The notes under the pieces: generated by a model
Seen by the model: only the letters and a program-made list of their open reading frames with translations
Database searches by the model: none
Told to the model about the DNA's origin: nothing
Made by a program: the position numbers and the translations under genes
Shown: positions 1-64,000 of the stretch, piece by piece
Numbering within the stretch: the first letter of the stretch is position 1
Layout: the number at the start of each line of letters is the position of its first letter
Source of the DNA: an uncultured Candidatus Saccharibacteria bacterium
GTDB lineage: Bacteria > Patescibacteriota > Saccharimonadia > Saccharimonadales > Saccharimonadaceae
Assembly: GCA_937858705.1 (NCBI GenBank)
Contig: CALLZM010000006.1
Location: 124,001-188,000, forward strand
Length of the DNA stretch: 64,000 nucleotides
Direction of reading: 5' to 3'

Positions 1-1
1 T

Positions 2-451
2 CACCAAGTATCAGAGCGAACTGGGCTCCGACCTCATAGCGATGAGTATTTTCGCGCGCAGGCCAAAAGCCTCATGCCCACTGGTGCCGCCACGCTTTGG
101 TACGCAACAGTAGATACGCTACCTATAGCTTCTGCCCTCTTCTACGATAGTGTAGATACTCGCTATAACGCCCATGCTGCCGCCAGCTCATTGCCGGAAC
201 ACCGCAAGCTAAAAGCTGCTACTGCCCTGCTAGCCGAGGCTATCCTCGATGCCAAAGCAAGGGGCCTTACAGTATTCGATATGTACGGAGTTGCTCCCAT
301 CGACGCGCCAAGCGACCATGCATGGGCTGGCTTCAGCGAGTTCAAGCGATCATTTGGCGGGAGCGATGTCCACTTTGCCGGATCATGGGACTTACCTATG
401 CAAAAACTCCGCTATCAAGCATATCGGGCCTACCAGAAACTGAGCCGATAA
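2..451 (+). CDS. FemA/FemB-type peptidoglycan bridge aminoacyltransferase, 3' end only
   Basis: The frame is open from the first bases of the window, so this is the C-terminal part (about 149 residues) of a longer gene. The stretch VFDMYGVAP followed by HAWAGFSEFKRSFGG is the closing motif of the GNAT-like domain of FemA/FemB/MurM proteins (a W/YG..P turn, then WAG..xFK..FGG). Family members take amino acids from aminoacyl-tRNA and add them to the lipid II stem peptide at the inner face of the membrane. The amino acid added cannot be told from this end. The next gene (valS) has its own promoter. Family assignment is good; the exact substrate is unknown. Confidence 0.75.
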   Translation, partial: HQVSERTGLRPHSDEYFRAQAKSLMPTGAATLWYATVDTLPIASALFYDSVDTRYNAHAAASSLPEHRKLKAATALLAEAILDAKARGLTVFDMYGVAPIDAPSDHAWAGFSEFKRSFGGSDVHFAGSWDLPMQKLRYQAYRAYQKLSR

Positions 452-495
452 CCTCTCCTATAGCAAAAATATCTTATGGACGGCACTTGCCCGTG

Positions 496-504
496 TGGTA
501 TAAT
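496..504 (+). promoter_or_regulatory. Extended -10 promoter upstream of valS
   Basis: TGG directly followed by TATAAT (499-504) forms an extended -10 element; no convincing -35 is visible. It leaves a leader of about 105 nt before valS at 617, one of the few long leaders in the window. The leader (511-616) was checked by eye for a T-box (specifier loop and UGGN bulge typical of aminoacyl-tRNA synthetase genes) and none was recognised. Confidence 0.55.
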
Positions 505-616
505 TGTATATGAACACAAACATGTGAGGAAACCTGAAACTGTTTAAGCTTTACATATGGAAGGTAGGGTTAGTTTGTTGTGTTTTTTTCACATGAAAAA
601 GGAACTGCTATAGCCT

Positions 617-3169
617 ATGAAACTTTCAAAACAGTACACTCCAAATGAGTTTGAACCAACCGTGTATGCCATGTGGGAAACCAGTGGCGTTTTTGAGCCA
701 ACAGAGGAAGGAACCCCATATTCCATCGTTATGCCACCGCCAAATGCCAATGGCGACTTGCATATTGGTCATGCGCTCGACATGAATCTGAAGGATATTC
801 TAGCTCGGTATCGTCGCATGAAAGGCGATTCTGTTGCATTCATCCCTGGCGCCGACCATGCAGGCTTCGAAACATGGGTTGTCTACGAGCGAGCATTGCA
901 AGCAGAAGGGAAGAGCCGTTTCGACTTTACCCGAGAGCAGCTCTATTCGCAAGTCTGGCGTTTTGTCGAAGAAAAACGAGGCAATATGGAGCTCCAGCTC
1001 CGCGCACTTGGCACCAGTGCCAGTTGGAAGCACCAAGTATTCACTCTTGATAAAAAAGTGATCGATACCGTTTACCAAACCTTCAAGAAATTGTGGGATT
1101 CTGGGCTTGTTTACAGAGGTGAGCGCATCGTGAATTATTGTACCGAGCACCAAACAAGCTTTGCCGATATAGAAGTGGTCCATAAAAACGAGAAAGGGAA
1201 GCTATGGGACATCGCCTACCCTACCCTCGACTCAATAGGGGAGATAGTAGTTGCGACTACTCGCCCCGAAACCATGCTTGGCGACACCGCTATTGCCGTC
1301 CATCCAGATGACGAACGATACAAGCATTTCGTTGGTACTCGCGTCTTATTACCTCTGGTCAATCGAGAAATTCCCGTTATCGCCGATACTCATGTCGATA
1401 TGAGCTACGGCACTGGAGCTGTCAAAGTTACGCCCGCACACGATCCAAACGATTACGAAATGGCCGTGCGGCACAATCTAGACATACTAAACATCATCGA
1501 CGCCCACGGCAACATGACAAATGTGCCAGAACAATTCATGGGGCTCAGTGTGCTCGAGTGCCGCAAGCGAGTCCTGGCCAGCCTCAAAGCCGAAGAATTC
1601 CGTCGTGGTGAAAAAGATATCGAACACGCGGTGGGGCACTGCTACAAGTGCGGCACTATCATACAGCCGATGATGATGGACCAGTGGTTCATAAAGGTGC
1701 AGCCACTTGCCGAACAAGCCATCGAACGGCTCAGGGCAGGGGAGATCTCTTTCTATCCGAGCAATAAAGTTAACGAGATTATCGCCTACCTCGAGCAACT
1801 CCGTGACTGGAACATCAGCCGCCAGCCAGCCTGGGGTATTCCTATTCCAGCATTTCAGAATGTCAATGACCCAACCGATTGGATATTTGATACTCGCGTC
1901 GAAGAAACAACAATCGTAGTGAATAATACAACATATAAACGAGATGAAGACACCTTCGATACCTGGTTTTCTAGTGGTCAATGGCCATATATCGTCACTG
2001 ATTATCTGCAAGATGGCGAACTCTCTCGCTTTTTCCCAACCGACCTCATGGAAACTGGCAGCGATTTACTTCGCCAATGGGTATCGCGTATGATCATGCT
2101 CAGTATCTATAACACTGGTCAGATTCCGTTCAAAACCGTCTATTTCCACGGCATGGTGAACGATGAGAAAAACCAAAAGATGTCGAAATCGAAGGGCAAT
2201 GTCATCAACCCTATGGAAATTGTCTCCGAATACGGTTCTGACGCCATGCGTCTTGGTATCATCGCTGGGCGGGCACCAGCACAAAATCAGGCGTTTAATA
2301 GGGGAGCGGTTATTGCTGGGCGCAATTTCTGCAATAAGCTGTGGAATATGGCTCGCTTTACTGAGGGGCAAATCGGCGACAATCATGTCATTGTCGACCT
2401 CGAGCCAACAACCCCTGCCGACCACTGGATTATTCGCCAGATCAATCAAGCAGCCAAGACGATTGAAGAGCACTTAGCCACATACCGCTTCTCAGAGGCT
2501 GCCGACACCGTGTACCATGTCGTGTGGGACGATTTGGCCGATTGGTATATCGAAGCGAGCAAAACCAGCGTCAATCAGCCCATTCTATCGTGGGCACTGG
2601 CCACTTGCTTGCAAATCGCCCATCCATTCGCTCCATTCGTCACCGAAACCATCTGGCAAACGCTCAATTATACAACAGGGGTACTTGCTGCTGAACGATG
2701 GCCAAAAGCAGAAGAGTTCGATGCCATTGCCGCAGAACAATTTGAGCGAATTCGAGAGCTTGTCAGTGAGGGTAGGTGGGTTATTGCCGAGCTCCCTGGC
2801 AACAAGAAATACTCGCTCCTTTACGGCAGTGACTCGTTGGTAGAACACAACCTCGAACTCATTCGCCGACTCATGCGCCTTGAAAAAATCGAAAAAATCG
2901 ACCAACCAAGAGGACTTCGGTTGGCTGCTACCAATCGCGAAACTTGGCTCGATATCGATAGTGACACGCTCTACCAACACCAAGCAAACCTTGAGCTTCG
3001 TTTAGCGAACGCTCGAAAGCGTCTTGATGGACTCAACGCCCGTCTTGCCAACGAGTCCTACTTAGCCAAAGCCCCCGAACGCCTCGTAACAGAGACGAAA
3101 GAAGAGCAACAAACAACCGAAAAACTCATCGACAGGCTCGTTACCGAGCTTGAAGTCATTCAACTCTAG
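617..3169 (+). CDS. valS: Valine--tRNA ligase
   Basis: Class Ia aminoacyl-tRNA synthetase of 850 residues that charges tRNA-Val in the cytoplasm. The ATP-binding HIGH motif is at residues 49-52 in the context NANGDLHIGHAL, and KMSKSKGNVINP lies near residue 521. The CP1 editing domain is present with TTRPETMLGDTAIAVHP near residue 213, which in this family hydrolyses Thr-tRNA-Val. An anticodon-binding helical domain follows, and the last about 65 residues form the charged coiled-coil arm (RLANARKRLDGL) typical of ValRS and absent from IleRS and LeuRS. It is somewhat shorter than the E. coli enzyme (951). The start is the first ATG after an AAAAGGAA box. The stop codon abuts the stop of the convergent gene at 3170. 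Confidence 0.97.
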   Translation: MKLSKQYTPNEFEPTVYAMWETSGVFEPTEEGTPYSIVMPPPNANGDLHIGHALDMNLKDILARYRRMKGDSVAFIPGADHAGFETWVVYERALQAEGKSRFDFTREQLYSQVWRFVEEKRGNMELQLRALGTSASWKHQVFTLDKKVIDTVYQTFKKLWDSGLVYRGERIVNYCTEHQTSFADIEVVHKNEKGKLWDIAYPTLDSIGEIVVATTRPETMLGDTAIAVHPDDERYKHFVGTRVLLPLVNREIPVIADTHVDMSYGTGAVKVTPAHDPNDYEMAVRHNLDILNIIDAHGNMTNVPEQFMGLSVLECRKRVLASLKAEEFRRGEKDIEHAVGHCYKCGTIIQPMMMDQWFIKVQPLAEQAIERLRAGEISFYPSNKVNEIIAYLEQLRDWNISRQPAWGIPIPAFQNVNDPTDWIFDTRVEETTIVVNNTTYKRDEDTFDTWFSSGQWPYIVTDYLQDGELSRFFPTDLMETGSDLLRQWVSRMIMLSIYNTGQIPFKTVYFHGMVNDEKNQKMSKSKGNVINPMEIVSEYGSDAMRLGIIAGRAPAQNQAFNRGAVIAGRNFCNKLWNMARFTEGQIGDNHVIVDLEPTTPADHWIIRQINQAAKTIEEHLATYRFSEAADTVYHVVWDDLADWYIEASKTSVNQPILSWALATCLQIAHPFAPFVTETIWQTLNYTTGVLAAERWPKAEEFDAIAAEQFERIRELVSEGRWVIAELPGNKKYSLLYGSDSLVEHNLELIRRLMRLEKIEKIDQPRGLRLAATNRETWLDIDSDTLYQHQANLELRLANARKRLDGLNARLANESYLAKAPERLVTETKEEQQTTEKLIDRLVTELEVIQL

Positions 3170-3478
3170 CTAGCTAACAACAGGCAAGAAATGGTTGTCG
3201 AATGCATGACGACCTTTCGGCTCATAATTCTGAAGCATATATCGCTTCATGCGATGTTCTCGAGGCGGGCGACCAGGCACGCGATGCCCATTGTGCCCAA
3301 TCGGCTTGCCATGATGTTCGGCATGGGTATGTGGCTGAGTAGCAATCTTCTGCGCTGTTACCTCAAGGGGGACTGGCTTATACTCGACTGCCTTATCAAT
3401 GCGCCCATCATGAATAAAAATACCCGTTGCAGTTGCAAGACTCAGAGTGACGACTAGTTGCTGAAATATTTTTTGCAT
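3170..3478 (-). CDS. Small secreted, histidine-rich hypothetical protein
   Basis: A 102-residue product with an N-terminal hydrophobic segment (residues about 5-21, FQQLVVTLSLATATGIF) that looks like a signal peptide or anchor. The mature part is rich in His, Arg and Pro (for example HTHAEHHGKPIGHNGH) and strongly basic. I chose the ATG at 3478 because a canonical promoter (3519-3547) lies upstream of it; the longer frame would begin inside the -35 box. No family is recognised. The His clusters could bind metal, but that is speculation. Its stop codon directly abuts the stop of valS, so the two genes are tail to tail with no spacer. Confidence 0.55.
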   Translation of the reverse strand: MQKIFQQLVVTLSLATATGIFIHDGRIDKAVEYKPVPLEVTAQKIATQPHTHAEHHGKPIGHNGHRVPGRPPREHRMKRYMLQNYEPKGRHAFDNHFLPVVS

Positions 3479-3518
3479 AATTTTTTGTTTTACAATAATT
3501 AAATTGATTACGCTATCT

Positions 3519-3547
3519 ATATTAGCACAAGCTTTATTTTTTGTCAA
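3519..3547 (-). promoter_or_regulatory. Consensus promoter for the 3170-3478 gene
   Basis: On the minus strand, TTGACA (3542-3547), a 17-bp spacer and TAATAT (3519-3524). The predicted leader is about 34 nt. This promoter decides the start of the downstream gene. Confidence 0.7.
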
Positions 3548-3616
3548 TACTAATGCATGATTATCTAGAAAATAGTCTTCTAATGGAGAGAACCTAGTGT
3601 GAGTAGTGCTAAACGC

Positions 3617-4072
3617 TTACTCGTGGTGATATTTTCCGCCGCTGGCGATTTCTTGCGATCGATAGAGCTGTTCTACCACTATAAGTCGAACGAGCTGGTG
3701 GGGAAATACCAGCTTCGAAAGCGACAGCACCCTATCTGCTCGCTGCCGCATAGCATCGTCCACCCCATAGGCTCCCCCTATGACAAATACCAGCTTCTTG
3801 CCAGTATTGAATACCTGTTGACACAGTTCCGACAGGGCAGGGGAGTTATATGGCTTGCCCGTCTCATCGAGCAACACCACGAAATCGGTGTCGTTCAGCC
3901 GATTCGATATACACTGCGACTCTTCCTGGCGCGCCCCAAGCCCCTCGCGCGCACTGTGCGGCAAAAGTACCCACTCGATATTCCACGGCTGCTTCAAGCG
4001 CTTCTGATAGCGTTCTAGGCCTTCAGCTATCCATGATTCGTGTTTACGACCAATGGCGATAATGCGAATCAT
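3617..4072 (-). CDS. rlmH: 23S rRNA (pseudouridine1915-N3)-methyltransferase RlmH
   Basis: SPOUT-class methyltransferase of 151 residues, close to the usual 155-159. It methylates pseudouridine 1915 in helix 69 of 23S rRNA using S-adenosylmethionine. The trefoil-knot SAM site is visible as LVFVIGGAYGVDD (about residues 93-105), followed by the family signature SLSKLVFPHQLVRLIVVEQLYR and the terminal KYHHE, where the final His contacts substrate. The start ATG overlaps the stop of the upstream HIT gene by four bases (4069-4072), so the two are translationally coupled in one transcript. Confidence 0.95.
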   Translation of the reverse strand: MIRIIAIGRKHESWIAEGLERYQKRLKQPWNIEWVLLPHSAREGLGARQEESQCISNRLNDTDFVVLLDETGKPYNSPALSELCQQVFNTGKKLVFVIGGAYGVDDAMRQRADRVLSLSKLVFPHQLVRLIVVEQLYRSQEIASGGKYHHE

Positions 4073-4464
4073 GACAGACGATATTCTTGAGCAATAGCCG
4101 CCAGTACCTCATCATTCTCTAGAGGGAGATCATTTTGGTCAAGGCTAACACCGTCACCCCGATGAATCGGCACCAGATGAACATGAACATGCGGCACATC
4201 AAAGCCTTTCACCACCATGCCTACTCGATCTTTACCCGACACTGTGCGGAGGTGTAGTCCAATCTTCCGTGCAACTTGCATGAGGTTTTGATACTCATCG
4301 TCATCGAGATCCCATATCTGGTCTACCTGCTTCTTTGGCACCACCAAAGTATGTGCTGGCGCAAATGGCTGAATGGTCAGAAAAGCGATGGTGCGCTCAT
4401 CTTCGTATATCTTGTGGCACGGAACTTCACCGTTGATAATTTTTGTAAAAATCGAATCTTCCAT
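4069..4464 (-). CDS. HIT-family nucleotide hydrolase (HINT-like)
   Basis: A 131-residue histidine-triad protein. The triad HVHVH is at residues 92-96, in the context PHVHVHLVPIHRGDG; the middle region has the usual KIIxGExPxxKIYEDE start and a PAHTLVVPKK strand. HINT proteins hydrolyse nucleoside phosphoramidates and adenylylated intermediates through a His nucleophile. It is the first or second gene of a minus-strand cluster: hydrolase (4483-5370), this gene, then rlmH with a four-base overlap. A TACAAT box at 4471-4476 ends 6 nt before the ATG, so it may also be transcribed on its own as a leaderless message. Confidence 0.93.
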   Translation of the reverse strand: MEDSIFTKIINGEVPCHKIYEDERTIAFLTIQPFAPAHTLVVPKKQVDQIWDLDDDEYQNLMQVARKIGLHLRTVSGKDRVGMVVKGFDVPHVHVHLVPIHRGDGVSLDQNDLPLENDEVLAAIAQEYRLS

Positions 4465-4482
4465 GTTCTTATTGTACCGTAT

Positions 4483-5370
4483 TTACTTGCCCCGATTTGC
4501 AAGGTCCGCCACCAATTCATTAGCAATCCTCTGATGTCCTTCTTCAGTCAGATGCAGAATCCACTCACCATGCTCAAAGACGAGCGCACCCCCCCCCGCA
4601 AGGCGGCTCAAGATATCTGCGTCACTTAATAAACCGATATTACTAGCCTCAGCATAATGAATTCTATCAGAATCTATTCGCTCAACTGCAGTGGCAGCCG
4701 AACGATTGGCCCAAGAAGTAGAATCGACCAGTAAATCAAGCCGGCCGTCTTCCATAAACTCACATGCCGTGAAAAGACATGCTACGGTTCCTAGCGCACC
4801 TTTATTTACGGGTGGATAATATCCCGTTAGATATATTTCAGCGTGTGGCGCCTGTTGAGCGATTGCCCCCAGTAACTCCTCGTATTTATCGACCATATTT
4901 TCCGAGTCCAGCTGGGCACGAACTTGTTCATAGAGAGGAGAGCCCTTGCTACAATCAGTTTCTTCGCAAGTCTCAAATAATTCTCGTATGTCAGCTTCAT
5001 CACCACCGGCTTCATTACCGCCAGCCGTCACTATCACTGCGCTTGTTGTATCGCGCAACGCATCGAGCTGCGATGCGCGGGTTTCATCACCATACAGTAT
5101 TTGCTCAAAATCAGCGCCCGACCATGCAGCATTTTCAACGGCCATACCAAAATTTCGACCAATTATCTTGCCAAACGAGGTATCAGTACCCACGCCACTC
5201 GCAATCGAGTCGCCGATAACAACCAGGTTGCCGCCTGGCTCAAAACCCTTTGGATAAGTCGAATCTCCATCAGCACCAAAAGCAGCAACTGCGCCTATCG
5301 CAGCAACAACGACAAGAGGAAAACCGTACCTCTTTAGCCGCTCTCTAGAAACTTCAGAATTTCCTGCCAT
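4483..5370 (-). CDS. Membrane-anchored SGNH/GDSL-type esterase or lipase
   Basis: A 295-residue protein with an N-terminal hydrophobic anchor (residues about 16-31) and an extracytoplasmic SGNH hydrolase domain. The nucleophile block reads VVIGDSIASGVG (Ser55), the block III Asn is in VTAGGNEAGGD, and a late EEGH supplies the likely catalytic His. Such enzymes deacylate lipids, peptidoglycan or polysaccharide. The start at 5370 is preferred over an upstream ATG because a TATAAT box (5380-5385) ends 9 nt before it. A run of nine G (minus strand, 4589-4597) encodes Gly-Gly-Gly near the C-terminus and is a possible slippage site. Substrate unknown. Confidence 0.8.
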   Translation of the reverse strand: MAGNSEVSRERLKRYGFPLVVVAAIGAVAAFGADGDSTYPKGFEPGGNLVVIGDSIASGVGTDTSFGKIIGRNFGMAVENAAWSGADFEQILYGDETRASQLDALRDTTSAVIVTAGGNEAGGDEADIRELFETCEETDCSKGSPLYEQVRAQLDSENMVDKYEELLGAIAQQAPHAEIYLTGYYPPVNKGALGTVACLFTACEFMEDGRLDLLVDSTSWANRSAATAVERIDSDRIHYAEASNIGLLSDADILSRLAGGGALVFEHGEWILHLTEEGHQRIANELVADLANRGK

Positions 5371-5379
5371 AATTTTTAT

Positions 5380-5408
5380 ATTATAGCACAATATACATAT
5401 AAAGTCGA
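5380..5408 (-). promoter_or_regulatory. Promoter of the SGNH hydrolase gene
   Basis: Minus strand: TCGACT (5403-5408), 17-bp spacer, TATAAT (5380-5385). The -10 ends 9 nt before the start codon at 5370, implying a leader of only a few nucleotides. Confidence 0.65.
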
Positions 5409-5470
5409 TATTTGAGTACATTTTGGTCTAGAACCAGGGTGGCGTCTATGATATATTATGTACTGTACAC

Positions 5471-5563
5471 GGAGGAGTACCCAAGTGGCTGAAGGGGACG
5501 GTTTGCTAAATCGTTAGTATGGGGAGACCTGTAGCGGGAGTTCGAATCTCCCCTCCTCCGCCA
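5471..5563 (+). tRNA. tRNA-Ser(GCT)
   Basis: A 93-nt class II tRNA. The acceptor stem GGAGGAG (5471-5477) pairs with CTCCTCC (5553-5559), followed by G and an encoded CCA (5561-5563). The anticodon loop TTTGCTAAA gives GCT, reading AGC/AGT. A long variable arm precedes the T arm with TTCGAAT. The three features (long variable arm, GCT, G discriminator) identify serine. Confidence 0.96.
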
Positions 5564-5566
5564 AGA

Positions 5567-5600
5567 AAGAAGGACGACCATGTGGTGGTTCTTTTTTTGT
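5567..5600 (+). terminator. Rho-independent terminator after tRNA-Ser(GCT)
   Basis: AAGGACGACC pairs with GGTGGTTCTT around an ATGT loop (one mismatch), followed by a run of T. Confidence 0.6.
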
Positions 5601-5619
5601 GGACTTTACATAAATTTTG

Positions 5620-5643
5620 TGCTATAATATAAAGTGGTATAAT
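5620..5643 (+). promoter_or_regulatory. Two stacked extended -10 boxes before the orphan pilin gene
   Basis: TGC-TATAAT (TATAAT at 5623-5628) and TGG-TATAAT (TATAAT at 5638-5643) lie 15 bp apart. Downstream there is a strong Shine-Dalgarno site (AAAGGAGAG) before the ATG at 5684, so this gene is one of the leadered ones. Confidence 0.55.
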
Positions 5644-5683
5644 CGTATATAGACAAGGTAACAACCCAAAAAAGGAGAGCCAC

Positions 5684-6079
5684 ATGAATACAATTCTAGC
5701 CAAAATGACCGCTATCAGCGCCAGTATTGCGACATGGCTTTTCGTTGGAGTTGCCCAAGCGAGCGGCCTCGGGGTGCAAGGTGGGGCAAACGCCGCCAGG
5801 GGTGCCGATCAGCCGATTGACCTCTTTGGCGTAGGGGGTACTTTTTCTACTATTACGAATGTTCTCTTATTCATCGTCGGTGCTATTGCTGTCATCATGA
5901 TCGTCATCGGTGGTCTTCGCTATGTCACCTCTGGAGGTAACCAAAACGCCGTCACTGCCGCCAAAAACACCATTCTGTATGCCATCATCGGTATCATCGT
6001 CGCTATTCTGGCCTATGCAGTCATCAACTTCGTCCTCGGCAGCCTCCTTCCTGGCAACGGCGGCGGAACGAGCGTCTAG
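5684..6079 (+). CDS. T4SS pilin-like protein (VirB2/TrbC-type), orphan copy
   Basis: A 131-residue protein with a signal peptide ending near AQA-SG (residues about 1-27) and two hydrophobic helices separated by a short polar loop: LLFIVGAIAVIMIVIGGLRY and ILYAIIGIIVAILAYAVINF, joined by SGGNQNAVTAAKN. This is the architecture of VirB2/TrbC pilins, which form the conjugative pilus after signal peptide removal. It is closest to the paralogue at 10382-10801 (shared GADQ..LFGVGG.F.TITNVLLF). It stands apart from the main pilin cluster and is preceded by its own promoters and a good ribosome-binding site. Its stop shares the CTAG tetranucleotide with the stop of the convergent methyltransferase gene. 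Confidence 0.8.
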   Translation: MNTILAKMTAISASIATWLFVGVAQASGLGVQGGANAARGADQPIDLFGVGGTFSTITNVLLFIVGAIAVIMIVIGGLRYVTSGGNQNAVTAAKNTILYAIIGIIVAILAYAVINFVLGSLLPGNGGGTSV

Positions 6080-7188
6080 CTTGTAGAAAAATACCGTTCT
6101 ACTGCTTGGGCAAGCGCGACCGATAGGCAAGTCGGCACCGCATTGCCAATTTGCAGATTTCTATCACTTCGCGAACCATAAAATTGATACTCATCGGGGA
6201 AGCACTGCAATCTGGCGCCCTCTCTAGTCGTAAGTGGCCGAGGCGCTTTCGGGTGAATACAGCGCGAAGAGGACGGGGTAGAGAGATTTCTGGTAATAGT
6301 GGTCGAGGGCTTATCCCACCACAGACGGCTATAGGTGTTCTTGTATCCAGATGTTGGTCGTAATTCCTCGGGTAAATCGAGCGGTGTACCGCCATCGGGC
6401 AATAATTGCATGATTTTCACCAAATTTGCATTGTTGTTGGGTGAATTATGGTCCATCAGCTTTTCCGGAGCCCGCCGTCGCATGCGCCGCTGAAACTCAT
6501 TTTGTGGCTCACTGGCATACGCAAAGCTTTCACTTCCCGCACCAATAAGCGGCAGATCGCCGATAGCCTCTCCAAGTGTGAGATAGGGGAGCTTTCCCTC
6601 ACTTTTTTGTAGCTGTTGGGGATTATAGTGTGTTGGCTCAGGATAAGAAAACTCCTTTCCTTGCTGGGTACCAACAAGAATGATCCGCTCACGAATCTGC
6701 GGCGCGCCATAATCGGCAGCATTGAGCACTGTATACTGCACCCGATACCCTAATGACTCAAACAGCGCCACTACCCCTTTGAATAGTTCGCCCCCTTGCA
6801 TCGACAACATGCCTTTTACATTTTCAAACACAAATAGCTTCGGCTGAAACTCCTTGAGAATACGGTGATATTCGAGGAATAACTGCGCCCGTGGATCATC
6901 TGCCCATCGTTTACCAACCGTCGAATACGCCTGACAAGGCGGACCACCGACGATAATATCGACCTGTTTCGCTGACTCACCCAAATCAGCATAGACTCTA
7001 TCGAAGGAAAAATTCACCACATCGTCGACATACATTTTTACACTCGGATGATTCAGCGAATAGGCCTTGGCCATTTTTGGCAATATTTCGTTGGCAGCAA
7101 TGATGCTAAACCGCGGATGATTCGCAAACCCATAGCTGAGGCCACCCACACCTGAAAATAAGTCGATAACCGTGAGTGGAGCGCCCAT
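6076..7188 (-). CDS. DNA (cytosine-5)-methyltransferase of a type II restriction-modification system
   Basis: A 370-residue C5 methyltransferase with the motifs in canonical order: I (DLFSGVGGLSYGF), IV with catalytic Cys85 (VGGPPCQAYS), VI (FENVKGM), VIII (QIRERIILVG) and X (LQIGNAVP). It transfers a methyl group from SAM to cytosine in a specific site, protecting DNA from the partner nuclease. It starts one base after the stop of the endonuclease gene, so the two form an operon. The target site cannot be read from sequence. The stop shares a CTAG with that of the pilin gene on the other strand. Confidence 0.95.
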   Translation of the reverse strand: MGAPLTVIDLFSGVGGLSYGFANHPRFSIIAANEILPKMAKAYSLNHPSVKMYVDDVVNFSFDRVYADLGESAKQVDIIVGGPPCQAYSTVGKRWADDPRAQLFLEYHRILKEFQPKLFVFENVKGMLSMQGGELFKGVVALFESLGYRVQYTVLNAADYGAPQIRERIILVGTQQGKEFSYPEPTHYNPQQLQKSEGKLPYLTLGEAIGDLPLIGAGSESFAYASEPQNEFQRRMRRRAPEKLMDHNSPNNNANLVKIMQLLPDGGTPLDLPEELRPTSGYKNTYSRLWWDKPSTTITRNLSTPSSSRCIHPKAPRPLTTREGARLQCFPDEYQFYGSRSDRNLQIGNAVPTCLSVALAQAVERYFSTS

Positions 7189-7189
7189 C

Positions 7190-7969
7190 TTATAAGTGCA
7201 AGCTCTCGTAGGTTATGGGCGGCTCGGTGATGTTCCAGCAGAAATAACTTTGGTCGATAGTAAACACTATTTGTCCTTCCATTTGCTGTCGCGCCTCCCA
7301 GTTGGTGTTTGTGTCCTCTATGGTGTCGAGGCGGATAAATGCTGCTTGGCCATTGTAAAGATCGAAATGAATAGCCAATGTCGGAATCCGTTCCTCGAGA
7401 GACAATCGCTTCGCCTCCACCACCTTATGCTTCTTGATGTCGTTGATGCCCGTAAAGCCTGTCTGCATCTCAATACGAAGCAGGGAACCATCTCGCAAGA
7501 CCACTTCTATGTCTGCCTTCGGCGTTCGTTTGAAGAGCTCGATATTCGCCAAATCGTCATCGCCGATGATACGGATATGCGACACATCGACACCAAAAAT
7601 AACCCCGAGCGCTTTCAGAAAATAATTCGCCAGTACAAAGCCGCGCATCCAGCTATAGTACCCCTGTTCGGGACGGCGACCTTGGTTATTGAGCCGCGGT
7701 AAAATGTTGTGCTCGAGCATGATGCGATGTGGCTGAATGATATATTCTTGGCGAAATGCCTCGAGATCGCTGTGACGAATATCGGGCGAAACAGCACCAT
7801 TCAGACTCGTTACCAGTTCGAACAATCGCGTGTTGAGCAGTTCGATATACGCCAAATCGACTGTCGGTGTAATATTCTTGGCACCCAGAAAATCTTTGAC
7901 GGCGCCCTGGCTGGAAAACCCAAGCCGACGGCGATAGTCACGAGCTTGCATGGCAATATCAATCATCAT
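7190..7969 (-). CDS. Putative type II restriction endonuclease (PD-(D/E)XK variant)
   Basis: A 259-residue protein with no family name I can give, called a restriction enzyme because it lies one base upstream of a C5 methyltransferase in the same operon and carries a nuclease-like core: P150-K-A-D153 IEVVLRDG...LLR-I-E167-M-Q169. The spacing matches a PD-(D/E)XK fold in which Gln replaces the usual Lys, as known for BglII (ExQ). An N-terminal region with SQGAVKDFLGAKNITPTVD could be a helix-turn-helix or a specificity element. The start at 7969 has no clear ribosome-binding site; ATGs at codons 2 and 7 are alternatives. It follows the fic gene by 30 bp. Confidence 0.7.
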   Translation of the reverse strand: MMIDIAMQARDYRRRLGFSSQGAVKDFLGAKNITPTVDLAYIELLNTRLFELVTSLNGAVSPDIRHSDLEAFRQEYIIQPHRIMLEHNILPRLNNQGRRPEQGYYSWMRGFVLANYFLKALGVIFGVDVSHIRIIGDDDLANIELFKRTPKADIEVVLRDGSLLRIEMQTGFTGINDIKKHKVVEAKRLSLEERIPTLAIHFDLYNGQAAFIRLDTIEDTNTNWEARQQMEGQIVFTIDQSYFCWNITEPPITYESLHL

Positions 7970-7999
7970 ATACTTGACCCGTTAGAAATAAATTCACTT

Positions 8000-8551
8000 T
8001 TATCCTCGATAATCATCAGGCTCTTCATAATAATACGATTGCTCGACACCCTTCATGAAAACTTCACGGTCGTTTATTTTATCGGTTAAAGCGGTGCGGA
8101 GAAGCTCGCGAAGCTCTAATGTCTTTACATGACTGCGGATCATGGCCTCAAAATAGTCATTCTTTGATACTTGCGACCAATCGACACATCTACCAAGACG
8201 CTTTTTGAGTATCAAATCAAGCCAGATACGCGTACTACGACCATTTCCCTCCATAAACGGGTGGGCAATATTCATCTCGGCGTACTTATCGATAATCTCT
8301 TCGAAGGTGTCCTCGGGCATTTTTTCAATCTCAGCCAAAGCATTCTTAAGATACAGCGCGTTTGCGAAGCGAAAGCCGTCTTTGCTTATATTCAGTTCGC
8401 GGATTTTACCCGCAAAATCATAAAGCCCACCAAATAAATATTCATGAATTTGCTGCAAACCCTTTGTTGTGCCAACTTCAAACGAAGACAATATTTCGCT
8501 CTCAAACAGCTTTAACGCTCGTTTTTTGCTAGTTTCATCAATATCTTGCAT
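8000..8551 (-). CDS. Fic-family AMP-transferase, class III (C-terminal autoinhibitory helix)
   Basis: A 183-residue Fic protein. The catalytic loop [12 protein letters not shown] spans residues 97-108 and is intact (His97 as base, Glu101 for metal, Arg105/Arg108 for phosphates), and a beta-flap is seen as FRFANALYL. The C-terminus has the layout of the Neisseria NmFic type: [14 protein letters not shown] then S172-YYY-E176, the autoinhibitory (S/T)xxxE motif, but with Glu instead of the usual Gly/Asn after it. Fic enzymes transfer AMP to hydroxyl side chains of target proteins; class III proteins limit themselves. TGC-TATAAT (8558-8563) ends 6 nt before the ATG, so this is the leaderless first gene of a fic-endonuclease-methyltransferase transcript. 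Confidence 0.92.
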
Positions 8552-8654
8552 ATACTTATTATAGCATAAGATTCCATAGTTTTTTGGCTATTTGCAGGGG
8601 TATTCCATGTATTTTCTTGCCTGATAGACTCTAGAAAAAGTTCCCTATTCTATG

Positions 8655-8786
8655 TGGCGGAGAGGGAGGGATATCGCCAGCAAGCTGGCTCCTCCAGTCG
8701 CTCACGAAAAAATGTAAACACTTTTTCGTTTCACTCCCTACGCCGAACCCTCGGTATGTTTTGCTACGCAAAACCCGAGGGTTCGG
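8655..8786. repeat. Cluster of hairpins containing duplicated tRNA-Ser pieces
   Basis: This gene-free stretch holds a 17-bp exact copy (8655-8671) of the 3' end of the neighbouring tRNA-Ser(TGA) (8844-8860), a GCCAG/CTGGC hairpin (8676-8689), a CGAAAAA/TTTTTCG hairpin (8705-8728) and a large hairpin at 8743-8786 whose 12-bp outer stem (CCGAACCCTCGG) contains the T-arm sequence of the same tRNA and whose inner stem is GTTTTGC/GCAAAAC. It may be a decayed tRNA duplicate, an attachment-site remnant or a small non-coding element. Confidence 0.6.
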
Positions 8787-8804
8787 ATCCTTCATCTCGG
8801 AGGC

Positions 8805-8843
8805 AAAATAAAACCCCGACCTAAAAAGGTCAGGGTTTTATTT
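8805..8843 (-). terminator. Terminator of tRNA-Ser(TGA), possibly bidirectional
   Basis: AAAATAAAACCCCGACCT pairs with AGGTCAGGGTTTTATTT across an AAAA loop (one mismatch). The A/T flanks provide a U-run in either direction. It lies directly after the tRNA on the minus strand. Confidence 0.75.
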
Positions 8844-8931
<88 letters not shown>

Positions 8932-8985
8932 ATAAATCTTTGGTTATTGTAGCAAAAAACAGGTCAAAACGCAACGAGCAAGCCA

Positions 8986-9669
8986 TCATTGGGGCTGATA
9001 TGCCGTTGCCGCCACCCATACCGTCCTCGCGCCACCCTCTCGCAGTGCTTTCGCGGCATGTTCCAGGGTGGCGCCAGTCGTTACTACATCATCGACCAAG
9101 AGATATATCTTGTCACTCTCCAAGCCCTCTACCGCTTGGTACGATTTCGCTGCCTGTCGCAATCTATCCGCCCGCGAAGCTCCCTGTTGTACGAAATTTT
9201 CAAGACGCGTAAGAGTAGAGCGGTAGGGAAGCCCCCTCAGAAGCGCCAATTGCTCGGCAATTTTTGCCGCATGGTCGTACCCTCGCTCTCGAATATGCCG
9301 TCGAATCGTCGGCACAGCCGTCACTATGACCGTTTCGGGGAGGGCAGGCACTATTTCATGCAGCATGTGCGCCTGTATAGCGCATCCTTCTCGGCACGAT
9401 TCGTATTTGCTGACATTTATCAGCTGCTGCAGCGCATTGCTTCGTTCACCCAACGACCAGCATCGCTCGTAAGGCAAGTGGCATGCACTACAGCCAGCAG
9501 ATGGTCCAATTGGCTGCCGACAGCCAAAACATATCATTTGTGGTTCACTAATGATGTCATATTTACAACTATCACATAATACTGCGCCAATTACGCCACA
9601 AGAGCAACAGTAGTGAGGCAAAATAGCCTCTGTTACCATTTTTAGTATTGTGTTTTTTACATTTACCAT
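8986..9669 (-). CDS. ComF-like phosphoribosyltransferase-fold protein
   Basis: A 227-residue protein with an N-terminal zinc-finger-like region of paired cysteines (CCSCGVIGAVLCDSCK, then CFGCRQ and CSACH) and a C-terminal phosphoribosyltransferase domain whose PRPP loop reads YLLVDDVVTTGATLEHA. RERGYDHAAKIAEQLA is the conserved ComF motif. ComF is required for DNA uptake in naturally competent bacteria, probably on the cytoplasmic side of the channel; in many genomes its role is unknown. I use the ATG at 9669 because TATAAT (9683-9688) lies 13 nt before it and the upstream frame has no family similarity. It is divergent from hsp20 with overlapping promoters. Confidence 0.88.
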   Translation of the reverse strand: MVNVKNTILKMVTEAILPHYCCSCGVIGAVLCDSCKYDIISEPQMICFGCRQPIGPSAGCSACHLPYERCWSLGERSNALQQLINVSKYESCREGCAIQAHMLHEIVPALPETVIVTAVPTIRRHIRERGYDHAAKIAEQLALLRGLPYRSTLTRLENFVQQGASRADRLRQAAKSYQAVEGLESDKIYLLVDDVVTTGATLEHAAKALREGGARTVWVAATAYQPQ

Positions 9670-9751
9670 ACCCTTTAGCTTGATTATACTGCAAATGCTC
9701 GGTATAATTACACTATAGAAAAATTTGAGCCAAGAGAAAGTGGAGGATATC

Positions 9752-10234
9752 ATGGCCCGCAAGCAAAACGACGACTTGCTCATCGAGGACGAACTCGCAG
9801 CAGCATTTCTAGACAACGACCCGATTGAAACAACAACTGTTGCACCAGTAGCAGCTGCACCGCAAGATGATTCAGCACAAGACTGGAATGATGGAGATGA
9901 TGATTTTCCAGGTCAGCTCGCTGTCGATGTATACGAAACACAGGAACAACTGGTTATCAAAGCTCGCACTGCTGGTGTGAATAAAGAAGACCTTGATGTC
10001 AGTATCTCAGACGGTATCTTGACTATCAGCGGCACTCTCAGCAGTGGCGATGATGAAGGCGTGATACACTGGCATATCCAAGAATGCTACTGGGGCGAAT
10101 TCCGCCGCACTGTTGCGTTGCCAGTTGCCGTGAAAGAAGATGAAGTGAAGGCCGTTCTGAAAGAAGGCGTTTTGACTATCAGCTTCAATAAGGTAGAGCA
10201 AGAAACTGTTCGAGTGATCAATATCGAAGGCTAG
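9752..10234 (+). CDS. Small heat shock protein, Hsp20/alpha-crystallin family
   Basis: A 160-residue protein with an acidic N-terminal arm (DDLLIEDELAAAFLD) and an alpha-crystallin domain from about residue 55: LAVDVYETQEQLVIKARTAG, VSISDGILTISG, CYWGEFRRTVALP and KAVLKEGVLTISF with the GVLTI strand typical of the family. It acts as an ATP-independent holdase chaperone in the cytoplasm. The start is the ATG at 9752, five bases after a GGAGG site (9742-9746), rather than the TTG at 9725. The C-terminal IxI motif may be VINIEG. It is monocistronic with its own terminator. Confidence 0.93.
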   Translation: MARKQNDDLLIEDELAAAFLDNDPIETTTVAPVAAAPQDDSAQDWNDGDDDFPGQLAVDVYETQEQLVIKARTAGVNKEDLDVSISDGILTISGTLSSGDDEGVIHWHIQECYWGEFRRTVALPVAVKEDEVKAVLKEGVLTISFNKVEQETVRVINIEG

Positions 10235-10256
10235 AACAAGCAGCCTCTCTAACACT

Positions 10257-10283
10257 ATCCCCCTCGCATGAGGGGGATTTAGA
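10257..10283 (+). terminator. Terminator of hsp20
   Basis: A perfect 9-bp stem ATCCCCCTC/GAGGGGGAT with a GCAT loop, followed by TTTAGATT. Confidence 0.8.
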
Positions 10284-10326
10284 TTGCGTAAAAATTCCCA
10301 CATCTCCTAGGCGTATAGAAATAAAA

Positions 10327-10355
10327 AAATAAGCCCCGCCTAGCAGAGCTTATTT
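10327..10355 (-). terminator. Terminator of the minus-strand pilin cluster
   Basis: Stem AAATAAGC (10327-10334) with GCTTATTT (10348-10355), followed on the minus strand by a T-run, directly downstream of the last pilin-like gene. Confidence 0.65.
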
Positions 10356-10381
10356 TGAGTTTTTTACAGCAGCTTAGGTAG

Positions 10382-10801
10382 TTACTCGACCCCTCCTACC
10401 AAATTACCAATAACAAAGTTGACTGCCGCGTAGGCCAAGATGGCGACGATGATACCGATAATGGCATACAAAATAGTGTTTTTAGCAGCCGTAACCGCGT
10501 TTTGGTCACCACCAGATACGGTATAGCGAATACCACCGAGGATTAACATAATGACCGAAATAGCACCGATGATGAAGAGCAATACATTCGTGATAGTAGT
10601 AAATACACCGCCGACACCAAATAGCTTAGCTCTTTGATCAGCACCTTTCGCACAATTAGCACCATTGCTCAATGATACGGTGTCATCAGCACACTCTGTT
10701 GCGTCCGCCGCATAGGCTGGCTGGGCAAAGGCTCCAAACGCGACCGTAAGGGCGAGCGTGGCTACCATGACACCGAAGCTATTTTTTATTGTTGTTAGCA
10801 T
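10382..10801 (-). CDS. T4SS pilin-like protein (VirB2/TrbC-type)
   Basis: A 139-residue protein with a cleavable signal peptide (about residues 1-31, ending AQPAYA-AD), a short cysteine-containing mature N-terminus (ATECADD...NGANCAKG) and two hydrophobic helices, NVLLFIIGAISVIMLILGG and ILYAIIGIIVAILAYAAVNF. A close paralogue of the orphan pilin at 5684 (same GADQ...LFGVGG block). Expected to be inserted in the membrane and polymerised into a T4SS pilus or surface fibre. An AAAGGAA site precedes the ATG. It is separated from the next pilin gene by 105 bp and may have its own promoter. Which paralogue is the major subunit cannot be told. Confidence 0.8.
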   Translation of the reverse strand: MLTTIKNSFGVMVATLALTVAFGAFAQPAYAADATECADDTVSLSNGANCAKGADQRAKLFGVGGVFTTITNVLLFIIGAISVIMLILGGIRYTVSGGDQNAVTAAKNTILYAIIGIIVAILAYAAVNFVIGNLVGGVE

Positions 10802-10906
10802 AGAATATATTCCTTTCTGGCTAAAAATATGACTTAATTTGTATTATATAAGATATGTCGCTAAAATTCTAGGGGTTTTATGGGCGAGATTCTTTTTCGC
10901 GTCGAG

Positions 10907-11338
10907 TTATCCAACCAATTTCGTTATGACAAAGTTCACAATCGCATACGCCAATATGGCCACAACGAGCCCTATAACAGCGTAGAGAATGGTGTCTTTG
11001 GCGGATTTTACATGAGCGGCTTCGCCATTGGAGGTAACATAGCGGATACCACCGATGACGATCATGAGGACGGCGACAGCACCGAGAACCATCAGAATAA
11101 TGTTGATAATATTCCTAATCAAACCCATGAGATCGGTCTGCGTCCCAGAACCAGCAGTTTTGCCAGCACCCACGCTCATACATGCCGCAGCATTACCATT
11201 ATCGCAGTCCTTCTGACATGCCGTAGCATCACCCCCTGCACACGAAGCAGCAGCACTCACTGGTGTCGGCATAACAGCAAATGTAAGTCCAGATACCAAG
11301 CCCATGCTTACGAGTAATTGTGTCATTTTTTTCATCAT
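10907..11338 (-). CDS. T4SS pilin-like protein (VirB2/TrbC-type)
   Basis: A 143-residue protein with a signal peptide ending VSA-AA near residue 30, a variable mature head with five cysteines (SCAGGDATACQKDCDNGNAA and a further Cys), and a two-helix C-terminal half. The DNA for that half (10929-11079) is 149 of 151 bases identical to the next gene (11380-11530), although the heads are unrelated. This pattern points to recent duplication or gene conversion of the membrane part with diversification of the exposed part. The ribosome-binding site is GGAGAAG just before the ATG. It is part of a tight minus-strand run of pilin genes. Confidence 0.8.
   Translation of the reverse strand: MMKKMTQLLVSMGLVSGLTFAVMPTPVSAAASCAGGDATACQKDCDNGNAAACMSVGAGKTAGSGTQTDLMGLIRNIINIILMVLGAVAVLMIVIGGIRYVTSNGEAAHVKSAKDTILYAVIGLVVAILAYAIVNFVITKLVG
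10929..11079 (-). repeat. 151-bp near-identical block shared by two pilin genes (copy 1)
   Basis: Aligns with 11380-11530 with only two differences (C/T and G/A at one Ala/Leu region), 451 bp apart. It covers the two membrane helices of the encoded pilins. Confidence 0.9.
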
Positions 11339-11360
11339 TTTTCTTCTCCGTTGCTCTTTC

Positions 11361-11732
11361 TTACATTAAACTTGTCATTACAAAGTTCACAATCGCATAC
11401 GCCAATATGGCCACAATAAGCCCTATAACAGCGTAGAGAATGGTGTCTTTGGCGGATTTTACATGAGCGGCTTCGCCATTGGAGGTAACATAGCGGATAC
11501 CACCGATGACGATCATGAGGACGGCGACAGACCCTAGGATAATAAGGATGGTGTTGATGACTGATTTGATCATCGAGTTTGCATCATCGCTGTCTTTAGC
11601 CTTACAGACGGAGGTATTTTTATTGGTGTTCGAATCACATTCCTTAAACACATTGATAGCACCTACGGGAGCCGCCGACAGCACAAAAACTGCCAGAAGC
11701 GAGGTGAGAGCAAGGGTAATTTTCTGTATCAT
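11361..11732 (-). CDS. T4SS pilin-like protein (VirB2/TrbC-type)
   Basis: A 123-residue protein with a signal peptide (residues about 1-25, ending VGA), a short hydrophilic head with two Cys (FKECDSNTNKNTSVCKAKDS) and the helix pair IILGSVAVLMIVIGGIRYV / ILYAVIGLIVAILAYAIVNF. The membrane half is nearly identical in DNA to the gene at 10907. AAGGAAG precedes the ATG with good spacing. The gap to the gene at 10907 is 22 bp, so they are co-transcribed. Expected to be a pilus subunit or a minor pilin with a different exposed face. Confidence 0.8.
   Translation of the reverse strand: MIQKITLALTSLLAVFVLSAAPVGAINVFKECDSNTNKNTSVCKAKDSDDANSMIKSVINTILIILGSVAVLMIVIGGIRYVTSNGEAAHVKSAKDTILYAVIGLIVAILAYAIVNFVMTSLM
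11380..11530 (-). repeat. 151-bp near-identical block shared by two pilin genes (copy 2)
   Basis: Partner of 10929-11079, 149/151 identical. Confidence 0.9.
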
Positions 11733-11742
11733 ACAACTTCCT

Positions 11743-12033
11743 TTATTTTACACTAAATAGTACAAACTGCGTTAAAGTGAAGGCCGCCGCTATAACAATG
11801 AGGCCTACCACTGCATATAATATAGCATCTTTCGCTTGCTTTATCTTATTAGCTTCACCCTGAGACAAAACATACAACACTCCAGCAATGACAATGACCA
11901 ATATCGCCACAATACCTGCCCACACATAGACTTGGTTCAAAATACTCTGGATGGTATTTTGGTCGGCTTTCACTTTGGGTATACCCACCTCATCTGGGGT
12001 AAGCTTCGCTACTGCATAATACAACCAATACAT
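11743..12033 (-). CDS. Short pilin-like two-helix membrane protein
   Basis: A 96-residue protein with the same helix-loop-helix plan as its neighbours: VWAGIVAILVIVIAGVLYVL, loop SQGEANKIKQAKD, ILYAVVGLIVIAAAFTLTQF. It lacks an obvious signal peptide; the N-terminus MYWLYYAVAKL is only weakly hydrophobic. The loop pattern (xGxxxxxxxAKxxILYAVxGLIV) makes it a clear member of the family. It starts one base after the stop of the upstream gene and ends 10 bp before the next, so translation is probably coupled. It may be a minor or assembly subunit. Confidence 0.75.
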   Translation of the reverse strand: MYWLYYAVAKLTPDEVGIPKVKADQNTIQSILNQVYVWAGIVAILVIVIAGVLYVLSQGEANKIKQAKDAILYAVVGLIVIAAAFTLTQFVLFSVK

Positions 12034-12034
12034 C

Positions 12035-12502
12035 TTAGAGCGCTCCCGCTACAATATTGACAATTGCTACCGAAAAGAGGGAAATCACCAAGCCAATAAC
12101 CGCGTGTAAGATAGTATTTTTAGCAGCGGTCATTTTGTTTGGATCGCCAGCACTCAACAAATATTTATAGCCGCCAATGATGAGGAACACCGTCGCTGCA
12201 TAGCCAACAAGCTGCAAGATGATATTGGTAATATTGATAACTATCCTCGTTACCAGCGTTCGCATATCTTTTACCACTATCTGGCACTCGCCACCGACTT
12301 TACCAGAAAGGCCATTATACCAGGCGGGCAGGGTAAGAAAAGTACTGTCACAGTCTGCTTTTTTGGTGCCGCCATCGATTGATATATTTTTTTCATTGTC
12401 TTCTTGTTTTCGCGCAGACGCAGCACCACTGGTCGCACTATCTGTCACAGCTAGGCTGACCGATAGCGCAATCGCCACCAAAAAGAGTTTGATGTATTTC
12501 AT
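12035..12502 (-). CDS. T4SS pilin-like protein with longer cysteine-containing ectodomain
   Basis: A 155-residue protein (from the ATG at 12502; an in-frame GTG lies one codon upstream). Signal peptide about residues 1-28; a mature head of about 65 residues with two Cys (KADCDSTFLTLPAWYNG and GECQIV); then two helices, IILQLVGYAATVFLIIGGYKYLL and AVIGLVISLFSVAIVNIV, with the family loop SAGDPNKMTAAKNTIL. The start codon overlaps the upstream stop by one base (TGATG), which indicates coupling. A pilin or pilin-like component of the T4SS; role relative to its paralogues unknown. Confidence 0.78.
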   Translation of the reverse strand: MKYIKLFLVAIALSVSLAVTDSATSGAASARKQEDNEKNISIDGGTKKADCDSTFLTLPAWYNGLSGKVGGECQIVVKDMRTLVTRIVINITNIILQLVGYAATVFLIIGGYKYLLSAGDPNKMTAAKNTILHAVIGLVISLFSVAIVNIVAGAL

Positions 12503-12882
12503 CACTTAAATATTCCTCCCGGCACTAGCCATTGCAACAGCGCCCACATCATGGCATATATCACAAGGGCGATGACAACATTGCGAATCATTTCGATGGC
12601 TTTTTTGGTCTGCTCGGCATTGCCGCCAGCTGTCGTATACATAAATGACGCGAAAGCTATCATAGCCACCGCCACAACACCGATAGCCACCGTGAGTATG
12701 TTTATGGCATAAATCAGCAACAGCCAGGTACCAGACTTTTCCAAGTCTTTCTCGTTCGCCGCTTTACAGATACTGTCCGGTAAAACAGAGCACTCTAGGG
12801 CACGGGCCGAACTACTCGGAATGACCGCCGCCAAGCCCAACATGGCCATGATACCCAGCACTAGTGTTTGTTTCTTTATCAT
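12502..12882 (-). CDS. T4SS pilin-like protein, first gene of the minus-strand cluster
   Basis: A 126-residue protein with a signal peptide (residues about 4-28, ending ARA), two Cys in a short head (LECSVLPDSICKAANEKD) and two helices (TVAIGVVAVAMIAFASFMYT and VIALVIYAMMWALLQWLVPG) around TAGGNAEQTKKAIEM. The ATG at 12882 is preferred to an upstream frame start because the preceding residues have no signal-like character and an AGG lies just before it. It is divergent from the VirB6-like gene at 12991; the 108 bp between must hold both promoters. Confidence 0.75.
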   Translation of the reverse strand: MIKKQTLVLGIMAMLGLAAVIPSSSARALECSVLPDSICKAANEKDLEKSGTWLLLIYAINILTVAIGVVAVAMIAFASFMYTTAGGNAEQTKKAIEMIRNVVIALVIYAMMWALLQWLVPGGIFK

Positions 12883-12953
12883 CCTATATTCCAGAATAAA
12901 CCACTCGCCAATAACATGCAATAGCATAAACGAATAAAAAGTAGTAAAATATA

Positions 12954-12982
12954 TTGACTTTTTTCACAGAAAATGCTATACT
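12954..12982 (+). promoter_or_regulatory. Consensus leaderless promoter of the VirB6-like gene
   Basis: TTGACT (12954-12959), 17-bp spacer, TATACT (12977-12982); the ATG at 12991 follows 8 nt later, so transcription should begin at or within a few bases of the start codon. No Shine-Dalgarno site is present. Confidence 0.8.
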
Positions 12983-12990
12983 GAAAGAGT

Positions 12991-15900
12991 ATGTGGGTAA
13001 CGAAAACGATATCTGCGTCGAGGGTAGCCTTTCGGCGTTTTATTTCTGTGCTTGCCATCGTCTTTTTGATGGTTACTTTCGCTACCATTCTTCAGTCTTC
13101 TACTGCCTACGCAGCCGATGCGTCGTGGGAAGGGCAGAGCCTGCAATATGAGGGAAATACCTTTTCCAAGATAGAAAATACCGGGCTACCAGCGGCCGAT
13201 GTAAGTGGCAACACGCCATTTGCGTGGATCGACCAACGGGCAACACCAAATGAGGCACACATCATCTTCGTACCCGGAACAGGTGATGAGCCTTTCACTG
13301 CTACCTCTGGAACACTGAAAGTATTCACCCATGCGCCACCTTCAACATTTACCGCCACTAGCGCTAGTCCCACCACTGTTACCATCGTCCGAAGCCTAAC
13401 AAACGAAAGCCCTACCGATGCACCTAGTTGTAGCGGAAGCTTTTCCAGCCTCGCCTGGATATTGTGTCCGGTCTCCAATGGTATCGCCGAATTCGTCGAT
13501 ATGGTGTATAGCCTCATTCGCGACTTTCTCGAGGTAAACAACCTCTCCATGAGCACCTCGCAAGACAACGCCATGCATTCTATCTGGTCGCTCATGCGAA
13601 CCATCGCAAATGTCGTGTTCGTTATCGTCTTCCTGATAGTGATTTACTCGCAAATGACTGGTGGCGCAGGCGCTGGCGACAAATCCATACTGTCCAATTA
13701 CGCCGCCAAGCGCATACTACCAAAACTCATCATCGCTGTCATTTTAGTCAATGTGTCGTACATCATCTGCGCGCTGGCGATAGATATATCGAACATGCTG
13801 GGCCACTCCATCAAGGTCATTTTCGACAATATTCGCGACAATTATATCGTGCATATGTCCGGCCTCGATATCACCTGGGGTAATCTCACCACCTACATAC
13901 TATCTGGCGGTGTCGCCACTGGTGGTATTGTTGCGTATCTGAACTTGTCGGTTGCCACTGGCGGTGGTATAGGTGCGCTCGGCTACTTACTCCTCGGTGT
14001 ACTCATACCAGTCGCCATCTCGCTGATGGTGGCGTTTATCGTACTATTCGCCCGTCAAGCCCTCATTACCGTCATGGTACTGTTGGCGCCCCTCGCATTT
14101 GTTGCCATGGTGCTACCCAGCACCAACCAGCTCTATGTCAAATGGCAAAAATCGTTCATATCGCTGCTTGTCTTTTTCCCACTATTTGCGCTCCTCTTTG
14201 GCGGATCGCAGCTGGCGGGCTCTATCATCATGACCACTTCTGGCGGAAAAATCCACCTCCTTATCATGGGGTTGGCTGTGCAGATGGTACCACTATTTGT
14301 CACCCCATGGATGCTGAAGTTCAGCAACGGTCTGCTAGGAGATATCGCCAAGATGGTAAATAGCTCTTCGAGTGGCATCAAAAAAGCTGGCAAAAGTTGG
14401 GCGAAAGACCGTCAAGATTATCACAGCTCGCAAGCTCGTGCCCGCACGGCAGCTCGATTGCAAAAAGCCGAAGATGCGTATCAGGCCGGCCAACAAGGTA
14501 AAATGAAGACGGCATGGGATAGGCGAGTTGGACTTGGCAGGACAGCCTACAATCGCGACCAGGCCAAGCGAACCCGAGAATATCGCAGGAAAGATAGCGA
14601 GGAGTTGACACAAAATATAGCTAACTTGCGACAGCAGCGCGAAAATGCCGGTGAAGATGCGAGGAATAATCCACTACCGTTGGTGGGAAAACCACTACGA
14701 ACCGCTGGCGACTGGACAAATAAAAAACTCGGCGGCGATACGCCAGAAAAGCGACACGCCAGACATGAACTCACACACACCCTTCAAAAGAAAGCCGAAG
14801 GCTATAAAAACCTCGACCATGCCGAACACGAAGAACACTGGGAAAAATTCCTCAACAGCGGCTACAATGGTGCTGGTGCTACCGCTACCGAAAAGGAAGC
14901 GCACAAATACCGCGATATGCTCACCCGAGAAAGGCAAGCCAAGGGCGTGGGAGACCTATACAAAGAGAAGATGGCGGGTCAAGATGATGAAACACTACAA
15001 AGCTTCATTCACGGCAATAGTGGTCTCAAGAAAGTAATCAAAGACACCACCAAGCACAAGAAAACCGCCGAGACATACAAGAATATCGTCCAGAAAGAAG
15101 CCGATACTGCATGGGAAGAATTATCAGCAACCGACGATACCTATAAATCACTGCGACTTAGCGAAGCAGCAGCTACCGACTCGCACCGCCGAGCTACCGC
15201 CGAATGGAATAAAATCGTCGAAGATGTACGACTGAAGGGCTCGAGCTCTGTTCATACTATCGCAGCTCCAGGTACCGATGCATTGACACAGCTTCGCATG
15301 ACCGATGCAGCCAAGGTAGTACAAGCTCAGACAGAACTAGCCATCGTGAACGAAAAAGCCATAAGTGATCTAAAGGCTTCTCATGAAAGCAGGGCAGAGT
15401 CTCGATACATCACCAGTTCAGAAGGTCAATTCTTCAGCCGCACCGCTCAAGCCTACAAAGATGCGCTAGCGAGCGAACAAGCTAAAGAAACAGCGCTCGT
15501 CCAAGAATGGCGAACCAAGAAGGGTGCTGAAGATCTCGTGGGCGAAGAGGCCGCTATCGCCGAACGATTACGAGAAGCCGACATTGTCAAGCGAACTTAC
15601 GCAAGGCGAAATGAACAAGCTTCCGACATTACCAGCCAAGAATACGCCCAGCTTGTGAAGGACGATGCCATTATACCAGACGGCACAGAGACTATTGCCA
15701 CTGTAGCTGGGGGTATAGCCGGCCGTGCTGGTGTGAGCCAAGCAAAAGCCACCGCGCATCAGACAGTGGTAAGTGCTGCCAATAAAGCCATTGAAGCTGA
15801 GAAAACTCTCATGTCACAAGTCAAAGAACAGGAAATCCTTGGCGAAACAGTTGATGGTGAAAAAGGCCTTGGAAACCCTAATGTCCTCGATGAGCCAACA

Positions 15901-16497
15901 GAACGCCTCGCGGCAATGGCTGGATCGATCGCGGGTCGCTGGCACATGGAATCGCACATTAAGCTGTGGAAACGCATGGGCGAATTACAGTCTATAGCCA
16001 TGGCAGAACTGAGCGCAGCAGAAGCCAGCGGCGACAGAGATGCTATCGAGCGTGCCAATGCGAAGGTCTCGAAGATGAAAGACATGCAGCAACAAGTTAT
16101 GGCCGACAAGAAAAAGATACCATTCGGCATTGGCGATGTCGATCAGGGTCAAGCTACTGTGGGTACCTACACTGGCAATATATTTGAATCAGCCCGCAAG
16201 CGCATCATGGAAAACCTGGCTACCGAAACGCTGGCCACCATGGACCCAGATGATATGAGGCTCCTTATGGAAATGGCCAGTGCCGACAAGCTCAATAGTA
16301 CTGAGCTCAACAAGATAAAGACTGTATACAACGAGTGGAAGAACGATCCTATGCTGAAGTCTAAGCTGAAAGATAAGCATCGCAAGCTGCTTGATCCTAT
16401 CGAGAGGCATGCTGAAACTGGCATAGTGGATTACCCGGATGATAGAAAGGATTACTTTAACTATATTAAAGACATGGTAAAAAATCCTGAGCCATAG
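12991..16497 (+). CDS. VirB6/TrbL-like polytopic T4SS protein with about 700-residue charged C-terminal region
   Basis: A 1168-residue protein. Residues 1-42 form a signal peptide (FISVLAIVFLMVTFATIL ... AYA). An exposed domain to about residue 150 is followed by a polytopic core (about 185-460) with VIVFLIVIYSQMTG, ILPKLIIAVILVNVSYIICA and LAIDISNMLGHSI, blocks that recur in the paralogue at 24447 and resemble VirB6/TrbL channel proteins. From about 465 to the end the protein is hydrophilic, helical and rich in Ala, Glu, Lys and Arg (coiled coil or scaffold, probably cytoplasmic). It stands opposite the six-gene pilin cluster and likely forms the inner-membrane channel or a specialised variant. 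The function of the C-terminal part is unknown. Confidence 0.82.
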   Translation: MWVTKTISASRVAFRRFISVLAIVFLMVTFATILQSSTAYAADASWEGQSLQYEGNTFSKIENTGLPAADVSGNTPFAWIDQRATPNEAHIIFVPGTGDEPFTATSGTLKVFTHAPPSTFTATSASPTTVTIVRSLTNESPTDAPSCSGSFSSLAWILCPVSNGIAEFVDMVYSLIRDFLEVNNLSMSTSQDNAMHSIWSLMRTIANVVFVIVFLIVIYSQMTGGAGAGDKSILSNYAAKRILPKLIIAVILVNVSYIICALAIDISNMLGHSIKVIFDNIRDNYIVHMSGLDITWGNLTTYILSGGVATGGIVAYLNLSVATGGGIGALGYLLLGVLIPVAISLMVAFIVLFARQALITVMVLLAPLAFVAMVLPSTNQLYVKWQKSFISLLVFFPLFALLFGGSQLAGSIIMTTSGGKIHLLIMGLAVQMVPLFVTPWMLKFSNGLLGDIAKMVNSSSSGIKKAGKSWAKDRQDYHSSQARARTAARLQKAEDAYQAGQQGKMKTAWDRRVGLGRTAYNRDQAKRTREYRRKDSEELTQNIANLRQQRENAGEDARNNPLPLVGKPLRTAGDWTNKKLGGDTPEKRHARHELTHTLQKKAEGYKNLDHAEHEEHWEKFLNSGYNGAGATATEKEAHKYRDMLTRERQAKGVGDLYKEKMAGQDDETLQSFIHGNSGLKKVIKDTTKHKKTAETYKNIVQKEADTAWEELSATDDTYKSLRLSEAAATDSHRRATAEWNKIVEDVRLKGSSSVHTIAAPGTDALTQLRMTDAAKVVQAQTELAIVNEKAISDLKASHESRAESRYITSSEGQFFSRTAQAYKDALASEQAKETALVQEWRTKKGAEDLVGEEAAIAERLREADIVKRTYARRNEQASDITSQEYAQLVKDDAIIPDGTETIATVAGGIAGRAGVSQAKATAHQTVVSAANKAIEAEKTLMSQVKEQEILGETVDGEKGLGNPNVLDEPTERLAAMAGSIAGRWHMESHIKLWKRMGELQSIAMAELSAAEASGDRDAIERANAKVSKMKDMQQQVMADKKKIPFGIGDVDQGQATVGTYTGNIFESARKRIMENLATETLATMDPDDMRLLMEMASADKLNSTELNKIKTVYNEWKNDPMLKSKLKDKHRKLLDPIERHAETGIVDYPDDRKDYFNYIKDMVKNPEP

Positions 16498-16568
16498 GGC
16501 TGGCTAGATTATATCTAATATAAGAAAAAGAATAACCCATAATGATTTAAGTGGAAAGGAAAGTTATC

Positions 16569-17111
16569 ATGGCATCAGATTACGAAAGAAAGATACAAGC
16601 ACTCATTCCAGGCTTGCAAAGAGAGCAAGTCGAAAAGGCTACAACACAAAGGCTCAGGTAAATCGAAGAAGCTCGTCGAAAGGCAGAAGAAGAGCAACTA
16701 ACAAGAACAGTCCATGAAATGGGGATGGAAGTAGTGGCTCTACTACAAAAATATCGCGTTCCAAGCTATCCAATATTTAAAACTCTGTATCCGAATCCGA
16801 AAAATTACGATAAAAAACTTGTCGATACCAAAAAAACCGCATGGCCAGTATATAGTATTTATCATCCCGGAGACACCGATTTTTATCCATATACAACTTC
16901 ACACGGCATTTCTAGCGAAGGCCACCTCATTAACGAGCCTACGATTGGCACCACCACAGTAGGGGGAAGATCTGTAAGATATATCAGTCAAGGCAGTCGT
17001 CAAATAGGTCCTCACTATGGTCTCGATATTATAAAAGGGGACGACTTCAAGCGAGGCATAGCATCGCTCATATCAGGGGGCGGGCCGTACGAGCGCCAGG
17101 AAAAATGGTAG
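16569..17111 (+). pseudogene. Unknown gene interrupted by an in-frame TAA at codon 31
   Basis: A good ribosome-binding site (AAGGAAAG) precedes the ATG at 16569. The frame runs 30 codons to TAA (16659-16661) and then stays open for another 149 codons to 17111 in the same phase. The residues on both sides form one charged helix (QREQVEKATTQRLR, stop, IEEARRKAEEEQLTR), as expected for a single base change such as CAA to TAA. The rest has no recognised family (conserved-looking VYSIYHPGDTDFYPYTTSHG). Restart is possible at the ATG at 16719. It lies 71 bp after the VirB6-like gene and may be its partner. A sequencing error or a natural truncation are both possible. Confidence 0.55.
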
Positions 17112-17140
17112 CCAATAATTACACCAACAAGCATAAACCG

Positions 17141-17238
17141 TTATATTGAGGGGGTGTGAAGCCACAGTTTTACAAACTGCGGAATCAAACCCTTACAATT
17201 TGCGGGGTGAAATCTTTACAAAGTGCGGGGTAAGGAGT
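17141..17238 (+). repeat. 23-bp tandem repeats overlapping the promoter of the 17250 ATPase
   Basis: Three units start at 17169, 17192 and 17215 (exact 23-bp period), with a diverged fourth near 17141. Shared core: TTACAA, then TGCGG, then a run toward AA. The third unit contains the -35 box. Two helical turns per unit would put bound protein on one DNA face. Confidence 0.75.
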
Positions 17239-17243
17239 AAACT
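17215..17243 (+). promoter_or_regulatory. Leaderless promoter of the 17250 ATPase
   Basis: TTTACA (17215-17220), 17-bp spacer, TAAACT (17238-17243), ATG six bases later at 17250. The -35 is the beginning of the third tandem unit, so a protein bound to the repeats would block or recruit polymerase. Confidence 0.6.
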
Positions 17244-17249
17244 GTAAGC

Positions 17250-18506
17250 ATGAGATATATCAAACGGATCAGTGATACAGAGCTCGAAAACCGATTGTCG
17301 CGCAGTGGCGCGGTGCTTATTGAAGGGCCAAAGGCATGCGGCAAAACGGAACTTGCCAAGCAGGCCACTAAGAGTGAGATCAATATCGACACTGACAAAA
17401 GCGTCTCGACGGCCATGCAGTTCGACCCAAATATTTTGCTAAAAGGCGAAACACCACGCCTCCTCGACGAGTGGCAGGCGCAGCCAAAATTGTGGAATTA
17501 TGTGCGCCACAGTGTCGACGACCGAAAGTCGACCGGGTTGTATATCCTCACTGGTTCGGCAAATCCTATCGATGACATCAGCCAGCACTCTGGGGCGGGG
17601 CGGTTTTCAAAGATGCGCATGCGCACGCTGTCGTGGCAGGAGTCGGGCTGGTCGGATGGGACGGTGTCAATGAAGGACATACTGGATGGCACAGTGATAC
17701 AGCCGCAATCCGTCGTTGACATTAGTCTCGAAGATATCGCGCTGAGGATTTGTCGTGGTGGTTGGCCACAGCCGTTGGCATATGAATTTTCTGATGAGAA
17801 TGCAGTACTATATACCCGCGACTATGTGAGTGCACTCACCGATGTTGATATTAGCCGCGTACCTGATGCACCGCGACATAACCCGGTGTTAGTACGGCGC
17901 TGTTTACGGTCAATTGCGCGCAATATATCGACCGAGGTGTCGATTAGTACCATCCAGAAAGACATGGAATATGACGGTGGTGAAGCTGTCGACCGCGACA
18001 CGATAGCATCATATCTCAACACGCTGAGCCGACTATTTATACTGGAAGATTTGCCGGCATGGAGCGCCAACATCCGCTCGTCTGTGCCACTGCGTAAGTC
18101 GCCGAAACGGCACTTCGTTGACCCGTCGATTGCTACGGGAGTTTTGGCTATTGGTCCCGATGCTCTTATGGGCGACTTGCGGTACACCGGGTTCTTGTTT
18201 GAGTCGGAGGTTATCCGCGACCTGAGGATATATGCCGAGGCGCATGACGCAAAAGTGTATTTTTACCGTGATGCGTCGGGCCGAGAGGTTGATGCAATTG
18301 TCGAAAAGAGCAATGGTGAATTTGCAGCATTTGAGGTCAAGCTAGGGTTTGAAGCAGCAGATGAAGCGGCGGGTAGTCTGCTCGAGTTCTCGGAGTTGTT
18401 GGTTGGCAAAAAGCCCACATCGCTCAATGTCATCACCGGCAATGGGTTCGCACACACGCGGGACGATGGTGTGAATGTTATTCCGTTGGCGGCACTAGGA
18501 GCGTAA
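17250..18506 (+). CDS. AAA_14/DUF4143-type ATPase (module A)
   Basis: A 418-residue member of the large, poorly understood AAA-14 plus DUF4143 family. Walker A is GPKACGKT (26-33); the Walker B equivalent is PRLLDEWQ (D73-E74); the central winged-helix-like region is followed by a C-terminal half with the nuclease-like triad REVDAIV ... AAFEVKLG, the D/E-x(n)-ExK arrangement of DUF4143. Close in design to the gene at 50027-51292 (same YIKR start, KACGKTE, LxDEWQ). Function unknown; such proteins are highly multiplied in CPR, archaea and Bacteroidetes. It is monocistronic, leaderless, and preceded by three 23-bp tandem repeats, suggesting self-control. Confidence 0.88.
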   Translation: MRYIKRISDTELENRLSRSGAVLIEGPKACGKTELAKQATKSEINIDTDKSVSTAMQFDPNILLKGETPRLLDEWQAQPKLWNYVRHSVDDRKSTGLYILTGSANPIDDISQHSGAGRFSKMRMRTLSWQESGWSDGTVSMKDILDGTVIQPQSVVDISLEDIALRICRGGWPQPLAYEFSDENAVLYTRDYVSALTDVDISRVPDAPRHNPVLVRRCLRSIARNISTEVSISTIQKDMEYDGGEAVDRDTIASYLNTLSRLFILEDLPAWSANIRSSVPLRKSPKRHFVDPSIATGVLAIGPDALMGDLRYTGFLFESEVIRDLRIYAEAHDAKVYFYRDASGREVDAIVEKSNGEFAAFEVKLGFEAADEAAGSLLEFSELLVGKKPTSLNVITGNGFAHTRDDGVNVIPLAALGA

Positions 18507-18545
18507 TTATGGCGCGGGTATAGAATAGAGAGGTTTATAAGCCTC

Positions 18546-18574
18546 TTGCAAAATTGTAAAAAGTGTGCTATGAT
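18546..18574 (+). promoter_or_regulatory. Promoter of the MFS gene
   Basis: TTGCAA (18546-18551), 17-bp spacer, TATGAT (18569-18574); leader of about 22 nt before the ATG at 18603. Confidence 0.5.
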
Positions 18575-18602
18575 ACAATCATAAACCTTATTTAACACAC
18601 AC

Positions 18603-19817
18603 ATGTTCAAACAATTCATCAACAACATACAGGCACGACACTTTTGGCGACACGCCAATTTCTCTGAGGTAGGGCAGCTCTACGCTGCTCGGCTGATGCG
18701 CACTATTGCCATCAACCTTGGTGCCGCTTTTATGTCGGTATACATGCTGAAAATGGGGTATTCGGTGTTCAGCGTGTCTATTTTTTGGGCGTGTTATTTC
18801 GGTACGAAGGCGCTGATTGTCCTCCCTATGGCGCAACTCATCGCTAATATTGGTCCCAAAAAAGCCATTATCATCTCGAACTTTCTCTATATTCCGTCCA
18901 TGGTAGCCTTTGTATTCTTGCCCCAGCTTGGTGTGATGGGGCTTGTTATTAGCGTTCTATTTCAATCTACCTCAACCGCGCTCTATGACACTGGCTACCT
19001 GATAGGATTCTCCCGCCTCAGTCGAACAGCAAAGGTCGGGAAAGAAGTGGCGCTCATCAATATCACCGAAAAACTTGCCAAGGGTATCAGCCCGCTCATT
19101 GGTGGTATTTTGGCCATGTTCTTTCAGCCGCAAGCCTCAATCATTGTATCCATTGCGTTCTTCGTGTTTGCTGCATGGCCGCTATTTCACACTGTTGACT
19201 CTATGACAACAGGCTTCAAACTGGCACCAAAAGGTTTTCCATGGCGCTACTCTTTGCGAAGCCTGCTCATACAGGTGCCTCTAGGTTTTGACTTTTATGC
19301 CTCGGGGAGTGCATGGTCTCTTTTCCTCGCTAGTATCATATTTACTGCCAATAGCAACCAAATATACGCCGAATTGGGCGGGCTGGCTTCCATCATACTC
19401 TTGGTCTCCCTTGTTGCAGCACATGCCTATGGCAAACTTATCGACAAAAAAGCTGGCGGGCAACTGCTGCTATGGACAGCTATCGGTGGTGCGCTTACCA
19501 ATATCGCACGAGCCGTCACTCGTACGCCCATCATGGCCGTTAGCACCAACGCCGCCAATGAAGTGATGACGACTGGCTACTCTATGGCCTACATGCGCGG
19601 CATGTTCGATGTGGCAAATAGCGTGGGCTACCGAGTGTTCTACATTGGTATGTCGCAATGCATGTCATACTTCGGCTCTACCATCGCCGCACTGGCGCTG
19701 GCGCTCATCGTATTGCTATTCGATACCACAAATGGCTTTACAGTATTTTACCTCATTACCGGTGTAGCGGTCGCAGCTGTGGCTTTGGCGAGGTTTCGGA
19801 TATATAGGGTGGCGTAG
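18603..19817 (+). CDS. Major facilitator superfamily transporter
   Basis: A 404-residue protein with about 11-12 hydrophobic helices and the MFS loop between helices 2 and 3 (LIANIGPKKAIIISNFLY). LARFRIYRVA closes it. Helix 1 is preceded by a cytoplasmic tail of about 30 residues. Secondary transporters of this kind move small solutes or drugs using an ion gradient. The substrate cannot be inferred, and neighbours (an ATPase module upstream, a convergent Nudix gene downstream 5 bp away) give no help. The start is the first ATG after the promoter at 18546. Confidence 0.88.
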   Translation: MFKQFINNIQARHFWRHANFSEVGQLYAARLMRTIAINLGAAFMSVYMLKMGYSVFSVSIFWACYFGTKALIVLPMAQLIANIGPKKAIIISNFLYIPSMVAFVFLPQLGVMGLVISVLFQSTSTALYDTGYLIGFSRLSRTAKVGKEVALINITEKLAKGISPLIGGILAMFFQPQASIIVSIAFFVFAAWPLFHTVDSMTTGFKLAPKGFPWRYSLRSLLIQVPLGFDFYASGSAWSLFLASIIFTANSNQIYAELGGLASIILLVSLVAAHAYGKLIDKKAGGQLLLWTAIGGALTNIARAVTRTPIMAVSTNAANEVMTTGYSMAYMRGMFDVANSVGYRVFYIGMSQCMSYFGSTIAALALALIVLLFDTTNGFTVFYLITGVAVAAVALARFRIYRVA

Positions 19818-19822
19818 GGATT

Positions 19823-20239
19823 TTATCGCTGCGCGGTAGCGTATTGTTTTAATGAAGGGGTACATTCATCGAGATTGAGATTGGCGGGATCAATCCAGAA
19901 TGCCTCAGGGGTTTCCGAGGAAGTAACCGGTGTGACATCTTGCGTAGCTTGGCACTCAAAAAAGAGATATAGCTTGGCTTTGTCCTTCGCAATTGCACTC
20001 GACTCAAGCCAACGACCAACGGTGACGGTGACGCCCGTTTCCTCTTCGACTTCACGGATAAGATTCTCTTCAATCGTATCATTTTGTAGGCCACTATTTT
20101 CGGTCACTTCGACCGTACCACCAGGAATGGCCAACATTCCCGGAAATGTCTCTTCATCTAGCGCGCGGCGAATAACAAGGAGCTCGCCCTTGCTATTAAA
20201 TACAAACCCGCTGACAATCACTTTAAATTCGTTGATCAT
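19823..20239 (-). CDS. Nudix hydrolase with an insertion in the Nudix box
   Basis: A 138-residue protein with the Nudix fold: GKLLVIRR-type strand (GELLVIRRALDEETFPG), then LAIPGGTVEV and LIREVEEETGV. In the usual box the two halves are closer; here about eight residues (TENSGLQN) are inserted between GGTVE and the REVEEETG helix, which keeps the metal-binding glutamates. Nudix enzymes hydrolyse nucleoside diphosphates linked to another group, often to sanitise nucleotides. It is the last gene of the operon with a deoxynucleoside-kinase-like and an oxidoreductase gene, 12 bp from the former, which fits a role in nucleotide or nucleotide-sugar metabolism. Confidence 0.88.
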   Translation of the reverse strand: MINEFKVIVSGFVFNSKGELLVIRRALDEETFPGMLAIPGGTVEVTENSGLQNDTIEENLIREVEEETGVTVTVGRWLESSAIAKDKAKLYLFFECQATQDVTPVTSSETPEAFWIDPANLNLDECTPSLKQYATAQR

Positions 20240-20251
20240 AGCATTCTCCTC

Positions 20252-20926
20252 TTATATAACTTTTTTGCGTACTATATCTAGTATAATGGAATCAATTTCC
20301 TCTGCAACTTTCCCCGCAGGTGCATTAGCATCGATCTCTGTCGCTACACCAACTCCAAGTGATCCATAGGCTTCGTAGGCATCATTGAAATATGGATTTG
20401 AAGTAATAATATTATTTTCCCTAAATTTATATTTTGGATCACTGGGATCAAGTCGCGCTAAAAGAACTTCCGTTGATGCTGCCATATATATCGTAACATC
20501 TGGCCATAACTTTCGCACATAGTCCGGATTGCCATACATAGTAGCAACGCCGACTGGCAGTCCCTCTTTCAGTGTCATCTGAGCGCGACTAATTCCTGCT
20601 CTATCAAAAAGGAAAACTCTACCACCCACCGAAGGCTTACTGAACCAAGCTGCAGCTTCCGCCAATAGTCTACAGGCACCTTTGCGCCAAGCTTCATAAG
20701 GGTTTGCATGACCGGCTTCAAATTGCTTAAAATTTTGCCACCACTCCGACACCGGATCTCCCTCCATACTTCCAGTGCCAGGGCGGGTTCCATCACCCCG
20801 CAAGATAACAGGAGCGTATCCTTCGCCCATCAACTTCTCGTAAAGTATATCCAATTGCGTACCCTTGCCGACACGGTGATTGCCGTCAAGAGCAATAATC
20901 GGTGGTCGCCTAGACATATTAGTCAT
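20252..20926 (-). CDS. Thymidylate-kinase-like P-loop kinase
   Basis: A 224-residue P-loop protein: IALDGNHRVGKGTQ at the N-terminus (GKGT at 20-23), a DRAGISRAQM segment corresponding to the DRY/DRx lid-adjacent motif of dTMP kinases, and a VTIYMAASTEVLLARL strand as in the family. True Tmk has about 205-215 residues and a DE(Y/F)xxS motif that is only partly kept here, so it could be a relative with another nucleotide substrate. It overlaps the upstream oxidoreductase gene by 8 bp (20919-20926) and is therefore translationally coupled to it. Confidence 0.8.
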   Translation of the reverse strand: MTNMSRRPPIIALDGNHRVGKGTQLDILYEKLMGEGYAPVILRGDGTRPGTGSMEGDPVSEWWQNFKQFEAGHANPYEAWRKGACRLLAEAAAWFSKPSVGGRVFLFDRAGISRAQMTLKEGLPVGVATMYGNPDYVRKLWPDVTIYMAASTEVLLARLDPSDPKYKFRENNIITSNPYFNDAYEAYGSLGVGVATEIDANAPAGKVAEEIDSIILDIVRKKVI

Positions 20927-22316
20927 TTCTCAATACTCCCGTCACTTCGGCCTCTTCGTGCATACTTTTAGCAATCGCAGCCAATATGGTATTTGTGCGT
21001 ATATGCGAGCGTATACCAGACTGCGAAGGAACATTGTGGAGAAAATCCGTCACGAGCTGATGGCGGGCGTATTCATTTTGCCCTATATCATTCATCGCTC
21101 CATCATCTTGCTCAAGTTGTTCAAGCGTTATTATCTCGAACGGTTTACCGCCCATCAAGTCACTATTCCTGTAAATATGAATGTCAAAATGCTCAAGCCC
21201 ACCGCACTCGGTCAAGTTAGGCTGACTAACATCGTGTACTTCGGTAGATTGATACGAATGCACCTGGATATTCATGAGTGGTCCAATCTGGATATTGACG
21301 CGTTCGTGGCGTAGTCTGCCGTTACCTTTGTATAGATCTTCTTTTGCCTCACCCCATGCTCGTCGCGAAAATCCGGTATGCAGCAAGTTTATGGCTACTG
21401 TCGTCATCGCGCGTCCATCTCGTCGTAGCTGCAAAAGTGAGTAGCTATCAATCTCACCAAAGCCTTTTTCAGGAAAGACATATTCATTATCAATATCGAA
21501 CATCCGCTTGTAAAACCTATCCGGCACTTGTGCTTTGAAGCTGTGTATTGTATTCGCGTACGAATGAACGCGATAATCATCGTACTGGTAGCGTTCTGTC
21601 AAAAAACATAGCAGGTCTACAAAATGATAACCCGAATGCAGTAATTTACCGTAGCCATTCGCATATGGGTGGTTGTCTAGGCGAGGAATCTCATCTGGAA
21701 AATCCCATCGACCATCAGAGTGGTAGATATCAATAAAGTGCGGCTGAATACCATACTCTTCGGACACTCCATCTATTAAACTTTTGACATATTGGTAGCC
21801 AAGATGTCGTCGCCTTTGACACTGCACCACAATATTATCACCAGTGTCGTGGCGCAGGAGATCACCAAGATCATCAACAATTTGCTGAGCATTTCCAACA
21901 GATAGGTCCTTGGGTGCAGAAAGTGGTTTATCGATAAGCACTTTGATGCCTCGCTCTAGGCAGAGCCTGGCATACGGTATGTGTATTTCCGGCGGAGTTG
22001 ACACTATGCCCCCACCAATCATGAGCTCTTCAAGTAAGGTGTTCAACTCATGGTGTTCTTGATCAGAAAACGCGATATAGGGATGCGTAGCATTCACGAA
22101 AAAGAGGCGGGTATCATGCCATCCATGCTTGGCTGCCATTGCTTCAATAACTTTTCGTGACGACTCGATATCTACAATAAGCTTTGGTTGGATATTGTGT
22201 CGGACAAAGTAGCCGACATAAATGCGCTTTGCGTGTGGGCCGCACCCAAAGAGTGCAATATTTTGTATGGGGTCTTTTTTAGCTAGTAGGGGGGGGGGGT
22301 AGGGCTCTGTATTCAT
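20919..22316 (-). CDS. Gfo/Idh/MocA-like oxidoreductase with a poly-C tract near its start
   Basis: A 465-residue protein. An N-terminal Rossmann motif NIALFGCGPHAKRIY (G24, G26) and the family Lys motif KVLIDKPLSAP (about residue 134) identify the NAD(P)-dependent Gfo/Idh/MocA group, here longer than the usual 330-390. Substrate unknown; sugars or nucleotide sugars are typical. The ATG at 22316 follows TGC-TATAAT (22323-22328) by 6 nt, so the mRNA is leaderless. Codons 6-10 are written with 11 consecutive C (22289-22299); gain or loss of one base would bring an early stop, making it a plausible phase-variable switch for the whole operon with the kinase and Nudix genes. Confidence 0.82.
   Translation of the reverse strand: MNTEPYPPPLLAKKDPIQNIALFGCGPHAKRIYVGYFVRHNIQPKLIVDIESSRKVIEAMAAKHGWHDTRLFFVNATHPYIAFSDQEHHELNTLLEELMIGGGIVSTPPEIHIPYARLCLERGIKVLIDKPLSAPKDLSVGNAQQIVDDLGDLLRHDTGDNIVVQCQRRRHLGYQYVKSLIDGVSEEYGIQPHFIDIYHSDGRWDFPDEIPRLDNHPYANGYGKLLHSGYHFVDLLCFLTERYQYDDYRVHSYANTIHSFKAQVPDRFYKRMFDIDNEYVFPEKGFGEIDSYSLLQLRRDGRAMTTVAINLLHTGFSRRAWGEAKEDLYKGNGRLRHERVNIQIGPLMNIQVHSYQSTEVHDVSQPNLTECGGLEHFDIHIYRNSDLMGGKPFEIITLEQLEQDDGAMNDIGQNEYARHQLVTDFLHNVPSQSGIRSHIRTNTILAAIAKSMHEEAEVTGVLRND
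22289..22299 (-). repeat. 11-nt homopolymer (C on the coding strand) inside the oxidoreductase gene
   Basis: The tract encodes Tyr-Pro-Pro-Pro-Leu, 6-11 codons after the start. One extra C places a TAA three codons downstream. Homopolymers of this length are the classical substrate of slipped-strand phase variation. Confidence 0.8.
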
Positions 22317-22401
22317 TGAGGCATTATAGCATAATGGATCTTTGTTGTCAATGCATACTCTAAAATTCCAGGAATCTCCTTCCATCCAAAAAGCCTCAAT
22401 A

Positions 22402-22515
22402 ATGCTAGAATTAAAGAAAGGCCAAAATAGCGAAATATTTTATGAGGAAATTGAATATGGATATGGGCGGCGTCTAGGCTTAAAAATCCGGCAGTGGCAC
22501 ACCAGTCTTTTTTGA
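22402..22515 (+). CDS. Possible micro-ORF or gene remnant
   Basis: A 37-codon frame (MLELKKGQNSEIFYEEIEYG ... WHTSLF) with protein-like composition in an otherwise gene-free gap of about 215 bp. No ribosome-binding site and no convincing promoter is seen, so a decayed fragment of a larger gene is as likely as an active microprotein. Confidence 0.25.
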   Translation: MLELKKGQNSEIFYEEIEYGYGRRLGLKIRQWHTSLF

Positions 22516-22531
22516 CACTTTTTTGGCCCAT

Positions 22532-22729
22532 TCAACGAAGGTAAGCAAATTGTGCGTCGCGAGCAGCTTGTTCGACTTCTTCGGCATCGAGGCGACCTAC
22601 GAAATGGTCGATAGTATTAGTGAGTGAGTCGAGGCTCGATTGTGATGCTGTGTCGTCAAGTTTACTATTTACTTCGCTAAAGAAGTCTTCTATGTATTTA
22701 ACCAATTGCGTAAATTGATCATCATTCAT
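22532..22729 (-). CDS. Small coiled-coil hypothetical protein
   Basis: A 65-residue acidic helical protein (MNDDQFTQLVKYIEDFF, later DHFVGRLDAEEVEQAARD) with heptad-like spacing of hydrophobics. It resembles in style the short single-helix proteins common in CPR genomes that begin with MxDxQFxxLxxYI, but I cannot name a family. No membrane segment or signal. A stand-alone gene between the oxidoreductase operon and a set of micro-ORFs. Function unknown. Confidence 0.6.
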   Translation of the reverse strand: MNDDQFTQLVKYIEDFFSEVNSKLDDTASQSSLDSLTNTIDHFVGRLDAEEVEQAARDAQFAYLR

Positions 22730-22812
22730 GTTTCTATTTTAGCATTCATCGATATAGCGGTAAATACAAAATAGCCCACCCTGGCTTTATCATCGTGATA
22801 CGATTAGGGCAT

Positions 22813-22935
22813 ATGGATGATACGAATAAGCTCTCACCTTATCGGTTTTTTATAGGGGTAATAAAGGTTCATGGGATTGCCTGTAACCCAGAAGTCAAGT
22901 GCAATATCGGAATTGAATTCCGATATTGCACTTGA
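22813..22935 (+). CDS. Possible leaderless micro-ORF ending in the long palindrome
   Basis: A 40-codon frame (MDDTNKLSPYRFFIGVIKVH ... FRYCT) whose ATG lies 8 nt after TGA-TACGAT (22799-22804), an extended -10-like box. The last 14 codons are the 43-bp palindrome at 22894-22936. The coding call is tentative; the palindrome may be the functional part. Confidence 0.25.
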   Translation: MDDTNKLSPYRFFIGVIKVHGIACNPEVKCNIGIEFRYCT

Positions 22936-22936
22936 C
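22894..22936. repeat. Perfect 21-bp-arm palindrome with one-base centre
   Basis: GTCAAGTGCAATATCGGAAT(T) at 22894-22914, a single G at 22915, and the exact reverse complement at 22916-22936. There is no following T-run, so it is not a standard terminator. It is not a dif-like site (those have about 11-bp imperfect arms and a 6-bp centre). Confidence 0.9.
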
Positions 22937-22992
22937 CAGTTGGTCATTCGAATTGCTCGCGCGCAGAATTATGCCTCTTCTTCAGCAAGTCT

Positions 22993-23058
22993 CTAGGCGA
23001 GAACTTTATTTTCTGCGTAGAGTTTGCGAAGTTTTTTTCGAATAGATACTTTAGTCAT
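22993..23058 (-). CDS. Leaderless basic microprotein (21 residues; frame continues after an amber codon)
   Basis: TATAAT (23066-23071) ends 7 nt before an ATG that opens MTKVSIRKKLRKLYAENKVLA, then TAG (22993-22995), then eight more in-frame codons RLAEEEA to TAA at 22969. The sequence on both sides of the TAG reads like one basic-to-acidic amphipathic helix, so the amber codon may be a recent change from CAG (Gln), or the 21-residue form is the real product. The promoter is as good as those of the large genes nearby. No family recognised. Confidence 0.4.
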   Translation of the reverse strand: MTKVSIRKKLRKLYAENKVLA

Positions 23059-23175
23059 GCGGCCTATTATACCTTAGATACATACAGCGGTAAACGCGCG
23101 GATGCTATGAATCCCTAAGGCAACCAATATATGGCGTTTTATACGAACATATCGCACAAAAATACCCCAAACCTC

Positions 23176-23204
23176 TTGCATTTTTCATAAATCTGTGGTA
23201 TAGT
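23176..23204 (+). promoter_or_regulatory. Promoter of the lipoprotein gene
   Basis: TTGCAT (23176-23181), 17-bp spacer, TATAGT (23199-23204). The leader to the first ATG at 23263 is about 52 nt. Confidence 0.6.
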
Positions 23205-23262
23205 GAAACCATAGCCAGCAATACGCTGGAGCAGTATCAAGTTTATATGAATTCTGGACGGA

Positions 23263-24405
23263 ATGTATGCCAGAGAAAGGATCCCAAGCGTTATGGCAGA
23301 TATATTAAGGCCTAACCCAAGTGATTTTGCAGTACCCAGTGAGACAACTACGGGCATAGTGACCCGCCAGGAGAAGGGGAAGAAACACGGTAGGATAGCG
23401 AGAGCTGGAGCAGCACTTGTCGGAACCCTCATGCTAGCAACCGCCTGTGCACCAAAAGCCGAGACAAAAGCGCCAACTATCGAGCCTACTAATACGGAGC
23501 CAGTGGCTACGGCGACGCAGACGCCTGAGGTAGCACCCAGCCCGTCACCATCTCCTGCAGAAACTGCAAACATTGAGTCTGGTGAGTATATTCCAGAAAC
23601 TGCTTATACCCTGGACGCAATGAATGAGCGCATCGAAAATATGACGAGCGAGGAAATCGATAAGTTGTCACTAGAAGAGCGAGCGGAATTGATATATGCA
23701 ATGTATGTGCAGGCGGCTCAGCAGTGGAATAGTATATCCAATAAGGGAATAAATGCCGTCGCAGATCCCGAATTCCGCAATGGTGATAACACTGGAAATG
23801 CAATCCTTAAGTCATGGAAGGACATGTCTAACGAGCAAAGAGGTGCTGCGCTCACCATGCTTGAGGTGTCAGCAATGTTCGACATGAAAGACCGACCGGA
23901 GAGTCATAAGATTAGCGAAGCTCGCATGAAAAATATGCTACGAATACTCTATACTGCTGACGAAAATACTTCCCTAGAAAAATACCGTAAAGGCATGACG
24001 GCTCTGTTTGAAAAAGGGCTAAAAGATAAGAAAGTCGGCTATGACGATGAAGGACGACACAAGACCCTTAAACTTGGTAGAAAAATTGAAGGCGAAGGAG
24101 AGAATAAGAAATACGATAACTACCTCGCGTCTACGGAAACGATACTATTCGACGAAGACGGTAATGAAACAGGGATCGGACGCACTGGCATGATAATTGT
24201 TTTCGTACCTGTAGAAAGAGGAACTTCATTTGAGGGAATTTCAGAATATGCTCGATTTATGGAGAATCCAGATGTACCAGGAGATACGGGCAAACCAGCT
24301 TTCGACGAGAAGACCGATAAGCCAGTGTATACGCTTGGCGAGAACAAAGGTAAGCAAGTGTTTGTACCAATAATCGTCGAAATGGGCAGACATCTCCTAG
24401 AGTAA
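23263..24405 (+). CDS. Putative lipoprotein of unknown function
   Basis: A 380-residue protein (349-380 depending on start; an internal ATG at 23293 is a good alternative). A basic region (EKGKKHGRIARAG) is followed by a hydrophobic stretch and a lipobox-like LMLATAC, so Cys near residue 62 would be lipidated; the -3 position is Ala rather than Leu. Next comes a Thr/Pro/Ser linker (ATATQTPEVAPSPSPSPAET) that would span the wall, then a mostly helical, charged domain without a known motif. It sits directly upstream of the main T4SS operon, so it could be an accessory surface component, but nothing proves this. Confidence 0.7.
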   Translation: MYARERIPSVMADILRPNPSDFAVPSETTTGIVTRQEKGKKHGRIARAGAALVGTLMLATACAPKAETKAPTIEPTNTEPVATATQTPEVAPSPSPSPAETANIESGEYIPETAYTLDAMNERIENMTSEEIDKLSLEERAELIYAMYVQAAQQWNSISNKGINAVADPEFRNGDNTGNAILKSWKDMSNEQRGAALTMLEVSAMFDMKDRPESHKISEARMKNMLRILYTADENTSLEKYRKGMTALFEKGLKDKKVGYDDEGRHKTLKLGRKIEGEGENKKYDNYLASTETILFDEDGNETGIGRTGMIIVFVPVERGTSFEGISEYARFMENPDVPGDTGKPAFDEKTDKPVYTLGENKGKQVFVPIIVEMGRHLLE

Positions 24406-24446
24406 TAAAGCTACCGCCCCTCGCATAGCTATGCTACAATGTGCTT

Positions 24447-27400
24447 ATGCATATGCGCACGAAGCTATTACTTTTGGCTACAGGGTTAGCTGTTATTGTC
24501 GGTGCGCTACAACCTGTCGCTACTCATGCAGATGCTGTATCAGATGACCAGAAAGCTACAAATTATGAACAGCAGTGGCTCATAAAAGAGATTACCGACT
24601 GTCTGTACGACTCTAAAGCTCCAGATAAGCGACTGGAGTGGGCGACAAAGAAGAACACAAAACCTAGTGAAGTTCGCCCAAATGACTATACATACAACTC
24701 GGGCAATGCCTGCGACCAAAAGATAAATGGTCGCGTAGATATGCTGCTGGGTGGTAAAGACTTGAAGGGCGATGCCGTATCGAGCTTCTTCAGCAAGCTT
24801 AGCTACACATGGGATAGTAAGGACAATCGATACAAACGATCCATGTCGGAGCCGGAAGCACAAACTGCATTCCTCAAGGAGTATAACGGAGGCAAAAAAC
24901 CAAACCTTACGACAAGCGACATGACTAGAGGTAAGGTAGTTGGTCTACTAAATAAGTATTGTTCGAAAACTTCTATATCTCCAGTTTCTGGCATCACCTC
25001 TACTTCGACCGACTATCCAAAGCTCGGAGCAGCCAAAAAAGGGGAGGCTCTGGAGGGGACCTACTATGTTGTCATAAAAGATGTTGGCGATGACGGCACT
25101 CCGACAGAGACGCTCTATTCGATCAAATCTACTTCTAGCAGTCCCTTGCAGTTCGCCTGGTACGATGCGATGAACAGCCTTGGTGTCGGCAAGAACAGTA
25201 CTTCGCAAGGTTCTAGTTATTCAGCCACATACAGCACTATTACTACGGCAAGTTGTGTAGAGCTTGCAAAAAAATATAGTGATGGTAACCAAGCCGCCAT
25301 CACTGCTGCCGAAAAAGCGACGAAAGAGAAGAAGCTCACCGTAGAGATACAAACTGTTCAAGATGCTCTGTGCGGTGCTGGTGCTCACTCTCTTGTTTCC
25401 GTTCCAGGTCTGTCTGGGCCTGCGCTAAAAACACAACAGTGCGCCAGTGCAGTATCGGCAGCTTATAGAGAATGTGTCAAAGAAGAATATAGTATTCACT
25501 CTGGAAAGATGGAGCCGCCAAGTAACCAGACCGTGACAGAATGTCTCAAGAAAAAACATCTCCCAGATGTTGATAGCTCTCTCATTGGAGCAGCCGTTGA
25601 AAAAGCCCGAGAAGCCAGCGCGAAAGTGGAAACCGTCAAGGCGGCTTCGACATCACTGAGTGATGATGGAAGCGGCGAAGGGGACGATGGTAAATCTAGC
25701 TGCAACATAGACGGCGTCGGTTGGATGGTCTGCCCAGTATCATCTTTCTTGGGGTCAATGCTAGATGGTGCTTATGGGCTAATAAGTAAGTTCCTCGAAG
25801 TCAGGGGTGACCCCATGGATACCGCAGACATAAAGAAAGCATGGGGTGTGTTTCGCACTATTGCCAATGTCTTGTTTGTGATAGCAATGCTATATATTAT
25901 CTATTCACAAATGACCGGTCTTGGTGCATCGAACTATGGTATAAAGAAGATCGTACCAAAAATCATCCTTGGTGCAATTGCAGTAAACCTGTCGTTTATA
26001 ATATGTCAGCTATTGGTAGATATATCGAATCTTTTAGGCCACTCAATATATAACATCATGCAGGATATTGTACCGATGAAAGATTCGATGGCAGATGGCC
26101 TCATTGGATTGGTTTTAGGGGGTGGTTTAGTTATAAGTGGCATAGCCCTTACCGGTACAGCCTTGGTAATCGCAGGACTGGGAACAGTTCTTCCTATTGT
26201 CTTTTTCGGCTTAATGGGTGTGTTGCTCACTTTTATCATACTGGTACTTCGACAGGGGGGAATCATCATCCTCAGTGTTATTGCCCCTCTCGCATTTGTT
26301 GCACTACTACTGCCCAACACAGAAAACTGGTTCAAGAAGTGGTGGAAGATGTTTTTTGGGCTACTATTGGTATTTCCAGCTATTGCGCTACTATTTGGTG
26401 GTAGCCGTCTGGCGGCAGGGTTGTTTTTGGGTACAGATGAGTTTATACCTAGTGTATTTGCGCTTGGCATCATGACCATTCCGCTCATAGTTTCACCGAA
26501 GCTCCTACGAAGCTCGCTCGATGCCACAGGAAAACTAGGAGCAGGGCTGAATTCGATGGCTAGTAAGATGAGTGGCAAATCGACCTCAGGCCTCATGAGC
26601 GGAGCCATGAAGGGCGCGAAAGAATCAAGCATAGGCCAGGGGCTTGCAGCAGCCAGGGGCTTTAGGACGCGACAACGCAGCGTAAAGTGGGCACAACGAC
26701 GAGCTAGTGGTACGGGTGGAATGAGTAAACTATACAACACCCTGGGAGGCGGTGGCTACGCCAAACATCGCGCCACTGAAGGTGCAGCCCTAGAGAACAA
26801 AGAAGACGAAGAAAATGTCGCCAACGAGCTCACCAGAATGAAATCCGACATGGGGCCGAGCGGCATACTGGCAGGAGGCGACAACCCCAACTACGGCAAC
26901 CTCACCGCAGCAGATGGTGGAGCAGCCTACCAATTGCAAGAAGCTTTGAAGAATAACGATAAAATTAAAGCTCGAGCCGCCACCAAGCTCCTCCTGTCTC
27001 AGAGAGGGAAAGGAAGAGCACAACTGAAATCAGTTATCGCCGCCCATCAGACAGCGCACGGCGGAGATGCTAGTAAGTTCGCCAACAATGCATACGAGAA
27101 TATGCAAGCTGAACTGGGTGGCCTAAAGGCAAGTGACAATGTGCTTGACCAAATTGGCTACTCAAAGAAAACGGTACAAGAGCTTCAAAACAGTGCAGGT
27201 ACCTACAGCAGCTTGACAGACCAAGAGCTTGCCACGCAGGCAGCACCAGACCTTGCCTATGCAGCCGACAATGGTCTCATTAGCGCCGAACGAGCACAAG
27301 CTATGCTAAGTAATGATAACCTTGAACTTACCCCAGAGAAGAAGGCCTCATTGCAGGGAGTTGTGGATAGGGCTCAGACACAGAGTGGAGGTTCGACACC

Positions 27401-27626
27401 ACAACCTACGACGACGCCGCCTACAACGGCGCAAGATGCCAATCAAGCCAATCCCCTTGAAGGAGGCGGGGCAATACAGCATGGACCAGCAGCACCTCCA
27501 GATGTAACTCAGCAAGCTGGCATTAGTATTCCTGGAGCAGGTGCCGTATCAGACATACATACTCGCAGAGAATACCCAAATGACGGGATGAGAAGAGTAG
27601 TTCAACGCCAAAATAGGGACAACTAA
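24447..27626 (+). CDS. VirB6/TrbL-like polytopic T4SS protein (PrgH position)
   Basis: A 1059-residue protein. Signal peptide about residues 1-25 (LLLLATGLAVIVGALQ), then a large exposed domain to about 430 with at least ten Cys, then a polytopic core with VLFVIAMLYIIYSQMTG, IVPKIILGAIAVNLSFIICQ and LLVDISNLLGHSI, matching the paralogue at 12991. After the last helix (about 700) a Gly/Ala/Gln-rich cytoplasmic region ends with a PTTTPPTT linker. The ATG at 24447 follows TGC-TACAAT (24435-24440) by 6 nt, so the operon is leaderless. First gene of the T4SS operon, followed 5 bp later by PrgI. Expected role: inner-membrane channel for the substrate. Confidence 0.85.
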   Translation: MHMRTKLLLLATGLAVIVGALQPVATHADAVSDDQKATNYEQQWLIKEITDCLYDSKAPDKRLEWATKKNTKPSEVRPNDYTYNSGNACDQKINGRVDMLLGGKDLKGDAVSSFFSKLSYTWDSKDNRYKRSMSEPEAQTAFLKEYNGGKKPNLTTSDMTRGKVVGLLNKYCSKTSISPVSGITSTSTDYPKLGAAKKGEALEGTYYVVIKDVGDDGTPTETLYSIKSTSSSPLQFAWYDAMNSLGVGKNSTSQGSSYSATYSTITTASCVELAKKYSDGNQAAITAAEKATKEKKLTVEIQTVQDALCGAGAHSLVSVPGLSGPALKTQQCASAVSAAYRECVKEEYSIHSGKMEPPSNQTVTECLKKKHLPDVDSSLIGAAVEKAREASAKVETVKAASTSLSDDGSGEGDDGKSSCNIDGVGWMVCPVSSFLGSMLDGAYGLISKFLEVRGDPMDTADIKKAWGVFRTIANVLFVIAMLYIIYSQMTGLGASNYGIKKIVPKIILGAIAVNLSFIICQLLVDISNLLGHSIYNIMQDIVPMKDSMADGLIGLVLGGGLVISGIALTGTALVIAGLGTVLPIVFFGLMGVLLTFIILVLRQGGIIILSVIAPLAFVALLLPNTENWFKKWWKMFFGLLLVFPAIALLFGGSRLAAGLFLGTDEFIPSVFALGIMTIPLIVSPKLLRSSLDATGKLGAGLNSMASKMSGKSTSGLMSGAMKGAKESSIGQGLAAARGFRTRQRSVKWAQRRASGTGGMSKLYNTLGGGGYAKHRATEGAALENKEDEENVANELTRMKSDMGPSGILAGGDNPNYGNLTAADGGAAYQLQEALKNNDKIKARAATKLLLSQRGKGRAQLKSVIAAHQTAHGGDASKFANNAYENMQAELGGLKASDNVLDQIGYSKKTVQELQNSAGTYSSLTDQELATQAAPDLAYAADNGLISAERAQAMLSNDNLELTPEKKASLQGVVDRAQTQSGGSTPQPTTTPPTTAQDANQANPLEGGGAIQHGPAAPPDVTQQAGISIPGAGAVSDIHTRREYPNDGMRRVVQRQNRDN

Positions 27627-27631
27627 CCGCC

Positions 27632-28645
27632 ATGTCCTCCTATAAAGTCGCCCAAGATGTTGAAGCCGACGATAAGCTGCTCGGGCCATTTAGCTTTCGG
27701 CAGTTTATTTACCTGATAGTTGTCGCGCTGTCTGGCATGCTGGCGTGGGGGTTGGGGAGTTTATTACTACCATTGGCCATCATACCACTTCCCGCTATGC
27801 TGTTTTTTGGTGCATTAGCACTGCCACTCCGAAAAGATCAGCCTATGGAGACCTACCTTGCGGCCATGATTTCTTTTTACCTAAAGCCCCGCAGGCGGCT
27901 GTGGGTACCCGATGGCATACAGTCGCTGGTAGAAATAACCGTACCGCAAACAGAGGAGGTGCAACTGACAAAGAACCTCTCGGAATATGAGGCAGCGAGG
28001 CGGCTGTCATACTTGGCCGACCTGTCGGATAGCCAGGGCTGGTCTATTCGCAATGCCGTCGCGCCAGTAGCTGAAGAAACTTCTATGCGCGACGACATCT
28101 ACAATGAAGCTCGGCAAGCAGAAGATTTACTGGACGACCAAGGGACGGTGGCGCGAGCGTTCGATGCCAAAATAACCCAAGCCGACCTAAAACACCGCCA
28201 AGAGCTCATGGCCCGTATGAATAGCCAGCTGATCGATGATACTTCGCCAACCTCTCCTGTCGCTCCGCCAGACCCATACGCCAATCTTGCGCCCGCCGCC
28301 GCTGCCATTCAGCCCCAGGCGCAACCCGTTACTCAACCCCAAATCGCGCCAATACCAGACCCAAAAGTGCAGTTCAACCCATATCCAAATATTCACCAGT
28401 CGGTGGTTCAGCCGCTGAGCCAGCAAGCGCAGGTGGCGCAACAACCCGCCCAACCAGCACCTCCAGCCACGCCGCCGCCAACTGTCATCGAGGAAAGCAC
28501 TAGCGAAAACAAGGTATCTCCTGATATAATAAGTCTTGCAAACAATTCTGATTTATCGGTCGAAACACTCGCTCGAGAAGCCAATCGCCTGTCACAGAAA
28601 AAACAGGAAGAGGCAAGCGACGAAGTGGTGATTTCTCTCCGATAG
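27632..28645 (+). CDS. PrgI-family (VirB3-like) T4SS membrane protein
   Basis: A 337-residue protein. The first 80 residues are the PrgI domain: VAQDVEADDKLLGPFSFRQ, followed by two adjacent membrane helices (FIYLIVVALSGMLAWGLGSL and IIPLPAMLFFGALALPL). PrgI of pCF10-type systems is the counterpart of VirB3, which helps anchor VirB4. The middle is hydrophilic and helical; residues about 205-290 are very rich in Pro, Gln and Ala. The C-terminal tail is much longer than in classical PrgI (about 115 residues). It lies between the VirB6-like and VirB4 genes, as in prgH-prgI-prgJ, and starts 5 bp after the VirB6-like stop. Confidence 0.85.
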   Translation: MSSYKVAQDVEADDKLLGPFSFRQFIYLIVVALSGMLAWGLGSLLLPLAIIPLPAMLFFGALALPLRKDQPMETYLAAMISFYLKPRRRLWVPDGIQSLVEITVPQTEEVQLTKNLSEYEAARRLSYLADLSDSQGWSIRNAVAPVAEETSMRDDIYNEARQAEDLLDDQGTVARAFDAKITQADLKHRQELMARMNSQLIDDTSPTSPVAPPDPYANLAPAAAAIQPQAQPVTQPQIAPIPDPKVQFNPYPNIHQSVVQPLSQQAQVAQQPAQPAPPATPPPTVIEESTSENKVSPDIISLANNSDLSVETLAREANRLSQKKQEEASDEVVISLR

Positions 28646-28667
28646 GTTGTAAGAAGTGAGTGGGGAT

Positions 28668-29564
28668 ATGCAACCAATAGACCAACAACCAGGCCACATG
28701 CGGCAAACTCCAAACCCGGGCAACGCCATGCCGGGTGTTTTGCCGTCTGCGCCTATGCCAGCCGCTCAGCCAGGCCTGCCCATGCAGCAATCCATGCCAG
28801 GTCAACCCACCTCTCCAGTACCAACTGAGGCCAAAAAGCCCGAGCCGCAAAACACCACGCAAAAAAGCCTACTGTTTTCTGAGCTGCGCGACAGCATGAT
28901 CATCATGGCCGATGGCAGTTTTCGAGCTATCATCGCCTGCGAATCGATCAATTTCGACCTCATGAGCAGCCGTGAACGAGAGGGTGTGGAATATAGCTAC
29001 CAAAACTTTCTCAACTCACTGACTTTTGATATACAAATATTCATCCGCTCGCAACGAGTCGACATCGCCCCCTATCTAGACAAGCTAGAAGCCATTCGCC
29101 GCTCGCAAGACAATATGTTGCTCGGCGTGCTCATGGACGATTACATCGGCTTTATCGACCAACTTGCCCAAGAAGCAAACATCATGGACAAGAGCTTTTT
29201 CGTGGTAGTGCCGTATTTCCCAGCAGGCGACGCAGCAAAACTGGTCGAAAAAGGAAAAGGATTTTTCGGTAAATTTATGCCCGCCCAGCAGCAAGCCGTT
29301 ACCAAAATAGACAAGGCTACCTACCAAAAAGCCAAAGATGAAGTAAAAAACCGCGTCGATAGCGTCATCAGCGGCCTATCGCAAGTCGGGGTGCGTTGTG
29401 TGCCGCTCAATACGAAAGAACTGGGCGAGCTGTATTACAATGTCTACAACCCCGATACCGCCGTAAATCAACCGCTGGGCGACTTCCGCAACACCACCGC
29501 AACCTATGTCCGCAAAGGCGACGGGGCAGTGGCACCACAAAACCTACAAAAGGGAGAAATGTAA
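28668..29564 (+). CDS. TraC-like N-terminal half of VirB4, encoded separately
   Basis: A 298-residue soluble protein: a Pro/Met/Gln-rich N-terminus (about 1-60), then a domain starting SLLFSELRDSMIIMADGSF with FRAIIACESINFDLMSSRER, which is the N-terminal fold found before the ATPase in VirB4/TraC proteins. No Walker motif is present. The next gene begins on the last base of this stop (TAATG), so the two are strongly coupled and probably form one complex. The ATG at 28668 follows GTGGGG; a GTG at 28656 is an alternative. Its likely role is docking of the VirB4 ATPase to the membrane channel. Confidence 0.75.
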   Translation: MQPIDQQPGHMRQTPNPGNAMPGVLPSAPMPAAQPGLPMQQSMPGQPTSPVPTEAKKPEPQNTTQKSLLFSELRDSMIIMADGSFRAIIACESINFDLMSSREREGVEYSYQNFLNSLTFDIQIFIRSQRVDIAPYLDKLEAIRRSQDNMLLGVLMDDYIGFIDQLAQEANIMDKSFFVVVPYFPAGDAAKLVEKGKGFFGKFMPAQQQAVTKIDKATYQKAKDEVKNRVDSVISGLSQVGVRCVPLNTKELGELYYNVYNPDTAVNQPLGDFRNTTATYVRKGDGAVAPQNLQKGEM

Positions 29565-31387
29565 TGGCCAAGCGACCAGACCCAATAGATATCGCGGCAC
29601 AGCAACGAGCGAGAGAGCAGGCCGAAGTCGAACAAGCCTTCCTGAAGGGTATGAACACCCTTCGCGACCTCATTGCGCCAAGCAGTCTCGAAATTCACGC
29701 CAGTTATTTTCGCCTGGGCACCAAATATTGCCGCACGCTCTATGTATACGGCTATCCTAGAGAGGTGTTTACTGGCTGGCTGAGCGCCTTCATTAATGTC
29801 GATGAAGTGATAGACATCAGCATGTTCATCTACCCAGTCGACAGCCAAACCGTACTAAACAACCTTCGCAAAAAAGTAACGCAACTCGAAGCCTCCATGG
29901 CCATCAACGCCGAAAAAGGACGAACGCGCGACCCAGGCCTGGAAGCCGCGCTGACCGATGCCGAGGAATTGCGAGATCAGCTGCAAGTAGGAGCCGAGCG
30001 GTTCTTCCGCTATGGGCTTTACCTTACCATGTATGCCGACAGCCTGGATGAACTGAGCTTTATCCAGCGAAAAATCGAAACCATGTTCGGCCAGCTACTC
30101 ATTTTCACCAAAGTCGCCAGTAGCCAGCAAGAGCAGGGCATGAACAGCACCTTCCCGCAAATGACCGACCAGCTGCAAATTCGCCGCAATATGAATACGG
30201 GCGCAATATCGACGAGCTTTCCGTTTACCAGTGCCGATTTGTCCGATGGCAAAGGCATTCTATATGGGGTAAATATGCACAATAATGGCCTGGTCATTTT
30301 CGACCGCTTTAGCCTGGAAAATGCCAATATGGTGGTGTTCGCCAAGTCTGGTGCTGGTAAATCGTTTACCGTGAAGCTTGAGGCCCTACGAAGCATGATG
30401 CTGGGAACCGACATTGTTATCATCGACCCCGAAAATGAGTACCAGAAACTCGCAGATGCTGTAGGCGGCAGTTACATTCGACTCTCGCTCAACAGTGATA
30501 CTCGCATCAATCCATTTGACTTACCGCGAGTTATCGACACCGAAGAAGCCGACGATGCCTTGCGGGCAAACCTTGTGACACTACACGGGCTATTTCGTCT
30601 GATGCTTGGCGGCAGCCAGATGACAGCCGACGGACAGATGATGTCCGGGCTCACCGCTGCCGAGGAAGCCGACCTCGACCAGGCGCTCATCGACACCTAT
30701 GCTCGCGCTGGCATCACCAGCGACCCGCTGACACACAACTCTGCGCCGCCGACTATTTCCGATCTGTACGACACACTGCTGCATATGGGCGGCACTGGGC
30801 CGAGCCTGGCACAGCGGCTTCGTAAGTTTACTTCGGGCACCTTTGCTGGTATTTTCAGCCAGCAAAGCAATATAGACATAAACAACCACATGGTGGTGTT
30901 CAATATTCGCGACCTAGAAGATGAACTGCGGCCAATCGCCATGTACATCGTGCTGAGCCACATCTGGAATATCACTCGTACCGACCAACGAAAACGAATG
31001 CTCATCGTCGACGAAGCCTGGCAACTGATGAAGTATGACGATAGCGCCAACTTCCTGTTTTCACTAGCAAAACGCGCTCGCAAGTACCAGCTAGGCCTAA
31101 CTACTATCACGCAAGATGTTGAAGATTTTATGGGCAGCAAGATGGGCAGGGCAATCGTCGCCAACAGCTCCATGCAGCTACTTTTGAAGCAGTCGACCAG
31201 CGCCGTCGATGTCCTGAGCGATGTATTTAAGCTGACTGAGGAAGAGCGAAAACGCCTGTCGAACTTCCCAGTGGGGCAGGGGCTATTCTTTGCTGGCCAA
31301 AACCATGTGCACATACAAATCATCGCCAGCCAAACAGAGCATCAACTCATCACCACCAACCCCAGCGAGCAATTTCAAAAACAATAG
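29564..31387 (+). CDS. virB4: VirB4-family T4SS ATPase (PrgJ counterpart)
   Basis: A 607-residue P-loop ATPase. Walker A is VFAKSGAGKSFTVKLE (about residues 256-271), followed by IVIIDPENEYQKLADAVGG, the HerA/FtsK-type signature; Walker B is RMLIVDEAWQLM (about 478-489), with an arginine-rich region and ITQDVEDFM after it. VirB4 powers pilus assembly and substrate transfer at the inner membrane. The N-terminal part (MNTLRDLIAPSSLEI ... YCRTLYVYGYP) is also VirB4-like, so the split with the preceding gene is only partial. The start is the ATG overlapping the upstream stop, seven bases after GGGAG. Confidence 0.95.
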   Translation: MAKRPDPIDIAAQQRAREQAEVEQAFLKGMNTLRDLIAPSSLEIHASYFRLGTKYCRTLYVYGYPREVFTGWLSAFINVDEVIDISMFIYPVDSQTVLNNLRKKVTQLEASMAINAEKGRTRDPGLEAALTDAEELRDQLQVGAERFFRYGLYLTMYADSLDELSFIQRKIETMFGQLLIFTKVASSQQEQGMNSTFPQMTDQLQIRRNMNTGAISTSFPFTSADLSDGKGILYGVNMHNNGLVIFDRFSLENANMVVFAKSGAGKSFTVKLEALRSMMLGTDIVIIDPENEYQKLADAVGGSYIRLSLNSDTRINPFDLPRVIDTEEADDALRANLVTLHGLFRLMLGGSQMTADGQMMSGLTAAEEADLDQALIDTYARAGITSDPLTHNSAPPTISDLYDTLLHMGGTGPSLAQRLRKFTSGTFAGIFSQQSNIDINNHMVVFNIRDLEDELRPIAMYIVLSHIWNITRTDQRKRMLIVDEAWQLMKYDDSANFLFSLAKRARKYQLGLTTITQDVEDFMGSKMGRAIVANSSMQLLLKQSTSAVDVLSDVFKLTEEERKRLSNFPVGQGLFFAGQNHVHIQIIASQTEHQLITTNPSEQFQKQ

Positions 31388-31396
31388 CTAAGATGG

Positions 31397-31402
31397 TATA
31401 AT
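31397..31402 (+). promoter_or_regulatory. Internal leaderless promoter before the M23 protein
   Basis: TGG followed by TATAAT (31397-31402), with the ATG at 31410 seven nucleotides further on. It would let the hydrolase part of the T4SS operon be expressed separately from the channel genes. Confidence 0.6.
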
Positions 31403-31409
31403 ATAGCAA

Positions 31410-34400
31410 ATGGCAGTAGACCTAGAAGAAGATAGATACTCGAAAGAAGCAGTAGACGCACGCTTGCGAGCTACTGAAGCCGCCGAAGACGCTCGTGCGC
31501 TCAGCGAGATGGAAAATGCCGACCCCGAGCTAAAAGAAATAGGCGACAGAAATACACCCCCCAATGTCGGCGAGGCCGAAGCAGTAGGCGGAGGTGCTAG
31601 ATGGCAGAAAAACCCTGGCTGGGTAGATAAAACTCAGCCCAGAGTGGGTGCGCCAATGCCAACCAACGCAAAGTTGATACTCCGAAATGTCACCAAAGGC
31701 AAAAAAGGAATCATCGGTATTGCTGGCGGAATCGCAACCGCTGTTCTACTTGGTGTCTTTTTTCTTCTGCCAAATCAGCTCAAAATGGCGGTTGAAAATA
31801 TCACAGAAAGTGCGGCGAGAGTTCCGGGATATGCCATAGAACAACGCACTGAATATTTAATGACAAGATATATTGCTACACGAGTCATGGCATCGGTAGG
31901 CGGTAAAGATTTCGATCAAAAAATGATCTTCTGCAAGAATGGTGGCATAGCTTGTTCTCTCACGAGTACCAAGTTTGCCGAGGCGTTCGATAAGAGATTT
32001 AAAATCAGTACCAAACCCATTACATCGGGAGCGGTAATGAACATAGATATTGAGATACAGCCGCTCAGTCGATCTGGTCTTGGTGGCAAAGCAATGAGTT
32101 GGAACATAAAACAAACCACGACCAATACTTTAGACGACCAAGTCGATCACATAGTGCGTACAATCGATAACAACAAGGAAATGAAGGCATTTCTGAAGGC
32201 AGAAGTAAATAGAACCTACAAAAAAGGCTTTTTATCTCGACTGGTAGGGAAAAATATTTTAATGAAACGATACGGGGTGACCCACTTTAGGGGACTCGAA
32301 AAAACCCGCAACACAACAAAGAAATATCTAGCGGGGATCGGCGCAAAAGTCACATCGAACACCGTAGGTAAGATATTGCCAAAACTACCAGTGTATTTCT
32401 CATGCCTAGAGGGCGGAAATAGCCTGAATTGCGAGCAAGCCATACAAAAAGCATCAAGTGCCCTTGGAGATCAAATTGATGAGCTACAAAAAGGTATCGA
32501 CAATGAAACATCTGACACCAAAAAAGAATCCCTCAAGAAGAAACAAGAGGGATTAAAGCAACTACAAAAAGGTATCGAATCACCAGATCTCGACGGCAAA
32601 ACAGGGAAGATTATAGGTAAAAATATCCTCAGTAAAGTAGCCGGTCCGCTAGCCGTAGCGTCGATAATAGATCTTGCATCGAGAGTTATTGTATCTACAG
32701 ACGAACATATGCTAGAGGTTATTTCCTACGACATTATGGGACAGGCCTATGTTGGGCTCGCTTACGGAGATGAGGTCGGCATTGTGCCCGCTGTCGACCA
32801 AGCAACCGTAGGCGAATCATCCGTGGAGGGCCTCGGGACACTTACCTCTATGGTAGCAAATATGGGAGCTGCGCCTCTATACCAGTATAGAACCGGCCAG
32901 CTAAAATACTCTAGCGAAAGCAGTTATGTCGCCGAATGTGAAGTCGAAGGTGAGAAAAAATTAATAACACTACCCAAAGGAGAGCTAGTTTGCCCAGAAG
33001 AAAAAATGGTGAAATCCTACCTAGGATTTACGAACGACCCATGGTGGCAATTTATGGCCGTGCCTGCTAAGATTTGGAAAAATACTGGTGGCCTACTGTT
33101 TGACGCAATTGGGTGGCTGACCGGGCCAGTAGTTGGTGCGGTAGGCAGTATCTTCAGCGCAATAACCGACCTACCAGGACTATCGAGTATCAAAGAGGGG
33201 GGCAAAGAACTCTTTTCTCAAGCAGTAGAATGGCTGATAAATATCGTATTTGGAATACCAGATATTGGTATGCAAGGTAGCTCAGGAGCAAACTATACTG
33301 CCCTAGATGGTGGGATATCTCAAAACATGAACGACACCATGAAATATGGAAGTGAAGACGGAGAGTTAATGGGCGCCGGGGGTAAAGTTCTCTCGCCCAA
33401 AGAAGTTGGCGTAATAAATCAAGCCGTTCTAGAGAACGAAAAAGAAGAATTTCACTCACAAAGCACTTTAGCTAAAATATTCGATGTAAATCTCAAGGGT
33501 TCGGTGTTCAATAAGCTCGCGCTCGTGACACCGCGAAACTTCGCAGGATTATTGAGCCTCACGCCTCGTCTATTTGGAGGCATCAACTCCACCATGTCAA
33601 ACGATGTATTTGCAGCAGACGACACTGGCTACAATCCTCACGGTTTTCCTATTTACGGATATGCCGCGTCTGATGAAGAACTGACCGCCGACCCAAGTAT
33701 GTACACCGATGAATATTGCAAGGCATCGGCTAAAAAACGAGTAGACAGCTACAAGGTTTATGGCAACGATGTTTTGCCTACCTATGGAGTATCTGATGGT
33801 TGTGCGCTTGAAAAAATAGCAACGGGATATATACTTAATGAATTCGAGGTGACTGACGACGAAAATTCATTAAAGGAGCCAGATGGGGGGGGTAGTGCTA
33901 GTGACACCACCAGCTCATCGAGTAATGAGGGCGACTTGCCGCCAGTAGAGGGCTGGACTTGGCCGATCAAAGATCAGCTACGAGCAGGGCCTTGCTGGAA
34001 CAGGCCCGTTAGTGGTCGCCTACATGCAGGCATGGACATAAACTCTGGCAAGCCCAGCGCACCCCTATATGCAATGCATGATGCCACGGTCATAGAAGCA
34101 GTGAGCGGCGGAGGGGGAGCGGCCGGAAACTACATTATCTTCAAGAGCACCGATGGATTATATTTCATCTATCAACACCTCTCTTCTATATCGGTAAAAG
34201 CTGGCCAGACCGTAAAGGCTAATCAATTTGTCGGAAGGGGTGGTAAAACGGGCAATGTGCAAGCAAATAGTCCCGTCCACCTCCATGTGGTAGTGTCTAA
34301 AGAGGATCCATCAAAGCCTGGACAATTCCCGAGCTATGGCAAGCTAAGATCATCAATCAACCCAATGTCCGTATTGCCAAAACCAGCACCCGATAATTAT

Positions 34401-34412
34401 AAGTGTACTTAG
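31410..34412 (+). CDS. T4SS membrane protein with C-terminal M23 (LytM) peptidase domain
   Basis: A 1000-residue protein. About 95 cytoplasmic residues precede one strong helix (IIGIAGGIATAVLLGVFFLL, about 97-116). A long external region follows with a second hydrophobic zone (LLFDAIGWLTGPVVGAVGSI, about 560). The last 150 residues are an M23 metallopeptidase: WPIKDQLRAG, LHAGMDI (His and Asp for zinc, about 872), VIEAVSGGGGAAGNYI, YQHLSS and the HLHV pair (about 956). M23 enzymes cut peptidoglycan cross-bridges. In pCF10, PrgK combines LytM, SLT and CHAP domains; here LytM is in this protein and SLT-CHAP in the one at 34878. A run of eight G (33885-33892) encodes Gly-Gly before the linker. 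Confidence 0.88.
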   Translation: MAVDLEEDRYSKEAVDARLRATEAAEDARALSEMENADPELKEIGDRNTPPNVGEAEAVGGGARWQKNPGWVDKTQPRVGAPMPTNAKLILRNVTKGKKGIIGIAGGIATAVLLGVFFLLPNQLKMAVENITESAARVPGYAIEQRTEYLMTRYIATRVMASVGGKDFDQKMIFCKNGGIACSLTSTKFAEAFDKRFKISTKPITSGAVMNIDIEIQPLSRSGLGGKAMSWNIKQTTTNTLDDQVDHIVRTIDNNKEMKAFLKAEVNRTYKKGFLSRLVGKNILMKRYGVTHFRGLEKTRNTTKKYLAGIGAKVTSNTVGKILPKLPVYFSCLEGGNSLNCEQAIQKASSALGDQIDELQKGIDNETSDTKKESLKKKQEGLKQLQKGIESPDLDGKTGKIIGKNILSKVAGPLAVASIIDLASRVIVSTDEHMLEVISYDIMGQAYVGLAYGDEVGIVPAVDQATVGESSVEGLGTLTSMVANMGAAPLYQYRTGQLKYSSESSYVAECEVEGEKKLITLPKGELVCPEEKMVKSYLGFTNDPWWQFMAVPAKIWKNTGGLLFDAIGWLTGPVVGAVGSIFSAITDLPGLSSIKEGGKELFSQAVEWLINIVFGIPDIGMQGSSGANYTALDGGISQNMNDTMKYGSEDGELMGAGGKVLSPKEVGVINQAVLENEKEEFHSQSTLAKIFDVNLKGSVFNKLALVTPRNFAGLLSLTPRLFGGINSTMSNDVFAADDTGYNPHGFPIYGYAASDEELTADPSMYTDEYCKASAKKRVDSYKVYGNDVLPTYGVSDGCALEKIATGYILNEFEVTDDENSLKEPDGGGSASDTTSSSSNEGDLPPVEGWTWPIKDQLRAGPCWNRPVSGRLHAGMDINSGKPSAPLYAMHDATVIEAVSGGGGAAGNYIIFKSTDGLYFIYQHLSSISVKAGQTVKANQFVGRGGKTGNVQANSPVHLHVVVSKEDPSKPGQFPSYGKLRSSINPMSVLPKPAPDNYKCT

Positions 34413-34421
34413 GGAACGACT

Positions 34422-34856
34422 ATGAATAAAAAGATACTAATCGCCATCATAATCATTACACTACTCGTTGTACTAGTCCTATTATTTGCCAAACAAAATA
34501 ACAGCAATACCAACAACATAGTTGAGACTAGCCAAGACCACTCTGCTTTATATAAGGCGGCGAATATTGCACTGAGAAGCCAACCCAACAACACCATACC
34601 ATATGATAGACCCATGCAACTCGAAGATGATGTGAAAAAATATGGTGAAAATTGGCTAACAGCAACCATAACACTCTTAGATGAAAACCCGGAAAGCCAC
34701 AAAAGGACCATGGTATATGTCTTCCAGATAAATAGCGATTTACTGAAGGTTATTGATTTTCAACCCAAGGGCTGGTTTATTGAAAAAAATCTCCCACAAG
34801 AAGCACCCTCTGAGATGATAAGAGACATAACATGGGATCCTGACAGTGATTATTGA
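34422..34856 (+). CDS. Small membrane-anchored T4SS-associated protein
   Basis: A 144-residue protein with an N-terminal helix (ILIAIIIITLLVVLVLLFA, residues 5-23) and an external domain of about 120 residues (DRPMQLEDDVKKYGENWLTA, later FQINSDLLKVIDFQPKGWF). The size and the single anchor recall VirB8/TcpC-type components, which have an NTF2-like external domain, but no clear motif supports this. It starts 9 bp after the M23 gene and is followed 21 bp later by the SLT-CHAP gene, so it belongs to the same operon. Confidence 0.7.
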   Translation: MNKKILIAIIIITLLVVLVLLFAKQNNSNTNNIVETSQDHSALYKAANIALRSQPNNTIPYDRPMQLEDDVKKYGENWLTATITLLDENPESHKRTMVYVFQINSDLLKVIDFQPKGWFIEKNLPQEAPSEMIRDITWDPDSDY

Positions 34857-34877
34857 GATGAATAAGGAGAAGTACGA

Positions 34878-36248
34878 ATGAAATGCAAACATAGACTACT
34901 ACTGGGGGTGGTTGTATTTTGCATATTCGCCAGCTCCCTAACAACCCCCCTGTCTGCTTTGTCGCCATTCATAAGAGATAATACTTATGTGTATAACCCT
35001 GATTCAGCCTCTATGTGTGAGCCTGGCGCAGCTAGTCAATCCGGAGATTCATCAAAAGCAGTCGATTATGCTGGTAAGGAAATATTCACCACACAAGAAT
35101 TGGCATTGATCGAAAAACATAAGCCTTTCTATATCAAAGCTGCCGAGGAATATAGTATTCCATGGGAAATGCTTGCAGTAGTTCATTATCGCGAAACCCG
35201 TCTCTCTCGAACCAATCATAGCAACGGCCAAGGGATTTATCAGGACTACGAAAAAAAGGGTGGACCCTATCCGGCAGGAGAAAAGGTGAGTGACGAGGAA
35301 TTTCAGAGGCAAACAAACTATGCCGCTAAAATACTTGTCGAAAAAGCAGGAAAAATGAAAGGTGAGCTGAAAAATAATAGTAGCGATGCTGTAAAATACA
35401 CTTTTTTTGGATACAATGGTCGAGCTAAGGTTTATAAAACTCAAGCCAAAAATCTTGGTTTTACTGACGAACAGGCCGAACTCGGAGAGGGCTCTCCATA
35501 TGTCATGAATAAGGCCGATGCAAAAAGAGACCCCAACACTAATGGCGATAAGTGGGGGCAAATAAAAACCGATGGCGGATCGATCAAATACCCTGCCAAC
35601 CAAGACCATGGTGCATTTGTCATGTATGCTTCCATAAATGGCAGTATCAGCGCGGGATGCTTCGAATCAGGGCAACTCACATCGGGCGGGTTAACCGAAA
35701 AGCAAGCAAAGCAATTTATGATACACTACGGCACAAACAAAAATGATAGTACGAAAAAGGCAATGGCATCGTCGTCATGGACTGCATGCGGAGGGGGGGG
35801 CAAAGGTGGCGGATCAAACTGTGTGTCTTTTACGGAGTTTTTCATAAATAAATTTACTAAGATTAAGGCAAGAGATTCAAAGTTTAACGAAGGAAGAATG
35901 GGCGACGGCTCCGAGGTTGTGGGATTCTTAAAAAACAGAGGGGTTCCAACCGGAAAAGAACCGAAGGTGGGAGCAGTCTTTAGTACCACAGGATCTCCTG
36001 GTCATACAGGAATTGTCCTAGGAATTGATGGCGATAATGTTATCATAGGACACGCTAGTTGCAACAGGGGTAAGGATGGACAGCGTGGAGCTGGAGACGG
36101 CACAGAAAGTGGCAATGGTTCAGGGTTTGTATTAACAGGTAAACGAAGTAGTTCTAAACCATGGTGGGGCGGTTCGGTCGCCAAAGAGTTTGCTTATCCA
36201 GAAATCGATACCGCCGCAATAGAGCGATACCTACAAACAGGAGAGTAA
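34878..36248 (+). CDS. VirB1/PrgK-like peptidoglycan hydrolase: lytic transglycosylase plus CHAP amidase
   Basis: A 456-residue secreted protein. Signal peptide about residues 1-27. A lysozyme-like domain follows with the catalytic Glu106 in IPWEMLAVVHYRETRLSR and downstream GQGIYQDY. The C-terminal CHAP domain has SNCVSF (Cys about 314), VGAVFSTTGSPGHTGIVLG (His about 374) and VIIGHASC. The two activities cut glycan strands and stem peptides, opening the wall for the T4SS. A Gly/Lys-rich linker with eight consecutive G (35793-35800) joins the domains and is a possible slippage site. AAGGAG precedes the ATG. Most likely acts outside the membrane, in the donor wall or the wall of a contacted cell. 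Confidence 0.9.
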   Translation: MKCKHRLLLGVVVFCIFASSLTTPLSALSPFIRDNTYVYNPDSASMCEPGAASQSGDSSKAVDYAGKEIFTTQELALIEKHKPFYIKAAEEYSIPWEMLAVVHYRETRLSRTNHSNGQGIYQDYEKKGGPYPAGEKVSDEEFQRQTNYAAKILVEKAGKMKGELKNNSSDAVKYTFFGYNGRAKVYKTQAKNLGFTDEQAELGEGSPYVMNKADAKRDPNTNGDKWGQIKTDGGSIKYPANQDHGAFVMYASINGSISAGCFESGQLTSGGLTEKQAKQFMIHYGTNKNDSTKKAMASSSWTACGGGGKGGGSNCVSFTEFFINKFTKIKARDSKFNEGRMGDGSEVVGFLKNRGVPTGKEPKVGAVFSTTGSPGHTGIVLGIDGDNVIIGHASCNRGKDGQRGAGDGTESGNGSGFVLTGKRSSSKPWWGGSVAKEFAYPEIDTAAIERYLQTGE

Positions 36249-36251
36249 AGA

Positions 36252-37118
36252 ATGTACGAAATAATATATACTAATTGGAAAAAAATTCTTATATCATTTT
36301 TTGCTGTGATATTTCTTATCATCGGATTGTCTGTTTTATATATTTCCATAAATAATCCTCATGGAGAAGAATTGCAAATCAGCAATCTATCGACATATAC
36401 CAAAGGAAAAGCCTCCGACAAAGACACACTTTTCCAGATAAAACACTCGTTGTATGAGTTGGTGCAAAGAAACACTAAAGAGCCCATCAAGAGTAATTCC
36501 ATAGATGATGTTATGATACGGGACAAATCTTATAACCAAAAGTATGACGAAAAAAACCACACCCATTATGTTGAGTTTATAGTTGATATAGCAAGCATTA
36601 AACAGTCGTACTTGGTAAATTATCAATGGTCTTCGACAACAGCCGCCGAAGATGATGGTGCTGCTCAATATGGCAACATGGTGTCATGCCTACCAGATGA
36701 TCAGCTGAAATATGGTACATTTCACTGTCAAGATCTTATGTCCGACATGGGCGGAAGTGAACCGCGACTTGTTGTTAGTTGGGCATACCACGAGGACGAA
36801 TACGACAACCCTATCGGCGACCAACTGCAACCATATGAGACGATGTTTATTGAGTATCAAATATTAGGGGATTACAGATCTAACCACAAACTTAAAAAAA
36901 TAAGAGTAGACACAGATATAAAAAATGTTAAGCGAACTATATCTACAGGAAACACCCTAGGTGACACCCCCGCAACGAACACATTGAGATTTGATATTAT
37001 CGTAGAGAAAAATTCCACCCATGAGGTGTTTATCGATTATGACAATGGGCGATATATGAGTATAAAAAACACCACAACAGGCAAAGTAATCGACAGAAAA
37101 ACCGAAGTCGATTACTAA
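36252..37118 (+). CDS. Membrane-anchored T4SS-associated protein, last gene of the operon
   Basis: A 288-residue protein with a short cytoplasmic start, one helix (ILISFFAVIFLIIGLSVLYI, about 12-31) and an external domain of about 255 residues that looks beta-rich (YVEFIVDIASIKQSYLVNYQ, RLVVSWAYHEDEYD, LRFDIIVEKNSTHEVFIDYD). No family recognised. The ATG is 3 bp after the previous stop and the ribosome-binding site (AGGAG) lies inside the end of the SLT-CHAP gene, so translation is coupled. It could be a VirB8-like or adhesin-like part. Base composition is more A/T-rich than the operon's beginning. Confidence 0.7.
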   Translation: MYEIIYTNWKKILISFFAVIFLIIGLSVLYISINNPHGEELQISNLSTYTKGKASDKDTLFQIKHSLYELVQRNTKEPIKSNSIDDVMIRDKSYNQKYDEKNHTHYVEFIVDIASIKQSYLVNYQWSSTTAAEDDGAAQYGNMVSCLPDDQLKYGTFHCQDLMSDMGGSEPRLVVSWAYHEDEYDNPIGDQLQPYETMFIEYQILGDYRSNHKLKKIRVDTDIKNVKRTISTGNTLGDTPATNTLRFDIIVEKNSTHEVFIDYDNGRYMSIKNTTTGKVIDRKTEVDY

Positions 37119-37153
37119 CATCTTGGCACTTCAACATCTTTTTGTTCAATGAG

Positions 37154-37197
37154 TTTAGTAGTAATTCGTAGACTCAACTCGACGAATTACTACTAAA
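37154..37197 (+). terminator. A/T-rich inverted repeat, probable terminator of the T4SS operon
   Basis: TTTAGTAGTAATTCGT (37154-37169) and its exact reverse complement (37182-37197), 12-nt loop; TTCGTCGGTTTTTAC follows on the plus strand, giving a short T-run. Confidence 0.55.
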
Positions 37198-37265
37198 TTC
37201 GTCGGTTTTTACTATTTTTATAACCAATTACTGAAAAATCACATACAAAAAACTACCTCTGTTGC

Positions 37266-37325
37266 TACACATTTTTCAAAGGAATAGCGTGGTTATTTTA
37301 CACATAATCTGAAGGAATGGTTTAT
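37266..37325 (-). repeat. Orphan copy of ATPase C upstream repeats
   Basis: 60 bp aligning without gaps to 40139-40198 with six differences. It contains two of the 33-bp units (TACACATttttcAAAGGAAT and TACACATaatctGAAGGAAT), but no gene follows in the corresponding direction. Confidence 0.8.
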
Positions 37326-37444
37326 AAGGAGGCTGTTTTGATAATCGTACCTTACAGTAAAGCCAATTTCAGCACGAGTCGTAAAGTTAAATCAATTATT
37401 GCTTGAAAAAAAAGACACCTTAGTATTACAGTGTAATCACAGCA

Positions 37445-37478
37445 CCTCGCTTGGACATCAGTTCTCGCGAGGTTTTTT
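37445..37478 (+). terminator. Terminator hairpin
   Basis: CCTCGC (37445-37450) with GCGAGG (37467-37472) and TTTTTT (37473-37478). Confidence 0.6.
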
Positions 37479-37490
37479 GCTGCAATAGCT

Positions 37491-38687
37491 CTAGCAATCC
37501 AATAGCCAATCAATAAGGCTCAACTGCTCTATGCCATTATAATTAGCTTGGCCAGCATCGAGTGTCAAAACTATCTTTTGGTGGTGGTTGGTCGGAAAGG
37601 CAGATAGCTCGCGCTCGCGAGTTTCTACACCAAGCATGGTCTCGGCTACCTGGTAGTAGTGTATAGTGCCATCGTGCGCGGTAGCGACGAAGTCAACTTC
37701 CTTGGTGTTATTTTTGCCGATTTGAACGGTTTTGTTGCGGCGCAATAGCTCTAGGTAGACGATATTCTCGAGTAAATGGCCGCGATCGGCGGTGAGGTTT
37801 TTATCGAGAATATTGCGCGATAAGCCGATATCTACCGAGTAGTACTTGCCTAGTGTTTGCAGGAGTTTTTTACCCTTTATGTCGTAACGGTGCGCCTGGT
37901 AGAGGACAAAGCTGTCGGTGAGCGCCGACAAGTAACTTTCGACAGTGAGGCGGTTGACGGAGTTACCGTTTGAAGTAAGCGTATTGGCAATGTTGTTCGG
38001 TGAGAGCTGGCTGCCGATGTTGTCCATGGTGAACTTCAGGACATTAGTGAAGTCGAAGTCCGAGCGGATACTGCGTCGGCGCTTGACATCTTTTTCTAGC
38101 ACGGTTTTGTAGATGCCGTCTAGGTAGTCTGAGACTTCACTTTTGGCGCCGCTGTGTATGAAGTTGGTGACTTCAGGGAAGCCGCCGTATTCAAAGTAAT
38201 CGGCGAATATTTCGTTACTTGGTGTATTACTATAACTAGCCGCAAATTCTGCAAACGAAAAGGGCAAGATGCTCAGCTCTATATAGCGACCAGACAGTAC
38301 TGTCGCTAGGTCGCCAGACAACATATAGGCGTTGCTGCCAGTGATGTACACATCTATGTTATCTTTGACGAACAGGCTATCGACGAGTTTTTCAAAGTGT
38401 GGAACATTTTGTATTTCATCGAGGAACACATAGTATTGCTCTTGTGGATTGATGAGGCGCATGATGTAATCGTTAAGCAGGTGCGGCTCAAGCAGCGAAG
38501 CGTTTTCGAGCTCTTCCAGATTGAGTGCGATGATGTTGGATTTGGCCACGCCACTAGCGAGCAGTTCGTCTTGGAACTGCTTGAATAGCGTAGATTTACC
38601 GCAACGGCGAATACCCGTGATAACCTTGATGACATTTTGGTCACGGAGCTTGCGGAGTTTTTTGAGGTAGAATTCGCGGAGTATCAT
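37491..38687 (-). CDS. AAA_14/DUF4143-type ATPase (module B), nuclease-like motif lost
   Basis: A 398-residue protein. Walker A is GIRRCGKST (25-33) and Walker B YVFLDEIQN, followed by an arginine-containing sensor region (YITGSNAYMLSGDLATVLSGR) typical of this AAA subfamily. In the C-terminal DUF4143 part the first acidic motif is kept (KEVDFVATAHDG), but where relatives have ExK this protein reads HYYQVAET, so any metal-dependent nuclease chemistry is probably gone. Monocistronic and leaderless, with a near-consensus promoter (38695-38723) and a 15-bp-arm palindrome just upstream. Neighbour of module C in the same orientation; sequence similarity between them is low. Function unknown. Confidence 0.88.
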   Translation of the reverse strand: MILREFYLKKLRKLRDQNVIKVITGIRRCGKSTLFKQFQDELLASGVAKSNIIALNLEELENASLLEPHLLNDYIMRLINPQEQYYVFLDEIQNVPHFEKLVDSLFVKDNIDVYITGSNAYMLSGDLATVLSGRYIELSILPFSFAEFAASYSNTPSNEIFADYFEYGGFPEVTNFIHSGAKSEVSDYLDGIYKTVLEKDVKRRRSIRSDFDFTNVLKFTMDNIGSQLSPNNIANTLTSNGNSVNRLTVESYLSALTDSFVLYQAHRYDIKGKKLLQTLGKYYSVDIGLSRNILDKNLTADRGHLLENIVYLELLRRNKTVQIGKNNTKEVDFVATAHDGTIHYYQVAETMLGVETRERELSAFPTNHHQKIVLTLDAGQANYNGIEQLSLIDWLLDC

Positions 38688-38694
38688 GATGGTC

Positions 38695-38723
38695 AGTATA
38701 GCACTTGTGATTAGTTATGTCAA
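38695..38723 (-). promoter_or_regulatory. Near-consensus leaderless promoter of ATPase B
   Basis: Minus strand: TTGACA (38718-38723), 17-bp spacer, TATACT (38695-38700), ATG seven bases later at 38687. Confidence 0.82.
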
Positions 38724-38729
38724 TAGCCC

Positions 38730-38769
38730 TAATAACAAAACTATGTAATATATGATAGTTTTGTTATTA
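38730..38769. repeat. 15-bp-arm palindrome between ATPase C and ATPase B
   Basis: TAATAACAAAACTAT (38730-38744) and its exact reverse complement (38755-38769), 10-nt centre. It ends 7 bp upstream of the -35 of module B and overlaps the stop of module C; it could be an operator or a terminator. Confidence 0.8.
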
Positions 38770-40074
38770 TCTTAAAAACTGATTCACTAGCTGGTCGAAT
38801 AGCCAAGAATTATATAATGGAATATTAAGTAGTCCACCGTTCATCTCTATACTCTTCATAGAAAACCGCACCGATAGTCGCGGCTGGTACTTATCTCGAT
38901 ACACCCGGAGGCTCTTGGCTTTGACATTTTCACCACTCTTCACCTCGATAGGCACTATATTTCCTTTAAACTGCGTCACAAAATCAACCTCGCTCCGAGC
39001 TCCAGAAGTCCAATAGTACAGTGTGTTTCGTGCGAGTTGCTGGAGGACGAACTGCTCGGCAAACATGCCGTTAAACTGGCGAAATATATCATCGGAGCCT
39101 GTGATATCACCCGAAGATAGCCCACACAACACCCTCAGCAGTCCGATGTCGAGAAGATATAGCTTGAAGACAGACATATCTTTATATGCTTCAAGTGGCA
39201 GTTGGTCGCCACGACTCACGCTGTGAACTTTACGCACAAGCCCGGCATCGACCAACCATGCAATCGACAGTTTATATTCGCGCGCCCTCGCACCGGGTCG
39301 GGCAACACCATAGATAAATCGTCGATTTTCTTTGGCAAACTGAGAGGGGATGCTCTGCCAGATATAGTTAATCCGCTCTGCCTGCGAAGGGTCGGTATAC
39401 TTACTAAAGTCATTGCGATAGGACATGAGGATACCGCTTAGTACCTCGTCAACCGCCCGCATATCTTTTGACTCCAGCCACTCGACCACCGCTCGAGGCA
39501 TGCCGCCGACTGCCATATACTGAGTAAAGGCGTCTGAAAATTCACCAGAAAAGTGCTCGTAGTTACCTGGGCTTTTACAGGTGTAATCAATCTTCTCCTC
39601 CAGACCACTTGCCCAGCAGAACTCCTCGAAACTCAACGGTTCAAGTCGCAGAAAATCAACCTTGCCAACAGGGAAAGAAGTACCAGAGTGAAGCGCCACA
39701 CCAAGGAGACTTCCGGCTGCGGCGATGTGGTACTCTGGAGCGTCTTCGGCGAAATACTTGAGGGAGGCAAGTGCTCTTGGCAACTCTTGAATCTCGTCGA
39801 AGATAATAAGCGTATCAGTAGGGGAAATGGCTTGGCCGTACTTCACGGCGAGGAAGTCGATGATGCGTGACGGGTGGATAGCCCCAGAGAAAAGCTCAGT
39901 GATATCCGGGTCGATACGGTCAAAGTTGACATACACTACACTTTGATAGTGCTCTTTGCCGAATTGTTGCAGTAGATAGGTTTTGCCGACTTGTCGCGCC
40001 CCTTCAAGGATGAGTGGCTTACGAGTTTGGCGATCCTTCCAGGCAGTAAGTTCTTCTGTGAGTTGGCGTTTCAT
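38767..40074 (-). CDS. AAA_14/DUF4143-type ATPase (module C)
   Basis: A 435-residue protein. Walker A GARQVGKTY (25-33), Walker B LIIFDEIQE, then AAAGSLLG in the sensor position, as in the most common branch of this family. The DUF4143 half ends with ARSEVDFVTQFKGNIVPIEVKSG, an intact E/D...ExK nuclease-like site. The ATG at 40074 is chosen because AAGGAGAACGCT precedes it; a frame start 12 codons upstream has no ribosome site. It is the only ATPase of the five with a leader and a Shine-Dalgarno sequence. Three 33-bp units (40105-40203) cover its promoter. Function unknown. Confidence 0.9.
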   Translation of the reverse strand: MKRQLTEELTAWKDRQTRKPLILEGARQVGKTYLLQQFGKEHYQSVVYVNFDRIDPDITELFSGAIHPSRIIDFLAVKYGQAISPTDTLIIFDEIQELPRALASLKYFAEDAPEYHIAAAGSLLGVALHSGTSFPVGKVDFLRLEPLSFEEFCWASGLEEKIDYTCKSPGNYEHFSGEFSDAFTQYMAVGGMPRAVVEWLESKDMRAVDEVLSGILMSYRNDFSKYTDPSQAERINYIWQSIPSQFAKENRRFIYGVARPGARAREYKLSIAWLVDAGLVRKVHSVSRGDQLPLEAYKDMSVFKLYLLDIGLLRVLCGLSSGDITGSDDIFRQFNGMFAEQFVLQQLARNTLYYWTSGARSEVDFVTQFKGNIVPIEVKSGENVKAKSLRVYRDKYQPRLSVRFSMKSIEMNGGLLNIPLYNSWLFDQLVNQFLR

Positions 40075-40104
40075 AGCGTTCTCCTTTGTATTACACAAGA
40101 AGTA

Positions 40105-40203
40105 TATCACATTTTCCGAAGGAATAATAGTACTGATTTACACATTTTTCAAAGGAATAATGTGGTTATTTTACACATAATCCGAAGTAATAGCTTATGA
40201 ATG
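40105..40203 (-). repeat. Three 33-bp tandem units upstream of ATPase C
   Basis: Units begin at 40105, 40138 and 40171 (plus strand: TATCAC/TTACAC, ATTTTxC, GAAGGAATAAT). They cover a candidate minus-strand promoter, TTGAAA (40147-40152), 17-bp spacer, TATTAT (40124-40129). Confidence 0.75.
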
Positions 40204-40260
40204 GCCGTTTTTTAAGCCTCAGTTTCACTTTTTTGAGCATTTCAGTTTACATTTTTCCAA

Positions 40261-40308
40261 AACTTTGCGTGAAAATGTGTTACTTTTTGGTGATTTTCAC
40301 GCAAAGTT
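40261..40308. repeat. 16-bp-arm inverted repeat
   Basis: AACTTTGCGTGAAAAT (40261-40276) and exact reverse complement (40293-40308), 16-nt loop. In the gene-free stretch 40075-40472. Confidence 0.85.
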
Positions 40309-40344
40309 ATGCTCAATTGCTGTATATTTCTTGAAGAAATAGAA

Positions 40345-40380
40345 GTGACTACACGAATTTGCAGGAATTCGTGTAGTCAC
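40345..40380. repeat. 15-bp-arm inverted repeat
   Basis: GTGACTACACGAATT (40345-40359) and exact reverse complement (40366-40380), 6-nt loop. On the minus strand the hairpin is followed by TTCTATTTCTTC, so a weak terminator for ATPase D is possible. Confidence 0.85.
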
Positions 40381-40405
40381 AGTACTCGAATTTCAAAGAA
40401 TATTG

Positions 40406-40453
40406 GGATCGTGATTCCCATTTTTTAGCCAAATAATGGGATTATCAGGGGTG
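40406..40453. repeat. 48-bp direct repeat flanking ATPase D (left copy)
   Basis: 47 of 48 bases identical to 41647-41694. It contains the palindromic core TCCCATT...AATGGGA. It lies 20 bp past the stop of module D, with no gene downstream of it in the same orientation. Confidence 0.92.
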
Positions 40454-40472
40454 GAGGAGTTTAGTGATAGTA

Positions 40473-41603
40473 CTATGCCACGAAATCTAAATAATTGTCT
40501 CGGTTCACAACATCAAACTGTGCGCCAGGATACACTTCATCCCACTGAATGGGCTTGGGAATATTCTTTTTTGGTGACCATTTGAATTCATATCCATAGA
40601 GTTGACCATCACGATCTTCTACGAGGTCTATCTCTTGCTGGCTATGTGTTCGCCAGAAGTAAGATGAACCATGCAGCTTCGTGTAACTACGGTACTTCAG
40701 CCGTTCCACAACAAGGAAATTCTCCAGAAGCGCACCTCTGTCATTTCGTGAATCAAGCGCATTAAACTGTTGCAATAGAGCATTGCGTACCCCTATGTCA
40801 AGGAAGTAATACTTACTTTTGCGAGTAATTTCTGTTCGCAAGTTGCGGCTAAACCCACCTAGGCGCACTATCACAAAACACTGCTCAAGCAAATCGAGAT
40901 AGCGCTCGACTGTCTTAAGATCCCAGCCAAGCTTTTGACCTAGCTCGTGGAGCGAAACTTCATTGCCAACCTGTAGGGCAAGCAGTTTCAAGAGGTCTCG
41001 CAATGACTTTGGTGATTTGATATTATCGAGTGCTAGTATATCTTTTAGAAGATACGAGTCAACCAACTCCGTGAGATATACTATCTTATCTTGTGGGGTA
41101 ACTGCGTTTAAGCTGTCTGGATAAGAGCCGTAGAGTAAAAAATCCTCCAGTTGTTGCCCTAGGTCGTATTGGTTACCGATATGTCCGAGTAATTCCATCT
41201 GAGCAATAGGATAGAGGCGTAGTGTCGTCTTGCGTCCCACAAGAGGCTCACCAATACTACGAGCAAGATCAAACGATGAAGAACCGGTTGCAATTATTCG
41301 TACACCGGGGTGCTGGTCAACAATAATCTTCAGACCCCTGCCAATGTTTGCAATTTCTTGCGCTTCATCGATAACAATAAGTTGATTATCTCCAACATAG
41401 CGACTAATCGCGGTAAAATCTTGAGAACCAAGTACTTCTTGAATAGAAATATTTTCACCAGAGTCAAAGCGGTATTTATAAGGAGCGGTCTCGAGATAAT
41501 TACGAATAAGAGTTGTTTTTCCAACTTGTCGTGGCCCATATATAACAAGAACCTTACCGGGACATATATATGATTCAAGATTACTATAATAACGAGGTAT
41601 CAT
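40473..41603 (-). CDS. AAA_14/DUF4143-type ATPase (module D)
   Basis: A 376-residue protein. Walker A YGPRQVGKTT (22-31), Walker B LIVIDEAQE, then RIIATGSSSFDLAR as sensor 1. The helical middle is followed by a DUF4143 end with SQQEIDLVEDRDGQLYGYEFKWS, so the ExK-like site is present as EFK. The ATG at 41603 lies 6 nt after TATAGT, which excludes the slightly longer TTG frame. Flanked by 48-bp direct repeats, the right one being part of its own promoter repeats directly after dnaN. It separates the dnaN/dnaA core from modules C and B. Function unknown. Confidence 0.9.
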   Translation of the reverse strand: MIPRYYSNLESYICPGKVLVIYGPRQVGKTTLIRNYLETAPYKYRFDSGENISIQEVLGSQDFTAISRYVGDNQLIVIDEAQEIANIGRGLKIIVDQHPGVRIIATGSSSFDLARSIGEPLVGRKTTLRLYPIAQMELLGHIGNQYDLGQQLEDFLLYGSYPDSLNAVTPQDKIVYLTELVDSYLLKDILALDNIKSPKSLRDLLKLLALQVGNEVSLHELGQKLGWDLKTVERYLDLLEQCFVIVRLGGFSRNLRTEITRKSKYYFLDIGVRNALLQQFNALDSRNDRGALLENFLVVERLKYRSYTKLHGSSYFWRTHSQQEIDLVEDRDGQLYGYEFKWSPKKNIPKPIQWDEVYPGAQFDVVNRDNYLDFVA

Positions 41604-41609
41604 GTCTCC

Positions 41610-41638
41610 ACTATACACCAAAATCCCATTTTTTGCAA
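41610..41638 (-). promoter_or_regulatory. Leaderless promoter of ATPase D inside a repeat unit
   Basis: Minus strand: TTGCAA (41633-41638), 17-bp spacer, TATAGT (41610-41615), ATG six bases later. The spacer and -35 belong to the repeat unit nearest the gene. Confidence 0.7.
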
Positions 41639-41684
41639 GAAAAATAGGATTGTGATTCCCATTTTTTAGCCAAATAATGGGATT
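41618..41684 (-). repeat. Two 33-bp units upstream of ATPase D
   Basis: Both units carry TCCCATTTTTT (starting 41624 and 41657, offset 33) and end GGATT; each is itself a dyad (TCCCATT ... AATGGGA in the distal unit, imperfect in the proximal one). Confidence 0.8.
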
Positions 41685-41694
41685 ATCAGGGGTG
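41647..41694. repeat. 48-bp direct repeat flanking ATPase D (right copy)
   Basis: Partner of 40406-40453 (one mismatch). It lies between the stop of dnaN (41703) and the promoter of module D. Confidence 0.92.
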
Positions 41695-41702
41695 AGAGTG
41701 GT

Positions 41703-42803
41703 CTAGCTTTTCAGTGGCATGATGATGTGTAGGTAGTTTTGCTCTTTGGTTTCTGGCCGTATGACGATTGGCGCGATAGCACCGCTAAAGGCAAGTGAAA
41801 TTTTATCGCTATCGACTACAGATAGTACTTCTTGGAGGTAGCGAGAGTTTAGTGATATCTGGCCGCTTCCTTTTACTTCTGTTATGATGGTCGAGGTATT
41901 CTCGCCAACTTCCGAAGTGATGGACTTTATGAGGATTTCACCTTTTTCTTCGTCTGCAACCATAGTGATGCTGCCGCCAGAGTCTCGCGTAAATAGACTA
42001 GCTATTTTAGTGGTTCGACTGATTTCACTCGTAGAAAGCGTCGTAGCGATCTCGGACTTGGCTGGTATGAGCTGGCGATAGTCTGGATATTTACCGTCGA
42101 TAAGCCGACTCGTTACTTCCGCTTGGCCTATGCGAAAACGAACCTGTGTTTCATCGAATAAAATATCCACTTCATCGATATCGTCGCCAAGCAACCGCAG
42201 TGTCTCCTGAAGTGTCGAAGAGGGGACTACCGCCACCAGTTCGCTAGTGGTTTCGATAAGTTTTTTCTCGGACAGGCGATACCCGTCGGTGCCGGCAATG
42301 AATAGCGATCCTTCGTGTGAATGCCAGTACACCCCTGTGAGGACAGGGCGACTCGTATCATGACTACAGGCGAAAATGACTTGCTCCATGGACTTTTTAT
42401 ATTCTGGGGTGCTGATTTTATATTGTATGGAGGTTTTTTCGTCGATAGTCGGCAATTCAGGAAATTCCTCGGCATCAATGCCGTTGATAACGGAAGAATA
42501 TCCCGCACACTCAATGTGAAGAATTGAGCCCTTGGTAGAAAGGGTGATATTTTCGTCTGGGAGGTTTGAAATAAATTCAGTAATGAGCTTTGCGGGAACG
42601 GTAATATCGCCTTGTTTATCTATCTTGGCGCCTATTTTAGATACTGAAGCAATCTCAAGGTTCGTCGCTGCAACAAGGAGTTGCTTACCAGTAGTTCGAA
42701 GAAGGATATTGTTCAATACTGGCAAACCTCCTCGCGAAGTCGATACACGACTACAAGCAGCGAGTGCTTTATTGAGATTTTTTTGAGTGACAACGATATC
42801 CAT
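41703..42803 (-). CDS. dnaN: DNA polymerase III sliding clamp (beta subunit)
   Basis: A 366-residue beta clamp, the usual length. Three clamp domains can be followed: N-terminal LNKALAACSRV ... LPVLNNILLRT, central SRPVLTGVYWHSHEGSLFIAGTDGYRLS (the conserved xGxxxxxxDGYRL signature) and the C-terminal end with LHIIMPLKS. It forms the ring that holds the replicative polymerase on DNA and binds DnaA-regulatory proteins. AAAAGGAG eight bases before the ATG gives a clear ribosome-binding site, so it is read from a leadered transcript starting in the 247-bp gap after dnaA, or from dnaA read-through. The stop is followed by the promoter repeats of ATPase D. Confidence 0.97.
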   Translation of the reverse strand: MDIVVTQKNLNKALAACSRVSTSRGGLPVLNNILLRTTGKQLLVAATNLEIASVSKIGAKIDKQGDITVPAKLITEFISNLPDENITLSTKGSILHIECAGYSSVINGIDAEEFPELPTIDEKTSIQYKISTPEYKKSMEQVIFACSHDTSRPVLTGVYWHSHEGSLFIAGTDGYRLSEKKLIETTSELVAVVPSSTLQETLRLLGDDIDEVDILFDETQVRFRIGQAEVTSRLIDGKYPDYRQLIPAKSEIATTLSTSEISRTTKIASLFTRDSGGSITMVADEEKGEILIKSITSEVGENTSTIITEVKGSGQISLNSRYLQEVLSVVDSDKISLAFSGAIAPIVIRPETKEQNYLHIIMPLKS

Positions 42804-43050
42804 ATAGTATTTCTCCTTTTCTTATTTCGTGTTAGTAGTTATAGGTGCTGTGTATAGTGGGCAAAACTCGCGCGACAATAGAGATAGATAGCGTGGTAGT
42901 GTGTGTGTAAAACCCTGTGTATGATATGCGAACAAACTGTTGATAGATAAGGTGCTATTCACAGCCTTAAAGCTGTAGAATAGTTTTACACAAAAGTTCC
43001 ACACAGCAGTGATGGCTGTATACTCAATTTGTTCACACCATTTCCACAGT
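42804..43050. promoter_or_regulatory. dnaA-dnaN intergenic region with DnaA-box-like sites
   Basis: Several near matches to TTATNCACA or its complement: TGTGTATAG (42849-42857), TGTGTATGA (42915-42923), TATTCACAG (42955-42963), TTTTACACA (42983-42991), TTGTTCACA (43029-43037) and ATTTCCACA (43040-43048). No gene seen in it. Part of a possible bipartite origin and the control region of dnaN. Confidence 0.5.
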
Positions 43051-44427
43051 TTATGCATACAAAGAATCCCTCACGCTTGCTACTTGTTCGCGAATAACAA
43101 AGTCGAGCTTGATGGCTTTTTCGATTTTATCAACAGAGTGTATGGCGGTGGTGTGGTCTTTGCGTCCCAGTTCGGTAGCAATGCGCGGAAAACTCAAGTG
43201 AAGCTCGCTGCGCAGTAGGTACATGGCGATTTGCCTGGGGGTGACGATATATTTGTCGCGCTTTGGACTGCAAATATCTTTGGTGTCAATCTGAAAATGC
43301 CGGGCGGTTTTTTCGACAATTTGTCGAGCGGTGATATGTTGTGGCCGGCTGTGTCGTACGCTACCGAGTAATCCTTCGGCAGTTGAAATATCTGGTGTGA
43401 TGTTGCGCACCTCAGAGTAGGCAAGGAGTTGGTTGAGTGCACCTTCAAGTTCGCGGATATTTGTTTTGATGTTTTTTGCTAAAAATTCCACTGTGTCACG
43501 ATCGAGCTCTACGCCACTGAAGCTGGCTTTGGTTTCGAGAATTGCGCAACGAGTTTCAAAGTCGGGCATCTGTATATCTATCGCCATACCCCATTCGAGC
43601 CGGCTTCGCAAACGGTCGGTGAGGGTGGGGATGCTTTTTGGCGGCTTATCGCTGCCGATGACAATTTGTTTGTTGAGCTGATGAAGCGCGTTAAAAGTGT
43701 GAAAAAACTCTTCTTGGGTTTTTTCTTTGCCGGCGATAAATTGCATATCATCAACGATGAGTACATCGACATTGCGGTATTTATCGGAAAAACCGGCCTT
43801 TTTGAAACGGATGTGTTCGAGAAATTCTTTAACGAAAGTTTCTGAGCTTACATAGAGCACTCGAGTGCCTGGACGATCGGCAATAATTTTATTGCCCACT
43901 GCCTGAAGAAGGTGAGTTTTACCGAGACCAACACCACCATAAATAAACAATGGATTGTATTTTTGTCCCGGATTTTCGGCTACAGCCAGGCAGGCGGTGT
44001 AGGCAAGATCGTTTGATGAACCGACAATGAATGACTCGAAAGTATATTTTGGATTGAGAGTATTGCCAGGAGTTTTGTTTTTTGAAGCGCCTGACAGGGG
44101 AAGGGTGTTTCTGTCGTTTTCTCTTGCCTGAGCGACCGATTCTGGTTGTATTTCACGACTCATACCACCGCGTTTGGAGACGGAGTTTGAGGCTATAATA
44201 TAACGAATATTTTTGACTGCTACGCCGTGGTTTTGCAGTATTTCACGGAGTTTTTGGTCGAACTTTACTTCAAATTGTCGCTTGGCGAATATGTTTGTTA
44301 CGAGCACCGACAGTTCGCCATCATTGTTTTCGATAAGTTTTGTGGGCTTGAACCAAGTCGTAAAATTACCATGTGACATCGTCAATTCAACCTCACCCAA
44401 CACACTCTGCCACAAATTATTTTCCAT
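43051..44427 (-). CDS. dnaA: Chromosomal replication initiator DnaA
   Basis: A 458-residue AAA+ initiator. Domain I (LWQSVLGEVELTMSHGNFTTWF) is followed by a short linker, then the ATPase core with Walker A GGVGLGKT (164-171) and Walker B VLIVDDMQF (about 228), and domain IV with the DnaA-box reading helix (LGRKDHTTAIHSVDKIE near 425). It melts the origin and loads the helicase. A TATACT box (44435-44440) ends 7 nt before the ATG, so the mRNA is leaderless. The matching -35 (TTGTGG) overlaps a DnaA box, which indicates autorepression. Divergent from rpmH across the putative origin. Confidence 0.98.
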   Translation of the reverse strand: MENNLWQSVLGEVELTMSHGNFTTWFKPTKLIENNDGELSVLVTNIFAKRQFEVKFDQKLREILQNHGVAVKNIRYIIASNSVSKRGGMSREIQPESVAQARENDRNTLPLSGASKNKTPGNTLNPKYTFESFIVGSSNDLAYTACLAVAENPGQKYNPLFIYGGVGLGKTHLLQAVGNKIIADRPGTRVLYVSSETFVKEFLEHIRFKKAGFSDKYRNVDVLIVDDMQFIAGKEKTQEEFFHTFNALHQLNKQIVIGSDKPPKSIPTLTDRLRSRLEWGMAIDIQMPDFETRCAILETKASFSGVELDRDTVEFLAKNIKTNIRELEGALNQLLAYSEVRNITPDISTAEGLLGSVRHSRPQHITARQIVEKTARHFQIDTKDICSPKRDKYIVTPRQIAMYLLRSELHLSFPRIATELGRKDHTTAIHSVDKIEKAIKLDFVIREQVASVRDSLYA

Positions 44428-44434
44428 ATACCTT

Positions 44435-44463
44435 AGTATAGTGAACTATAGAGTTTTCCACAA
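44435..44463 (-). promoter_or_regulatory. dnaA promoter overlapping a DnaA box
   Basis: Minus strand: TTGTGG (44458-44463), 17-bp spacer, TATACT (44435-44440). The -35 lies in the TTTTCCACA box at 44454-44462. Confidence 0.65.
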
Positions 44464-44612
44464 CCTCAGATGGTGGTAGCGCTTGACAAAATAAATATAA
44501 AACTTTTCCACAACTTATAAACCACCCCTGTAAATATTGTGGAAAAAGAGGGGAATAGTGTGGATAGATGCACTAGCCAGACAACAGTAGACGGGAAACT
44601 CAAGCGAGCGAC

Positions 44613-44641
44613 TTGCAAAAAGGAGGCGAAACAGGTATACT
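44613..44641 (+). promoter_or_regulatory. rpmH promoter
   Basis: TTGCAA (44613-44618), 17-bp spacer, TATACT (44636-44641); the ATG follows 9 nt later. An AAGGAGG in the spacer is upstream of the transcription start and so cannot serve as ribosome site. Confidence 0.7.
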
Positions 44642-44650
44642 ACTAGAGAT

Positions 44651-44788
44651 ATGCCTAAACGAACACACCAACCACACACACGACATCGTGCGAGGACTCA
44701 TGGTTTTCGAGCCAGAGTTTCTTCAAAGTCTGGACGAATGGTTTTGAAACGCCGCCGCATCAAGGGTCGCGCTAAAATCTCTATCTAA
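44651..44788 (+). CDS. rpmH: Ribosomal protein bL34
   Basis: A 45-residue very basic protein: [20 protein letters not shown], then [18 protein letters not shown]. The blocks [10 protein letters not shown] and SGRxVLxRRRxKGRxxIS are the bL34 signature (normally RKHGFRARMxT...GRxVLxRRRxKGRxxL). It is a structural part of the 50S subunit. First gene of the rpmH-rnpA-yidC-jag group that commonly lies beside dnaA. A terminator follows at 44813, so rpmH can be made as a short separate message. Confidence 0.97.
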
Positions 44789-44812
44789 GCACCCGATTGT
44801 CACCACAAAGTA

Positions 44813-44833
44813 CCCGCCGCATGGCGGGTTTTT
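44813..44833 (+). terminator. Terminator between rpmH and rnpA
   Basis: CCCGCC/GGCGGG stem with a GCAT loop, then TTTTT. Confidence 0.75.
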
Positions 44834-44868
44834 CTCTATAAAATAAATGAATGGTACAATATAAACTA

Positions 44869-45252
44869 ATGTTAGCGAAACAATATCGATTTCATGGGCA
44901 CAAAAGCCTCGGTTTTGTGTATAGAAAGGGCCAGTCAGTCCGAGATCAACTAGTGGTGATAAAATACACCACCAACTCCAGGCGACAACACTCGCGGATT
45001 TCGGTGGTAGTGAGCCGTAAAACCTGCAAGTTCGCTGTTGGACGCAATCGTATTCGCCGTAGAATATATGAAGTTTTTCGCCACCACTTAGCTGATTTCT
45101 CGGCAGCATATGATATTGTGGTGATTGTGACTTCGAGTGACATAGCTACCATTCCTCATACCGAATTACAACTGTCCATCGATAAACTACTCGAGAAAGC
45201 GGGCACCATAAAACTCGCCACATCTGGTATAATAAGTGAGAAAGGATTGTAA
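44869..45252 (+). CDS. rnpA: Ribonuclease P protein component
   Basis: A 127-residue basic protein that assists the RNase P RNA in cutting the 5' leader of pre-tRNA. It shows the family blocks YRFHGHKSLGFVYRKGQSV (F/YxxV strand), SRISVVVSRKTCKFAVGRN and RNRIRRRIYEVFR, the RNR motif region being the RNA-binding signature. The ATG at 44869 is preferred over one 6 codons upstream because TGG-TACAAT (44855-44860) ends 8 nt before it; the longer form would begin inside the -10 box. It lies 5 bp before yidC in the same transcript. Confidence 0.93.
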   Translation: MLAKQYRFHGHKSLGFVYRKGQSVRDQLVVIKYTTNSRRQHSRISVVVSRKTCKFAVGRNRIRRRIYEVFRHHLADFSAAYDIVVIVTSSDIATIPHTELQLSIDKLLEKAGTIKLATSGIISEKGL

Positions 45253-45257
45253 TTCTC

Positions 45258-46193
45258 GTGAATATATTTGACCTATTGATAATTCAGCCGGTGTTTAACC
45301 TCCTGATGCTGATATATAGCATTGTTCCTGGCGGTGATTTTGGAGTGACCATTATCATCTTTACGCTCATTATGCGATTTGCCATGTATCCGTTGGTGAA
45401 AAAGCAACTGCACCAGACCAAGATGATGCGCAAGCTTCAGCCAGAGCTAAAAAAGATCAAGAAAAACGCCAAAGGCAACAAGCAGCTTGAGGCGATGCAG
45501 ATGATGGACCTCTATAAGCGCCACGGCGTGAGTCCGTTTCGTTCCATCGGCATATTATTGCTACAGTTGCCAATATTTATCGGTCTGTACTATGCTGTGC
45601 AGATATTGGCGCTTCGCCGCGACCAAATTGGCCAGTATATTTATGGCTTTTTGGAAAATATCGGGCCTATCGCGCAGCTTATTCAAGATCCCGATCAGTT
45701 CAACCATAAAATGCTTGGATTTATCGACCTCACAAAGCATGCTATTTCAAACAATGGCGTAGAAATAACTCTTCTCATATTGGCGGTACTGTCCGCAGTC
45801 ACCCAGTACATCATGAGCAAGCAAATTTCTCCTGTTTCGACTAAAAATACCAAAACCATGCGTCAGATAATGGCCGAAGCGTCCGAAGGTAAGCAGGCCG
45901 ACCAAACCGAGATGAATGAAATCATGACCAAGAACATGATGAAGTTTATGCCGGTGATGATGTTTATCATCATGATCAATCTCCCTGGTGCTATCGCGTT
46001 TTACTATATGGTGTCGAACCTTATCGCAGTTGTTCAGCAGCACTATCTATTAAAGCAAGACGAAACAGAGCTTGAAGAAATTGCCGAGGAGCCGTCGCCA
46101 AAAAAGCAAGCTGAGGTAAGAGCGGATAAGGCGAAAGAGGCGCGCGTGACACGAATTGTTGCTAAGGATTCGAAAAAGAAGGGGAAGAAATGA
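45258..46193 (+). CDS. yidC: Membrane protein insertase YidC/Oxa1/SpoIIIJ
   Basis: A 311-residue protein of the short YidC type without the large periplasmic domain. Helix LLMLIYSIVPGGDFGVTIII is followed by LIMRFAMYPLVKKQLHQTKMMRKLQPELKKI (the conserved cytoplasmic hairpin; positive residue in the groove), then PIFIGLYYAVQ, two further helices and a basic C-terminal tail (KKQAEVRADKAKEARVTR). It inserts membrane proteins alone or with Sec. The start is GTG at 45258. Its stop overlaps the ATG of jag by four bases. The many small two-helix pilins in this genome are likely clients, by analogy only. Confidence 0.95.
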   Translation: MNIFDLLIIQPVFNLLMLIYSIVPGGDFGVTIIIFTLIMRFAMYPLVKKQLHQTKMMRKLQPELKKIKKNAKGNKQLEAMQMMDLYKRHGVSPFRSIGILLLQLPIFIGLYYAVQILALRRDQIGQYIYGFLENIGPIAQLIQDPDQFNHKMLGFIDLTKHAISNNGVEITLLILAVLSAVTQYIMSKQISPVSTKNTKTMRQIMAEASEGKQADQTEMNEIMTKNMMKFMPVMMFIIMINLPGAIAFYYMVSNLIAVVQQHYLLKQDETELEEIAEEPSPKKQAEVRADKAKEARVTRIVAKDSKKKGKK

Positions 46194-46651
46194 ACGAACA
46201 AGAATCATTAGAGCTAGCAAAAAAATATCTTGAAGATATATTATCTTTCTTCGGCGTAAATGTAGAGGTTGATGCCGAGATAGAGAGCGATATTGTAAAA
46301 TTGAGTGTTCCTGGAACCGATGAAAGCAGCTTGCTTATCGGTCGTGGGGCTGATAATCTCAGGGCACTACAATATATGGTGTCGACTTATTTACGCAATA
46401 ACGATGCCGCCCTCACTAAAGTAAATCTCGATATCGCGGGGTACAAGCAGCAAAAAGCCGAGAAACTGGCCGAACAAGCTAAGGAATGGATAGAAGAAGT
46501 GCGACGAACGGGAGATACAAAAGTCTTGCATCTCAACCCAGCCGATAGGCGCATTGTGCATCATGTTGCGAGCGAATACAGCGATATTCGTTCGTTTTCT
46601 GAAGGCGAAGGTCGCGATCGTCACCTTATTATTGCCCAGGCGAGCTCTTAG
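46190..46651 (+). CDS. jag: RNA-binding KH-R3H protein Jag/KhpB
   Basis: A 153-residue protein: a KH-type domain (LIGRGADNLRALQYMVSTYL, the GxxG-like loop being GRGA) and a C-terminal R3H domain (LNPADRRIVHHVASEYSDIRSFSEGEGRDRHLII; residues R-x3-H). The N-terminal Jag domain of Firmicute proteins is absent or reduced. KhpB pairs with KhpA to bind RNA in Gram-positive bacteria and influences cell division and small-RNA use. The ATG overlaps the yidC stop. Convergent with the GtrA-GT4 gene, sharing four bases at the stops. Confidence 0.93.
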   Translation: MNEQESLELAKKYLEDILSFFGVNVEVDAEIESDIVKLSVPGTDESSLLIGRGADNLRALQYMVSTYLRNNDAALTKVNLDIAGYKQQKAEKLAEQAKEWIEEVRRTGDTKVLHLNPADRRIVHHVASEYSDIRSFSEGEGRDRHLIIAQASS

Positions 46652-48159
46652 TTTATAGCTTTTTTGTATACCACTACGGTTTGATTGGCCATTTTTTTCC
46701 ATGAAAACTGCTTCACTCGTGCTTTGCCCTTGTCGCTCATTTTTTGGCGAAGTTGCTTCGATGATAATAGTGAGTCGAGCTTTTCGACGACATCGTCCGT
46801 GGAGCTAGGGTCAAACAGCAGTGCGGCCTTGCCAGTTACCTCTGGTAGACAGGAAGCATTTGAGGCGACCACTGGAGCGCCTTCTGTCATAGCTTCGAGT
46901 AAGGGAATGCAGAAGCCTTCCGAGAGGGAAGCGGTAGCAAACGCTCTGGCGTGTTGTAGTGCCCATCGTTTTTCGCCATCAGAGATAAATCCGAGGAATT
47001 GCACTTGGTTTATGTTGTGTTTTTTACAATATTCCTCTAATTCCGTATAGAAAAAGTCTTTTTTTCCAGCTAGCGCCAGTACGAGCTTTGGATATTTTTT
47101 TAGCAACTGTTCGTGTGCTAAGATCAGTCGTTTTACATTTTTGTATGGAAATGCGTTGCCAACAAAAAAGACGAAATCTTTGCCGGTGAGCGTCTTGATT
47201 GGCTCGGGCGCGGCATCTGGTATTTCGCCAGCCTCTAAGGTGACGGTTATTCTAGAGAAGAACTTTGTGCCAAAATAGCTGCCAAGATCGTTCTTTACAA
47301 ATTCGGTTGGGGTAATGATGTGTTTTGAGCGGCGCATGACGACATGCATCAGTCCTATAAAGATGGCTTTTTGTACTTTATATACCAATGGATTGCTATC
47401 GATATTGTCGTAGCGAATGAGAGTGGTGTCGTGAATGGTAGTAATTGACGGCCCAAACCATATAAGGGGTTGCTGTGGCATAGTAAAGTGCGTCAGGGTG
47501 GGCTTGAGCCGCCAGAGCAACAGTGGGAGGGTGAGCTGTTCGGCAAACCCATACGCCTTTTGATCGCCAGCGACAACGGTGAAATGCGACAATCTTTCCT
47601 GCCATTTTTGTACCACTGTGCTCGGCACAATGACGGTGTAGCGATAGTCTTTTTGATGGTGATCATTGATATTTTCTACTAGTCGCTGCATATAGCGCCC
47701 GGTTGACGACTCGATAGTGCGGGCATCGATGACGATGTGATTGCCGCTGTTTTTTGGGAAAACCACCCTATCGTATAGGATATAATTCCAGACCATCGAA
47801 AAGGCGGTGGCGACTGATTTGGCGAGAAAGAGGCTCAGACCTTCACTTATGCCTATGCCCATGAGCCACGGCTCGAGATATTTGATAATAATATTTTGGA
47901 TCACCCATAAACCAAATAGCGTGACGATGAAAAAGAGGATTATCTGTCGCCATTGATTGCCCTTCTTTTCCTTAAAAGTGTAATTTTTGTTCGCAAAAAA
48001 ACTAAAAATAAGAGCTATTCCGGTGGAGATGGTATTGGCGGTGGTCGACGCTAGGCCAAAAGAGGTGAAAAGAAATAATAGTCCAAAGTCGAGCGCTGTG
48101 TTGAGCAGTCCAATTGCGCCAAATCGTATTTTTTGACTACTTGCTGAGCTGAGCTTCAT
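46648..48159 (-). CDS. GtrA-like membrane domain fused to a GT4 glycosyltransferase
   Basis: A 503-residue fusion. Residues 1-130 are a GtrA domain with four helices (FGAIGLLNTALDFGLLFLFT, NTISTGIALIFSFFANKNYTF, IILFFIVTLFGLWVIQNIII and a last one). GtrA proteins are thought to flip undecaprenyl-phosphate sugars. Residues about 140-503 are a GT-B glycosyltransferase of family 4: VFFVGNAFPYKNVKRLI, ARAFATASLSEGFCIPLLEAMTEG (the E-x7-E motif) and LFDPSSTDD. The join links lipid-sugar translocation to transfer. It overlaps the end of the GtrB-like gene by 23 bp, so the pair is translationally coupled. Confidence 0.88.
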   Translation of the reverse strand: MKLSSASSQKIRFGAIGLLNTALDFGLLFLFTSFGLASTTANTISTGIALIFSFFANKNYTFKEKKGNQWRQIILFFIVTLFGLWVIQNIIIKYLEPWLMGIGISEGLSLFLAKSVATAFSMVWNYILYDRVVFPKNSGNHIVIDARTIESSTGRYMQRLVENINDHHQKDYRYTVIVPSTVVQKWQERLSHFTVVAGDQKAYGFAEQLTLPLLLWRLKPTLTHFTMPQQPLIWFGPSITTIHDTTLIRYDNIDSNPLVYKVQKAIFIGLMHVVMRRSKHIITPTEFVKNDLGSYFGTKFFSRITVTLEAGEIPDAAPEPIKTLTGKDFVFFVGNAFPYKNVKRLILAHEQLLKKYPKLVLALAGKKDFFYTELEEYCKKHNINQVQFLGFISDGEKRWALQHARAFATASLSEGFCIPLLEAMTEGAPVVASNASCLPEVTGKAALLFDPSSTDDVVEKLDSLLSSKQLRQKMSDKGKARVKQFSWKKMANQTVVVYKKAIN

Positions 48160-49078
48160 GATACTCCTCTATTAAATACAACGGTCGTTGCTTGGTTTCG
48201 TTAAAAATTCGGCCAATATATTCGCCTATGATACCCAGAGACAGCAGTTGAACACCACCCAAGAACAAGATGACCGCCATGAGCGATGAATACCCTGCGC
48301 CTGTCGATATACCAAATAACGGTCGAACGAGGAGGTAGAGTATATAGATAAACGCGGCGAACGAGATGATAAAGCCAAAAACGGTTGAAACGCGAAGTGG
48401 TGCGGTGGTAAAGCTGGTGAGTCCATCGACGGCGAGGTTGATGAGCTTGCGATAATTCCATTTGGTTTCGCCAGCTGCTCGAGGGTCGCGATCGTATAAG
48501 ATTTCCTTTTTTTTGTAGCCAATCCAGCTGAACATAGCCTTGGCGATGCGCTGTGACTCACGAAATTGCTTTAGGGCATCGATACATCGGCGGTCGAGGA
48601 GGCGAAAGTCTCCGGTGTCTTTTTGGATGGGGATGGTGGTCGATGATTGCAAAAGCTTGTAATAGAGTTTTGAAGTGGTTTTTTTCAACCAAGTCTCCCC
48701 TTCACGAGTGGCGCGCTTGGCATAAACATCATCATAGCCCTGCTCCCAGTACTGTATCATCTTGGGTATCAGTTCGGGCGGATCTTGCAGGTCGGCATCG
48801 AGTATCACCAGTGCATCACCTTTTACTGCATCGATGCCAGCGATCATAGCGATTTCTTTGCCAAAATTGCGCGATAAGTTTATGTAAGAAATGTGATGGT
48901 TTTTCTTGGCTTCGGCCTTGATGAGCTCGAGTGTATTGTCGCGACTGCCGTCATTGACGAAAAGTATCTCAAACCGATAGTTTGGCTGACTTTTCACGAG
49001 GTTGCGTAACCGCTGAAACAGCTTGGCAAGTACAGCTTCTTCGTTGTAGGCGGGGATGAGTAGGCTGATGGTTTTCAT
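48137..49078 (-). CDS. GtrB/DPM1-like GT2 glycosyltransferase with two C-terminal helices
   Basis: A 313-residue GT-A enzyme. The N-terminal LLIPAYNEE, FVNDGSRDNT and the DxD site LDADLQDPPE (about 92-101) mark the dolichyl/undecaprenyl-phosphate sugar transferase group, supported by DTGDFRLLDRR and PRAAGETKWN. Two helices near the end (VSTVFGFIISFAAFIYILYL and LMAVILFLGGVQLLSLGIIGEYIGR) place it at the membrane, as in GtrB and ArnC. It makes a polyprenyl-phosphate-sugar on the inner face. TATAAT (49085-49090) lies 6 nt before the ATG; the promoter is back to back with that of the Fic-like gene at 49127. Confidence 0.92.
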   Translation of the reverse strand: MKTISLLIPAYNEEAVLAKLFQRLRNLVKSQPNYRFEILFVNDGSRDNTLELIKAEAKKNHHISYINLSRNFGKEIAMIAGIDAVKGDALVILDADLQDPPELIPKMIQYWEQGYDDVYAKRATREGETWLKKTTSKLYYKLLQSSTTIPIQKDTGDFRLLDRRCIDALKQFRESQRIAKAMFSWIGYKKKEILYDRDPRAAGETKWNYRKLINLAVDGLTSFTTAPLRVSTVFGFIISFAAFIYILYLLVRPLFGISTGAGYSSLMAVILFLGGVQLLSLGIIGEYIGRIFNETKQRPLYLIEEYHEAQLSK

Positions 49079-49126
49079 AGGTTAATTATACACCAATCGG
49101 GGCTGGTATATTGTACAATAGATAGC

Positions 49127-50008
49127 ATGGATGACAAGTTCCACATGACGCTCGAAGAAAATATATTTCTCGCCAAAAAATTATTGGTTGAGAGTATTTA
49201 TAATACCGCCAAACTCGAAGGGGTCAACACGACATTTCCAGAGACGGAAGCGATTTTAGACGGGGTCAATGTGCCGGGTGCTAAGCTCGATGATATACAG
49301 GTTATTTTGAACTTGCGCGATGCGTGGCGATTTGTCTTGGCTCGTGTATCGAACGCGACTATTGATAAAAATTTCCTCCTTGCTATAAATGACAGTGTTT
49401 CGCGCAATGAAAGTCTGGCATGGGGTGAACTACGGACTGGGAAGGCGGGTATCGCTGGCACTAATCACAAGCCGGATATTCCAGATGAGATCGAAGTGGC
49501 TAGCGAAATAGAGCGTATACTACAAGATGTCTCAAAAAGCGCTACCGAGCGAGCTATTGATCTGGCTTTGTATATTATGTACCAACAGCTTTTTTGGGAT
49601 GGCAATAAGCGAACGGCAAACATAGCTGCCAATGCAGTTTTGATACAACAGGGGGCGGGAATATTGAGCATTTCACCCGATAATATCGCTGAATTTAACA
49701 GACTACTGACACTTTATTATGACACCGGAGCTGCAAAAGCGCTCAAAGAATTTCTATACAACACTGCAATCATCAACTTTGAAACACCAAATGTCCCTGT
49801 AAATGTCCCTGTAAATGTCCCTGTAAGCCCGACGGAGCACATGGTGTTGCAGGTACTAGCTGGTGATCCTGCTGCAACTTACGAAGCAATTGCAGGGCAA
49901 ATCGGAAAAACTCGCAAGACTGCTTCGCGGGCAATCGCATCGCTGAAACAAAAGGGTTTGCTGTATCGTGAGGGGAGCGATAAATCTGGGGCCTGGCGTA
50001 TTCGCTAA
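49127..50008 (+). CDS. Fic-domain protein with C-terminal winged helix; catalytic His replaced
   Basis: A 293-residue protein. N-terminal class II inhibitory motif T27-AKL-E31-G32, a Fic core with the loop QLFWDGNKRTAN (154-165) and a C-terminal winged helix (about 232-293: YEAIAGQIGKTRKTASRAIASLKQKGLL). The loop keeps DGN and Arg but has Gln154 where Fic enzymes have the essential His, so AMP transfer is doubtful; it could be a regulator that kept only nucleotide binding. Three exact 12-bp repeats (NVPV, 49790-49825) form the hinge. TACAAT (49114-49119) ends 7 nt before the ATG. Convergent with ATPase E. Confidence 0.88.
   Translation: MDDKFHMTLEENIFLAKKLLVESIYNTAKLEGVNTTFPETEAILDGVNVPGAKLDDIQVILNLRDAWRFVLARVSNATIDKNFLLAINDSVSRNESLAWGELRTGKAGIAGTNHKPDIPDEIEVASEIERILQDVSKSATERAIDLALYIMYQQLFWDGNKRTANIAANAVLIQQGAGILSISPDNIAEFNRLLTLYYDTGAAKALKEFLYNTAIINFETPNVPVNVPVNVPVSPTEHMVLQVLAGDPAATYEAIAGQIGKTRKTASRAIASLKQKGLLYREGSDKSGAWRIR
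49790..49825 (+). repeat. Three exact 12-bp tandem repeats in the Fic-HTH gene
   Basis: AATGTCCCTGTA three times, encoding NVPV x3 between the Fic core and the winged helix. Multiples of 12 bp keep the frame, so copy-number change would alter hinge length only. Confidence 0.9.
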
Positions 50009-50026
50009 CCATGGCAGGCTAGTGAG

Positions 50027-51292
50027 TTACGCCCCCAAAACACTTAGTGGCAATACATTCACACCGTCTGGGCGAGTATAGGCTATACCAGTTCCGGTGA
50101 TAATATTGAGGGAACTGGGTTTTTTGGACTTTTTTTCGTCGATGTTGCCAGCAAAAGCCAATAGCTTGTTCGCTGCTATGTCGAGGTCGATGTCGCCCAG
50201 TTTGACTTCGAAGGCTGCCCACGCTCCATCTCGCCGTTCGACGATAATGTCGACTTCAGCCCCTGAGGAATCACGATAATACGATAGCGATGCGTCATGT
50301 AGCTTTGCGTACACCGATAAATCGTGAAATACCAAAGATTCAAATAAAAATCCAGAAAAATTTAGGTCATTAAAGAGGGATTCTGACGACAAGCCAAGTG
50401 CAGCGCAGGCAAGCGAAGGGTCGATGAGGTGTCGCTTTGGCGTGGTTCGGAGAGACGCTGACGAGCGAATGTGTACATTCCATGCGGGTTGGTCGATGAG
50501 TATCATCAGCCGCGAAAAGTCGTCGAGGTATTCGTAGGTGCGCTGGCGCGATACCGTTGTCTCGGAACCTACATAGGTGTCAGAGGTAGTGTCAGATGCC
50601 AAAGTAGAAATATCCACTGTCGTGGCGATGTTTCGTGCAATGGATTGCAAAACTTTTTCAGCCTTTTGTCGGTTGCGTTCGATACCAGACACCCTACTGA
50701 TGTCGTCGCTCACCAGTAAGTCTATATATGATCGGTTTACAGTGAGAGCGCTCCGTTCTGGCTTGCCAATCAGGGCGGGCCAGCCGCCTATAACGAGGCG
50801 CTGCAAGATATCACGTAACTCCGTTTTGTGCTGCTTGGGCGCTATGGGCGAACCGTCGAGGAGGGTTGAGAGACTCACGGATGAGTTGGAGAAACCTAGC
50901 TCCGCCCAGGTGAGAGTAGACATATCTATAGTGATGATTCGTCCGGCTCCCGTGTGAAGTTTATTGTCGTTTTTGAGGGTTGCTGAGCCAGTGAGTATAA
51001 ATTGACCAGTCGTTTTGCGTTTGTCGACTTCAATTTTTACATTGTTCCATATGGAGGGTACTTCTTGCCACTCGTCAATAAGTCGCGGTATAGCTCCTTC
51101 CAGTATGTCTTGTGGCGAGACCGAGGCTAGCAGTTTATTGCGGGGGTCTTGCTGGAGGTTGACATCACTTTTTGCAAAACGGAGTGCGGTTTCGGTTTTA
51201 CCGCAGGCTTTGACTCCACGCAAAAATACTCCACCGGAGGAGTTGAGGGCTTCGTCGAGCTGTTTTTCCATGAGCCGCTTGATATATTCCAT
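50027..51292 (-). CDS. AAA_14/DUF4143-type ATPase (module E)
   Basis: A 421-residue protein, the closest relative in the window of module A: MEYIKRL start, Walker A GVKACGKT (26-33), PRLIDEWQE as Walker B, FILTGSATL sensor, and a C-terminal GAEVDIIVERRDGAWAAFEVKLG with an intact ExK-type site. The two end almost identically in style (ITGTGIAYTRPDGVNVLPLSVLGA here; VIPLAALGA in A). The ATG at 51292 follows TATACT by 6 nt, so the 12 codons before it in frame are not translated. Monocistronic; three 23-bp tandem units upstream. Function unknown. Confidence 0.9.
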   Translation of the reverse strand: MEYIKRLMEKQLDEALNSSGGVFLRGVKACGKTETALRFAKSDVNLQQDPRNKLLASVSPQDILEGAIPRLIDEWQEVPSIWNNVKIEVDKRKTTGQFILTGSATLKNDNKLHTGAGRIITIDMSTLTWAELGFSNSSVSLSTLLDGSPIAPKQHKTELRDILQRLVIGGWPALIGKPERSALTVNRSYIDLLVSDDISRVSGIERNRQKAEKVLQSIARNIATTVDISTLASDTTSDTYVGSETTVSRQRTYEYLDDFSRLMILIDQPAWNVHIRSSASLRTTPKRHLIDPSLACAALGLSSESLFNDLNFSGFLFESLVFHDLSVYAKLHDASLSYYRDSSGAEVDIIVERRDGAWAAFEVKLGDIDLDIAANKLLAFAGNIDEKKSKKPSSLNIITGTGIAYTRPDGVNVLPLSVLGA

Positions 51293-51298
51293 ATGGGT

Positions 51299-51328
51299 AG
51301 TATAGCACAAGCACTTACAGTCTGTCAA
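51299..51328 (-). promoter_or_regulatory. Leaderless promoter of ATPase E
   Basis: Minus strand: TTGACA (51323-51328), 18-bp spacer, TATACT (51299-51304), ATG six bases later. The -35 lies in the third 23-bp unit. Confidence 0.78.
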
Positions 51329-51375
51329 GTAAAATGCTCACAAAGTGTCGCATGAAAAGCTCATAATGTGTCAAA
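51307..51375 (-). repeat. 23-bp tandem repeats overlapping the promoter of ATPase E
   Basis: Three units at 51353-51375, 51330-51352 and 51307-51329, each with GACA...TGAG/TAAG in the same register on the minus strand. Same period and same placement relative to the -35 as upstream of module A, but a different sequence. Confidence 0.72.
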
Positions 51376-51438
51376 TAGAGCTGCGAGAATATGCTGGCTA
51401 TTTCCCTGCTGCTCCATGTTATAATGGAGGTATATTAT

Positions 51439-52254
51439 ATGATGAAAAAAATAGCTAACAGATATCGTTATTCGATGATTTTGCTTCGAGAATTGGTCAT
51501 CGTTGATTTTAAGTTGCGGTATCAAAACTCGGTATTGGGATATGTGTGGGCGGTGCTTCGACCGCTCTTTCTGTTCCTTATCATGTATGTTTTTTTCGTG
51601 ATGGTGCTTGGTGTTGGCAAGGGCATACCGCACTGGGGTGTGGCGCTGCTGCTCGGTATCGTCATGTGGAGCTTTTTCCAAGAGGTGGTAAACCAGGGGC
51701 TGAAGGCGATTGTGAGTTCCGGGGGTATTATCCGTAAGATTAATTTTCCGAAATATATTATTGTTGTTTCAAAGAGTGTGTCGGCTATTATCAACCTGCT
51801 CATAAACCTGGGTGTCGTGCTGGTCTTTGCGCTTATCGATGGCGTAGACTTTAGTTGGGGTATGCTGCTGATACCGTTGTTTATTCTCCAGCTCTATATT
51901 TTTGCACTGGGTCTTGCCTTTTTGTTGGCTGCTATCAATGTGAAGTTTCGTGATATTGGGTACATCTGGGAGATTGTGTCCCAGGCACTGTTTTATGGCT
52001 CTGCTATCATGTTTCCTATCAATCGAGTGGTCGAAATGCACCACTCTATGGCAGTGGCTATGCTAGTGAATCCAGTAGCGCAAACTATTCAGGACGCTCG
52101 CTATTTTGGTATTACACCAAAAGTAGATACCACTGTAACGCTGACCGATAATTGGCTGATAATCCTAGCGCCGTATGTGGTGACTTTGTTGGCATTGGCA
52201 ATCGGGGCATGGTATTTCCATAGACGATCGCCTTATTTTGCGGAGGAGGTGTAA
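51439..52254 (+). CDS. ABC-2 type polysaccharide/teichoic acid export permease (Wzm/TagG-like)
   Basis: A 271-residue integral membrane protein with about six helices. The N-terminal amphipathic start (ILLRELVIVDFKLRYQNSVLG) and YVWAVLRPLFLFLIMYVFF are diagnostic for Wzm/TagG permeases; later come VLLFA-type helices and MFPINRV...NPVAQTIQDARY. Together with the ATPase at 52385 it exports a completed lipid-linked polymer across the membrane. The ATG at 51439 is 8 bp after GGAGG (51426-51430) and follows TGT-TATAAT (51420-51425), which rules out the longer frame beginning at 51391. Confidence 0.92.
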   Translation: MMKKIANRYRYSMILLRELVIVDFKLRYQNSVLGYVWAVLRPLFLFLIMYVFFVMVLGVGKGIPHWGVALLLGIVMWSFFQEVVNQGLKAIVSSGGIIRKINFPKYIIVVSKSVSAIINLLINLGVVLVFALIDGVDFSWGMLLIPLFILQLYIFALGLAFLLAAINVKFRDIGYIWEIVSQALFYGSAIMFPINRVVEMHHSMAVAMLVNPVAQTIQDARYFGITPKVDTTVTLTDNWLIILAPYVVTLLALAIGAWYFHRRSPYFAEEV

Positions 52255-52261
52255 GGGTGAG

Positions 52262-52318
52262 GCCTTATGCACTAATAATTGAACCTCGCCAAAGCGAGGT
52301 TCTCGGAGCCCTAAGGCG
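52262..52318 (+). other. Structured intergenic RNA element between permease and ATPase genes
   Basis: Outer pairing GCCTTA (52262-52267) with TAAGGC (52313-52318) encloses a strong hairpin AACCTCGC/GCGAGGTT with a CAAA loop (52282-52301). No T-run follows. It could slow decay or set the ratio of the two exporter proteins. Confidence 0.4.
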
Positions 52319-52384
52319 TTGTGTTTCAGTGATAGCATACCATGCAAGTGATGTCAATACTTTACGCGACAGGGGGGTAAAATC

Positions 52385-53539
52385 ATGAGTAACTATGCCG
52401 TCGAGGTGAAGAATGTTAAAAAGCAGTTTTCGTATTCTCGTCACAAGAATAATTCGCTCAAGCGGGCTATCACGCAAGTTTTCAAGAAAAAAGATACTTC
52501 TAAGGATAGTTTTTTTGCGCTAAATGGTATCTCGTTCAATGTTGAAAAAGGTGATTTTTTCGGCATATTAGGCCGGAATGGTTCGGGCAAAAGCACCCTA
52601 CTCAAGATCATCTCGGAGATATATCAGCCAACCAATGGAAGCGTGAAGCACGACGGTAAACTGGTGTCATTTATAGAGCTGGGCGTTGGGTTCAATAGCG
52701 AGCTGACTGGCAAGGAAAATGTCTACCTGAATGGTGCTTTGCTAGGCTTTTCGAAGGCCGAAGTGGAGGCAATGTACGATGATATCGTAGAATTCGCCGA
52801 GCTAGAAAAATTTATGGACCAAACCCTCAAAAACTATTCGAGCGGTATGAAGGTGCGCTTGGCTTTTTCGGTGGCTATTCGAGCTAAGGCAGATATACTT
52901 ATTCTCGATGAGGTTTTGGCGGTGGGTGACGCAGCATTTCAAAAAAAATGCACTGATTATTTTGAAACACTTAAAGGTAGCGGAAAGACAGTCATTCTAG
53001 TCACTCATAGTATGGGAAGCGTACGACAATTCTGCAATAAGGCAGTTGTGATAGACGATGGGTGTATAATCTTTGCTGGCGGTGCCGATGAGTCCGCTGA
53101 TGTATATCTATCTATATTTGAGAAGAAGGAACCAGGAGTGGTTAAACCGGCAAAACACAAGGGAGTGGAACTAGTGTCCGCGTCTACTAAAGTAGAAAAA
53201 GATTATGTTAACATTAATTTTGTTATACATAATAAAACTAATACACCGATGAGTGATTTATATATCTTTGCTGATATTCTACGAAATACACAGATTGTTA
53301 CTGGGTTTCTCACCGCAGATATTGGTGAGGGGATTGATCTGTCTGCTCGTGAGACAAAGACACTAGAATTAAGACTTAAAAATATATTCGGCAAAGGATC
53401 TTTTTGTATTAATGCAACACTCCGTGATGGCACTCAGAATAATGAAGTGATTGACTCACGGGTAGATATTGTTGAGTTTGAGAATATTTTTGGTAAGGAT
53501 GAATACTATCCTATCGAAGCTATTGTTGAAAGGGTATAG
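52385..53539 (+). CDS. ABC transporter ATP-binding protein (Wzt/TagH-like) with C-terminal domain
   Basis: A 384-residue protein. ABC domain: Walker A GRNGSGKST (63-71), signature YSSGMKVRLAFS, Walker B ILILDEVLAVGD, H-loop VTHS. EVKNVKKQFSYSRHKNNSLK at the start and VSFIELGVGFNSELTGKENV are typical of polysaccharide exporters. Residues about 250-384 form a beta-rich C-terminal domain (VNINFVIHNKTNTPMSDLYI) like the polymer-binding domain of Wzt, which recognises the chain terminus. So export of a capped polymer is likely. It pairs with the permease 130 bp upstream and starts the series of polymer-synthesis genes. Confidence 0.93.
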   Translation: MSNYAVEVKNVKKQFSYSRHKNNSLKRAITQVFKKKDTSKDSFFALNGISFNVEKGDFFGILGRNGSGKSTLLKIISEIYQPTNGSVKHDGKLVSFIELGVGFNSELTGKENVYLNGALLGFSKAEVEAMYDDIVEFAELEKFMDQTLKNYSSGMKVRLAFSVAIRAKADILILDEVLAVGDAAFQKKCTDYFETLKGSGKTVILVTHSMGSVRQFCNKAVVIDDGCIIFAGGADESADVYLSIFEKKEPGVVKPAKHKGVELVSASTKVEKDYVNINFVIHNKTNTPMSDLYIFADILRNTQIVTGFLTADIGEGIDLSARETKTLELRLKNIFGKGSFCINATLRDGTQNNEVIDSRVDIVEFENIFGKDEYYPIEAIVERV

Positions 53540-53540
53540 C

Positions 53541-55253
53541 ATGGCTTGGCGCGGTGAATTAAGCGACATTTCGATTGATTTTATCACCTATCATGGTAGG
53601 TCGATGACAATTGAGGGAAGATCCTCAATGGGTGCATCACGCCTATTGCTTATCAGAAAGACAGGAAACCTCTCTAAGATATATCAGCCAGAGCAAAATA
53701 CCAATCATTCAATGTCTGGCGACGGATTTATTTTTAATATTGATACGCCAAGTGACCGTACAAAAATACGGTTCTATGATTCACGAGCTACTGATGAGCC
53801 AATAAGTATTTTTACTGGACCATTTACTGGTCTCGCCTATCAGACGGTGTCTTATAAGGTATTTGGTTCTGTCATTTTCCGTAAACAAAAAAAAAGTATC
53901 GTCGTAACTCCCCATACAAAATACAAAGTACTTGGTTTAGAATTATTATTCTTGATGCGAATTTTATTTGACTGGCGTTTGAGGGCGGCACGAAAGGCGA
54001 TTGGCCAGACTGAACGAGACGATTCGTTGAATATAAAGAGGAGGTTATTGCAGATTCTCAAGCCAGTACTTATTATTATTGAGGCAATTGCAATGATACC
54101 GAGGACATTTATACTTCGAGTGGGGTATTTTGTGGCACGGTGCTTTAAGCGGCGACCAATTTGGATTATTAGTGACCGATTGATGGCGGCGGGGGATAAT
54201 GGTGAAGCCTTTTTTCGTTATAGCATGAAACAACAAGATGATATAGACATCTATTTTGTTTTATCAAAGAGGTCATCTGATTATTTGCGTCTGATCAAAA
54301 TCGGACCAGTACTCAATCCGCGTAGTCTTGCCTATAAACTGAAATTTCTGATGGCGGATAAGATAATATCATCACATGCCGATACATGGGTGACTAATCC
54401 TTTTTTGCGACAGGTTACTCATTTTGCTAATTTATTTAATTTTGACTTTATATTTCTTCAGCATGGTGTTACTCGTCACGATATGACGGACTGGTTGGGG
54501 CGTTATGAAAAAAATATACAGTTGTTTATAACTGCTGGAAGAAAAGAATATGAATCGATACTAGATCTTCCATATTATTACGATAAAAAACAAATATTAC
54601 TCAGTGGTTTCCCGCGCTACGACCATTTAGGGAACGGACCTAAGGGAAAACTCATCATTGCTCCAACCTATCGAGCTCATTTATTGGCAGGAAATACTGA
54701 TCAAAATGGTATGCGTCGTTATGACCCCAGATTCAAGCATTCCATCTATTTCAAATTTTATAATAAACTACTTAATGATGACAGGATTATTCAATTACTG
54801 AAAGATAATAATATGACAGCTGAGTTCTATTTGCACCCCAATTTTAGTGCTCAGCTTACAGATTTTATTCAGAATGAAGTTGTTTCTGTTCCACTTTATC
54901 CATATAGTTATCAACGAGCATTCGCGGAGGGTAATTTGTTGGTATCGGACTATTCAAGTGTTGTTTTTGATTTCGCGTATCTTGAGAAGCCAGTGATATA
55001 TACAAAGTTTGATCAAGATGATTTTTACGAGGGACAAGTGTATGATAGAAGCGATTTCTTTAGTGATGAGCGAGATGGCTTTGGCGAAGTTACCTATACC
55101 TATGAAGAGTTGGTTGTCGCAATCACGGCGTCGATTAAGTCTGGATGTAACATGAAACCAGAGTACAAACAGCGTGTACGCGAATTTTTCTATAAAATTG
55201 ATAAGAATAACTGCAAACGCGTATATGATGCTGTAGTGTCACTGGGGTATTAA
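53541..55253 (+). CDS. CDP-glycerol:polyglycerophosphate glycerophosphotransferase family protein
   Basis: A 570-residue protein with an N-terminal beta-rich domain of about 120 residues and a TagB/TagF-type GT-B transferase in the last 390: PIWIISDRLMAAGDNGEAFF, FLQHGVTRHDMTDW (His of the active site), GFPRYDHL, YLHPNF (second His) and DYSSVVFDFAYLEKPV. These enzymes add glycerol-phosphate or related units from CDP-linked donors in teichoic acid synthesis, on the cytoplasmic side. The ATG at 53541, one base after the Wzt stop and 8 bases after AAAGGG, is the start; the upstream frame overlaps wzt. Donor unit not determined. Confidence 0.9.
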   Translation: MAWRGELSDISIDFITYHGRSMTIEGRSSMGASRLLLIRKTGNLSKIYQPEQNTNHSMSGDGFIFNIDTPSDRTKIRFYDSRATDEPISIFTGPFTGLAYQTVSYKVFGSVIFRKQKKSIVVTPHTKYKVLGLELLFLMRILFDWRLRAARKAIGQTERDDSLNIKRRLLQILKPVLIIIEAIAMIPRTFILRVGYFVARCFKRRPIWIISDRLMAAGDNGEAFFRYSMKQQDDIDIYFVLSKRSSDYLRLIKIGPVLNPRSLAYKLKFLMADKIISSHADTWVTNPFLRQVTHFANLFNFDFIFLQHGVTRHDMTDWLGRYEKNIQLFITAGRKEYESILDLPYYYDKKQILLSGFPRYDHLGNGPKGKLIIAPTYRAHLLAGNTDQNGMRRYDPRFKHSIYFKFYNKLLNDDRIIQLLKDNNMTAEFYLHPNFSAQLTDFIQNEVVSVPLYPYSYQRAFAEGNLLVSDYSSVVFDFAYLEKPVIYTKFDQDDFYEGQVYDRSDFFSDERDGFGEVTYTYEELVVAITASIKSGCNMKPEYKQRVREFFYKIDKNNCKRVYDAVVSLGY

Positions 55254-55304
55254 ACTTATTTTTGATTAGTAAATCCATCAGTCTCGAGTGGTATAATGGA
55301 ATAG

Positions 55305-58052
55305 ATGATGGACAGTTGTAAATATAAATTCTCTTTCGTTATACCCGTGTATAATGTAGAGGATTATTTGAGCGAGACAATCGAAAGCGTTTTGGCGCAG
55401 TCGATGAACTTTGTGGAGAACTGTGAAATTATTCTTATCAATGACGGTAGCACTGACGGTAGCGAAAAGATATGCTTTAAATATAAAGAAAAATTTCCAA
55501 ATAATATTGTATATCTATCGCATAAAAATCGTGGTCTGAGCGCTACTCGCAATCGAGGAATTAAGTATGTGCGTGGCAAATATGTAAGTTTTCTTGATTC
55601 CGATGACAAAATATCCAGGCATACGCTTCGAGATGTCTATGCGTTCTTTGAAGAAAATTATGATAAGGTTGACTTTGTCTCCATTCGCCAGACTCTTTTC
55701 GAGGCAACGGTGGGGCCGCACCCACTTGACTACAAGTTTACTAATTCAAGAATTGTCGATATTGAGAAAGACTATGATATGCCGCAACTTTCTGCCTGTT
55801 CGTCATTTGTGAAAGCTGAAGTATTTACACATCATCTGTTTGATGCAAAAATTCGTAAGTTTGCAGAGGATGTAAAGTTTCTCACGGAGCTCGTGTTTGA
55901 CAAGGGTGCATATGGCATTGTCGTGGGTCCGCGCTACTATTATCGAAAGCGGGGGGCCGATACCTCGATCATTAATAGTTCGCAAAAAGACCCGTATTGG
56001 TACTTGGGAACTCCTAAAGATGTCTATAAATATTTATTTGATCTGTCGAAAGAGCGTTTCGGTAGGGTTATCCCATATGTGCAGTATATTGTTATGTATG
56101 ACTTGCAGTGGCGTGTCATTCAAGATACTACACAGGCACTTACGAATGAGCAAATCCAACAATACAAGGCGTCCATCTATAGCCTGGTAGACGATATCGA
56201 TTCAGGCATTATTCTCAGCCAAAAAAATCTCCCTGTGTACTACAAAAATTTTCTTCTCACGCAAAAAAATACCAAGCCAAATAAGCACAAAAAAGAAATT
56301 ATCGAGATTGCAGCGAAAGATCCTGTGGTTGTTATTGAGTTTATACAATACAAAGACAGCAATCTCATTATCGAAGGCTTTGTCCAAGGCTACAATGACC
56401 GTTCAACGACTGTCTCCGTGAGCCTTGCTGGAGCAACGATTACGGCTAAGGTGACGACGAGAATTCATAATACCAAAACATTTCTTGGCGATGTCGTACA
56501 AGAGGGAATTGGGTTTATTGCAACTGTTCCGCTTCGACCAGGAAAGCTAGAGATAACCATAGACTATGGCGATAAACCGAGGCCGGCACAGATTACAACT
56601 CGACGATTCTCGCAACTGGATGACAAGACGGGGGCGTATCGGCTGGCAGGTGACCATCTTCTGCAAAAGAGGTCGTACGGAATTCTCGTGAAGAGCCGTA
56701 CGAATCTGCAGCATGTCGGCCACGAACTTGTTTTTATTGGTCGCCGTCTGCTAAGTGTGCGTTTGAGAGATGCGTTGGCGAGATTCTCCCGGGTATGGCG
56801 TTTCGGGTGGGGGGCATATACGCCAAGAAAGGCTATTGTAGAGTTGATCATTTCTCCGCTTATACCGATCAAAGAGACACTGCTGACAATGAGAACGGTA
56901 GTGTTCCGATCTTTATATTATATCATAAAACCTACCATAAAGTCAAATATATGGATCATATCAGACAGGGTGAATGCTGCGAGCGACAACGGTGAGGCAT
57001 TGTTCCGCTATATCTCTTCATTGGAAGACACAAAAGGCGTCAGGGCGTATTATGCAATCAAAAAAAGTAGCAGTGATTATACACGAATACAGCAATACGG
57101 CAGAGTCTTGGATCGGGACAGTCTGCGTTATAAACTGATGTTTCTGCTCGCCGACAAGATCGTGTCATCGCATGCCGATGACTTTATTATCAATGCGTTT
57201 ACCTATCGCATCAATGACTTTATTGATATCTGCAACTTCGACTTCGTATTCTTACAGCACGGTATTACCAAGGATGATATTTCGCGGTGGCTGAATCGGT
57301 ATAGCAAAAATATCAAATTATTTGTTGCTGCCGCAAAACCGGAGTATGAGTCGCTCTTGGAGCAAAACTACGGCTACTCGCCAAATGAGGTGAAGTTGAC
57401 GGGATTTCCGCGCTATGACCTACGAGAAAATCATCCAGCGAATAAGCTGGTCATTACTCCAACTTGGCGACATGGCATTGTTGTCGAAGCTGATCAAAAG
57501 ACAGGGCTTCGCCCATACAATCCTCGTTTCGTAGAGTCAGAGTACTACCAATTTTATCAAAGATTAATCAATGATGACCGACTTATCAAGGCTCTGCGCG
57601 ATCATGGCATGACAGCGGAATTTTATCCCCATCCGAATCTTGCACCGCAAATTAAAGACTTCTTGCCAGGGGAATCGATACGGATAGTTGACATTCCTTA
57701 TGATTACACAATAGCGTTTTCGCAAGGAGATATCATGCTGACTGACTTTTCGAGTGTTGCATTTGACTTTGCATATTTACGCAAGCCCGTTGTCTACGCG
57801 CAGTTCGATCGCAAAACATTTTTCCAGGGCCATCTATATGATCAGGGTTATTTCTCATACGAAGATGACGGCTTTGGCCCGGTCTTGTATAATTACGAGG
57901 ACACAATAGCTGCACTTATAGCACTGATAGATGCTAGAGAGCCGCTGAATCAAAAGTACGGGAAAAGAATAGATAAATTTTTCAACTTTTCAGATAAAAA
58001 CAATAGCCAGCGTGTGTTTGATGCAATCGTAGCCATGGATAAGAAAGTATAG
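55305..58052 (+). CDS. Bifunctional GT2 glycosyltransferase - glycerophosphotransferase
   Basis: A 915-residue two-domain enzyme. Residues 1-300: GT-A domain with FSFVIPVYNVEDYL, ILINDGSTDGS, GLSATRNRGIKY and the DxD site FLDSDD. Residues about 345-430 form a beta-rich middle like the N-terminal domain of the previous gene. The last 380 residues are a TagF-type domain (IWIISDRVNAASDNGEALF, FLQHGITKDDISRW, GFPRYDL, YPHPNL, DFSSVAFDFAYLRKPV). One chain may add a sugar and a polyol-phosphate in turn. TGG-TATAAT (55292-55297) ends 7 nt before the ATG, so it can be made from its own leaderless message. Confidence 0.9.
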   Translation: MMDSCKYKFSFVIPVYNVEDYLSETIESVLAQSMNFVENCEIILINDGSTDGSEKICFKYKEKFPNNIVYLSHKNRGLSATRNRGIKYVRGKYVSFLDSDDKISRHTLRDVYAFFEENYDKVDFVSIRQTLFEATVGPHPLDYKFTNSRIVDIEKDYDMPQLSACSSFVKAEVFTHHLFDAKIRKFAEDVKFLTELVFDKGAYGIVVGPRYYYRKRGADTSIINSSQKDPYWYLGTPKDVYKYLFDLSKERFGRVIPYVQYIVMYDLQWRVIQDTTQALTNEQIQQYKASIYSLVDDIDSGIILSQKNLPVYYKNFLLTQKNTKPNKHKKEIIEIAAKDPVVVIEFIQYKDSNLIIEGFVQGYNDRSTTVSVSLAGATITAKVTTRIHNTKTFLGDVVQEGIGFIATVPLRPGKLEITIDYGDKPRPAQITTRRFSQLDDKTGAYRLAGDHLLQKRSYGILVKSRTNLQHVGHELVFIGRRLLSVRLRDALARFSRVWRFGWGAYTPRKAIVELIISPLIPIKETLLTMRTVVFRSLYYIIKPTIKSNIWIISDRVNAASDNGEALFRYISSLEDTKGVRAYYAIKKSSSDYTRIQQYGRVLDRDSLRYKLMFLLADKIVSSHADDFIINAFTYRINDFIDICNFDFVFLQHGITKDDISRWLNRYSKNIKLFVAAAKPEYESLLEQNYGYSPNEVKLTGFPRYDLRENHPANKLVITPTWRHGIVVEADQKTGLRPYNPRFVESEYYQFYQRLINDDRLIKALRDHGMTAEFYPHPNLAPQIKDFLPGESIRIVDIPYDYTIAFSQGDIMLTDFSSVAFDFAYLRKPVVYAQFDRKTFFQGHLYDQGYFSYEDDGFGPVLYNYEDTIAALIALIDAREPLNQKYGKRIDKFFNFSDKNNSQRVFDAIVAMDKKV

Positions 58053-58057
58053 AGCAC

Positions 58058-60721
58058 ATGACAAGTATGTACAAATTCAAACTTAGCATCATCATGTCAA
58101 TTTACAGTACCGACGAATGGTTGCATGAAGCAGTAGATAGTGTCCTGGCTCAAGATATTGGGTTTGAGGAAAATGTGCAGATTATTTTCGTGAACGACGG
58201 TAGTCCCGATGATAGTGAAGAAATTTGCCTTGAGTACCAGAAGCAGTATCCGCATAACATTGTTTATATAAAAAAGAAAAATGGCGGCTTGGCGTCAGCG
58301 AGAAATGCTGGGTTGCAGTACCGTGATGGAGAGTTGATAAATTTCTTTGATCCTGACGATATACTTACTCCGACCACGCTCTCAGGGGTTTATAAGTTTT
58401 ACCAGTCACACGGGAAGGAAAATCTTGCACTCATTGCGATTCCACTTATGTTTTTTGAAGCAAAGACGGGCTACCATCCGAAGTACCCCTTGCTTGGCGA
58501 GAAAGACAGGGTGATTGATGTTGATGAGGAGCCGTATAACTTCATACTATCTTCGGCAAGTTCGTTTTACCCAGCAAGGACTTTTGACGGCCGATCTTTT
58601 AATGAGGACATTTTTGGTGCGGAGGATTCTGATCTCAACCTGCGAATACTAAAAGACAACCGTAAGATAGGTTATGTCGTGGAGGGCGGGGTTGAGTATA
58701 AATATAGGCAGCGTCTTGCGGCCGATTCTATCATGGGTCAGGCAAGGGCTAACCCAGCCTCTTATTTGTCGGCCGCTGCGGTATATACAGCCTTGCTTGA
58801 TACTTTCACGAAGGAAGGGTCAACGATCCCGCGTTATTTTAAAGAGGCTCTCATCTATGACTTGAGGGGTAGAATAGCGAGTTATGAAAAAGAGATATTC
58901 ATAGGCGATCAGTATAAAAAACTACGAAATGACTATATTCGACTAGCGAGCATTCTTACCAAAGAAGATATTGAGGGATCTCCATTTGCAAAGAGCGACA
59001 CCATCAAACTATTGTTTTTTACTAAAGCCCTCACAGAAAGAGTGACAGGTATTAGTCCAGCTGGGACTGTTTTGGTCGATACTGAAGATACTGGCGTGCC
59101 GCTAAAGTTTTTTGCAAAAAATATAGAGCTGACGGATGATAAGGTGATTGTTGAGGGTGTATTTCACGCCTATCTTCTCAAGGGCATCTCGCTTTGTCTT
59201 GAAGCTGATAGTGGCAATATTGTGAAGCCAAAACAGGTCGTCGCAGTCACCTCTTCGCATGATGAAAGGGCCGGCACAAAAATACTCTCAGAGACAATTT
59301 ATGTACGATTCGAGGTGCCATATGCTAGTGCAAAGTACGCCATAGTAGCGACAGGCAAGGATATTGAGGGTGGAAAGACACCGGTACTGTCAACTATCTT
59401 TCAATACTCTCCATTTGTTTTTAATTCTCGTCATATTCGTTTGTGGAGAAATGGGTTTGCGATTCGATTCTATAATAACCGTCTCAGTGTTGTCGACGAG
59501 CCCAGGCGCAGTATGTACAATCACCTAAAGGCAACACTGGCGGTCTTCAAGCGCGGAAAAGATATCAAAGTGCTCGCTGTGAGGCTCCTACTAAAAAGGA
59601 AAAATAAAGCCATTTTGATATGTGATCGACCCGGGATTGCTCGCGATAACGGGGAGGCGATATTTCGCTATATTAACGAAAATGAGCCAGGTATAGCTAA
59701 AAATACCTACTTTGTCATTAATAAGGAATCACCAGATGTGGGCCGACTAAAGGCAATAGGGAGAGTTGTGTATAGAGGTAGTTTCAAGCACAAATTTGTT
59801 TATTTAAACTCAAAGCTTCAAATGTCATCACATCTTTATCTACAGTTTCTATCGCCATTTAGTCGGCGAGACTATAAGAACTATGCCGATATGGTGCGAC
59901 GGAAGTTTGTCTGGCTTCAGCATGGCATAACGATGAACGATATCAGCGGGGCTGGCAATAGGTTTCATCAAGGGGTTGATGGCGTGGTAATTGCAGCACG
60001 GCCTGAGCAAAAAATATTTTCCGAGAAGAGGTATTTCTATACTGATGACCAGCTACTCACGAGTGGTTTCCCCCGTTTCGACTACAATGACAACCGGACG
60101 GATGGAACTATCACTATTATGCCGACATGGCGAAAATATATAACAAGCCAGATTAATGAGGCTGGGCTTCATGAAAAGGTGCAGGCATTTGAGCATACTG
60201 AGTTTTATGAAAAATATGCCGACTTATTGCAAGACAGGACATTGCGTGCCAAATTAGCGATGCATCCAGAGTGTAAGATACAATTTGTCCTCCACCCTGG
60301 ACTAATGAACCAACGCGAATCATTTGAGAAACTTACAGCAACCAACATCTCTATCGTTACTCCAGGAGATACGGACTATCGGAGGATATTTTCGCAGTCC
60401 TCACTTGTCATTACGGACTACTCTAGTATATTTTGGGATGTATCTTATATGTATAAACCGGTGGTCTTTTATCAGTTTGACCAGGAGAAATTCTTCGCGA
60501 AACATTATAAAAAGAGCGAATATTTTAATTATGAGAAGGACGGCACTGGTCCGGTACTTACTGAGCATGACACATTGATTGGCTTTATCATTGACCAGAT
60601 CAATTCAGGCTTTGAGCTGCATAAGAAGTATAAAAAGCGTATTGATAAGATGTTCCTCCATCACGATAAATATAACTCAAAAAGATTAGTAGAAGCACTG
60701 AAGAAGCGTGAATATCTTTAG
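58058..60721 (+). CDS. Bifunctional GT2 glycosyltransferase - glycerophosphotransferase, second copy
   Basis: An 887-residue paralogue of the preceding gene with the same order: GT-A domain (LSIIMSIYSTDEWL, IFVNDGSPDDS, GLASARNAGLQY, FFDPDD), middle domain, TagF-like domain (ILICDRPGIARDNGEAIF, WLQHGITMNDISG, GFPRFDY, VLHPGL, DYSSIFWDVSYMYKPV). Differences in the first block (MSIYSTDEW for PVYNVEDY) suggest another acceptor. It starts 5 bp after the previous stop with no strong ribosome site. The two fusions probably build alternating parts of the exported polymer. Confidence 0.9.
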   Translation: MTSMYKFKLSIIMSIYSTDEWLHEAVDSVLAQDIGFEENVQIIFVNDGSPDDSEEICLEYQKQYPHNIVYIKKKNGGLASARNAGLQYRDGELINFFDPDDILTPTTLSGVYKFYQSHGKENLALIAIPLMFFEAKTGYHPKYPLLGEKDRVIDVDEEPYNFILSSASSFYPARTFDGRSFNEDIFGAEDSDLNLRILKDNRKIGYVVEGGVEYKYRQRLAADSIMGQARANPASYLSAAAVYTALLDTFTKEGSTIPRYFKEALIYDLRGRIASYEKEIFIGDQYKKLRNDYIRLASILTKEDIEGSPFAKSDTIKLLFFTKALTERVTGISPAGTVLVDTEDTGVPLKFFAKNIELTDDKVIVEGVFHAYLLKGISLCLEADSGNIVKPKQVVAVTSSHDERAGTKILSETIYVRFEVPYASAKYAIVATGKDIEGGKTPVLSTIFQYSPFVFNSRHIRLWRNGFAIRFYNNRLSVVDEPRRSMYNHLKATLAVFKRGKDIKVLAVRLLLKRKNKAILICDRPGIARDNGEAIFRYINENEPGIAKNTYFVINKESPDVGRLKAIGRVVYRGSFKHKFVYLNSKLQMSSHLYLQFLSPFSRRDYKNYADMVRRKFVWLQHGITMNDISGAGNRFHQGVDGVVIAARPEQKIFSEKRYFYTDDQLLTSGFPRFDYNDNRTDGTITIMPTWRKYITSQINEAGLHEKVQAFEHTEFYEKYADLLQDRTLRAKLAMHPECKIQFVLHPGLMNQRESFEKLTATNISIVTPGDTDYRRIFSQSSLVITDYSSIFWDVSYMYKPVVFYQFDQEKFFAKHYKKSEYFNYEKDGTGPVLTEHDTLIGFIIDQINSGFELHKKYKKRIDKMFLHHDKYNSKRLVEALKKREYL

Positions 60722-60750
60722 TATCGGACAAATGGTATAATGTGAATATA

Positions 60751-61614
60751 ATGGCAAGAACAGCTATCATCACGCGCACAAAAGATCGTCCGGTATTTTT
60801 GCGGCGTGCGCTTAAGTCTGTTGCCAATCAGACACATACTGATTACATACATATTGTTGTGAATGATGGAGGTAGCAAACAGACAGTAGACGATATGGTG
60901 TCCGAATTGGAAGAGGAGCAACGCGCAAAGACTAAAGTGTTTCATCGAGAAATATCGAGTGGCGCACCCGATACCATCTTCAATGAGTCAATTGACAGGA
61001 CAGACTCTGAATACTTTGTAATTCATGACGACGATGACACTTGGCATTCAGAGTTTCTTGAATACACTGTTGCCCATCTTGATAACCATACGGACATAGG
61101 GGCAGTTGTTGTGCGCACTGACAAAGTAATTGAATCGGTAGCGGACGATAGGCTCATAAGGAAAAAGAAATATCAATGGATGCCTGATGTTAAGGTCATT
61201 AATCTTTATCGGCAGTGCATTGACAATCAATTTACACCGATCGCAACGCTTTTTCGGCGAGATGCGTATAGGAATGTTGGTAAATTTGATGATACTCTGC
61301 CTGTAATTGGTGATTGGGAGTTTGGTATAAGGCTACTGATGAAGTACGATGCCGACTATATCGATCCCGGGTTTGCTCTTGCAAATTATCACCACCGCAT
61401 TGGGGCAGACAATAGTTTTGCTACACACAATCATCATTACTATGTAAATAAAGTGATGAATAAGTACTTGCGTCAAGAACTTGCTGAAGGGTGTTTGGGG
61501 GTTGGATATATTATGAGCGAGCTAAAATATAATCAGAACTGGGTATCTTCAATTGTGAAGCGTGCTCTACCGAATTTTGTCGTGCGTAGGCTAAAGCAGC
61601 GAATCAACGATTAG
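60751..61614 (+). CDS. GT2 family glycosyltransferase
   Basis: A 287-residue GT-A enzyme: ARTAIITRTKDRPVFLRRAL, VVNDGGSKQTV, and the acidic site FVIHDDDDTW; PVIGDWEFGIRLL is the usual acceptor-side WD/E motif. It transfers a sugar from a nucleotide donor; substrate unknown. TGG-TATAAT (60736-60741) ends 9 nt before the ATG at 60751, so the GTG three codons upstream is not used. Convergent with the small membrane protein gene, with only 3 bp between stops. Confidence 0.9.
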   Translation: MARTAIITRTKDRPVFLRRALKSVANQTHTDYIHIVVNDGGSKQTVDDMVSELEEEQRAKTKVFHREISSGAPDTIFNESIDRTDSEYFVIHDDDDTWHSEFLEYTVAHLDNHTDIGAVVVRTDKVIESVADDRLIRKKKYQWMPDVKVINLYRQCIDNQFTPIATLFRRDAYRNVGKFDDTLPVIGDWEFGIRLLMKYDADYIDPGFALANYHHRIGADNSFATHNHHYYVNKVMNKYLRQELAEGCLGVGYIMSELKYNQNWVSSIVKRALPNFVVRRLKQRIND

Positions 61615-61617
61615 TTT

Positions 61618-61986
61618 TTACTTCGACAAATGGAGTAGTACTACGCCGCCAAGAATAAGTAGTATGCCAGTTATCTTGAGCGCAGTTAGTGCTTCATGAA
61701 AAAGAAAATATGAAGCGAAAAATATGCCAATATATATCAGCGCTGTGGAGATGGGGATAATATAGCTGAGGTCATTCTTCGATATAAGGTATGTATAAAG
61801 TAGAAAGCTAACACCATACAAAAAGATGCCAATAATCGCATATGGTCCAAAATTAAGATGCAGCCTTCCATCAACAAATGAAATAGGTGCTCCGTTCTGG
61901 CCAGCAAGCTTTATCAGTACGAGACCCGCTGTAGATGTCAACGCATAGATGATAAGCAGAAGATTAGAGTGAATAGCCTGTATCAT
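61618..61986 (-). CDS. Small four-helix EamA/SMR-like membrane protein (flippase-like)
   Basis: A 122-residue protein of four hydrophobic helices (LLLIIYALTSTAGLVLIKLA, AIIGIFLYGVSFLLYTYLIS, IPISTALIYIGIFFASYFLF, LKITGILLILGGVVLLHL). The pattern LSYIIPISTALIYIGI with a later GILLILGGVVLL is that of SMR/ArnE-ArnF half-size transporters, which act as dimers; ArnE/F flip undecaprenyl-phosphate aminoarabinose. In this locus, translocation of a lipid-linked sugar is more likely than drug export, but this is inference. The start overlaps the stop of the epimerase gene by four bases. Confidence 0.82.
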   Translation of the reverse strand: MIQAIHSNLLLIIYALTSTAGLVLIKLAGQNGAPISFVDGRLHLNFGPYAIIGIFLYGVSFLLYTYLISKNDLSYIIPISTALIYIGIFFASYFLFHEALTALKITGILLILGGVVLLHLSK

Positions 61987-62921
61987 GTGCTACTCGCAGT
62001 ACTCGATAGATACCAATTATAAGTATGTCTTAGTCCTTCATCAAGGCTAGTTGTATGACGCCAGCCTGCCGTGTGAAGTAGAGAGACATCCAGCAGTCTC
62101 CTTGGCATACCGTCCGGTTTTGTAGCGTCAAATACAAGCTTGCCCTCGTAGCCTACTAGCTCTTTTATCTTCAGGGCGAGTTCTTTGATGGATATATCTT
62201 CGCCAGTGCCGACATTAACGAATTGCTTATCACTATAATTCTCAAGGAGCCACACAATAGCACTAGCAAGATCGTCTATATACAGAAACTCACGTTGTGC
62301 ATTGCCAGTGCCCCAGATGACCACCTCCGAAGTATTGGATATCTTTGCTTCGTGCATTCGGCGAATAAGAGAAGGAATAACATGTGCTGTTTCAGGATCA
62401 AAGTTATCGTTTTCTCCGTAGAGGTTGGTCGGCATGCAAGAGATGAAGTCAAGGCCGTGTTCATCATTAATGTAGCTGCATAACTTCATGCCAGCTATCT
62501 TTGCGTAGGCATAAGCTTCATTTGTTTGGTCGGGGGCACCTTTGCCAAAAGACTCCTCGTTGATGGGTTGCTCGGCATCACGCGGGTAGATAACGGAGCT
62601 GCCAATAAAGAGGAATTTCTTAACACCCGATTCTTTCGCTGACCATATGAGATTGTTTTGGATTTGTAGATTTTCATACATAAACTCAGCAGGGTGGGCC
62701 ATGTTTGCTTTCACACTACCAACTTTTGCAGCAGAGTCTATGACATATTCGGGGCGATCTTCAGCAAAGAACTCCTGAGTTGCCGCCTGATTGGTGAGAT
62801 CGAGCTCTTTTCGAGTACGGGTAACTATATTTATGTAGCCGTCAGATATTAGCCGTTTCATAACCGCAGAGCCAACTAATCCTTGGTGCCCAGCAACATA
62901 AATCTTAGCACTTTTATCCAC
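61983..62921 (-). CDS. GDP-sugar epimerase/reductase (GDP-fucose synthase or ColC-like)
   Basis: A 312-residue short-chain dehydrogenase of the WcaG group. NADP-binding GHQGLVG (11-17), AAKVGSVKAN, the catalytic set Ser109 in FIGSSVIYP, Tyr137 and Lys141 in YAYAK, and PTNLYGENDNFDPETAHVIP are as in GDP-L-fucose synthase. The same fold serves ColC, which converts GDP-4-keto-3,6-dideoxymannose to GDP-L-colitose. Because the gene directly upstream resembles ColD, the ColC role is favoured, though fucose synthesis cannot be excluded; neither gmd nor manC is in the window. Start is GTG immediately after the upstream TAA. Confidence 0.85.
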   Translation of the reverse strand: MDKSAKIYVAGHQGLVGSAVMKRLISDGYINIVTRTRKELDLTNQAATQEFFAEDRPEYVIDSAAKVGSVKANMAHPAEFMYENLQIQNNLIWSAKESGVKKFLFIGSSVIYPRDAEQPINEESFGKGAPDQTNEAYAYAKIAGMKLCSYINDEHGLDFISCMPTNLYGENDNFDPETAHVIPSLIRRMHEAKISNTSEVVIWGTGNAQREFLYIDDLASAIVWLLENYSDKQFVNVGTGEDISIKELALKIKELVGYEGKLVFDATKPDGMPRRLLDVSLLHTAGWRHTTSLDEGLRHTYNWYLSSTASST

Positions 62922-64000
62922 TTAAGGCTCCAGTAGTGAGCAGAGCAGCTCTACTTCTTCGGTTGTCATCTCCGGGTTGTTGCCAAAATAGAAGCCATTT
63001 TCGTGGACTAAATCAGAGTTTGGCCGCGGAGCAGTGTCGCTGACATACTTTTGGTAAAACGGCTGTTTTGCCATATTGCCGGCAATAACTGGGCGGATTT
63101 CAACATCTGCTGCTGCGAATTTCTCGCGGTATTTACGTGCAAGCTCGAGCGTCTTGCAGATGACGGGCATAGCAAAGTTAGAGACGATATCCATGTGAGA
63201 CAAGTCGTAGTGATAGAAGTCATTATTTTTTGCCACTGCTTCGTTGAATTTGTGAAAGTTCTCAACGCGTTTGCCAACGATTTCATCCCAGTAGGGCATT
63301 TGTGTATTGCCGATAAAACCATTGATCTCGGTTGGTCGGAAGTTAGATGCAATATCGTAAAAAGTATATTTAGCGTAAAAATCATCAATATCAGCACCAG
63401 CTCGTAGCTCACTTTGCTTTTTTGGAGATATATTGCGATCCCAACCATGCGCGCGAGTCATCACTAGTGCATCACGAAGATCATCGTCATCAGTGCAGAC
63501 CATGCCGCCCTCAATGGTTGACATATGATGTCCAACAAAGAACGAGAATGTCGATGCAAGACCATAATTGCCGAGCAGCGTACCGGCGACTGACGAGCCA
63601 AGCGATTCGCAGTTATCTTCAATAAGTACAGTGCCATTTTCATCGCATAGTTGTTTGATCGCAGCAATATCATCAGCAAAGCCGAGTACATTAGTAAGGA
63701 ATAGTCCTTTAATATCACCAATATATTCTTTTAAGTTTTCAGGTGATACATTGAGGGTCTCAAGTTGGCAATCAATTGCGACAGGCTCTAGGCCTAGTTG
63801 GATAAGTGGCATAACATTTGTTGGCCAGGTAAGCGCAGAGAAGCCGATGCGATCGCCTTTCTGAAAAATACCAAGATTCATGAGCGACTGGATAAGTAGA
63901 AGATTCGCGACGCTACCGTTTGATACATACACCGCGTGCTTGCGACCTTGTTTGGCAGCGAAAGATTCTTCGAACTTCTTGCACTCCTTGTTCATACTAA
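62922..64000 (-). CDS. DegT/DnrJ-fold PLP enzyme with His for Lys: ColD-like 3-dehydratase, 5' end outside window
   Basis: At least 357 residues of a DegT/DnrJ/EryC1/StrS family protein. The frame stays open to the window edge, and the usual 30-40 N-terminal residues before CKKFEESFA are missing, so the ATG at 63995 is probably internal. In the PLP pocket the motif is FSFFVGHHMSTIEGG (His-His at 156-157 from that ATG), where aminotransferases have Lys. A His there is the mark of ColD and E1-type 3-dehydratases, which remove the 3-OH of GDP-4-keto-6-deoxymannose or a CDP analogue. PLP contacts WPTN and EDNCES are kept. With the next gene it suggests a 3,6-dideoxyhexose such as colitose. Confidence 0.82.
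   Translation of the reverse strand, partial: SMNKECKKFEESFAAKQGRKHAVYVSNGSVANLLLIQSLMNLGIFQKGDRIGFSALTWPTNVMPLIQLGLEPVAIDCQLETLNVSPENLKEYIGDIKGLFLTNVLGFADDIAAIKQLCDENGTVLIEDNCESLGSSVAGTLLGNYGLASTFSFFVGHHMSTIEGGMVCTDDDDLRDALVMTRAHGWDRNISPKKQSELRAGADIDDFYAKYTFYDIASNFRPTEINGFIGNTQMPYWDEIVGKRVENFHKFNEAVAKNNDFYHYDLSHMDIVSNFAMPVICKTLELARKYREKFAAADVEIRPVIAGNMAKQPFYQKYVSDTAPRPNSDLVHENGFYFGNNPEMTTEEVELLCSLLEP

Follow-up and report, generated by a model that had tools for sequence, protein, structure and literature searches.

PDC-S01 ranks fourth among the most common prokaryotic defence candidates; its copies number in the tens of thousands, its function is untested, and validation is still pending for most such candidates (PMC12988326). 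It is a widespread and mobile single gene, in which an AAA+ ATPase is combined with a PD-(D/E)XK fold. In the accessible literature, we found no report of anti-phage activity of PDC-S01, and no mention of private repeat arrays, of clade-fixed repeat spacing, or of an array and its gene as a unit of transfer. Here we describe a window (the whole stretch of DNA analysed, 64 kb in length) in which these features can be seen around five genes.

The family genes of the window

The five genes, designated A to E, and the two genes that give their context are as follows:

17250 to 18506, + strand: gene A, AAA_14-DUF4143, PDC-S01 model PDLC04790
37491 to 38687, − strand: gene B, AAA_14-DUF4143, PDLC04787
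38767 to 40074, − strand: gene C, AAA_14-DUF4143, PDLC04786, D-x(n)-E-V-K motif intact
40473 to 41603, − strand: gene D, AAA_14-DUF4143, PDLC04789
50027 to 51292, − strand: gene E, AAA_14-DUF4143, PDLC04790 clade
41703 to 42803, − strand: dnaN
43051 to 44427, − strand: dnaA

Both AAA_14 and DUF4143 score above the Pfam cut-offs in all five genes, and the PADLOC models of PDC-S01 match them near full length (E-values from 3e-60 to 5e-162); by these models, A–E are PDC-S01, a PADLOC defence candidate. The first-pass annotation had described B, C, and D as adjacent AAA_14/DUF4143 genes, with two further members, A near 17.2 kb and E near 50.0 kb, and the domains bear this out; its count of five members in 64 kb holds for the window, and the genome-wide total is seven. 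B, C, and D are neighbouring single-gene units, with a T4SS/peptidase gene block on one side and dnaN-dnaA on the other. They had also been placed beside the replication origin: dnaA and dnaN do adjoin, but no sharp GC-skew switch was seen at this location.

NCBIfam gave no match to the family genes of the window, PHROGs gave two weak matches, both to D, and a sequence search of solved structures returned generic P-loop matches with no further homologue. When seven neighbouring genes in the window were scanned with PADLOC, the sole match was a weak, SoFic-like one to the Fic gene beside E. The A–E units contain no transposase domain and no integrase. The AlphaFold2 model of the D protein (pLDDT 92) can be read as an AAA+ domain, a helical lid, a winged helix (residues 198–267), and a PD-(D/E)XK nuclease. 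According to a motif check, the predicted active-site residues are conserved in the A/E, C, and D clades; in the B clade, Q-V-A/S/T replaces the catalytic E-x-K, the fold position being kept and the lysine lost.

Private operators at the promoters

Every promoter of A–E bears a different element, as had been claimed from the first inspection: direct repeats for A, C, and E, and palindromes for B and D. The 23-bp repeats of A and E were detected by a lag scan, the general repeat search having missed both. The operators, their further copies, and two palindromes nearby are listed here:

17170 to 17231, + strand: A operator, three direct repeats (TTACAAACTGCGG... type), lag 23 bp, −80 to −19 from the start codon
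38732 to 38767, no strand assigned: B palindrome ATAACAAAACTAT-N10-ATAGTTTTGTTAT, 36 bp, adjoining the end of gene C
40108 to 40192, − strand: C operator, three direct repeats (TATTCCTTYGGAAAATGTG type), lag 33 bp
41632 to 41694, − strand: D operator region, which with a second unit (to 41624) makes two palindromes, lag 33
51314 to 51372, − strand: E operator, three direct repeats (GACACTTTGTGAGC type), lag 23 bp, containing the −35 TTGACA
37266 to 37325, − strand: orphan of the C array, 60 nt, 90%, oriented as C and downstream of it, with gene B between
40391 to 40453, − strand: second copy of the D operator, 63 nt, oriented as D, 19 nt past the D stop (operator-gene-operator)
40258 to 40311, no strand assigned: long palindrome with 19-nt arms, genome-unique, possible relic operator
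40347 to 40380, no strand assigned: palindrome (GTGACTACACGAATT/AATTCGTGTAGTCAC), genome-unique, possible relic operator

The D operator lies directly past the dnaN stop codon and extends into D's −35; its second copy is 90% identical overall and matches it at 47 of 48 core positions. The two nearby orphans noticed earlier, those of C and D, are real at 90% each, and the C and D elements have no copies in the genome beyond them. A third orphan, of 85 nt and 91% identical to the A array, is found on contig C31. Solo arrays are thus present, and one, of the A kind, interrupts a NUDIX gene. For the E operator, a search of the genome gave no other good copy.

Our comparison set comprised about 200 relatives, 102 of them from the same order. 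Among these 102, repeats occur at 56% of the family promoters versus 11% of control promoters (p = 1.5e-16 for direct and p = 2.8e-18 for inverted repeats, against 227 control promoters from the same genomes), and the controls are conservative, since modules and some of the control promoters occupy a common region. In about 44% of the CPR genes, the array is absent at the threshold used. On a maximum-likelihood (ML) tree, the A/E clade has a 23-bp lag in 12/12 genes, the C clade a 32/33-bp lag in 11/14, and the D clade a 30–34-bp lag in 23/42 together with palindromes; the B clade has palindromes. The pattern was replicated in 79 D-clade genes drawn from named genomes across many phyla: 54 have strong repeats (52 of the 54 at 32/33 bp), compared with 2/79 after shuffling. 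On viral contigs the C genes have a spacing of 33 bp, and the A genes, there and on plasmids, have one of 23 bp. Same-clade relatives in many phyla retain both the repeats and their spacing, which agrees with the earlier expectation that homologues carry them.

The arrays overlap the −35 box in 40 of 52 cases (43% under random placement), and a −10 box is located at −12/−13 from the ATG in 41 of 88 genes, so that the array of such genes is probably untranscribed and would act as DNA. These comparisons show that repeat spacing is set by protein clade, each gene having a repeat sequence of its own, and that each array is situated at its own module's promoter, usually over the putative −35 box.

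It is very improbable, in our view, that the palindromes and repeats are ordinary terminators, RNA structures, or sites of unrelated host regulators. Some intergenic palindromes do look terminator-like (37151–37200), but the clade-fixed spacing extends across phyla, the arrays are often upstream of a leaderless −10, and second sites outside a module's own orphan number none for the C, D, and E operators and one for A. The region 36000–44500 has no Rfam match, which also rules against an RNA regulatory element. A maintenance device, in which iteron-like arrays and an Orc1/Cdc6-like ATPase would help to replicate or partition a plasmid or part of a chromosome, is slightly less remote but still improbable. 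The direct repeats are about two or three helical turns apart, dnaA-dnaN adjoin here, and an Orc1/Cdc6-DNA complex is among the best PDB fold matches. However, the TM-scores are only ~0.3, Apaf-1, RuvB, and MuB match equally well, the units occupy unrelated chromosomal sites, the arrays overlap promoters, and the nuclease domain is left unexplained.

Co-inheritance and transfer of operator and gene

The similarity of operators climbs with that of the proteins, in line with the proposal that element and protein are inherited together. The proportion of operator pairs scoring at least 14 is 0.5% at 35–42% protein identity, 8% at 50–60%, 35% at 60–75%, and 67% at 75–90%; the distal upstream DNA stays near background similarity across the identity classes, and none of 300 permutations in a Mantel test reaches the observed operator-protein association. 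In two D-clade pairs, the proteins are 91% identical and the operator regions dissimilar. The idea that the winged helix reads operator specificity is unsupported, since this region ranks with the best-conserved in the D proteins and does not predict operator similarity. Weak specificity signals at residues 145–168 and 289–320 were also seen, from which we make no claim.

When related genes in different genomes are compared, 22 of 25 pairs have exactly the array and the gene in common and none of the flanking DNA, as the suggestion of a mobile unit would have it. The conserved unit runs from the operator to the stop codon and contains one gene, consistent with the single-gene units first described. 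On these comparisons, array and gene have been passed on jointly, from one locus to an unrelated one and from phylum to phylum. A–E fall in four deep clades, with A and E in one (47% identical), and the D protein has its nearest relatives in Chloroflexota and Omnitrophota, being 56–60% identical to Anaerolineales proteins and 58% to Omnitrophota ones, versus 36–51% to proteins of its own order. For these two reasons the origin by local duplication proposed in the first-pass annotation is rejected, and the best reading is that the five genes were gathered by horizontal transfer. The distribution is patchy: the two genomes of the same genus have no family modules, and by synteny E with the Fic gene and B-C-D are missing in close relatives, at a divergence too high for base-exact junctions (in one same-genus DNA comparison, G183 modules showed mostly 65–84% identity). 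Family genes are also present on plasmids and viral contigs, and in Bacteroides plasmids they stand beside hipBA toxin-antitoxin genes.

These occurrences, the near-full-length model matches in all five genes, and the rank of PDC-S01 among defence candidates favour an anti-phage nuclease as the name implies, which the operator would silence until infection and whose mobility would be ordinary horizontal transfer of a defence gene. We regard this as a serious contender, somewhat short of an even chance. The PDC-S01 label derives from genetic context, no phage-specific feature was found in this analysis, and operator-gene-operator structures and solo arrays are unexplained by defence alone.

Those structures could be accounted for by a minimal self-mobilising element, whose ATPase would recruit the PD-(D/E)XK nuclease to the arrays for cutting or rearrangement; the operator-gene-operator unit would then move or recombine out, leaving solo arrays behind. 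Direct repeats (E < 1e-4) flank 14 of 98 CPR units versus 0 of 148 control ORFs (13/98 once G183_C15, situated in diversity-generating-retroelement-like repeats, is discounted, as it should be), and 16 of 75 units versus 1 of 125 controls in other phyla; some flanked units are operator-gene-operator, as D is. A same-orientation copy of the operator region begins within −26 to +20 nt of the stop codon in 8 of 102 units versus none of ~590 mismatched pairs. Moreover, the broken NUDIX gene and the separation of C from its orphan by unit B would fit such movement. Nevertheless, we consider it doubtful. Most units have no flanking repeat, and the duplications are heterogeneous (20–190 nt, some of host DNA, one of them a retroelement repeat) rather than target-site duplications of fixed length. 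No transposase or integrase is present, host-mediated recombination could produce the same structures, and the B clade behaves similarly without an active site. It should be mentioned that a 125-nt repeat around a B-like unit on contig C25, which is not among the 14, was rejected as an insertion duplication; the ORFs there, those of a reverse transcriptase and an Avd-like protein, together with a template repeat, mark a diversity-generating retroelement.

A proposed module and its likeness to known systems

We infer DNA binding, autoregulation, any self-mobilisation, and the biological role from sequence. The reading that we think reasonably probable is a one-gene module, in which a private operator array is paired with a self-repressing AAA+/winged-helix/PD-(D/E)XK protein. 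Like a phage repressor or an iteron-binding protein, the protein would occupy the regularly spaced repeats in several copies and, when bound, would repress its own promoter, holding a potentially harmful nuclease low. Occupancy may change with the ATP state, on infection, or when the module is lost, and so cause derepression. The operators would diversify because modules that reside in one cell must not cross-regulate, and the expected pay-off is defence or addiction and not housekeeping. A further version, which we hold to be rather unlikely, is minimal selfish DNA: the protein would silence its own promoter and direct its nuclease at arrays of its own type. Such a module would thereby spread, keep out competitors that carry that array, and leave solo arrays behind where it is lost.

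Tn7-type TnsA/TnsC and MuB likewise bring together a PD-(D/E)XK nuclease and an AAA+ ATPase, and MuB is among the fold matches; the window modules have no DDE transposase partner, and the resemblance is loose, to be taken as a lead only. Like insertion sequences and homing endonuclease genes, the modules are small one-gene units at unrelated sites, with flanking direct repeats and solo remnants, but they have no transposase or homing nuclease motif, their duplications vary in length, and the array is part of the promoter. They share with transposable elements a precise unit at unrelated sites, and lack a fixed-length target duplication or a transposase of their own. Plasmid iterons and their Rep proteins also show direct repeats about two to three helical turns apart, beside the gene of the presumed binder, whereas the repeats of the window lie at a promoter, their sequence is gene-specific, and any role in replication is hypothetical. 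The autoregulated operators of toxin-antitoxin systems and phage repressors similarly cover their own promoter and vary in specificity among similar systems; here, by contrast, binding is putative, ATPase and nuclease are fused, and the conserved unit is one gene with no separate antitoxin, unlike the two components of a toxin-antitoxin system. Compared with PDC-S01 as described so far, the clade-patterned private operator of each gene amounts to a sequence rule that pairs protein to site. It gives the family its first concrete, testable handle, and suggests that part of presumed antiviral defence may be self-serving mobile DNA.

Private arrays or palindromes at the promoters of five related genes

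The genome is small (910 kb in 31 contigs), as are those of the relatives found by search, and its gene content suggests a Patescibacteria/Saccharibacteria-type organism. The five AAA_14+DUF4143 genes that the first-pass annotation had counted within 64 kb were all recovered, with two further family members on contig C25 of this genome. PADLOC assigns all five, through four separate models, to the single-gene defence candidate PDC-S01.

AAA_14+DUF4143 genes of the window and their PADLOC PDC-S01 models
17250-18506, + strand, gene A, PDLC04790
37491-38687, - strand, gene B, PDLC04787
38767-40074, - strand, gene C, PDLC04786
40473-41603, - strand, gene D, PDLC04789
50027-51292, - strand, gene E, PDLC04790

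Directly after D lie dnaN and dnaA. At 28656-37118, genes for a VirB4/TraG-type ATPase, an M23 peptidase and CHAP-domain proteins adjoin the gene array and are likely a type IV secretion-like block; a Fic/DOC gene (49127-50008) with a C-terminal MarR-like helix-turn-helix stands tail to tail with E.

A scan of the upstream regions for repeat spacing (lag) found three repeats each at A and E (23-bp lag), three at C (33-bp lag), two palindromes 33 bp apart at D, and a single 36-bp palindrome at B. When the genome was searched for copies of the elements of A, C, D and E, one other copy each was found of the C array (37266-37325), the D operator (40391-40453) and the A array (on contig C31), and none of the E array. 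The first-pass observation that orphan copies of two elements remain nearby holds for C and D. Two long, perfect or near-perfect palindromes without an attached gene (40258-40311 and 40347-40380) are unique in the genome; to the eye, the second looks like an operator unit seen at a D-type gene from Bacteroidetes (L204), and both are possible relic operators.

Clade-set spacing and promoter position

Among 102 DUF4143 genes of the same order, direct repeats (score >=10) occur at 56% of promoters versus 11% of 227 other promoters of the same loci (Mann-Whitney p=1.5e-16), and inverted repeats at 43% versus 9% (p=2.8e-18); the repeat units are visible directly when upstream sequences are wrapped into listings. 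The lags peak at 23, 32 and 33, and on an ML tree the lag tracks the protein clade: 23 bp in 12/12 A/E genes, 32/33 bp in 11/14 C genes, 30-34 bp in 23/42 D genes, and palindromes in the B clade. For the first-pass annotation, homologues in close relatives without any upstream repeats would have spoken against it. Strong repeats were present upstream of 54 of the 79 D-clade genes taken from named genomes (Chloroflexota, Omnitrophota, Bacteroidota, Acidobacteria, Spirochaetes, Patescibacteria and others), with a lag of 32 or 33 bp in 52 of the 54, against 2 in shuffled sequence. C-type genes show 32/33 bp in 13/18 cases on viral contigs, and on plasmids 33 (Segatella, Glaesserella) or 32 (Vibrio); A-type plasmid genes show 23 in Collinsella and B. 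ovatus. Among the plasmid genes examined, that of Thermus has no repeats upstream.

The array lies over the -35 element in 40 of the 52 genes with a callable promoter, compared with 43% under random placement. Of 88 genes with a callable -10 from CPR (Patescibacteria/Saccharibacteria-type) genomes, 41 carry this element at -12/-13 relative to the ATG, which suggests leaderless transcripts that leave the array untranscribed.

The expected covariation of repeat and protein holds as a trend but is imperfect. Across 105 genes of the D clade, operators become steeply more similar as protein identity increases, with more distal upstream DNA remaining close to background, and 0 of 300 Mantel permutations reached the observed value; however, two pairs of 91% identical proteins have dissimilar operator regions. 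The winged helix does not predict operator similarity among D-clade proteins. It should be mentioned that L205 and L208, from Acidobacteria MAGs, are apparently one locus with 91% identical proteins and different promoter-proximal sequence, possibly a natural operator switch.

Co-transfer of array and gene, and flanking repeats above background

Between related genes of different genomes, the DNA alignment (65-79% identity) begins at the operator's outer edge (-40 to -112) and ends at the stop codon; translated comparison of the 1.5-kb flanks found no homology in 22/25 pairs. When C is aligned with its best CPR relative (G241), the edges fall at about -104 relative to the start and -28 relative to the stop. 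As far as sequence comparison can tell, array and gene are transferred together. Family members are absent from both same-genus genomes, where conserved gene order continues around dnaN without B-C-D and around an ABC-transporter gene without E and Fic. The D protein is closer to those of Anaerolineales (56-60% identity) and Omnitrophota (58%) than to same-order proteins (36-51%), which argues for horizontal acquisition.

Direct repeats flank 14/98 CPR units versus 0/148 control ORFs (p=1.4e-6), one of the 14 (G183_C15) lying in a paralogous repeat region and to be discounted, and 16/75 units of other phyla versus 1/125 controls (p=6e-7). In several, including D, the repeat is the operator itself, just past the stop; in others it is host DNA, in L238 for instance the final 130 nt of the gene upstream. 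PDC-S01 units of G183 (L150, L173) are surrounded by repeated fragments of a gene with a FISUMP-like (paralogous) domain, which may be variable or silent cassettes.

The B palindrome directly adjoins the end of gene C, with B separating C from its downstream array; B may have inserted between C and this second array. On C31, the 85-nt A-array copy begins where a NUDIX gene breaks off (L320 2900-3118), a gene intact over 197 codons in a relative. Alternatively, this solo array could be a second regulated promoter, since a Fic gene with an N-terminal HTH starts 50 nt beyond it. A LepA-like ORF upstream has 302 aa, about half length. On C25, positions 3046-7022 of L035 contain a diversity-generating retroelement made up of a target gene whose 3' end is variable, an Avd-like gene, a template repeat and a reverse transcriptase. 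One PDC-S01 unit immediately precedes the target gene, and a second is inserted between target and Avd.

Proposed mechanism and protein architecture

Each protein would bind its own array, as first suggested, and so repress its own gene; orthogonality would explain the array diversity. The pay-off may be defence, addiction or pure selfishness, and the nuclease may move the unit. By frequency, PDC-S01 is ranked fourth among defence candidates in PMC12988326, which adds that most candidates of this kind still await validation. Its promoter repeats, or those of DUF4143, are not mentioned in the literature searched, which included few subscription journals or preprints, and an earlier description is possible.

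The A/E, C and D clades keep the nuclease motif residues, and in the B clade Q-V-A/S/T replaces E-x-K. AlphaFold2 models are confident (pLDDT 92.3 for D, 90.0 for C), and the secondary structure of D points to an AAA+ core, a helical lid, a winged helix (198-267) and a PD-(D/E)XK-like C-terminal domain. Partial fold matches in the PDB (TM about 0.2-0.3) are to Apaf-1, Orc1/Cdc6 on origin DNA, RuvB and MuB.
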